Virus record (IMG/VR): IMGVR_UViG_3300038428_000729
Location: 1-30,961 of that record
Strand: one strand, 5' to 3'
From: a virus
Length of the DNA: 30,961 nt
The number at the start of each line of letters is the position of its first letter. Position 1 is the stretch's first letter. Shown here one piece after another: positions 1 to 30,961 of the stretch. Both the position numbers and the translations under genes were made by a program. The notes under the pieces are model-generated. The model did not search any database. It saw only the letters and a list, made by a program, of their open reading frames with translations, and was not told the origin of the DNA.

Positions 1-192
1 CAGCGAGGAGCGGTTGCTGCTGTAAACCAACATGCCATTGCGGGCGTCGAACCGCCCGGCCCCAGTGCCGGGAGGCCCCTCCAGAAGAACAGGTTCCTGA
101 TCAACTCAGCGCGCCTCCCAATCGCTCCAAGATTCTCATTGATGAGGCCAGCAGTGGCTTCCGATATCCAGATAACGACATGCGCTTCACGA
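1..192. other. Left edge, no supported gene
   Basis: I see no complete gene here. A short minus-strand open frame runs off the left edge, but it starts just after a stop codon and has no plausible start near it, so it is probably a fragment. Nothing in it could be assigned to a family. Confidence 0.4.
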
Positions 193-325
193 GTCGCCCT
201 CCCTCCCAGGTTCGAGGCTGACAATCGGACGCCGAAACGTCTGGTGCGCCACTCTAGCAGGTCGCCGTCAAGGGACCAGTCCCGTCAGCCGCTGTTGCTC
301 GGTTACCCATTCAATCCCGTCGGCG
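193..325. repeat. Imperfect direct repeat of the HIT gene 3' end and downstream DNA (second copy about 1022-1155)
   Basis: The stretch beginning GTCGCCCTCCCTCCCAGG at 193 recurs at 1022. The similarity continues through a shared GGTTACCCATTCAAT segment at about 300 and 1135. In the second copy that segment encodes the last residues (GIEWVT) of the HIT protein on the minus strand. The first copy is therefore a relic of a HIT gene 3' end plus its downstream region, left by a past duplication. The copies have drifted by substitutions and small indels. Confidence 0.6.
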
Positions 326-366
326 GGGGTTTATTTGGGGGGCGTGCCTTTGGGCCGGGCGAGGGC

Positions 367-633
367 TCAGAGACTATCTGGTAGCCGCCGGTTCAGCACT
401 GAGGGGTGCCCCTCTTCCAGTGCCGTTCGCTGGAAGAACTGGATGTACTCCCGCATTGCGTTCGCGTAGGCTTCCGCGCATTCCTGAGTCGCGCAGCGGG
501 TGCGCAAGAATTCATCGCGATTGAAATTGCCGCGCCGCTTATCCAGGGCAGATTCAGCCGCGAGGGCTTTCAGTAGATGCGCAGCGGATTCCGCCACCTT
601 GTCGGCAAGTCTTTCAGCGGGACCGTGAGTCAT
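367..633 (-). CDS. Small hypothetical protein (88 aa), coupled to upstream gene
   Basis: I do not recognise a family. The frame encodes a mostly helical, charged protein with two cysteines in the middle (TRCATQECAEA) and a short polar C-terminus. The ATG at 633 was chosen because it overlaps the stop of the preceding minus-strand gene as ATGA (630-633), the usual arrangement for translational coupling. A start further upstream would overlap that gene heavily. No membrane segment or signal peptide is visible. The coupling supports a real two-gene unit of unknown function. Existence is moderately certain. Confidence 0.5.
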   Translation of the reverse strand: MTHGPAERLADKVAESAAHLLKALAAESALDKRRGNFNRDEFLRTRCATQECAEAYANAMREYIQFFQRTALEEGHPSVLNRRLPDSL

Positions 634-863
634 TGTTTGAAATTGTATACCGCGCAAGCGGGACTCGGAGACACCGGCGAAGCTGGGCAATCCTTTGGCA
701 CTTTATTCCTCATCACCAAATCGCTGAAGATTCTCAGCACTCGTAGGTACTCGGCCCGGGTTTCCGCGTTTCTGTTCTCGGTGTAGCAGCGCTGCGCTTC
801 GGCGAGCTTGTCGCGCCACTGCTTGCGCAACCATGTTGCGTCCCGACCTGGGAACTCGACCAT
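630..863 (-). CDS. Small hypothetical protein (77 aa)
   Basis: This short, charged, probably helical protein begins MVEFPGRDATWLRKQW and contains EYLRVLRIFSDLV, a helix-like segment. No catalytic motif, signal peptide or membrane segment is seen, and I cannot name the family. It is the first gene of a two-gene minus-strand unit, and its TGA stop overlaps the ATG of the next gene by four bases. The ATG at 863 is used; a TTG two codons upstream is also possible, and neither has a strong ribosome binding site. The last residues are low in complexity and may be drifting. Confidence 0.5.
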   Translation of the reverse strand: MVEFPGRDATWLRKQWRDKLAEAQRCYTENRNAETRAEYLRVLRIFSDLVMRNKVPKDCPASPVSPSPACAVYNFKQ

Positions 864-1127
864 ATCCAACCGTAACCGCTATGTGCGAAGGCCGTGCAGC
901 GATTATGCGGGACGCTGGCATCTCAATTGAGGGTATGGCGTCGCTCCGCTTAGACATTACGTCGAGGACTCTCGCTAAACCTCGGCGCCGCCCGTCCGGC
1001 GAAACTCACCCGCCTTTCACGGTCGCCCTCCCTCCCAGGTGGCGCGGGGCTTGACAATCGGAACGGCCGAAACGCCTGGCACGACCTTCGCAAGTCGCCG
1101 TCAGGGAGCCGGTCCCGCCAGCCGCCG

Positions 1128-1469
1128 TTATTTGGTTACCCATTCAATACCGTGAGGTAGTGCGACGCCCGGCCGGCGTGGCACGACATGAACATGGGTG
1201 TGGCCCTGATCTTCTTCGCAATCCTCAAAACCGATGGCGACGGATTCCACATGCTGGGCCGCCATGACGTGCCTGCGAACTTCGGACACCAGGTCCCAAA
1301 GCCCGTGCTGCTCCTCCACGTCCAGGTCGTAGAAGCCCGCTACGTGGCGACGGGGAGCTACCACAACGTGGCCAGGCGTCAGGGGTTGCGCAGCCGGCAC
1401 AGCAATCCCATACTCGCTGGTGACCCAGGCGTCGTCTGGAGAAGTCGAGCAGAAGAGGCAGTTTCGCAC
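1128..1469 (-). CDS. HIT-family nucleotide-binding protein
   Basis: HIT proteins are small nucleotide hydrolases or transferases that act on the alpha-phosphate of AMP-linked substrates. The family signature HTHVHVVP is at about residues 90-97 (counting from the GTG start), with the histidine triad and a following arginine-rich turn. An N-terminal CLFC and the TPGHVVVAPRRHV strand-turn-strand are also typical. The length of about 113 aa fits the family. The GTG at 1469 was chosen because the family usually begins just before the CxxC-like segment; a TTG at 1535 would add a non-homologous 22-residue extension. Neither start has a convincing ribosome binding site. The gene stands alone, and a relic of a second copy's 3' end lies at about 300. 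Confidence 0.8.
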   Translation of the reverse strand: MRNCLFCSTSPDDAWVTSEYGIAVPAAQPLTPGHVVVAPRRHVAGFYDLDVEEQHGLWDLVSEVRRHVMAAQHVESVAIGFEDCEEDQGHTHVHVVPRRPGVALPHGIEWVTK

Positions 1470-1638
1470 CTCTGACCATAGTACCCTGGCACACGCGACG
1501 CCGAGACAGCGTGGCGAGTCCCGGCCGGGGCGCAAAAATGGGGATGGATAGCGATAAGGCCGCCTATCGTTCCGCGTTTCGGTTCCCGCGCGGTGAAGTC
1601 GAGCGGATTGGGACTTGACGGGAACGGCAGCAATCCCA

Positions 1639-1884
1639 CTACTGCAAGGAAATCACGACACCAGCAGGAGTCAGCACGCCGCCGACGGTTGCCTGCGGCG
1701 ACACATCACCGGTTCCAAGACCTGATGGGACGGTCCGGTTGAGCTGGTACAGGCCGGGGCCGGACAAACCCGCAAAACTCGGGGTGACACTCACGTTGTT
1801 GATGCGGAGCGTTACCGGGTTGGTGATCGGCTCCGCTCCGGAAAACAACTGACCGGCCGGAGACGGGGTGGTGGTGGCGCCCAT
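1639..1884 (-). pseudogene. Relic of a TIGR03437-type (Solibacter) C-terminal domain
   Basis: The C-terminal frame has the pattern of the uncharacterised C-terminal domain found mainly in Solibacter-type acidobacterial secreted proteins: a beta strand with VTPSFAGLSGPGLYQLN, then TVPSGLGTGDV, then TVGGVLTPAGVVISLQ at the end. In the family this domain ends large exported proteins. Here only about 80 residues remain, and the frame upstream of 1884 runs into sequence that is antisense to another relic, so the rest of the protein is missing. It is probably not functional. It is one of the better clues to the organism. Confidence 0.65.
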
Positions 1885-1936
1885 CCTTATTAAGAGTGCG
1901 CTGATGTCGACCTTTGCGAACGCATCAGAGGCATCC

Positions 1937-2203
1937 AAACGGAAGGGTTTTCCGCCGCGGAACGCCAAGAAATACGCGGAGCTGACGGGCGGTCAGGCGG
2001 TAGGGATGCGCGGGAAGCAGCCGGAGGAATAGCTGGCCCAGTTGATCGACGAGTTGCGGGCTCGGTACACGATCGGATGCCGGCCGCCGGAGTCGCAGGC
2101 GGCGGGGACGTTTCGCAAAATCCGCGTGGAACTCGCTCCGGACGGAGCGTTGCGGGCGTAGGAGTGGACTGTGCCGGCTCGGGAGGGGTACTACTGGAAA
2201 TAA
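1937..2203 (+). pseudogene. Relic of an acidobacterial VWFA-related domain protein
   Basis: Translation of the plus strand in one frame gives KKYAELTGGQAVGM, then a stop, LAQLIDELRARYTIG, FRKIRVELAPDG, another stop, and a final REGYYWK. This order matches the C-terminal part of the VWFA-related acidobacterial family: a tract like AELTGG, ELRxRYTLGY, KIRVEV, and a closing RxGYY. Two in-frame stops (near 2024 and 2159) and the absence of the N-terminal VWA fold show that it is dead. It was too broken to appear as an open reading frame. Confidence 0.6.
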
Positions 2204-2352
2204 GGCGGCAGCGGTGACGGCCGGGCATCCCCTTTTTGACGGAAGGGGGCAGATCGGAGAACGACCCGCGCGAGCACCGCGCGTTGTGTTCTTCTCCAGA
2301 CACGTTGGAGCTTTCGCATCCACGGCTTTTTCGGGCCATAATAAGTGCATAC

Positions 2353-2678
2353 ATGCGCCGGTCGACGAGAAGCGTTTGGATTGGTCTGATTCTGCGGGTT
2401 CTCGGAGGCGCGCTGCTTGTTGCGATCCAGGGTACAGCGAACTCGCAGGTGTCCTCAGCCCACTGATCATCGAGCGTAGGCCCTCGACTCCTTGGGTGAC
2501 GAGCCCCGCAGCCACATGGTACAGCAGCGCGGGTTCGGCGGCGACCGGGGGACAGTTCCAGTACACGCAGCAATTCAAGATCAGCGGCGGAACGTCGGCG
2601 AATCTTTCGTCGGTGACCGTGACAGTAACTTCGCAAACCAGTGGAACCTCGCCGCCTGTGACGATAAACCTTCAGTAA
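2353..2678 (+). pseudogene. Frameshifted small secreted-protein gene
   Basis: The ATG at 2353 starts a clear signal peptide: MRRSTRSVW, then a hydrophobic stretch GLILRVLGGALLVAI ending near ANS-Q. The frame stops at 2466. A second plus-strand frame covering the same region continues to 2678 with a beta-rich, Ser/Thr-rich tail ending TSPPVTINLQ, which looks like an extracellular domain end. The simplest reading is one exported protein of about 100 residues broken by a frameshift near 2455-2470. I do not recognise a named family. Confidence 0.4.
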
Positions 2679-2866
2679 GGCGAGCGGGTGCACGGCAAGG
2701 AATCGACGACATCGGCGATTGCTGATATAGCTTGAAGTGTCCGTGTCTGTTCAGGGTGGCGCTAGGAAGCGAAAAAACGGCACCCCGATATGGCCAGCTC
2801 ATGCTTGCAATCCACCCGCAGATGCTCAAGATTGTTTGGCAGTCGCGCGCCTGAGACACTCTTCAT

Positions 2867-3394
2867 ATGCGGTTCCGAACGGACCCGAACGATTACAGTG
2901 AGAACGAGTGGGCAATCTCGGCCGGGCACTACCCCTTGGCCGATAGGCCCCGCGATGATCTACTTCTGCTCCACCGGCATTGGATGTGGGCCAACCAGCA
3001 GCGGGAGATCTTTGATCATCACGTAGCGGAAGCCACGGCTGATGATCTCAGGAATATGGGTCTGGCCGGGCTAGCGACCAAGCAGTTCGGGTTCATGTTC
3101 GCTTGGTACGGCATGCTTTGGTCTGTGATAGAGGCGTGTATCGATCCGAAAGAAGGCCGGAACATTGACATTCGGGGTCGCTTTAGGGACGACATCGATC
3201 AGCTGGCACCGACGCTCAGGTGTTGCCGAAACGCTATCCTCCATGTTCCACGTAGCGGAGTACTTCTAGACGAGCGGATCGTCCAGCTTGTTTCAGAACC
3301 CGGCTCAGCCCTGACGCTACGGCGCATGTCTCGAGGTTTCGGGCGGTTGTTCCTGGAGGAGTTTGATCGGCGGGATGAATCAAAGCGAGCATAA
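2867..3394 (+). CDS. Hypothetical protein with HEPN-like RNAILH motif (175 aa)
   Basis: This is a helical, soluble protein with no signal peptide. Residues 121-126 read RNAILH, which fits the R-x4-6-H motif of HEPN domains, including the common polar residue after the arginine. In HEPN proteins this motif lies at the end of a long helix and forms an RNase active site at a dimer interface. The preceding segment (about 72-92) is a hydrophobic, aromatic helix, as in HEPN folds. The family assignment rests on this motif and the helical pattern only. No antitoxin-like partner such as a MNT or Xre gene is adjacent. The ATG at 2867 is preceded by only a weak purine stretch. Confidence 0.5.
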   Translation: MRFRTDPNDYSENEWAISAGHYPLADRPRDDLLLLHRHWMWANQQREIFDHHVAEATADDLRNMGLAGLATKQFGFMFAWYGMLWSVIEACIDPKEGRNIDIRGRFRDDIDQLAPTLRCCRNAILHVPRSGVLLDERIVQLVSEPGSALTLRRMSRGFGRLFLEEFDRRDESKRA

Positions 3395-3397
3395 CCC

Positions 3398-3742
3398 CTA
3401 CCGTGACGGCGGGCGCAACGCTTCCGTGGTTGCCGGGACGCCGGGTTTGTAATTGGTCTGCTGCTGGGGGAGGTTGAGGAGCTGGGATAGGGGCGCGCCC
3501 TGATCGCCGGTAGGGTTTTGCTGTAGACCGCTGCCGTCCGGGCTCAGCGAAGTTTGCGTCGCCGGCAGATTCCGCAACTGATCGATGGTATTGCTATCGG
3601 TGACCGCGTTGCCTTCGCCGGCCTCCACCTTCCGCCCCGGGGAATTCGCAGTTAACCGAAAAGGCAGGCCAACTCGGAGAGAGTGAGAGACTGGCCGTTG
3701 CCCGACGACGACGGAGCCCATTCCGCCCTTTCCGCCGCCCAC
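3398..3742 (-). CDS. Doubtful reading frame, Gln/Asn-rich C-terminus
   Basis: The frame has a polar C-terminal half with repeated short motifs (LRNLPATQTSL, LLNLPQQQTNY) and no recognisable domain. It converges with the plus-strand gene ending at 3394. The repeated NLP-Q pattern argues for a real, probably disordered, protein tail, but no convincing start or ribosome binding site was found. It may be the end of a truncated gene. Confidence 0.25.
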   Translation of the reverse strand: MGGGKGGMGSVVVGQRPVSHSLRVGLPFRLTANSPGRKVEAGEGNAVTDSNTIDQLRNLPATQTSLSPDGSGLQQNPTGDQGAPLSQLLNLPQQQTNYKPGVPATTEALRPPSR

Positions 3743-4110
3743 GCCATTCTCTTCGAGAGAGCCAAGTTCCCCCAGTATTGGCCATTTCCGTCGAAACGTG
3801 GCATCGGGCGGTCAACCGGGAGTGCGGAGGAACTCGTAGTGGAGGTGTTTGGCTCCGCAAATGTGGCTAAGTTCGAGGTCCCTCTCCTGAGAGCGCTTTC
3901 CACGGCGGTTCGAGTAGCCACTGAGTAGAAGTGGCTTCCGATTTCGCGTTTAATAACGCGAAAATACCGCAAATCCGATGGTCATCCGGACCCGGAATCC
4001 GAGTTCGTGCGCCGAGCATCATCAGCTAAAGTTTTCGTTTCCATAAGCTTGGACCGCGTCCGAACGCCTTGCCACCTCTGTCGGTGGCCTCTCTGATGCT
4101 CAAATTGTCC
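3743..4110. other. Non-coding or decayed stretch
   Basis: Open frames on both strands here are short and mutually overlapping, with no recognisable motif, start signal or coupling. I see no supported gene. It leads directly into the phased repeat array at 4111. Confidence 0.35.
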
Positions 4111-4174
4111 GCGTTATTTTTGCGTTATTTTCGCTTATTTTTAGCGTTTCTCTGCGTCCATTCGCGTCTATCTC
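4111..4174. repeat. 11-bp phased T-rich repeat array
   Basis: Units beginning GC start at 4111, 4122, 4133, 4144, 4154 and 4164, so the spacing is 11, 11, 11, 10 and 10 bp. The first units read GCGTTATTTTT and GCGTTATTTTC, and later ones drift to GCGTTTCTCT and GCGTCCATTC. One unit per helical turn would place the same face of the DNA toward a bound protein. The array lies about 300 bp before the gene at 4480, with no gene between them. Confidence 0.6.
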
Positions 4175-4479
4175 GGGCAAAGCTCCTCCCCAGGTCGGAA
4201 TTTTCTCCAGGGCGTTGGGCGAGTGCCGCGGCGTTGGCTGGTGGAAGCAATCGGGGCATGATGCTGAATCTGGATGTGGAAAGTTTCCGCTTATCTTTGC
4301 CTATCATCAAGGTTTTCATCACGTTCCGTAAGCGCGCCCGGATCGTCTATTTGCTCTATCCGCCAGGCCGGGTTTTGACGAAGCAATTATTAGGAGCATA
4401 ATATTGGTGCCGGTGCCCATAGGTTTCGCCGCTCGGTGGGCCACCATCGCTAACGCTAAAGGGTGGCCGATTTGCAGCC

Positions 4480-5160
4480 ATGGTGTATCCGCGAGAGTTT
4501 TCCCCGCAAGCGCGCGCACGGGTTGAGGCCGAACGGCTTAAGGCACGCCAACAATTTGCACAGGCCCAGGGCGAGGGGCCGCCCGCCGACTGGACAAGGT
4601 ACCGTTGGGAGGTTACGGGCTTCTGTGTGTACGTCCTTCGTGTGTTTGCAGCATTCGCCCACGAAGCCTGCGACCTGGGCACCCAGCGCACGTGGACAGT
4701 GGATCGCGTCAGATCGGTGGCTGAGGAATTCCTCCGTAGATTCACCGTCGAGGCCTATTACGAAGAATTCCGAGAAGTGACAAGCCATTCGAACCGAAGC
4801 CTACTGCCGAAAATGGAACGGAGTTTTCGGAACTCCCCTCAGTGGCACCAGTTTGAAGCGGAACTCCTGGCGGTTGCGGAGCGGCAGGCGGGGCTCGAGG
4901 CCGGTACTCCTGTGAACGATGCAGGGAGCCGGCGGGCAGAGGTCGACGCCTTCATCCTGAAGTGCAAGCAGGAGACATCCCTGAACGTAACTCGCGGGCA
5001 TATATGGCGCCTCGCGGGTCATCAGGCACCACGGCAATTCCAATTCTGGCAGGCATCGGACCCGAAGGCTACGGCACAAGATGATCACAATTTCCGCCGA
5101 ATCCTTGCGATGACTCCGCAGGCTTTTGTAGACCTTCTGAAGAAGAAAGGCCTCATTTGA
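4480..5160 (+). CDS. Hypothetical protein with possible C-terminal HTH (226 aa), head of unit A
   Basis: No named family is recognised. The N-terminal half is charged and helical (FSPQARARVEAERLKARQQ), followed by a hydrophobic helical core. The C-terminal 75 residues are a separate compact region with GHIWRLAGHQAPRQFQFWQ and FRRILAMTPQAFVDLLKKKG. That pattern of short helices followed by an LxMxPxxFxxLL end could be a helix-turn-helix DNA-binding domain. The gene occupies the same place as the 12365-13141 gene in unit B: directly before a phased repeat array and a DUF5681 gene. This supports a role tied to those repeats, which is inference. The ATG at 4480 lacks a strong ribosome binding site. 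Confidence 0.7.
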   Translation: MVYPREFSPQARARVEAERLKARQQFAQAQGEGPPADWTRYRWEVTGFCVYVLRVFAAFAHEACDLGTQRTWTVDRVRSVAEEFLRRFTVEAYYEEFREVTSHSNRSLLPKMERSFRNSPQWHQFEAELLAVAERQAGLEAGTPVNDAGSRRAEVDAFILKCKQETSLNVTRGHIWRLAGHQAPRQFQFWQASDPKATAQDDHNFRRILAMTPQAFVDLLKKKGLI

Positions 5161-5176
5161 TCCGGGAATCGATTTT

Positions 5177-5224
5177 CCTCGCATAACCTCGCGGCTCCTC
5201 GCGTTTCCTCACCTTGTTCCTCGC
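5177..5224. repeat. 10-bp phased CCTCGC repeat array
   Basis: CCTCGC or CCTCAC occurs at 5177, 5187, 5197, 5207 and 5219, so the first three intervals are exactly 10 bp and the last is 12. The four or more bases between the cores vary. The array begins 17 bp after the stop of the gene at 4480-5160 and precedes the 107-aa gene and DUF5681 gene of unit A. It matches in position, but not in sequence, the array at 13146-13217 in unit B. Confidence 0.65.
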
Positions 5225-5233
5225 CAGGTGAGG
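5207..5233. promoter_or_regulatory. Stem-loop within the repeat array
   Basis: CCTCACCT at 5207-5214 pairs perfectly with AGGTGAGG at 5226-5233, leaving an 11-base loop. There is no T-run after it, so it is a poor intrinsic terminator on the plus strand. It could be a protein-binding palindrome or an mRNA hairpin ahead of the operon. Confidence 0.45.
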
Positions 5234-5324
5234 AGGGTCATACTTCTCTTCGGATACCACGCGATACCGGGCGTGGGGCACTTCGGGAGCTGGACCAGAT
5301 GGCCCCCGGAACCGGAGAGCAGAA

Positions 5325-5648
5325 ATGAAGCATCTCAGACCGCAAACACAGAAACTGCAAGAGACACTTCTGTCGACGCCCTTAACGGAATCTAAGCAGA
5401 GGCTGCTTGTGAGATTGGAAGCAGGGTGCGGGCGCGTTGCCGCAGCCACTGGCGAGAATGCGCCGATGGAGGTTGGACCGCCGGTCGGAAATGCAGTCGC
5501 TTGCCCTGCCATTGCCCACACCCAGCTCAGCCTTTCGAGGAGCGATGTGGTGGCGCTCTTGCATCGAGGCGGGGAATGCGCGCGGCGCGAAAACCTGCCC
5601 GCCCAAAGTTGGAATGAGGATGCTTCGCCTCGCGGACTCGCCCGATGA
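5325..5648 (+). CDS. Hypothetical protein (107 aa) coupled to DUF5681 gene
   Basis: No family is recognised. The N-terminus is charged and probably helical (LRPQTQKLQETLL), and the rest is low in hydrophobic residues with scattered cysteines. It is accepted as real for two reasons: GGAGAGCAGAA stands just before the ATG at 5325 as a good ribosome binding site, and its TGA at 5646-5648 overlaps the ATG of the next gene as ATGA. This makes it the first gene of the unit A plus-strand operon. Unit B has no equivalent at this position, so it is specific to unit A or has been lost from B. Confidence 0.5.
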   Translation: MKHLRPQTQKLQETLLSTPLTESKQRLLVRLEAGCGRVAAATGENAPMEVGPPVGNAVACPAIAHTQLSLSRSDVVALLHRGGECARRENLPAQSWNEDASPRGLAR

Positions 5649-6082
5649 TGCGCGGCCGCCCCTTCGAGCCGGGCAACAAATTTGGGCGCGGACGCCCGAC
5701 GGGTAGTCCTAACAAGAAGACGCAACAGGCCCAGAAGCTATTTGAGGAGAACTCGCCGGCGATCATGGCGTTGGCCATCAATCGCTCCCGTGAGGACCCC
5801 CAGATGCTCAGGATGCTGGCTAGTCACGTTGTTCCCCAGCGGAGGGGCTTGAACGTAAACATCGGATGCTTGCCCATGAACACTCTCGAAGATCTCGATC
5901 GGGCTTCCGCGGTCACCCTCAAGAAGGCCACGTCCGGCAAGATCGGCCTGAATGAGGCTCACACCATCTGCACCATGATCGAAGGCCGCCGTCGTGTCTT
6001 GGAGACGCAGGATCTGGAACGGCGGCTCAGCGCGCTGGAAAACCCCGGCGTGCTGCCCAATCAGGGCTCGCCGGGTAGTTGA
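5645..6082 (+). CDS. DUF5681 protein, unit A
   Basis: The N-terminus has the DUF5681 pattern, FEPGNKFGRGRPTGSPNKKT, with two GRP cores like those of AT-hook DNA-binding segments. The rest is helical with PQMLRMLASHVVP. DUF5681 genes commonly lie just before phage terminase genes, and a role in recognising DNA for packaging, like a small terminase subunit, is plausible but inferred. In unit B the homologue (163 aa) does precede a terminase. In unit A the terminase and the intervening small gene are absent, and the next gene is the ParB-methyltransferase after 73 bp. Two ATG codons stand in tandem at 5645 and 5648; the first overlaps the previous stop. Confidence 0.8.
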   Translation: MMRGRPFEPGNKFGRGRPTGSPNKKTQQAQKLFEENSPAIMALAINRSREDPQMLRMLASHVVPQRRGLNVNIGCLPMNTLEDLDRASAVTLKKATSGKIGLNEAHTICTMIEGRRRVLETQDLERRLSALENPGVLPNQGSPGS

Positions 6083-6155
6083 ATCCACCCGCCAGGGAGT
6101 CTGGCAGTTATTTAAAACTCGGAGTAGACAAGAACCATCGAAGGAGTTTGACATT

Positions 6156-7586
6156 ATGAACCCGTCATCGACATCGACATCGATTCAAATGGGAACATGG
6201 CCGATCAATCGGCTAATCCCTTATGTGCGGAACCCGCGAAAGAACGATCAGGCCGTGGAGCGCATGTGTGCTTCCCTGCGTGAATTCGGCTTCAAGATTC
6301 CATGCCTGGTGCGGAGCGACGGCGAAGTAGTGGACGGCCACTTACGCCTAAAGGGGGCGCACAAATTAGGCATAACCGAAATCCCTGTGATCCTGTGCGA
6401 CGAATGGACGCAGGCGCAGGTGAAGGCATTCCGTCTCTTGGTGAACCGGTCGGTAACCTGGGCCGATTGGGATGAGGAGCTATTGGCGCTGGAGCTACAG
6501 GAGATTCAGGGACTCGACTTCAACCTGGATCTGACCGGTTTCGATGTACCGGAGATCGAGGATCTGCTGGCTGTGCCCCAGGACAACGAGGAAGCCGTGC
6601 CGCCTCTGCCCCAGGTGGCCACCTCCCGAGCAGGCGACTTGTGGCTGCTCGGCGGGCATCGGCTACTGTGCGGGGACGCGACCAGTAAGGCGCAGGTTGA
6701 GCGGCTGCTGGACGGCCATCAGCCGTCTGTGATGGTGACCGACCCGCCCTACGGAGTCGAACTCGACAGCGAGTGGCGTGATCGGGCGGGATTGAACGGC
6801 TGCGGGCCCGCGTCGGCTAGCTATATGAAGAACCGCACGGCGGGCCATACCGAGACGACGATTTCCGGCGACACACGCGCCGATTGGTCGGAAGCCTTCG
6901 AACTGGTGCCCAGCCTCCAGGTTGCGTATGTGTGGCACGCCAGCGTCTTCACCCGTGAAGTGTTAAACGGCCTGTTGCGGATTGGATTCACCCTCCACCA
7001 ACAGATTATTTGGAACAAGGGCCGGGCGGTCCTCACCCGGACCCCGTACTGGTTTGCTCACGAGCCTTGTTGGTTCGTGAGGAAAAAGAACGCCCCCTGG
7101 TACGGTAAGGCGGGTGAGAACACGACCATTTGGGAATCGGCGTCGCCGAAATTCATCATGGGAGGATCAGGGGAGGAAAAGTTCGATCATCCGACGCAGA
7201 AGCCGGTAGTGTTAATGCGGCGTCCGATCATCAATCACACCAAACGCGGCGAATGCGTGTACGATCCATTTCTGGGGAGCGGCACGACACTCATGGCTGC
7301 CGAACTGACGGGCCGCGTGTGCTGCGGTCTGGAGCTGGACCCGAAGTATATCGATGTGATCATCGAGCGTTGGCAGGGAGCAACCGGCAAAGAAGCCAGA
7401 CTGGAAGGCGCCGGCACTACGTTTCCGCAGGTGCAATTAGAGCGCCAGCGACCATCCGGAGAGACAGCTGAGAAAAGTGTTCCACCACCCGCTGAGTCCT
7501 CGCCACCAAGAAAGCGCGCGGGCAAAAAGCGAAGAGGTGAGCGGGCTGCGCGGAACTCAAACGACCGCGTGGCAGCAGGCAGGTAG
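6156..7586 (+). CDS. ParB-like domain fused to DNA methyltransferase, unit A
   Basis: The protein has 476 aa. Residues 15-140 form a ParB/sulfiredoxin-like domain (IPYVRNPRKND, DGEVVDGHLRLKGAHKLG, then AFRLLVNRS). Residues 155-410 form an N6-adenine or N4-cytosine methyltransferase with DPPY at 196-199, HPTQKP at 345-350 and FLGSGTT at 372-378. Motif IV precedes motif I, so this is the beta-class order; DPPY favours adenine methylation, but specificity cannot be read. Such fusions are common in prophages. No restriction endonuclease is adjacent, so it is probably an orphan methylase that protects or marks element DNA. The start at 6156 has GAAGGAG upstream. The Lys/Arg-rich C-terminal 45 residues are absent from the 433-aa copy in unit B. 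Confidence 0.92.
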   Translation: MNPSSTSTSIQMGTWPINRLIPYVRNPRKNDQAVERMCASLREFGFKIPCLVRSDGEVVDGHLRLKGAHKLGITEIPVILCDEWTQAQVKAFRLLVNRSVTWADWDEELLALELQEIQGLDFNLDLTGFDVPEIEDLLAVPQDNEEAVPPLPQVATSRAGDLWLLGGHRLLCGDATSKAQVERLLDGHQPSVMVTDPPYGVELDSEWRDRAGLNGCGPASASYMKNRTAGHTETTISGDTRADWSEAFELVPSLQVAYVWHASVFTREVLNGLLRIGFTLHQQIIWNKGRAVLTRTPYWFAHEPCWFVRKKNAPWYGKAGENTTIWESASPKFIMGGSGEEKFDHPTQKPVVLMRRPIINHTKRGECVYDPFLGSGTTLMAAELTGRVCCGLELDPKYIDVIIERWQGATGKEARLEGAGTTFPQVQLERQRPSGETAEKSVPPPAESSPPRKRAGKKRRGERAARNSNDRVAAGR

Positions 7587-7635
7587 AGATGAGAAGAGAG
7601 TACCCGCCGCGGGACGCAGGTCGGAGAAAACGAGG

Positions 7636-7818
7636 ATGATCAGCAGCAAGCTCGCTAAGCGCTTGGAACGACTCGAAGCTCGCCTCGCACCGGCAGGCGA
7701 GCCGCATGTCATCCAGATCGTCTTCGTCTCCACGGACGGGAGCTCTAGAGACGGACCCCGGTTCGTCCTAAAGCCCGGTCGCGACCGCGCGTGGCAGCGG
7801 AAATCGCGCTGGCGATAG
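7636..7818 (+). CDS. Small coiled-coil-start protein (60 aa)
   Basis: The protein starts MISSKLAKRLERLEARLAP, a short amphipathic helix or coiled coil, followed by a beta strand VIQIVFVS. The C-terminus after about residue 40 is basic and looks drifted. The ATG at 7636 has GGAGAAAACGAGG upstream. It follows the unit A methyltransferase by 49 bp, and unit B has no counterpart. Function is unknown. Confidence 0.45.
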   Translation: MISSKLAKRLERLEARLAPAGEPHVIQIVFVSTDGSSRDGPRFVLKPGRDRAWQRKSRWR

Positions 7819-7859
7819 GAACGGAACGCATCGCGGAGGGCTGCAAGGCATGAAGGCGA

Positions 7860-7972
7860 TCACCAATGGCTCGTGATCTCCTCAAACACGCGCCGCTGTT
7901 CGTCCCAGCCGATCCGGCTTGCTGGCGACCGCCAAAGTCCACTGCGTAGGTGACCTGCGGAGTTCCGCTCAT
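7860..7972 (-). pseudogene. Deletion relic of a KorB-like HTH gene (third module)
   Basis: The 5' end reads MSGTPQVTYAVDFGGRQ, matching the MSGHQEVTYALDF start of the two KorB-like genes at 8930 and 17693. In another frame the last codons read RIGWDEQRRVFEEIT, matching the RIDWDEQRRLFQKI end of the same genes. The whole HTH middle is deleted and the two ends are out of frame with each other. Its ATG overlaps the stop of the recombinase-tail relic as ATGA, the same junction found in the intact operons. Confidence 0.65.
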
Positions 7973-8138
7973 AGCCGCACCACCTCTCCCGCCGTCACGA
8001 CCGTGGGTAGGTGGAACCGAATCGAGATCTGCCGGGCCGTGTTCCGCAACTTGTAGTCCCGATCATTGATCCCCTCGTACTTCTCGTTGGGCGCGAAGCT
8101 CAGGCCATTGTGGGAAGTCTGGACGTCCGCCAGTTCCC
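7969..8138 (-). pseudogene. Relic fused to the 3' end of a serine recombinase gene
   Basis: The last 25 codons read ARQISIRFHLPTVVTAGE and then VVRL, matching the C-terminus of both intact recombinases (ARQISIRF, then TAAGEE). Upstream of this the frame encodes an unrelated segment (NYAVRELADVQTSHNG, YEGINDRDYKLRN) that I do not recognise. That segment continues the reading of the 56-aa gene at 8139-8309 after a frame change. This is therefore a scar where an older module's recombinase was replaced, leaving only its end. Confidence 0.55.
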
Positions 8139-8309
8139 TTACCGCGTAGTTGGCTTGGTAGGGGGCGCGGCCGGAGCCGGGGACTGGGACGCTCGTCGCT
8201 GTCGTTCCACCGCCTGCACTCGGGCCTGCTCGAAGAGGCGCAGGTACCGCTGCCCCTTCTCCGTTGTGGGGTCGATACGGACCGTTGTTCGATTGCCCAG
8301 CACCTGCAT
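8139..8309 (-). CDS. Small hypothetical protein (56 aa), possibly the intact start of a frameshifted gene
   Basis: The ATG at 8309 has an excellent ribosome binding site (CAGGAGATTCC). The protein begins MQVLGNRTTVRIDPTTEKG and continues with a charged helix rich in Arg/Gln/Ala and a Pro/Ala tail. No family is recognised. Just after its stop, another frame carries a conserved-looking segment (VRELADVQTSHNGLSF), so the 56 residues may be the first half of a longer protein broken by a frameshift. It is tightly associated with the recombinase-tail relic downstream. Confidence 0.5.
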   Translation of the reverse strand: MQVLGNRTTVRIDPTTEKGQRYLRLFEQARVQAVERQRRASQSPAPAAPPTKPTTR

Positions 8310-8351
8310 TGGAATCTCCTGTTGGAATACTACTCTCTCGCGCCCCATTGT

Positions 8352-8926
8352 TCAATACCTCCGAAGGGGCTGGGGGAATATCGGCTGCGCCCCCGCTGCC
8401 GAGGCTGCCGGCGGCGCCGGAGGTCCTCCACCGGGCGGAATCGGCGTTACATCGTCGTCGCCCGCGATCCGCATAATTCGTGCAGCCGCCAGCCCTGCGG
8501 CGCCGGCGCTGGCTGCCGGCCGCAACCCGCCAGTCAGCATGATCTTCTGAAACAGGCACCGCTGGTCGTCCCAGTCTGTCCGGTCGGCGATGGGCCGCAG
8601 GTTTCTCTCGTTGAGACCATTGATGAGCGGCAGAAACAGGATCTGTTCCTGAATGTCCGGAGCCAGGTCGAGCAGCTTCATGATCTGGGTCATCCGGGCT
8701 CGCGTCACCCGGCCGAGGCGCGCCAGTTCCGCATAGTCCCGAATCGTTTCATCCCGCAACAGTCCCTCAAACCGGATCGCGAGCGCCATCAGCCGGGAGA
8801 TCCGGGGGATGGGGACGCCAGCCGTATCGCCACCGGGCGCCTGTCGACCAGAGCAGGCATGGTCTGCCCGCCGGCTCTGTCTGCCAGCGCAAAAATCCAG
8901 TGTGTAGGTGACCTCCTGGTGGCCGC

Positions 8927-8930
<4 letters not shown>
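8352..8930 (-). CDS. KorB-like HTH protein, unit A (C-terminus extended)
   Basis: From the ATG at 8930, which overlaps the recombinase stop as ATGA, the protein begins MSGHQEVTYTLDF. A helix-turn-helix region follows (AIRFEGLLRDETIRDYAELARLG, then RARMTQIMKLLDLAPDIQEQILF), in the style of ParB/KorB DNA-binding cores. A regulatory or site-binding role alongside the recombinase is likely. Copy B ends after LFQKIADR (130 aa). Here the identity stops at the same point, and the frame runs about 60 residues further into Ala/Gly/Pro-rich sequence with GDDDVTPIPPGGG. That extension is probably read-through into foreign DNA at the repeat boundary. It is the last gene of the five-gene minus operon. Confidence 0.75.
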
Positions 8931-10187
<1,257 letters not shown>

Positions 10188-10201
<14 letters not shown>

Positions 10202-10715
10202 GGAGCCGCTCCTTCCTCCAGTTGCCTGGACGCGTCAGCCCGAAGAATGCCAGACCGTTCCAGCGTGTACCGGTGACCGCCACGGCGATCGCGCTGAGCG
10301 AGGGATAATGCCGGTTCTCATAGCGGAATCCCTCGGCGAGGACCTCGACCAGAATGTTCCGTCCTTTCCACTGCCGGCTGAGCAACGCACCCGGCAAGGG
10401 CAGGCGGCTATCCAGTTCCCGGCGATTCTGCCCTCCGCGCGTCATCCGGATCGTTTCGCCGCCCACCGTAAAGAAGTCGCGCGGCGCAACCATTCGCAAG
10501 TCAGCATCTCTCGCGATCTGCTGCGCCCGCTTGCGAGCCCGTTCGGAGAGATCTCCTTCGGCCAAGGCCTGCAAACGCCAGGCGATCCGCCGGAAGAGAT
10601 GCTCCCGGTGCCGGGATCGCGCTGCTTCCTCAAACACCTCCCGGTATTTCCCGCGCAGAGCCGCCAAACTCGCTCTGCGCAGGTTCTCAATTTCCATCAA
10701 TATCGCGTTGTCCAA
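10188..10715 (-). CDS. DUF2924 protein, unit A
   Basis: The protein (about 175 aa) shows the DUF2924 pattern: an N-terminal helical half with LRGKYREVFEEAA, HREHLFRRIAWRLQALAEG, and a C-terminal half with PLPGALLSRQWKGR, VEVLAEGFRYENRHYPSLSAIAVAVTG and FFGL. Members nearly always sit beside a serine recombinase and are thought to assist it or bind DNA, but no function is established. The TTG at 10715 was chosen because copy B has an ATG at the matching codon (19481) and both have GAGAGGA before it. The upstream open frame is a shadow. It overlaps the recombinase start and lies 41 bp after Ku. Confidence 0.85.
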
Positions 10716-10756
10716 GTTCTGCTCCTCTCCGTGGACCACAGTCACAGGTGCGCCAT

Positions 10757-11596
10757 CTAGCTGGCGATGGCCTTGCGAGGGCGCTTGGCCGCGGATGGCT
10801 GTGGCGTCAGTTGGGCGACCTCGACGGGCTTCTTCGCCCGCGCCAAGCTGGCCTTGAGGGCCTCCAGGATATCGGTCACCGGGGGAGGCGCCCATGTGAT
10901 CGCTCCCGGCTTCAACTCTTCGCCCCGGATCTTGGAGTCGGTCAAGGCCCGCATGCTCTCGCGGTAGTTATCCTTATAATTAGCCGGCTCGAAGTGGGCG
11001 GCCAAGGACTCGACCAGCAGACGGGCCAGTTCCAATTCCTGGGGTGTGACCCACTCAGTATCAGTGCGGAATTCCTCCAGCGCCCGGATTTCGTCGCGGT
11101 AGAACAGCGTGTGGAGCATCAGTCCGAAGCGGCCTGGCCGGAGCAGGACCAGGTGTTCGCGATTATGCATGGTCAACTGGGCGAGGGCGGCTTGGGCAGT
11201 GCGCCGCAGCGCTTCGTAGAGCAGCGTGTAGGGCTTCTCGCCGGCCCGTTCCGGGGCTACATAATAGGATGCGTCGAGATAGACCGGATCGACCTCCGCT
11301 TCGGGCACGAACTCCAGCACCTCCATCACGTGGGAACTGCGCGGAGAAATCTGGGCCAGTTCACCCTCCTCGACGACCACGTAGCGGTCCTTTTCGTACT
11401 CGTAGCCTTTGACCAGTTCGTTGCGCGCGACCGGCTGGTCTTCGGCCTGGCAGTACAGGACCTGTTTGACGCGCGAGTGATCGCACTGGTGGAGCTGGTT
11501 GAAACTGACGGCTTGGCTGCGCGCGGCGGCGTGGAGCTTGACGGGAATCGCGACTAGGCCGAAGGCGATGTGACCCTTCCAGATGCTGTTCGCCAT
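10757..11596 (-). CDS. ku: Ku DNA end-binding protein, unit A
   Basis: The 279-aa protein is a standard bacterial Ku. It begins MANSIWKGHIAFGLVAIPVKL, has the core strands (NQLHQCDHSRVKQVLYC, LVKGYEYEKDRYVVV) and LVESLAAHFEPANYKDNYRE near the end of the core. Its short Lys/Arg/Ala-rich tail (AAKRPRKAIAS) resembles the DNA-contacting extensions of other bacterial Ku proteins. Ku homodimers ring double-strand ends and recruit LigD for non-homologous end joining. No ligase gene is in the window, so host LigD would be needed. Its location inside a recombinase operon of a mobile element is unusual. The start is two bases after the DUF3489 stop, with GGGGAGGC inside the end of that gene as the ribosome binding site. 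Confidence 0.96.
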   Translation of the reverse strand: MANSIWKGHIAFGLVAIPVKLHAAARSQAVSFNQLHQCDHSRVKQVLYCQAEDQPVARNELVKGYEYEKDRYVVVEEGELAQISPRSSHVMEVLEFVPEAEVDPVYLDASYYVAPERAGEKPYTLLYEALRRTAQAALAQLTMHNREHLVLLRPGRFGLMLHTLFYRDEIRALEEFRTDTEWVTPQELELARLLVESLAAHFEPANYKDNYRESMRALTDSKIRGEELKPGAITWAPPPVTDILEALKASLARAKKPVEVAQLTPQPSAAKRPRKAIAS

Positions 11597-11598
11597 GG

Positions 11599-12219
11599 CT
11601 ATGCCTCCCCTCTGGCGATGCTGTAAACGCGGGCGCCGTCTGCGCGCTTGCTGGAAGTCACGGTAAGGCCCATCTTCTTTCCCAGGGTGCCGCTGATGAA
11701 ACCGCGGACACTGTGGGCCTGCCAGGAGGTGGCTTCCATGATCTCGCTGAGGGTGGCGCCCTTGGCCCGCTGGATCAGGGCCAGGACCGCGGCAGTCTTG
11801 CTGCCCTGACGTGCATCGACAGGCTTCGGCTGGGTGGCTTTCCTGGGCGCTTTGGTTGCCTTCTTCGCTCGGGTTGCCTTCTTGGTCGACTGGGCTTTAG
11901 AGGGCGCAACCCGGCGCGCCGGTTTGGCAGACGGGGCCTTCGTGGGGGCCTTCGGCTCGGGGTTTTCGCCCAGGGTCTGGATACGACTCCAGATCCGCCA
12001 GGCGGCGGCCTTGGCGCTCTGGAAACCCTTTACCGGCTCAACACCCGGCAGGCTGTTCCAGATTTCCACCAGGCGCTCGGGCGGCCAAGCGGAGGCCAGT
12101 TCGGCGAGTTGCTTCTGGCTGGTAAAGGGTTGGGAGCCGGTACCCACGGCTGCTTCGGCGTGGTCCGGCGTCGGGAACGCGGTGATGTTGTTGTCGTTGT
12201 CGATAGTGAGCGTTTTCAT
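11599..12219 (-). CDS. DUF3489 protein with C-terminal winged-helix, unit A
   Basis: The protein has about 206 aa. The N-terminal part (MKTLTIDNDNNITAF, then ELASAWPPERLVEIWNSLPG) is a small globular region. The middle (about 85-135) is a disordered linker rich in Lys, Ala and Pro, like a histone H1 tail. The C-terminal 70 residues are DUF3489: SKTAAVLALIQRAKGATLSEI, TSWQAHSVRGFISGTL and GLTVTSSKRADGARVY, a helix-turn-helix type DNA-binding fold. It is the first gene of the minus operon and stands directly behind the palindrome at 12237-12252, so it may regulate the operon. The ATG at 12219 is preferred over the GTG seven codons upstream. Confidence 0.88.
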   Translation of the reverse strand: MKTLTIDNDNNITAFPTPDHAEAAVGTGSQPFTSQKQLAELASAWPPERLVEIWNSLPGVEPVKGFQSAKAAAWRIWSRIQTLGENPEPKAPTKAPSAKPARRVAPSKAQSTKKATRAKKATKAPRKATQPKPVDARQGSKTAAVLALIQRAKGATLSEIMEATSWQAHSVRGFISGTLGKKMGLTVTSSKRADGARVYSIARGEA

Positions 12220-12236
12220 GTAAGTGGCTCTCTTTC

Positions 12237-12252
12237 TCACGGCTTACCGTGA
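12237..12252. promoter_or_regulatory. Palindrome upstream of the DUF3489-Ku operon, unit A
   Basis: TCACGG-CTTA-CCGTGA has perfect 6-bp arms. It lies 17 bp before the DUF3489 ATG on the minus strand, where an operator would be expected. The same arms are kept in unit B (21000-21015), where only one base of the central four differs. It could be the binding site of DUF3489 or the KorB-like protein. Confidence 0.5.
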
Positions 12253-12364
12253 CGCTCACATTCATCCCTCTGTTCGCGGACACAAGCAAGCGAAATCTGC
12301 TGGGAAATCGGAAGGTGACGGTGCGTTTAGGCACGACATCCGTGCAGGAATAGCGACGGGGGCG

Positions 12365-13141
12365 ATGGCCGATCTACCCGAACTTTCGGATTCCGCAAAG
12401 CGAAAACTAGTCCTTCGGTGGCGCACTCTGTTGAAAGCCAATAAACTTACTGGCGATCATCTTCATTGGCACGAACGGGAACGAGACCGGCTCGCAAGAG
12501 TTGCCGCCCAGAGTCCGACTTCCGGACTCAGTCGCCATAAACAGGACGCCGACGTCGTCGGTGTCTTCTCGTCGGTGACGGTAGCACAAGCGCGGTTCAA
12601 CGACATGCTGGTGGAATACTGGCGGCTCTGGTATTCGTCTGGTGATGGATACGAATCCTTCGGCGGTTGGCTCCGCTTACTGAAGCGACAGGTCAGCGAT
12701 GACATCGCTTTGATATGGAAAGGTGAATCGAAGCGCCTGGATCGCTGGTACAAGAGAGCGTGTGGTCCTGCGGTCGAGGCGGCCCTTGAGTCGCTTGTGG
12801 AAGAAGGAATTGGCCGGGCGCGCGCCGAAGAACTGAAGCGGTTGGAAGCGCGCACGAAGCCACCTGAGGATTCCGGTCGACCTGTCAACGTAGTTCCCAA
12901 GGCCAAGGCCGGAGCCAGAAAGCGATTGCCGGCGACTGTGACAAGCCAGATCGCTGCGAGTCGCATGGAAGCCTATATCGAATCGAAGGTAATGAGCCAA
13001 ACCTCGTTTGCTAACCAAATTGGAACTACAGATCGAAGCCTTCGGGGGTTCAGGAAAACGGGCAAGGTTCGGCGCGATATCTTTAATGCCATCGCGACGG
13101 GGATGGGGACCACACCAGAAGAGCTTGTGAAACCCGAGTAG
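12365..13141 (+). CDS. Hypothetical protein with C-terminal Xre-like HTH, head of unit B
   Basis: The protein has 258 aa from the ATG at 12365. The N-terminal 180 residues are helical, charged and unrecognised (KRKLVLRWRTLLKANKLT; FNDMLVEYWRLWYSSGDGY). A Lys/Pro-rich linker follows, then a C-terminal helix-turn-helix: MEAYIESKVMSQTSFANQIG, TTDRSLRGFRKTGKVRRDI, AIATGMGTTPEELV, close to the Xre pattern. It is therefore probably a DNA-binding regulator. The start was chosen at the first codon of the compact region, with GGGGGCG before it; the frame continues upstream through non-homologous sequence. It directly precedes a strict 11-bp repeat array, which is its most likely target. It is divergent from the DUF3489 operon. 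Confidence 0.75.
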   Translation: MADLPELSDSAKRKLVLRWRTLLKANKLTGDHLHWHERERDRLARVAAQSPTSGLSRHKQDADVVGVFSSVTVAQARFNDMLVEYWRLWYSSGDGYESFGGWLRLLKRQVSDDIALIWKGESKRLDRWYKRACGPAVEAALESLVEEGIGRARAEELKRLEARTKPPEDSGRPVNVVPKAKAGARKRLPATVTSQIAASRMEAYIESKVMSQTSFANQIGTTDRSLRGFRKTGKVRRDIFNAIATGMGTTPEELVKPE

Positions 13142-13145
13142 GGCC

Positions 13146-13217
13146 TTTCCGTTCTCTTTCCGCTTACTTTCCGCTTACTTTCCGCTTACTTTCCGTTTTC
13201 TTTCCGGAACTCTTCCG
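13146..13217. repeat. 11-bp phased TTTCCG repeat array (7 units)
   Basis: TTTCCG occurs at 13146, 13157, 13168, 13179, 13190 and 13201, followed by CTTCCG at 13212. All six intervals are exactly 11 bp. The three central units are identical (CTTTCCGCTTA) and the outer units vary between the cores. The array starts five bases after the stop of the Xre-like gene and ends about 115 bp before the DUF5681 gene. Its regularity resembles iterons or a cooperative operator. Confidence 0.85.
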
Positions 13218-13333
13218 CATACTTGCATATCGTAAAGCTCGCATTTAGTTGATTCTGAAAGTGTGGTAAACCGGCGCATCGAGGATTACGAAATGGGAGC
13301 AGTTCACATCTCGGGAAACGCAGGAGCTGGCAT

Positions 13334-13825
13334 ATGAGTCGCGGCCGCCCCTTCGAGCCTGGTAATAAGCATGGACACGGACGCCCGAAGGGTAGTCCCA
13401 ACAAGAAAACGCTCCAGGCTCAAGAGCTATTCGAGCAGAATTCGCCTGCGATCATGGCATTGGCCATCAACCGATGCCGCGAGGATCCTCAAATGCATCG
13501 GATGCTGGCGAGTCGCATCGTTCCACGCCAGCGAGAGTCGCCCGTGAAGATCGGACGGCTGCCGATGAGCACTCTTTCAGACCTCGACCGGGCTTCCGAG
13601 GTGACGCTCCAAAAGGCCGCTGCCGGCAAGATCAGCCCAAGTGAGGCGCGCGACATTTGCACCCTGATCGAAAACCATCGCCGTGTGCTGCTGGGTTACC
13701 GAGACGCCCGCAACAACGAACCCAGCGGGCCGGATCTGCCGAAGAAAGACGTGCAGTGGTCGAAGTCAATCACTGAGCTGCTGATGGCCAAGTTTCGGGA
13801 CATAGTTGTTCCCGACGCGGAGTGA
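13334..13825 (+). CDS. DUF5681 protein, unit B
   Basis: The 163-aa protein begins MSRGRPFEPGNKHGHGRPKG, with two GRP AT-hook-like cores, then SPNKKTLQAQELFEQNSPA and a helical body. It is a clear but diverged homologue of the 145-aa unit A protein. It probably binds DNA for the adjacent terminase, as a small-subunit-like partner; this is inferred from gene order. GCAGGAGCTGGCAT before the ATG at 13334 is a good ribosome binding site. Its TGA overlaps the GTG start of the next gene as GTGA, so translation is likely coupled. The phased repeat array is immediately upstream. Confidence 0.85.
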   Translation: MSRGRPFEPGNKHGHGRPKGSPNKKTLQAQELFEQNSPAIMALAINRCREDPQMHRMLASRIVPRQRESPVKIGRLPMSTLSDLDRASEVTLQKAAAGKISPSEARDICTLIENHRRVLLGYRDARNNEPSGPDLPKKDVQWSKSITELLMAKFRDIVVPDAE

Positions 13826-14070
13826 CGCGGTGTATCTGGATCCGAAACAAAACAGCCTCCATGGTGGAAGCGATGGAAGAGAGCGCGGAACTTCTCAAAC
13901 CCCGTTTTATATTCCCTCGCGCCGACGTGGGCGACGTGATGGTGGAGCAGTTGGAGTTTTCGCTCGACCACGGCGAGGCCTGTACGCCTGGCTGTTTGGA
14001 TTGCCAGCGCCTGGCCACGGTGTGCGCCGCGCTGCTGCTCAGGCCGTTCGAAGTGGGGCTCCGTAAATGA
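13822..14070 (+). CDS. Small hypothetical protein (82 aa) between DUF5681 and terminase
   Basis: From the GTG at 13822 the protein contains MEESAELLKPRFIFPRADVG and VMVEQLEFSLDHG, then a CTPGCLDC cluster of cysteines that could bind a metal. No family is recognised. Both ends show four-base start-stop overlaps: GTGA with DUF5681 and ATGA with the terminase. This places it firmly in the packaging operon. An internal ATG at 13861 is an alternative start and would remove only the poorly conserved first residues. It is absent from unit A. Confidence 0.65.
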   Translation: MTRCIWIRNKTASMVEAMEESAELLKPRFIFPRADVGDVMVEQLEFSLDHGEACTPGCLDCQRLATVCAALLLRPFEVGLRK

Positions 14071-15788
14071 GGGAGCCCACCCCGCGGGAAATTGACCAGG
14101 CGCTCGAAGGCTTTAAGGCACACGAGAAATTCTGCGGCCACCTGCAGATTAGGGACAAAGAGGGCGTAGTCGTTCCCTACCGCAGCTCGCCGGCCGGGCT
14201 GAAGCTGAACAGGGCGATTCGCAGGCTGGAGGACGCGCGCAAGCCGGTGCGCGTGTGTTGCCTGAAGGCCTCGCAGGTGTGGATGAGTAGCGCGGCCGCG
14301 ACGCAGGTTTTCCGCCGCGTTCTGTTCTTCGATGGGCGCCGCGCGCTGGTGCTGGCAGACAGCGACGCTCACGCCGACCTGGTTTTTCAGTACTACCAGC
14401 AATATGTCGTGTCGTACCGACACAACCCGTACGGGCGGGAGTTCAAGGGCGAAGTCCCGATGCCGCGGCTGGTCAATGACACGGAGCGGCACCTCCGGTT
14501 CGCGAACGCTTCTGAGATTCTGGTCGGCACCGCCTACAACGTCGATATCGGCCGCTCGGCGCCGTACAACTGGGCGCACCTGAGCGAGGCCGCTTTCTAC
14601 CGGGACATGGGCACGCTCATGACCGGGCTCATGCAGCGGATTCCAAACTCGCCCGACTCGGGAATCATTGTCGAGTCCACCGCCAACGGGATGGGCGGCG
14701 ACTTCTACGACCTGTGCATGCGGGCGATGGATCCGCGCAAAGCCGGCGGCTGGGCCTTCGTGTTCTTCGGTTGGTGGGAGCACCCCGAGTATCGCCTGGC
14801 GGCGTGGCCAGGCTTCAAGATTTCGCGCGAGGAGCTGGTCGAGCAACAGAAGTATAACCTCCGCGTCGATCAGATCGTCTGGCGCCGCCAGCAGATCGAG
14901 ACCGCCTGCGAAGGCAAGATCGAGCGGTTTCGCCAGGAGTTTCCCGGCAACCCGCAGGAAGCATTCCAATCGAGCGGCCGGACTATCTTCGACATGGCGG
15001 CGGTGTCGCGGATGCCCCTGATTCAGGACGCGCCCAGAGGACGCCTGGAAGTCGTCGAGGTGGGGATCGAAAAGCGCGTCCGATTTCGGCAAAGCGGGGA
15101 CCGCCGCGGCGAGCTGGTGATTTACCAGATGCCGCGCAAGGGCGGTCACTACATCATCGGCGTGGATCACGCCGAGGGCATCGACCCGAAAGCGCGCACC
15201 GGCGCCGGCGGATCGGATCCGGATTATTGCAGCGCGACGGTGATAGACGCCGACACCGGCGAAGAGCACGCCAAGCTCAAAGAACGCTACGAGCCCGCGC
15301 CGTGGGCCGAACGCGTGCACGCACTGGGCCGGGTTTACGAGTGGGCCTTCCTGGTGCCAGAACAGAAGGCAGTCGGCAAAGCTGTAATCGGCGAGCTGCT
15401 CAAGCTGAATTACCCACTGGAGCTGATCTATTCCAAGCAGCGCGATCCGAGCGACCGCAAGACACCGCTCTTGCAGGAGCTGGGTTTCGACACGAACACG
15501 GTTTTTAGGCCGGTGCTGATCGCAGGCCTGGAGCGGGCGTTGCGCGAGGGTTCCATCCGGCTGCACGATCCGGAGACCATCGCGGAGCTACAGCGGTTTG
15601 TGCGCAAGCCGAACGGGCGCGAAGAGGGCATCGGTCACGACGACGACGTTTTCGGAGTGGCGCTGGCTGTCGAGGGTCTGCCATACGCGCACCGCGCATT
15701 CGCCTACCGCGAGTCACTGAAGGAAGACCACGAGCGATGGAAGCCGGTCAGGTACGGGCGCAAAGGAGCGAACGACGATGACGACTAG
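14067..15788 (+). CDS. Phage terminase large subunit, unit B
   Basis: The 573-aa protein has the terminase order. An N-terminal ATPase carries a degenerate Walker A (LKASQVWMSS, about 66-75), a Walker B-like HLSEAAFY (about 171-178) and the coupling motif ESTANG (about 203-208). Then comes PGNPQEAFQSSGRTIFD, and a C-terminal RNase H-like nuclease with IIGVDHAEG (about 363-371) and HDDDVFGVALAVEG near the end. Terminases cut concatemeric phage DNA and pump it into capsids using ATP. The Walker A lacks the usual glycine (Trp in its place), so ATPase activity is uncertain. No portal, protease or capsid gene follows; the next genes are a 49-residue reading frame and the ParB-methyltransferase. 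The start overlaps the upstream stop. Confidence 0.9.
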   Translation: MREPTPREIDQALEGFKAHEKFCGHLQIRDKEGVVVPYRSSPAGLKLNRAIRRLEDARKPVRVCCLKASQVWMSSAAATQVFRRVLFFDGRRALVLADSDAHADLVFQYYQQYVVSYRHNPYGREFKGEVPMPRLVNDTERHLRFANASEILVGTAYNVDIGRSAPYNWAHLSEAAFYRDMGTLMTGLMQRIPNSPDSGIIVESTANGMGGDFYDLCMRAMDPRKAGGWAFVFFGWWEHPEYRLAAWPGFKISREELVEQQKYNLRVDQIVWRRQQIETACEGKIERFRQEFPGNPQEAFQSSGRTIFDMAAVSRMPLIQDAPRGRLEVVEVGIEKRVRFRQSGDRRGELVIYQMPRKGGHYIIGVDHAEGIDPKARTGAGGSDPDYCSATVIDADTGEEHAKLKERYEPAPWAERVHALGRVYEWAFLVPEQKAVGKAVIGELLKLNYPLELIYSKQRDPSDRKTPLLQELGFDTNTVFRPVLIAGLERALREGSIRLHDPETIAELQRFVRKPNGREEGIGHDDDVFGVALAVEGLPYAHRAFAYRESLKEDHERWKPVRYGRKGANDDDD

Positions 15789-15927
15789 CGACGTTCTAGA
15801 CATTCTGCGCGGGGCGACGGCAACCAATCCCAGCGGGACACCCTACGAGGAGCGCACGCGCGGCGTGCGCGCTCGTCAGCATCTCACAATTTCGATTGAG
15901 CAAACAAAAAGGAAGATATCAACATGA
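15778..15927 (+). CDS. 49-residue reading frame linking terminase and methyltransferase
   Basis: The ATG at 15778 overlaps the terminase 3' end by 11 bases, and the TGA at 15925-15927 overlaps the methyltransferase ATG (ATGA). The peptide begins MTTSDVLDILRGATATNPSG and ends EQTKRKIST. In phage operons the portal gene usually starts here, so this may be the first codons of a portal-like gene joined by deletion to the methyltransferase leader. It could also be a true small coupling gene. No family is recognised. An AGGAAGA ribosome binding site for the methyltransferase lies inside it. Confidence 0.5.
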   Translation: MTTSDVLDILRGATATNPSGTPYEERTRGVRARQHLTISIEQTKRKIST

Positions 15928-17225
15928 ATTTTTCGACAGATCCCATCCGCATGGAAACCTGGTCCATCGACCGGCTGATTCCTTACGCGCGCAATCCGCG
16001 CAAGAACGACAGGGCCGTGGACCGCATGTGCAGTAGTATTCGTGAATTTGGTTTCAAGATTCCGTGTCTGATCCGCAGCGACGGCGAAGTGATTGACGGC
16101 CATCTGCGCCTCAAAGCTGCGCGCAAATTGGGCATTACGGATATTCCGGTCATCCTGTGCGACGAGTGGACCCCAGCGCAAGTCAAGGCGTTCCGTCTGC
16201 TGGTGAACCGGTCGGCGACGTGGGCGGATTGGGACGAGGAGCTGCTGAAGATCGAGTTGCTGGACCTCCAGGGGTCAGACTTCGATCTCAGCCTGACGGG
16301 GTTCGATACGAAGGAGCTCGATGACTTCCTCTTGCAGGACGTCCCGGAGGAAGATGCCGCGCCGCCGCTGCCGGCGATTCCCGTCACCCAGCCCGGCGAT
16401 CTGTGGCTTTGTGGTTCGCACCGGGTACTCTGCGGGGACGCGACCGACGCGGCGGTCGTGTCACGGCTTCTGGGCGAACACAAGCCGTTCTTGCTGGTGA
16501 CCGATCCTCCCTACGGGATTGAACTGGATTCCGAGTGGCGGGACCGGGCCGGGCTGAACGGCTGCGGAGCTGCCGAGCCCAGCTATTTGAAACAGCGAAC
16601 TAAGGGGCATCGGGAAACCAGTATCTCCGGCGACACGCGCGCCGACTGGTCCGAGGCATTTGCGTTGGTTCCCAGTCTGGAAGTGGGCTATGTCTGGCAC
16701 GCCTCGACGTTCACCCGCGAGGTCCTCAATGGCTTGCTTAAGATCGGCTTCCTGCACCACCAGCAGATCATCTGGGACAAGGGGCGCACGGTGCTCACCA
16801 GAACGCATTACTGGTTCCAGCATGAGCCGTGCTGGTACGTGCGCAAGAAGAACGCTCCCTGGTACGGGAAGGCCGGGGAGAACTCGACGATCTGGGCGTC
16901 GCCCTCGCCGAAGTTCATCATGGGTGGATCGGAGGAGGAGAAATTCGATCATCCGACGCAGAAACCGGTCGATTTGATGAGGCGACCGATCCTGAACCAC
17001 ACCAAGCCTGGCGAATTGGTATATGAGCCGTTTCTGGGCAGCGGCACCACGCTCGCGGCGGCGGAAGTGACGCAGCGGGTCTGTTACGGACTGGAACTCG
17101 ATCCCAAGTATGCCGACGTGGTGGTCCAGCGCTGGCAAGGGCTGACCGGGAAGCAAGCCACATTGGAAGGCGACGGCCGCACGTTTGACGCCGTGGCACA
17201 GGAGCGGGTAAGGATGGCCGCATGA
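15924..17225 (+). CDS. ParB-like domain fused to DNA methyltransferase, unit B
   Basis: This 433-aa protein is a homologue of the 6156-7586 product with the same architecture: ParB-like domain (IPYARNPRKND, DGEVIDGHLRLKAARKLG) and beta-class methyltransferase (TDPPYG, HPTQKP, FLGSGTT). The two differ at many positions spread over their length, much more than the Ku and recombinase pairs. This copy lacks the basic C-terminal extension of copy A. It would methylate adenine or cytosine in a sequence chosen by its own target recognition region; no nuclease partner is seen. AAAAAGGAAGATATC precedes the ATG, which also overlaps the stop of the 49-residue frame. It ends the plus-strand operon of unit B. 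Confidence 0.92.
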   Translation: MNFSTDPIRMETWSIDRLIPYARNPRKNDRAVDRMCSSIREFGFKIPCLIRSDGEVIDGHLRLKAARKLGITDIPVILCDEWTPAQVKAFRLLVNRSATWADWDEELLKIELLDLQGSDFDLSLTGFDTKELDDFLLQDVPEEDAAPPLPAIPVTQPGDLWLCGSHRVLCGDATDAAVVSRLLGEHKPFLLVTDPPYGIELDSEWRDRAGLNGCGAAEPSYLKQRTKGHRETSISGDTRADWSEAFALVPSLEVGYVWHASTFTREVLNGLLKIGFLHHQQIIWDKGRTVLTRTHYWFQHEPCWYVRKKNAPWYGKAGENSTIWASPSPKFIMGGSEEEKFDHPTQKPVDLMRRPILNHTKPGELVYEPFLGSGTTLAAAEVTQRVCYGLELDPKYADVVVQRWQGLTGKQATLEGDGRTFDAVAQERVRMAA

Positions 17226-17300
17226 AGGGCCTGACGAAAGAGGCCGCTGGAGTTGGCATCCGGCGGCCGCGATGCGTTTCCGGGCCACGCTCGCAGAATC

Positions 17301-17689
17301 TCAACGGTCCGCGATCTTCTGAAACAGGCGCCGCTGCTCGTCCCAGTCGATCCGGCTGACGATGCACCGCAGGTTTCGCTCATTGAGGCCCTGGACCAGC
17401 GGCAGGAAGAGGATTTGTTCCTGAATCTCCGGAGCCAGGTCGAGCAGCTTCATGATCTGGGTCATACGGGCCCGTGTCACCCCGCCGAGGCGGGCCAGTT
17501 CCGCATAATCGCGAATGGTTCCATCCCGCAACAGTCCCTCAAACCGAATCGCGAGCGCCATCAGCCGGGCGATCCGGGGAATCGGACCGTCAGCCGCTTC
17601 GCCATGGAGAGGCTGTCGATCGCAGCCGGCTTGGTTTTCCCGCCGGCTCTGTCTGAAGTCCAGCGCGTAGGTGACCTCCTGGTGGCCGC

Positions 17690-17693
<4 letters not shown>
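17301..17693 (-). CDS. KorB-like HTH protein, unit B
   Basis: The 130-aa protein begins MSGHQEVTYALDF and contains the helix-turn-helix core ALAIRFEGLLRDGTIRDYAE, TRARMTQIMKLLDLAPEIQ. It ends RIDWDEQRRLFQKIADR, which looks like the natural C-terminus because the relic at 7860 ends at a similar point. ATG at 17693 overlaps the recombinase TGA. A DNA-binding accessory or regulatory role next to the recombinase is likely from context. The 3' end coincides with the end of the long direct repeat. Confidence 0.78.
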
Positions 17694-18950
<1,257 letters not shown>

Positions 18951-18964
<14 letters not shown>

Positions 18965-19481
18965 GCCGCCGCTCCTTCCGCTGCCCGCCCGCGGGACGCG
19001 TCAGCCCGAAGAATGCCAGACCGTTCCAGCGGGTACCCGTGACCGCCACGGCGATCGCGCTCAGCGAGGGATAATGCCGGTTCTCATAGCGGAATCCTTC
19101 CGCCAGGACCTCGACCAGAATGTTCCGTCCTTTCCATTTCCGGCTGAGCAACGCACCCGGCAAGGGCAGGCGGCTATCCGGTTCCCGGCGATTCCGGTTC
19201 CCGCGAGTCGTCCGGACGGGTTCGCCGCCCACGGTAAAGAAGTCGCGGGGCGCCACCATTCGCAAGTCAGCATCTCTCGCGATCTGCTGCGCCCGCGTGC
19301 GAGCCCGTCCGGAGAGATCTCCTTCGGCCAAGGCCTGCAAACGCCAGGCGATCCGCCGAAAAAGATGTTCCCGGTGCCGGGATCGCGCTTCTTCCTGAAA
19401 TACTTCCCGGTACTTCCCGCGCAGAGCCGCCAAACTCGCTCTGCGCAGGTTCTCCATTTCCATCAATACGGTCGTGTCCAT
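18951..19481 (-). CDS. DUF2924 protein, unit B
   Basis: This is the counterpart of the 10188-10715 gene (176 aa), with REHLFRRIAWRLQALAEGDL, LPGALLSRKWKGRNILVEVL and YPSLSAIAVAVTGTRW. The ATG at 19481 has GAGAGGAAAAGAAC before it and fixes the start for both copies. The C-terminal residues differ from copy A (PAGGQRKERRHAEK), where the reading overlaps the recombinase start. Function is unknown; it is a constant companion of the recombinase. Confidence 0.85.
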
Positions 19482-19513
19482 GTTCTTTTCCTCTCCGTGG
19501 CCGTCGTATCGGT

Positions 19514-20359
19514 CTAACTGGCGATCGCCTTCCGGGTGCGCTTGGGGGCCGGGGCCGCCTGTGGTGGCTGCTGGGCGACCAGAACGGGCTTCTTCGCCCG
19601 GGCCAGACTGGCCTTGAGCGCCTCCAGGATATCGGTCACCGGGGGAGGTGCCCACATGATCGCTCCCGGTTGCTTCCGCTCTTCGCCCCGGATCTTGGCA
19701 TCAATCAAGGCCCGCACACTCTCGCGGTAGTTATCCTTATAATTAGCCGGCTCGAAGTGGGCGGCCAAGGACTCCACCAGCAGACGGGCCAGTTCCAGTT
19801 CCTGGGGTGTGACCCACTCAGTCTCGGTGCGGAATTCGTCCAGCGCACGGATTTCGTCGCGGTAGAACAGCGTGTGGAGCATCAGTCCGAATCGGCCTGG
19901 CCGCAGCAGGACCAGGTGTTCGCGATTATGCATGGTCAACTGGGCGAGGGCCGCTTGGCCGGTGCGCCGCAGCGCTTCGTAGAGTAGCGTGTAGGGCTTC
20001 TCGCCGGCCCGTTCCGGGGCTACATAATAGGATGCGTCGAGATAGACCGGATCGACCTCCGCTTCGGGTACGAACTCCAGCACCTCCATCACGCGGGAAC
20101 TGCGCGGCGTGATCTGCTCCAGTTCAGCCTCCTCGACGACCACGTAGCGGTCCTTTTCGTACTCGTAGCCTTTGACCAGTTCGTTGCGCGCGACCGGCTG
20201 GTCTTCGGCCTGGCAGTACAGAACCTGTTTGACGCGCGAGTGATCGCACTGGTGGAGCTGATTGAAACTGACCGCTTGGGAGCGCGCGGCGGCGTGGAGC
20301 TTAACCGGAATCGCCACCAGGCCGAACGCGATGTGACCCTTCCAGATGCTGTTCGCCAT
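19514..20359 (-). CDS. ku: Ku DNA end-binding protein, unit B
   Basis: The 281-aa protein is nearly identical to the unit A Ku through the DNA-binding core. It differs mainly in the last 70 residues (LIDAKIRGEERKQPGAIMW; PVLVAQQPPQAAPAPKRTRK), where the basic tail lies. Tail changes in bacterial Ku affect DNA threading and LigD contact, so the two could differ in activity. Both frames are intact, which suggests selection on both or a recent copying event. The start codon follows the DUF3489 stop by two bases. Confidence 0.96.
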   Translation of the reverse strand: MANSIWKGHIAFGLVAIPVKLHAAARSQAVSFNQLHQCDHSRVKQVLYCQAEDQPVARNELVKGYEYEKDRYVVVEEAELEQITPRSSRVMEVLEFVPEAEVDPVYLDASYYVAPERAGEKPYTLLYEALRRTGQAALAQLTMHNREHLVLLRPGRFGLMLHTLFYRDEIRALDEFRTETEWVTPQELELARLLVESLAAHFEPANYKDNYRESVRALIDAKIRGEERKQPGAIMWAPPPVTDILEALKASLARAKKPVLVAQQPPQAAPAPKRTRKAIAS

Positions 20360-20361
20360 GG

Positions 20362-20982
20362 CTATGCCTCCCCTCTGGCGATGCTGTACACGCGGGCGCC
20401 GTCTGTGCGCTTGGTGGAAGTCACGGTAAGTCCCATCTTCTTTCCCAAGGTTCCGCTGATGAACCCACGGACGCTGTGGGCCTGCCAGGATGTGGCTTGC
20501 ATGATCTCGCTGATTGTGGCGCCCTTGGTCCGTTGGACCAGGGCCAGGACCGCGGCAGTCTTGCTGCCCTGACGTGCATCGACAGGCTTCGGCTTGGTGG
20601 CTTTCCTGGGCGCTTTGGTTGCCTTCTTCGCTCTGGTTGCCTTCTTGGTCGACTGGGGCTTAGAGGGCGCAACACGGCGCGCCGGTTTGGCAGACGGGGC
20701 CTTCGTGGGGACCTGCGGCTTGGGGTTTTCGCCCAGCGCCTGGATACGATTCCAGATCCGCCCGGCTGCCGCTTGGGCGCTCTTGAAACTCTTAACCGGC
20801 TCGACACCGGGCAGACTGTTCCAGATTTCTACCAATCGTTCGGCCGGCCACGTGGCGGCCAGTTCAACGAGTTGCTTCTGGCTGGTAAAGGGTTGGGAGC
20901 CGGCACCCACGGCTGCTTCGGCGTGGTCCGGCGTCGGGAACGCGGTGATGTTGTTGTCGTTGTCGATAGTGAACGTTTTCAT
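20362..20982 (-). CDS. DUF3489 protein with C-terminal winged-helix, unit B
   Basis: This is the counterpart of the 11599-12219 gene, with the same layout: MKTFTIDNDNNITAF N-terminus, Lys/Ala/Pro-rich linker, and the DUF3489 domain (SKTAAVLALVQRTKGATISEI, SWQAHSVRGFISGTLGKKMG). Differences lie mainly in the N-terminal helical region and linker, and the DNA-binding end is nearly unchanged. It is the first gene of the unit B minus operon, behind the palindrome at 21000-21015. Confidence 0.88.
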   Translation of the reverse strand: MKTFTIDNDNNITAFPTPDHAEAAVGAGSQPFTSQKQLVELAATWPAERLVEIWNSLPGVEPVKSFKSAQAAAGRIWNRIQALGENPKPQVPTKAPSAKPARRVAPSKPQSTKKATRAKKATKAPRKATKPKPVDARQGSKTAAVLALVQRTKGATISEIMQATSWQAHSVRGFISGTLGKKMGLTVTSTKRTDGARVYSIARGEA

Positions 20983-20999
20983 GTAAGTGGCTCTCTTTC

Positions 21000-21015
21000 T
21001 CACGGTTTACCGTGA
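21000..21015. promoter_or_regulatory. Palindrome upstream of the DUF3489-Ku operon, unit B
   Basis: TCACGG-TTTA-CCGTGA keeps both 6-bp arms of the unit A palindrome, with one changed base in the centre. It sits at the same distance from the DUF3489 start. Confidence 0.5.
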
Positions 21016-21313
21016 CGCTCACATTCATGGCTCTGTTCGCGGAGACAAGCAAGTCAATTCTGCTTGCAACGGGAGGGCGATGGAAACACGATGGGCCGAG
21101 TAGAAGGCCGAGAAATGTCAGAGAGTCTCAGCCTGTCAACCGGAAGGCTCTGAGTTCGAGTTCTATTTGCCGAGCCACACCTTTCCGCTACGAAATTCTG
21201 GACACCTCTGGTTGACAGACCATTCGCGTCTCTCGCGAAAATGGCCAATATTTCGCGGACTTGGCTCGCTCATGGAGAATGGCGCGGCCTTGCGCGTGGC
21301 TGCATTCATGTTT

Positions 21314-21625
21314 TCAGCGTAACCGAAGCGTGCGAGAACTCACGGCCGCAAAGTCGGAAAGGTTGAGGAAACGTGGGTCCTGCCTCGCCTCGGGCCATGC
21401 TTGCGCTACCCGCGCGAGCAGCTTTTCGAGATGGCCTTTATAAAACCTCTGGTTCCGGTTAACGACCCTGTCGAGCAGCTTGAGCGTTGCTTGCGGGAAT
21501 TGTTCGGGAGCCTTCGACCGCGCTATCGCGAAAATCGCACTCTCAGCCCGATCCAGAGTTGGCAGTCTGGATGCAACGAGGTCGACGGCTTCAGCAAGAG
21601 CCTCACCAGCCGACAGGGCCGCCAT
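21314..21625 (-). CDS. Uncertain helical fragment (103 aa)
   Basis: The frame encodes a helical, well-mixed sequence (LPTLDRAESAIFAIARSKAP; TLKLLDRVVNRNQRFYKGHL; PEARQDPRFLNL). The rhythm resembles the C-terminal helical repeats of large STAND or SIR2-type ATPase proteins, but that is only an impression. No ribosome binding site is seen, and the region upstream is a relic of another gene. It is probably the surviving end of a larger protein. Confidence 0.35.
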   Translation of the reverse strand: MAALSAGEALAEAVDLVASRLPTLDRAESAIFAIARSKAPEQFPQATLKLLDRVVNRNQRFYKGHLEKLLARVAQAWPEARQDPRFLNLSDFAAVSSRTLRLR

Positions 21626-21693
21626 GATCAGGTTATGTGCCGTCCCCTTGTCTTTGAGCGCTTCATCCGGTTGCCAGCATGCCTCGAGCCTTG

Positions 21694-21811
21694 ACCTCCG
21701 CCGTCAACGCGCCGCCCTGGCTCAATGGGGAACAGCAACTCCACCGATTCGCCCGGCTGAATGCCGCCGAAACCGGGCGGCCTGGGCAGCGTCAGTTTCG
21801 GCTCCATACCT
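21694..21811 (-). pseudogene. Fragment of a third copy of the exported-protein gene
   Basis: The stretch reads GMEPKLTLPRPPGFGGIQPG and ESVELLFP on the minus strand and closely matches parts of the two exported paralogues (about 24149-24265 and 27521-27637). An extra G in the run after LLFP breaks the frame. Only about 118 bp survive, abutted on both sides by unrelated sequence, so this is a short gene-conversion or deletion scar. Confidence 0.75.
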
Positions 21812-21856
21812 AAAAACTTGACACTTCCAGAAAGAACCCAGTTAGACTCAGACGCC

Positions 21857-22606
21857 CTAGTTGCCGTGTCTTCTTGGATCCCAGACATCATGGACTCTCC
21901 AAGAATCAGCAGGACTGTCGGGCGACGGGAACTCCTCATGGAGATAAACCCAGCCGGAAGCAACGCCGCGATTCCCTTGAGCCGACGCAACTGATGCTTC
22001 ACTAACGAGATTCAGTGTCTGCCTGACCGTGACAGCATCAGCCTGAAACGTAATTCCCGGTGCCTTGTCGGAAAGACCTGGACCGATCTGGCACCCTGGC
22101 GCCTTTCCACGGTCTAATGCTGCCCTAAGCTCAGGGATGTATCGAGCGGGATTGCCAATGAAGTTGCTTGGGGAAACGTCGACCAGACTCAACCTTGATA
22201 TACCCACGTTCAAGAGGTCGTCCGGGTTGCTTCCGGCCGTGTCCGGGAGGAAGTTGATCATATGGGGCGTCACGGCCTCAAATGTGTAGGTCGGAACGGC
22301 TTGGACAACCGCCGTCAGCGCCGCGCGCAAGGTTGAGCCGCCAGGGATACGAGCGGTGACAAGCGGCTCCTTCCCCTCTTCCGTGAAGACCTCGACCCCA
22401 AAGAGAACCAAGTTCCCCTTGACGGCATTGGCCCTAACGCCGATCATCCCAAGGGCCCCCGTTAGGGGAACCTTCTCCAACTGGAGGGGAAAAACGTCAA
22501 GCCGAACTTGATCAAGGTCCAGGACGGTGCCGGTATCCGCCGCCCAGCCGATAGCCAACAGGCTTAATGCACCTGCGACGAAGATGAACCGACATGAATG
22601 GGTCAT
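21857..22606 (-). CDS. Exported protein with STN-like domain (249 aa)
   Basis: The signal peptide is MTHSCRFIFVAGALSLLAIG, ending near WAA-D. The following region has LEKVPLTGALGMIGVRANAV and GGSTLRAALTAVVQAVPTYTF with VTPHMINFLP, the strand-helix-strand pattern of short N-terminal domains of secretins and TonB receptors (STN). The middle has SPSNFIGNPARYIPELRAAL, and the C-terminal 30 residues look drifted. It would act in the periplasm as a binding or adaptor domain; the exact role is unknown. It begins 21 bp after the exported paralogue at 22628-24496 and is likely co-transcribed with it. No family name is claimed beyond the STN-like pattern. Confidence 0.65.
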   Translation of the reverse strand: MTHSCRFIFVAGALSLLAIGWAADTGTVLDLDQVRLDVFPLQLEKVPLTGALGMIGVRANAVKGNLVLFGVEVFTEEGKEPLVTARIPGGSTLRAALTAVVQAVPTYTFEAVTPHMINFLPDTAGSNPDDLLNVGISRLSLVDVSPSNFIGNPARYIPELRAALDRGKAPGCQIGPGLSDKAPGITFQADAVTVRQTLNLVSEASVASAQGNRGVASGWVYLHEEFPSPDSPADSWRVHDVWDPRRHGN

Positions 22607-22627
22607 AGCTAGCCTCGCATTGGGGTC

Positions 22628-24496
22628 TTAGTTGTTTTTTACGGTGGCAGTCGTACAGGTCGTCGTAATCGTCGCGGAAAAAATATTGTAACCGTTAACC
22701 GAAATTGTTTGGGCGGCTACGCTCGTGCAGCCGGGGCCACCATTCTCACAGCAGCTGTCGCACTTTCCGTAGGTGTCGGTGATATCGGTGACTGAACCCG
22801 TGCCGGTCGTCACACCTTTTCCCGCACAGTTGTTGCTGGTCAGGTTGATCGATTCTGTGACCGTGGCATCATTGATCCCGTAATCCTGGAAGTAGGTTGT
22901 AAACTGGTCGTACACGTGGTAGTCCCTCTGGAACTGATTTTCACTGTATGTGCAGCTAGTACCGGCCTGCACGTTGCACCCGCTTACCGGGTTCGTTAGG
23001 CACGGCAAGGTGCATGGGATTGAGGCGATCGGGGTTACGTCTTGTGCTACATACAAACTCGTTGGCTTGTGAACTGTGATCGCTCCGGACTTGGCAGTGG
23101 CGGGCTGCCCGTTCACGGTGTAAGTAACCTGTATCGTCGTATCACCCAGGGCGCTGCTCGCGTTAGCCGATGTGTAGCTGGTACCCGACCCGTCCTGGGT
23201 TGGGGTCAGGGTAATGGTATTCTTGTTTGTGCTCCAACTGAAGGACCCACCGGTCGGCTGTGCGGTAGTTGTGCAACTTCCCGTCACTGTAGATTTGGGT
23301 GCCGTCGAGCCAAGCGAAAGATCCGTGGTATCGCAGCTAATGGTCACCTGGGTATCCGCGCAGGATTCACTGTCTTCCGCCACCATATTCGTCTTGCTGA
23401 CGAGCGTTGTTGCAGCTTGGCTCCCCGCGATCGTACATCCTAATGTGGGTATGTAGGAATAGCTTAACCCCGTGATCGTCGCCGAGGATGCCGAGGAACT
23501 CGCAGTTGTGAAGAACGCAGGAGTGCACGTGGGCACAGAAATCGCACCGGGCGGACCGCTGACACCGCAGGCGCCGGTCGCGGCAACGGACAGCGTGCCG
23601 GCTTTAGACGTCGAAGATCCCTGCCTGATTCCTCCGCCGCGAAGTATATCAGCATACCCTGCTACACCCAACGATTGCCCAGGATAGTGGCACGAGAACC
23701 CGTCCATCCTTACCTCGCTCGTGCTCGGCTTCACGTTAGCGTGCCTGCCGTTAGCCACTGCCGTCGGTTCGGCGTAGTTCGCGATCCACCCTGCCCGCTG
23801 TGCATGCCGCTGGAGCGAAGCGGCCCGCTCCTCCACGTACCCCAGCAGCGACGCCCAGTTCGCCGCCGTGGTTTGCGCCAGCAGCGAAGCCAGCGCCCTC
23901 CGCGCCGCCATTCGGCCCGCCACCGTCGCCGCGTCTCCCTGCTCGTTGGGGTCCTGCGGCAGAACCCGAAGCATCTCGGCCCTCTCCCCTTCGCGCTCTG
24001 CCGGGGACCGGTAGTGCGACGGGTCTTCCCGCATCACCAGGGCCCAGCGCTCCCACTCCGATGCATACGCCAGCCGCTGCCGGAACATGGATGCAATCTC
24101 GTTTTCGTCGCCGACCGCCGTGCGGTCTTCCAGGATCACCGCGTTGACCTCCGCTGTCAGCGCGCCGCCCTGATTCAATGGGAACAGCAACTCCACCGAT
24201 TCGCCCGGCTGAATGCCGCCGAAACCGGGCGGCCTGGACAGCGTCAGTTTCGGCTCCATACCTACAGAATAGACGAACTCCTGCGTGTATTGTTGGGAGG
24301 ACGCCAGTAGCCCGCAGCCAGTGACTTTCTGTTGGCCCACGTTCTTGACGACCACCCGCATCTTGGAGGTTGCGGGGTCGGCCGTGATTTTCTGCACCGC
24401 GAGAAAAGCGGACGTGGTTTGCGTCTGTGCCATGGCGGGCATCCCTAACGATCCCGCCGAAGCAACCACCAGGCAAATGATCTGAGATATTCGCAT
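22628..24496 (-). CDS. Exported protein, paralogue 2 (conserved N-terminal half, variable C-terminus)
   Basis: The protein has 622 aa with signal peptide MRISQIICLVVASAGSLG, ending near MAQ. Residues 30-125 are a beta domain (MRVVVKNVGQQKVTGCGLL; GIQPGESVELLFP; ALTAEVNAVILEDRTAVGDE) like CARDB-type adhesion folds. Next comes a helical segment (GRMAARRALASLLAQTTAAN) and a Ser/Thr/Cys-rich stretch. To about residue 385 it is near identical to the 25966-27870 product. The rest is unrelated: an Ig-like region (TTIQVTYTVNGQPATAKSGA) and a Cys-rich end (DTYGKCDSCCENGGPGC). GAGAGGAGCAT precedes the ATG at 24496; the track-length frame upstream is not homologous coding sequence. It is probably secreted or surface-bound; the partner is unknown. 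Confidence 0.8.
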   Translation of the reverse strand: MRISQIICLVVASAGSLGMPAMAQTQTTSAFLAVQKITADPATSKMRVVVKNVGQQKVTGCGLLASSQQYTQEFVYSVGMEPKLTLSRPPGFGGIQPGESVELLFPLNQGGALTAEVNAVILEDRTAVGDENEIASMFRQRLAYASEWERWALVMREDPSHYRSPAEREGERAEMLRVLPQDPNEQGDAATVAGRMAARRALASLLAQTTAANWASLLGYVEERAASLQRHAQRAGWIANYAEPTAVANGRHANVKPSTSEVRMDGFSCHYPGQSLGVAGYADILRGGGIRQGSSTSKAGTLSVAATGACGVSGPPGAISVPTCTPAFFTTASSSASSATITGLSYSYIPTLGCTIAGSQAATTLVSKTNMVAEDSESCADTQVTISCDTTDLSLGSTAPKSTVTGSCTTTAQPTGGSFSWSTNKNTITLTPTQDGSGTSYTSANASSALGDTTIQVTYTVNGQPATAKSGAITVHKPTSLYVAQDVTPIASIPCTLPCLTNPVSGCNVQAGTSCTYSENQFQRDYHVYDQFTTYFQDYGINDATVTESINLTSNNCAGKGVTTGTGSVTDITDTYGKCDSCCENGGPGCTSVAAQTISVNGYNIFSATITTTCTTATVKNN

Positions 24497-24655
24497 ATGC
24501 TCCTCTCGATCGTTCACTTCGCCACTGATCGAACCGATCCGGGCCAGCTGCGTGTGGCCAAGACCCAGCCGCGGCCAAATTCCCCGAACATCGTCGTGGA
24601 TCGATGGGTTCGCCGCTTAGGGCAAGACAAGACAGGTTGGCATCGAGCCTCAGGA

Positions 24656-24817
24656 CTAATCCCCATCAGGGACCTCCTCATAATCCTCGCAATCCCCCTC
24701 GCACATTCCCTCGCAGCCTGACTCGCAGTACACCTCACCGTCGTCGGGCACTCCGATTGACAGGTCTCGCAGGTCGGCCTGGCACTCGAGGTGGCAGTTT
24801 TCAGAAGAAGCGCTCAT
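24656..24817 (-). CDS. Mini Cys-rich protein, deletion derivative (53 aa)
   Basis: The start, MSASSENCH, and the end, EVYCESGCEGMCEGDCEDYE, match the ends of the 298-aa Cys-rich protein (MSGSSENSH and EVYCESGCEGMCEEGCEDYE). Almost all of the repeat region and the Tat signal are missing. A middle piece (ADLRDLSIGVPDD) reads CETCQSEC in another frame, so two small frameshifts have occurred and cancelled out. Without a signal it would stay in the cytoplasm. Its ribosome binding site is weaker than that of the parent gene. It is most likely a decaying duplicate, though a small functional peptide cannot be excluded. Confidence 0.5.
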   Translation of the reverse strand: MSASSENCHLECQADLRDLSIGVPDDGEVYCESGCEGMCEGDCEDYEEVPDGD

Positions 24818-24834
24818 CGTTGCCCCCCGGCTCC

Positions 24835-24940
24835 TCAACCCGCTGTTGCCGACCGCTCCTACCCTGCGCCCACTGGCGGCCCAGGCATTTTCAGGCTGGG
24901 CAGGGAAGCCATTCGCGCCCAGAAGTGCGCCAGACTGAGC
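24835..24940 (-). pseudogene. Relic of the Sel1-like gene 3' end
   Basis: The minus strand reads FWARMASLPSLKMPGPPVGA, a stop, then ERSATAG and a stop. The intact gene at 28948-30003 ends FWARKASLPSLNKPGPPVRA, G, QERSATAG. The in-frame stop and the missing upstream part show it is dead. It marks the left-hand join of the duplicated block: the copy begins inside the Sel1-like gene, just past the TolB-like gene stop at 24950. Confidence 0.8.
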
Positions 24941-24949
24941 GACGACAAG

Positions 24950-25969
24950 TCATTGATTGGGCCGTGCAACGCCCTCGCGCCCGCCCAACTTCTTTACCAC
25001 GTCCTCCATACTCTGCTGATCGTCGCGGATGCTCTGGCTGGTGTGCGCAACCCTCTCCAATATCACGGAGGACTCGGGGTCCAAGGGCATGTACACGCTG
25101 CGAGTTGGATCAACGACCAAAGCCGTACCGCCTAGTCCCACAGCTACACGGATTCCCATCCATGTCAGCGACGCGTCGTCCTTCGTGTAGCTTGGCACTG
25201 GTACGGTCATTACTTCCCCCCGGATTGAGATAGTCGTAAGCGCTATTTGGCCGGACTGTAGTCGTCTCTCTAAGATCGCCACCCGCTGACTGTCCTCAGA
25301 CCACACCGGCCCCGCCTCCAGGTGTATTGGTGCCCCCCGGACGCCCGCGTAGCTCAGCGTTCCGTCATCAATCTCAACGCGGCCAATACTGTCGTCCCAG
25401 GTTCCCATAGACACAGGGAAGCGGTAGGCAACATGTTTCCCATCCGGCGACGCAGTGAACGAGCCACATTCCCCGTCCCGTTCGCTAAACGTCTTACCGG
25501 TATCGAGATCGAGCTCAAAGCTCGCGCAGTTCCGCGGGCCAAAGCTGCCCTCAAACCGGACGAACCGGTTCGATAGCCACTCAACATTTTCGATCGCTCG
25601 AATAAGCTCGGGATTGGTGGAGTTGTCGGGTGGCCTAAGCGAAACTTCACTGGTCACCTGGCCTGTAAGGTCGCTGATGACCAGCTTCGGCCACGACGGC
25701 ATCACGAATTTAGCAAACTCTTTGTCCCCTTTCTCGCCGGGCACGAGGTACGAGATGCGCCGTCCGTCCGGCAGCCAGCGAAGGTCTCGTTTGACCCGTG
25801 GATCGCCCGTTAGCCTCGTAACGTTTCCGCTGGCTCGGTCCACCAAAATAACTTCCGTGCCTTTCAGGGCGGCTATCATGGTCCAAGACTCGGCTGAGTA
25901 GGGGCCCCCGCAGACGACGAAAGCGCTAATTGCAAGACTGGATATGGTCTTCTTCGATGCGGTTTTCAT
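24950..25969 (-). CDS. Exported TolB-like beta-propeller protein (339 aa)
   Basis: From the ATG at 25969 the protein has a signal peptide (MKTASKKTISSLAISAFVVCG, ending near YSA-E), followed by PD40/WD40-like blades: DPRVKRDLRWLPDGRRISYL, GSFTASPDGKHVAYRF, AGPVWSEDSQRVAILER. This is the TolB-type propeller pattern, with repeated W/S-PDG/EDS-xRIAY signatures. Such proteins act in the cell envelope as binding platforms; no enzyme motif is seen. The start overlaps the stop of the 25966-27870 gene as ATGA, so the pair is translationally coupled and probably works together. In the duplicated block this position is instead taken by the STN-like gene. Confidence 0.78.
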   Translation of the reverse strand: MKTASKKTISSLAISAFVVCGGPYSAESWTMIAALKGTEVILVDRASGNVTRLTGDPRVKRDLRWLPDGRRISYLVPGEKGDKEFAKFVMPSWPKLVISDLTGQVTSEVSLRPPDNSTNPELIRAIENVEWLSNRFVRFEGSFGPRNCASFELDLDTGKTFSERDGECGSFTASPDGKHVAYRFPVSMGTWDDSIGRVEIDDGTLSYAGVRGAPIHLEAGPVWSEDSQRVAILERRLQSGQIALTTISIRGEVMTVPVPSYTKDDASLTWMGIRVAVGLGGTALVVDPTRSVYMPLDPESSVILERVAHTSQSIRDDQQSMEDVVKKLGGREGVARPNQ

Positions 25970-27870
25970 TGAACTGCACCATTGGGGCAAGCGGGGCCCC
26001 CGGGCGAACAAGTGGCGACACCCATCGGGTTTGTGTAGGGCTTGCACACGCTTACGCCGGCACCCATGAACAAGTCGAGGCGGTATCCTGTGATAGCTTG
26101 GCCCGTATCGGTGGCTTGCAGGTTAGTGCCGACACCGTCCACCGTTACGGTCCAGCCTTGGCCCCTTGGAATGATCGAGAAATCTCGCGCTACTGTTTGG
26201 CCGGCGATCAGGGGACCGTCAGCACCAGTAGGAGTGTTCTTGGGGGGAAGATAATAGGTTCCTGAGTTTACGTTGTATTGGATCGCCGTACCGTTTGCAG
26301 AGAAACCGGATCCCTGCAACTTAACCGCAGAAAGAAAGGCGCTGCAAAAGGTCCCAGTAATGTTCGGAGGATTCGTCTGGCTCTGGCCGTTTGAGCACTG
26401 TCCGGCGCCATTCATGTAGTCCGTCTCTAAGGCGTTCATGTAGCACGACATTCCAAAGGCCGGAACGGTGAATGAATCGAGCGGGGATGAGATTCCAGAG
26501 GGCGATGAATAGCTGACTTCAACTTGGCCTAGGCCCCCTGGGGTTGGGGTGCCGCCGCTGCTAGGATCCGTGAACGTCAACGTCGCCGTTCCGTTGCCAT
26601 TGTCGTTCATTGAGAGCCCCGGTATCGTCCCTCCATTGTTGTAGATTTGCGAGTAGAATTTCCCGTTCGGAGGTGAACCCGAGGCGGCAACCTGCATAAG
26701 GGACTGGCGGGACAGACTGATGGTCACTGCGGCGCAGGATTCGCTGTCTTCCGCCACTACGTTCGTCTTGCTGACGAGCGTCGTTGCAGCTTGGCTCCCC
26801 GCGATCATACATCCTAATGCGGGTATGTAGGAGTAGCTTAACCCCGTGATCGTCGCCGAGGATGCCGAGGAGCTCGCAGTTGTGAAGAACGCAGGAGTGC
26901 ACGTGGGCACAGAAATCGCACCGCGCGGACCGCTGACACCGCAGGCGCCGGTCGCGGCAGCGGACAGCGTGCCGGCTTTGGACGTCGAAGATCCCTGCGT
27001 GGACCCTCCGCTGCGAAGTATATCAGCATACCCCGCTGCGCCCAACGGTTGCCCGGGATAGCGGCACGAGAATTCGTCCATCCTGACCTCGCTCGTGCTC
27101 GGCTTCACGTTAGCGTGCCTGCCCTTGGCCACTGCCGTCGGTTCGGCATAGCTTGCGATCCAGCCGGCCCGCTGTGCATGCTGGCCGAGCGAAACGGCCC
27201 GCTCCTCAACATACTCCAGCAGCGACGCCCGGTTCGCCGCCGTCGTTTGCGTCAGCAGCGAAGCCAGCGCCCTCCGCGCCGCCATTCGGCCCGCCACCGT
27301 CGCCGCGTCTCCCCGCTCGTTGGGGTCCTGCGGCAGAACCCGAAGCATCTCGGCCCTCTCCCCTTCGCGCATTGCCGGGGGCCGGTAGTGCGTCGGATCT
27401 TCCCGCATTACCAGGGCCCAACGCCCCCACTCCGACGCGTACGCCAGCCGCTGCCGGAACATGGATGCAATCTCGTTTTCGTCGCCTACCGCCGTGCGGT
27501 CTTCCAGGATCACCGCGTTGACCTCCGCCGTCAGCGCGCCGCCCTGGCTCAATGGGAACAGCAACTCCACCGATTCGCCCGGCTGAATGCCGCCGAAACC
27601 GGGCGGCCTGGACAGCGTCAGTTTCGGCTCCATACCTACAGAATAGACGAACTCCTGCGTGTACTGTTGGGAGGACGCCAGCAACCCGCAGGCAGTGACT
27701 TTCTGTTGGCCCACGTTCTTGACGACCACCCGCATCTTGGAGGTTGTGGGGTCGCTGGTGATTTTCTGCACCGCGAGAAAGGCGGACGGGGTTTGCGCTC
27801 GTGCGATAGCGGGCGTCCCTAATGATCCCGCCGCCGCAACCACCAGGCAGATGATCTGAGATATTCGCAT
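25966..27870 (-). CDS. Exported protein, paralogue 1, with C-terminal 3D-like domain
   Basis: The protein has 634 aa. The signal peptide (MRISQIICLVVAAAGSLG) and the next 385 residues are near identical to paralogue 2, including the CARDB-like beta domain and the Ser/Cys-rich stretch. The C-terminus differs: a beta domain (NGTATLTFTDPSSGGTPTPG), then a region with RDFSIIPRGQGWTVTVDGVG and DTGQAITGYRLDLFMG at about 585-605. The last is the signature of the 3D domain, a double-psi barrel of MltA/RlpA-like proteins that act on peptidoglycan. A cell-wall role is thus plausible but unproven. GAGAGGAACAT precedes the ATG at 27870. It lies 159 bp after the Cys-rich gene and overlaps the TolB-like gene. 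Confidence 0.82.
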   Translation of the reverse strand: MRISQIICLVVAAAGSLGTPAIARAQTPSAFLAVQKITSDPTTSKMRVVVKNVGQQKVTACGLLASSQQYTQEFVYSVGMEPKLTLSRPPGFGGIQPGESVELLFPLSQGGALTAEVNAVILEDRTAVGDENEIASMFRQRLAYASEWGRWALVMREDPTHYRPPAMREGERAEMLRVLPQDPNERGDAATVAGRMAARRALASLLTQTTAANRASLLEYVEERAVSLGQHAQRAGWIASYAEPTAVAKGRHANVKPSTSEVRMDEFSCRYPGQPLGAAGYADILRSGGSTQGSSTSKAGTLSAAATGACGVSGPRGAISVPTCTPAFFTTASSSASSATITGLSYSYIPALGCMIAGSQAATTLVSKTNVVAEDSESCAAVTISLSRQSLMQVAASGSPPNGKFYSQIYNNGGTIPGLSMNDNGNGTATLTFTDPSSGGTPTPGGLGQVEVSYSSPSGISSPLDSFTVPAFGMSCYMNALETDYMNGAGQCSNGQSQTNPPNITGTFCSAFLSAVKLQGSGFSANGTAIQYNVNSGTYYLPPKNTPTGADGPLIAGQTVARDFSIIPRGQGWTVTVDGVGTNLQATDTGQAITGYRLDLFMGAGVSVCKPYTNPMGVATCSPGGPACPNGAVQ

Positions 27871-28029
27871 ATGTTCCTCTCGATCGTTCACTTCGCCACT
27901 GATCGAACCGATCCGGGCCGGCTGCGTGTGGCCAGGACCCACCCCCGGCCAAATTCCCCGACCATCGCTCGTGGATCGATGGGTTCGCCGCTTAGGGCAA
28001 GACAAGACAGGTTGGCATGACGCTCAGGA

Positions 28030-28926
28030 CTAATCCTCCTCCTCGGCCTCCTCATAATCCTCACAACCCTCCTCGCACATTCCCTCGCAGCCCGACTCGC
28101 AGTACACCTCACAGCCGTCGTCACAACCCCCGCCGCCCTGATCGGAAACCTCGCAACCGTCCTCGCACGCTACTTCGCAACCGGACTCACAGTAGAGCTC
28201 GCATGTCGTCTCGCAATCCTGACATACCGACTCACAAGGGCTCTGGCACGCGTACTCGCACGCAGTCTCACAGACTTGACATGCCACTTCACAAGCCGAC
28301 TGGCATGCGTTTTGGCACGGACTGCCCTGGCACGCCTGGCAGGACAATTCGCAAGCGCTCTGGCACGCCAACTGACACGAGTCCTGACACGATGACTGGC
28401 AGGTAGACTGGCATGCCAGCTCGCATGCAGTCTGGCAAGTCGCCTCGCATGTTGTTTGGCACGACTCCTGACACACGGCTTGGCATGATGATTCGCAGGG
28501 GTTTTGGCACGCTAGCTCACATGCGCTCTCGCACGACAACTGACACGTGGCTTGACAGCCAAGTTCACAGCGGCTCTGACAGGACGACTGGCAGGCAGGA
28601 TCCTCCTGGCAGCCGGTCTGACAGCTATGCTGGCAGGCGTCCTGGCAGAGCTGGCAGCCGACCTGGCAGGCGCCCTCGCACTCCGATTGACAGCTCTCGC
28701 ACTCCGACTGGCACTCGAGCTCGCATGAGTCCTGACAGGAAACTTCGCACGTGTCCTCACAAGTAGTCCCGCAGCAGGTCTGCGCTTCAGCCAGGGACGC
28801 GATAAATGGCGCTCCCAGGGCCGCGAGCTTGAACAGCGCCCGGCGCGATCGACGCGCTGTCCCAGGCGCCGTTTCCACCTTCTCGCCGTCTGGCTCACGG
28901 TGGGAATTCTCAGAAGAACCGCTCAT
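28030..28926 (-). CDS. Tat-signal protein with 60 cysteines in C-[Q/E]-x-x repeats (298 aa)
   Basis: Residues 27-33 read SRRALFK, followed by a hydrophobic stretch (LAALGAPFIASLAEA) and a likely cleavage near 48, which is a twin-arginine export signal. From residue 51 to 288 there are 60 cysteines, almost always four apart, each followed by Gln or Glu (CQSSCQSRCELGCQATC). Single-residue phase shifts give CxxC at CESC, CQLC, CQAC, CQVC and CQDC. The end is acidic (EDYEEAEEED). No known enzyme fold fits. It may be the precursor of a radical SAM-modified peptide, given the enzyme at 30456, or a high-capacity metal-binding protein like Tat-exported copper storage proteins, which use CxxxC helices. 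GGAGGAGACAACG precedes the ATG. It is the second gene after the Sel1-like gene. Confidence 0.85.
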   Translation of the reverse strand: MSGSSENSHREPDGEKVETAPGTARRSRRALFKLAALGAPFIASLAEAQTCCGTTCEDTCEVSCQDSCELECQSECESCQSECEGACQVGCQLCQDACQHSCQTGCQEDPACQSSCQSRCELGCQATCQLSCESACELACQNPCESSCQAVCQESCQTTCEATCQTACELACQSTCQSSCQDSCQLACQSACELSCQACQGSPCQNACQSACEVACQVCETACEYACQSPCESVCQDCETTCELYCESGCEVACEDGCEVSDQGGGGCDDGCEVYCESGCEGMCEEGCEDYEEAEEED

Positions 28927-28947
28927 CGTTGTCTCCTCCCCCGCTTC

Positions 28948-30003
28948 TTAGCCCGCTGTTGCCGACCGCTCCTGTCCTGCGCGCACTGGCGGCCCCGGTT
29001 TGTTCAGACTGGGCAGAGAAGCCTTTCGCGCCCAGAATTGCGCCAACTCAACGGACGCAGCCGCGCCCACGCCGCCTGCATAGGCGGTTGCCAGGGCGTT
29101 TTGAGCTGATTTTTGTCCCGTAGTCGCGGAACGATGCAGCAGCTTGAGGGCGCGTTGTGGGTTGGCTTGAAATCCCGACTTGCCTTGCTGGGCTTGAACG
29201 CCATTCAGGTACAACGCCACGCTGTCGCCCTTTTCGCCCGCCTTCCGGAGCCGCAACTTCAGTTCCGCAACCTTCGCCGGATGCTTCATTCTCGAATATA
29301 GGTCGGCGAGAGAAATCATTCCGATGGTCTCGCCGGCCGAGGCTGCCTCTTGGAATAAAGAAATCGCCTGGGCATAATTACCAGCATTGAGGAGCAGCTT
29401 TCCCCAGCGGGTCTTCGCCAGGGCGAAGTTCGGCGCGGCCGCTGCGTACAGTGGTTGCGCCTTGTCCGGCCTGGGCTTGTACCCGGCAAGTCCGCGCTCG
29501 TACACTCGCCCCAGCAGGGTCATTCCCACTGGATCGCCGGCCTTCGCGGCCTTGACCAGTCCGCGGAAGCTGGCGGAGCTTCGCGCCGCAGCGCCAGGCT
29601 TAATACGGGCCGCCGCGTCCAGATACCCGAGCCAAGCGGCAGCGGCCAGCGAGCTTTGCGACGCCACCAGGAAGTACGACCGCGCGCGCGGGATATCCAC
29701 GATTCCCGCCATTCCGGTGTAATAGGCAAACCCCACGCGGAGGGTAGACGCGAGGTCGCCTTGCCGCGCCCGTTCCATATCGCCGGCGAGCGACGTTGCG
29801 GCAAAAAGATCATCCGGTTTGAAATTGCCTTGGCAGCATGGCGTACTGGCCGGACCTTTGCTGGACTGACCCATTAGGGGTTGCAGGGCCAGAGGGGCCA
29901 GCAGAAGCGATTTCACAACGTTGCGCCGCGACAGGGGCGGGCACCGGTCTGGCGCCTTAGCGCAGGATCGCCCCACCCCGGCCGTTTCCGACTTTCCGAT
30001 CAT
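28948..30003 (-). CDS. Tat-exported Sel1/TPR-like repeat protein (351 aa)
   Basis: The N-terminus has SRRNVVK at 25-31 and a hydrophobic segment (SLLLAPLALQPLMG), a twin-arginine signal. Residues 75-340 are helical repeats with Sel1-like features (GDLASTLRVGFAYYTGMAG; AAKAGDPVGMTLLGRVYERG; SAGETIGMISLADLYSRM; TGQKSAQNALATAYAGGVG). Sel1 repeats mediate protein-protein contacts. It starts 22 bp upstream of the Cys-rich gene, which also carries a Tat signal, so the two may be exported together and interact. GAAGGAGAGAAAG before the ATG at 30003 decided the start; an ATG at 30015 is less likely. It is divergent from the radical SAM gene. Confidence 0.82.
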   Translation of the reverse strand: MIGKSETAGVGRSCAKAPDRCPPLSRRNVVKSLLLAPLALQPLMGQSSKGPASTPCCQGNFKPDDLFAATSLAGDMERARQGDLASTLRVGFAYYTGMAGIVDIPRARSYFLVASQSSLAAAAWLGYLDAAARIKPGAAARSSASFRGLVKAAKAGDPVGMTLLGRVYERGLAGYKPRPDKAQPLYAAAAPNFALAKTRWGKLLLNAGNYAQAISLFQEAASAGETIGMISLADLYSRMKHPAKVAELKLRLRKAGEKGDSVALYLNGVQAQQGKSGFQANPQRALKLLHRSATTGQKSAQNALATAYAGGVGAAASVELAQFWARKASLPSLNKPGPPVRAGQERSATAG

Positions 30004-30253
30004 CTTTCTCTCCTTCATCAGCACACCTGAACAAGGAGGCCGTTAGAAAACATGTTATGCGGGTCAATCTCGCAAAACAATATTCAAAATTCACTTTTTT
30101 GAATGATCGAAGTGGCAGAACGCAACGCTCGGAGATCATACCCAGGCGCCTCTGCTGGCAGTAATTGGGCCGTGGTGCCAAGTAGGTGTATATCATTACG
30201 TATCATGCGCGCTGCCATCTGAAAATTATGTCCGGTCCTCCGACCTCTATTCC
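30004..30253. other. Divergent intergenic region
   Basis: No supported gene lies between the Sel1-like gene and the radical SAM gene. The A/T content rises near 30060-30110 (CAAAACAATATTCAAAATTC), as expected for minus-strand promoters, but no clear pair of boxes was identified there. Confidence 0.35.
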
Positions 30254-30283
30254 TTGACAGGGACAATCGGTTCCACGCATAAT
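30254..30283 (+). promoter_or_regulatory. Candidate sigma70-type promoter for the radical SAM gene
   Basis: TTGACA at 30254-30259 is followed after 18 bp by CATAAT at 30278-30283. The -35 box is perfect and the -10 has one mismatch to TATAAT. It points toward the radical SAM gene, leaving a leader of roughly 165 bases, long enough for leader regulation. Confidence 0.45.
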
Positions 30284-30455
30284 TCCTTCGTGGATGCAAC
30301 AGAGATCGTGTAGTACTAACCTTACGAAAGCCTGTGCCGGCCGGCGCACATCGCTCCGGAGTAGTCAGCGGCGTGGCGCTTACAGACTTTGCGGGCGGAC
30401 GATGTCTTCGAGAGACGGATTCGCTTAAGCTATTTAAGGTTGTAAAGGAGGATAT

Positions 30456-30961
30456 ATGAGCGAGTTGAGCGCACACGGGATGCCGGCTCTGGAGTATGGC
30501 ATTCAACCCTTGCCCTTTAGCAACCGGGGCTACTACATCTATGTCACGGAAGCATGCAATCTTCGGTGCAACTACTGCTTCGTGAGTGACAAGACGAACA
30601 GCCGCCACCTGACGCCGGACATGGCCGACAAGGTCCTGGCGTTTGTAAAAGCCGACGCCTGCAACCTAAAGCAGACGTACATCCACTTCTTTGGCGGGGA
30701 GCCGCTGATCCGACCGTCCGTTGTGGACTACCTGGCGGGCCAACTCCGTGCGTGGTCGAAGGAGCGGAATTTCAAGCTGAAACTCGGGATCACAACGAAC
30801 GGGACGCTCCTCACGAGGCAGAACTGTGAAATCCTCAAGCGTCACGACATTGGCGTTCAGCTTAGCCTCGACGGCAGCAAGGAGGGCAATAACGTTCATC
30901 GTCAGCTCATGGGGGGTGCGCAACGTGGACTGCGTCCCGCGGGTGCCTTTGATCTGGTTCA
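30456..30961 (+). CDS. Radical SAM enzyme, 5' part (runs off the window)
   Basis: The ATG at 30456 has a near-perfect ribosome binding site, AAAGGAGGATAT. The 168 visible residues carry the radical SAM cluster motif CNLRCNYC (Cys 34, 38, 41), the SAM-binding FFGGEP (about 78-83), TTNGTLLT and QLSLDGS. This fits the peptide- and sulfatase-modifying branch that usually ends in a SPASM domain; that end is outside the window. These enzymes bind a 4Fe-4S cluster and make a 5'-deoxyadenosyl radical to form thioether or other links in a protein or peptide. The 298-aa Cys-rich protein, about 1.5 kb away and divergent, is the obvious candidate substrate. The frame stays open to the last base. Confidence 0.92.
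   Translation, partial: MSELSAHGMPALEYGIQPLPFSNRGYYIYVTEACNLRCNYCFVSDKTNSRHLTPDMADKVLAFVKADACNLKQTYIHFFGGEPLIRPSVVDYLAGQLRAWSKERNFKLKLGITTNGTLLTRQNCEILKRHDIGVQLSLDGSKEGNNVHRQLMGGAQRGLRPAGAFDLV

What the first reader, a model, noticed from the sequence alone, without database searches (positions are those of the whole stretch)
28030..30961. Candidate modified-peptide system: 60-Cys Tat protein with a divergent radical SAM enzyme
Seen directly: a protein with 60 cysteines in a C-[Q/E]-x-x lattice, a twin-arginine signal, and a divergent radical SAM gene with CxxxCxxC and GGEP motifs. From family knowledge, SPASM-type radical SAM enzymes often act on Cys-rich precursors encoded nearby; I recall a NCBI family named for Cys-every-fifth peptides (CefA/CefB), but the spacing here is four. 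Inference: the enzyme modifies the protein in the cytoplasm and Tat then exports the folded product with the Sel1-like partner. Tat export would suit a pre-modified substrate.
Basis: partly seen in the sequence, partly recalled or inferred. Interest (0 to 1): 0.82.

Follow-up and report, generated by a model that had tools for sequence, protein, structure and literature searches.

The report
Tat-signal cysteine-lattice protein with radical-SAM neighbour
A bacterial protein made mostly of a repeating cysteine pattern sits beside a radical enzyme gene of a class that stitches cysteines to other residues; across many unrelated viruses and microbes the same pattern is almost always found next to such an enzyme, so this is probably a protein that is cross-linked inside the cell and then exported folded.

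Summary
Window 28030-28926(-) encodes 298 aa with 60 Cys; 50 of 59 Cys-Cys steps are exactly 4 and 57 of 60 Cys are followed by Gln or Glu. The N-terminus carries SRRALFK plus a hydrophobic stretch. A second SRR-signal gene (Sel1/TPR-like) lies directly upstream, and a divergent radical SAM gene starts at 30456 and is cut by the contig end.
That this kind of lattice is a radical-SAM substrate gains strong independent support. Of 28 IMG/VR records with genuine C[QE]xx-lattice ORFs, 24 carry a PapB-like radical SAM gene (17 within 300 bp), against 1 of 36 control records; in all 4 exceptions the lattice ORF runs off the record end. A Phycisphaerales genome has the same layout (Tat signal, 144-Cys lattice, PapB/CXXX-type enzyme).
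The pairing in this window is weaker: the enzyme is a 168-aa fragment outside any well-supported lattice clade, and the only close homologue of the Cys protein (Acidobacteria MAG) lacks both such an enzyme on its contig and a Tat signal.
Closest known kind: NCBIfam CXXX-repeat radical-SAM systems and PapB ranthipeptide maturases; no family cut-off is reached. Verdict: new variant of a known, biochemically untested kind.

The parts
28030..28926 (-). Cys-lattice protein, 298 aa, 60 Cys, C-[Q/E]-x-x repeats, N-terminal twin-arginine signal
   Evidence: homologue L255:5286-5816(-)
28948..30024 (-). Sel1/TPR-like secreted protein, 358 aa, own SRRNVVK twin-arginine signal; 21 bp upstream of the Cys gene, same strand
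30456..30961 (+). 5' part (168 aa) of a radical SAM enzyme, CxxxCxxC and GGEP motifs, cut by the contig end; nearest PapB / Cys-thioether maturases
30025..30455 (.). 431-bp divergent intergenic region with the Shine-Dalgarno AAAGGAGG of the radical SAM gene
24656..24838 (-). decayed copy of the Cys gene: start and C-terminal tail kept, lattice core lost
25966..27957 (-). secreted protein of the TVAGRMAARRAL type downstream of the Cys gene; homologue also lies near the Cys gene in L255

Best explanation
A radical-SAM modified, Tat-exported Cys-lattice protein. In the cytoplasm a PapB-like radical SAM enzyme abstracts hydrogen from side chains in the lattice, most likely Glu/Gln next to the cysteines, and closes many Cys-sulfur-to-carbon thioethers along the 240-residue lattice. 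This turns it into a rigid rod without free thiols. Because the product is already folded and cross-linked, it leaves by Tat rather than Sec, probably with the Sel1/TPR-like protein encoded directly upstream, and acts in the periplasm or at the cell surface. Shown: the lattice, the twin-arginine motifs, the enzyme fragment, and the lattice/radical-SAM linkage in many other records. Inferred: that this enzyme acts on this protein, the bond chemistry, the order of modification and export, and the role of the Sel1-like partner.
For: Linkage: 24 of 28 lattice-bearing virus records hold a PapB-like radical SAM gene, against 1 weak hit in 36 control records (Fisher p = 2e-12). 17 of the 24 lie within 300 bp of the lattice ORF and 22 within 3 kb. 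The 4 exceptions all have the lattice ORF running off the record end. Six of eight genomic lattice loci also have one within 3 kb, including Planctomycetota, Bacillota and a Bathyarchaeota MAG. Lattice-linked enzymes fall into several separate starred clades, so the linkage is not one inherited block. Same layout with Tat: L257 has a TPR protein, a Tat 144-Cys lattice protein, a PapB/TIGR04115-type enzyme (270 and 164 bits) and a TIGR04119 CXXX-maturase-like protein; L380 has a Tat Cys-rich protein beside a PapB-like enzyme. Acceptor hint: outside the stretches that the search pattern fixed, Glu/Gln still follows 672 of 939 lattice cysteines. PapB joins Cys to Asp or Glu and tolerates Cys-X(0-6)-Asp (PMC9413430).
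Against: The window enzyme is a fragment, is not in the lattice operon, and sits with non-lattice enzymes on the tree (weak support). The L255 homologue has no radical SAM of this type on its 16-kb contig (the one there is of another type), and its genome holds only distant PapB-like enzymes. Half of the +1 residues are Gln, which the PapB paper does not mention as an acceptor. Lattices with Ser/Gly/Thr at +1 also sit beside such enzymes, so Q/E need not be the acceptor.
Confidence: 0.6

Rival explanations
1. Unmodified metal-binding protein: a Tat-exported thiolate store (for example for Cu(I)), with cysteines lining helices, working like Csp1; the radical SAM gene is a chance neighbour.
For: Csp1-type copper stores are Tat-exported (PMC7558416) and use CXXXC motifs in helices (own knowledge). 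The single-sequence AlphaFold model of the window protein is long helices, mean pLDDT 72.
Against: No Pfam family matches at E<=1. Foldseek of the model finds no Csp or other match at E<=0.001. It does not explain why lattices of this kind sit beside radical SAM genes in 24 of 28 virus records, or the fixed Q/E after Cys.
Confidence: 0.17
2. Lattice modified by an unlinked enzyme; the adjacent radical SAM gene serves another, unseen substrate encoded beyond the contig end.
For: Divergent transcription and contig end; tree position next to non-lattice enzymes; L255 homologue without a linked enzyme of this type while its genome has PapB-like enzymes on another contig beside a Tat WD40 protein with a CTCNC tail.
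Against: Close linkage is the rule elsewhere. The L255 copy looks 5'-truncated by a palindromic repeat, so it may be dead.
Confidence: 0.17
3. Lattice held by disulfides only: an exported, oxidised Cys-rich structural protein.
For: Cys-rich exported proteins are commonly disulfide-bonded (general knowledge).
Against: Odd for a Tat substrate that would have to fold in the reducing cytoplasm; does not explain the radical SAM linkage of viral lattices, most of which show no twin-arginine signal by eye.
Confidence: 0.06

Closest known systems
NCBIfam CXXX-repeat radical SAM systems (TIGR04114, TIGR04115, TIGR04117, TIGR04119)
   Same: Cys every fourth residue over many repeats; paired with a radical SAM enzyme; L257 in the same layout hits TIGR04115 (164 bits) and TIGR04119 (49 bits); viral lattice L054 hits TIGR04117 (29 bits) and L047 passes TIGR04114 (22.3 against 20)
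   Different: Window target scores 16 bits against a TIGR04117 cut-off of 50. It carries a twin-arginine signal, is three times the length of the 98-position model, and has a Sel1-like operon partner. No paper in the library mentions these accessions.
PapB / PapA ranthipeptides (NF047865)
   Same: Best NCBIfam match of the window enzyme (112.7 bits over 126 residues) and of most of the lattice-linked enzymes scanned
   Different: Full-length lattice enzymes score 120-300 bits, below the 340 cut-off. PapA is a peptide with six CX3D/E motifs; here about 57 C[Q/E] units, half of them with Gln
CefA/CefB (NF038107, Cys-every-fifth)
   Same: Cys-lattice peptide with SPASM-type enzyme; window enzyme hits CefB with 82 bits
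   Different: Spacing is four, not five; score far below the 600-bit cut-off
QhpD/PeaB quinohemoprotein amine dehydrogenase maturase (TIGR03906)
   Same: Modifies a Cys-rich protein subunit, not a small peptide; 33% identity to the window fragment over 145 aa
   Different: Substrate QhpC has a few defined Cys-Asp/Glu links (own knowledge), no lattice; no amine dehydrogenase genes seen in the window
Csp1 copper storage proteins
   Same: Tat-exported, CXXXC-rich (PMC7558416; CXXXC use in helices from own knowledge)
   Different: No family or fold match; no radical SAM partner known

Membership tests
NCBIfam CXXX-repeat radical SAM system | target with Cys at every fourth residue | tested here: met
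   50 of 59 steps are 4
NCBIfam CXXX-repeat radical SAM system | target over the TIGR04117 cut-off (50 bits) | tested here: not met
   16 bits, E 0.0098
NCBIfam CXXX-repeat radical SAM system | enzyme over the TIGR04115 cut-off (350 bits) | not testable with these tools
   only 168 aa of the enzyme lie in the window
NCBIfam CXXX-repeat radical SAM system | TIGR04119 CXXX maturase nearby | tested here: inconclusive
   none among the window proteins scanned, but the contig ends inside the enzyme gene; present in L257
PapB ranthipeptide maturase | radical SAM core with CxxxCxxC | tested here: met
PapB ranthipeptide maturase | score over 340 bits, SPASM domain | not testable with these tools
   gene cut at base 30961
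PapB ranthipeptide substrate | Cys-X3-Asp/Glu motifs | tested here: not met
   Q/E sits at +1 (57 of 60), so mostly CX0 or CX4 relative to Cys; PapB itself tolerates n = 0-6 (PMC9413430)
CefA/CefB | Cys at every fifth residue | tested here: not met
   one step of 5 in 59
Csp1 copper storage | family or four-helix-bundle fold match | tested here: not met
   the fold test used a single-sequence model of moderate confidence
Tat substrate | SRRxFLK-like motif, hydrophobic stretch, AxA-like site | tested here: met
   SRRALFK...LAEA|QT read directly
Tat substrate | match to a Tat-signal HMM | tested here: not met
   no TIGR01409 or Pfam Tat hit at E<=1

The most novel reading that the evidence does not exclude
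The window encodes a protein-scale poly-thioether rod: dozens of Cys-to-Gln/Glu side-chain thioethers, with Gln as a new acceptor, closed in the cytoplasm and exported folded through Tat. It would be one branch of a widespread lattice/radical-SAM class that also modifies tail-like phage proteins.
Probability: 0.3. Interest if true: 0.85.

Novelty: new variant of a known kind. Interest (0 to 1): 0.62.

Why it matters
Radical SAM cross-linking is known on small peptides and a few enzyme subunits. A linkage between long Cys lattices and PapB-like enzymes in unrelated phages, bacteria and an archaeal MAG points to cross-linking of whole structural proteins. The Tat-signal variant would show how such a product leaves the cell, and makes a clean experimental test possible: expected loss of about 2 Da per bond and no alkylatable thiols.

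Tried and rejected
Single-protein searches for relatives found nothing. Sulfatase activator: clearly weaker than PapB/SCIFF matches. Csp fold: no match. The CR5 (L283) Ser/Gly lattice ORFs were dropped as probably not genes: none of the annotated neighbours that I translated beside the radical SAM pair in CR5 or SPN3US is Cys-rich. Simple-sequence matches of the lattice pattern (more than half of the hits) were set aside by unit diversity, and some of them served as controls. In Acidobacteriota only 1 of 396 genomes has a run of seven units. In Planctomycetota 12 of 294 have five: one is the Tat lattice of L257, several are evident simple repeats, and the rest were not followed.

Full report
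What is there. The window is a 30,961-base IMG/VR record. Phage-type genes (terminase 14067-15788, ParB/methylase-type genes, recombinases; named from their sequence) fill about 4-21 kb. The finding lies in the last 3 kb, among secreted-protein genes that look like host flank. On the minus strand come a Sel1/TPR-like gene (28948-30024), then after 21 bp the Cys gene (28030-28926), then a secreted protein gene (25966-27957). On the plus strand a radical SAM gene starts at 30456 and is cut at the contig end.

The Cys protein. It has 298 aa and 60 Cys. Fifty of 59 steps are 4, and the residue after Cys is Q or E in 57 of 60 cases, also where the step is 3, so the unit is the C-[Q/E] pair. The lattice pattern has no chance matches in shuffled sequence. 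It is not a random open frame: a homologue in an Acidobacteria MAG (L255:5286-5816, -) shares 88 of 141 aligned residues including irregular steps, while third codon positions differ most (41/31/71). The secreted TVAGRMAARRAL protein is also found near it in L255.

Duplication. A 1.39-kb block (26732-28120) recurs at 23358-24746 with 93% identity, and 150 bp around the Sel1/Cys junction recur at 24790-24936. The copy keeps the start and tail of the Cys gene (24656-24838) and a decayed Sel1 end, but has lost the lattice. The Sel1 and Cys genes were therefore already neighbours when the block was copied.

Is the lattice a radical-SAM substrate? I scanned viral contigs for six C[QE]xx units, kept long ORFs with diverse units, and searched the full records for PapB-like radical SAM genes. 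24 of 28 have one; all 4 exceptions have the lattice ORF cut by the record end. Simple-repeat matches from the same scan served as controls: 1 weak hit in 36 (p = 2e-12). Gaps are 3-300 bp in 17 of 24. These controls are not matched for virus type, which is a caveat, but near-zero gaps are hard to explain otherwise. A scan for Cxxx without the Q/E condition turned up Ser/Gly/Thr-type lattices next to radical SAM genes (L286, L306, L310, L367), so the residue after Cys differs between branches.

Tat-signal relatives. In the Phycisphaerales genome CP070678 (G002), L257 has a TPR protein, a twin-arginine protein with 144 Cys, an enzyme scoring 270 bits with PapB and 164 with TIGR04115, and a SPASM protein with a TIGR04119 CXXX-maturase part. 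Another locus of that genome has a twin-arginine Cys-rich protein beside a PapB-like enzyme (L380), and a third has five PapB-like enzymes in a row near a Tat protein (L379). So Tat signal plus Cys-rich protein plus such an enzyme is a recurring theme.

The window enzyme. Its 168 aa match PapB best (112.7 bits over 126 residues). The best solved relative is 5wgg (CteB by own knowledge), E 4e-17, against 2e-9 for sulfatase maturases. On a tree of 34 radical SAM cores it falls outside the starred lattice clades, with weak support. That leaves room for a different substrate.

Mechanism. PapB links Cys to Asp C-beta or Glu C-gamma and tolerates Cys-X(0-6)-Asp, n = 0 and 6 incompletely (PMC9413430). 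By analogy I expect Cys-to-Glu/Gln side-chain thioethers; Gln would be new. Tat accepts folded proteins (own knowledge), so modification before export is consistent, but not shown.

Membership. The target fails the TIGR04117 cut-off and the enzyme cannot be scored in full, so I do not file the pair as a member of any family. It works like the CXXX-repeat and PapB systems with about 0.6 confidence.

Literature. Searches of the open-access library found no paper on the TIGR accessions, on radical SAM with Tat and Cys-rich targets, or on ranthipeptides with phage tails. The library lacks most subscription journals, so this is not proof of novelty.

Noticed in passing
L091, L097, L054, L114, L041, L087, L090, L111, L125 and others (viral and genomic loci): Phage or phage-like proteins with long C[QE]xx lattices close to PapB-like radical SAM genes; L125 matches tail protein / central tail fibre J PHROGs. 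A virus-encoded protein-modification class that seems little described.
   Followed up: partly
L286:5644-7035, L306:3130-3975, L310:1627-2604, L367:894-1784: Cxxx lattices with Ser/Gly/Thr instead of Gln/Glu after Cys, with a radical SAM gene in the same locus, mostly adjacent.
   Followed up: partly
L224:1105-2898 (Bathyarchaeota MAG): Archaeal lattice ORF with 63 Cys, 367 bp from a PapB-like radical SAM gene.
   Followed up: partly
L379:1863-13306 and L380:6161-7951 (Phycisphaerales CP070678): Five PapB-like radical SAM genes in series near a Tat protein; elsewhere in the genome a Tat Cys-rich protein beside another.
   Followed up: partly
L256:4787-10339 (Acidobacteria MAG G001): Three radical SAM genes followed by a Tat-signal WD40-like protein ending in CTCNCVPGTGCSCVAVCSC.
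   Followed up: no
window 8541-12301 and 17313-21064: A 3.7-kb duplication (89% identical) with recombinase and Ku-like genes (named by eye) on both sides of the terminase segment.
   Followed up: no
window 21688-21812, 24141-24264, 27515-27638: A 125-bp stretch present three times, marking a decayed array of the secreted TVAGRMAARRAL gene.
   Followed up: no
Salmonella phage SPN3US 140024-142139, Cronobacter phage CR5 132830-134978: Jumbo phages carry two adjacent radical SAM genes; none of the annotated neighbours that I translated is Cys-rich, so their substrate is unknown.
   Followed up: partly
L255:5728-5869: A palindromic repeat covers the 5' end of the Acidobacteria Cys-lattice homologue, which lacks a Tat signal, so that copy may be truncated.
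   Followed up: partly
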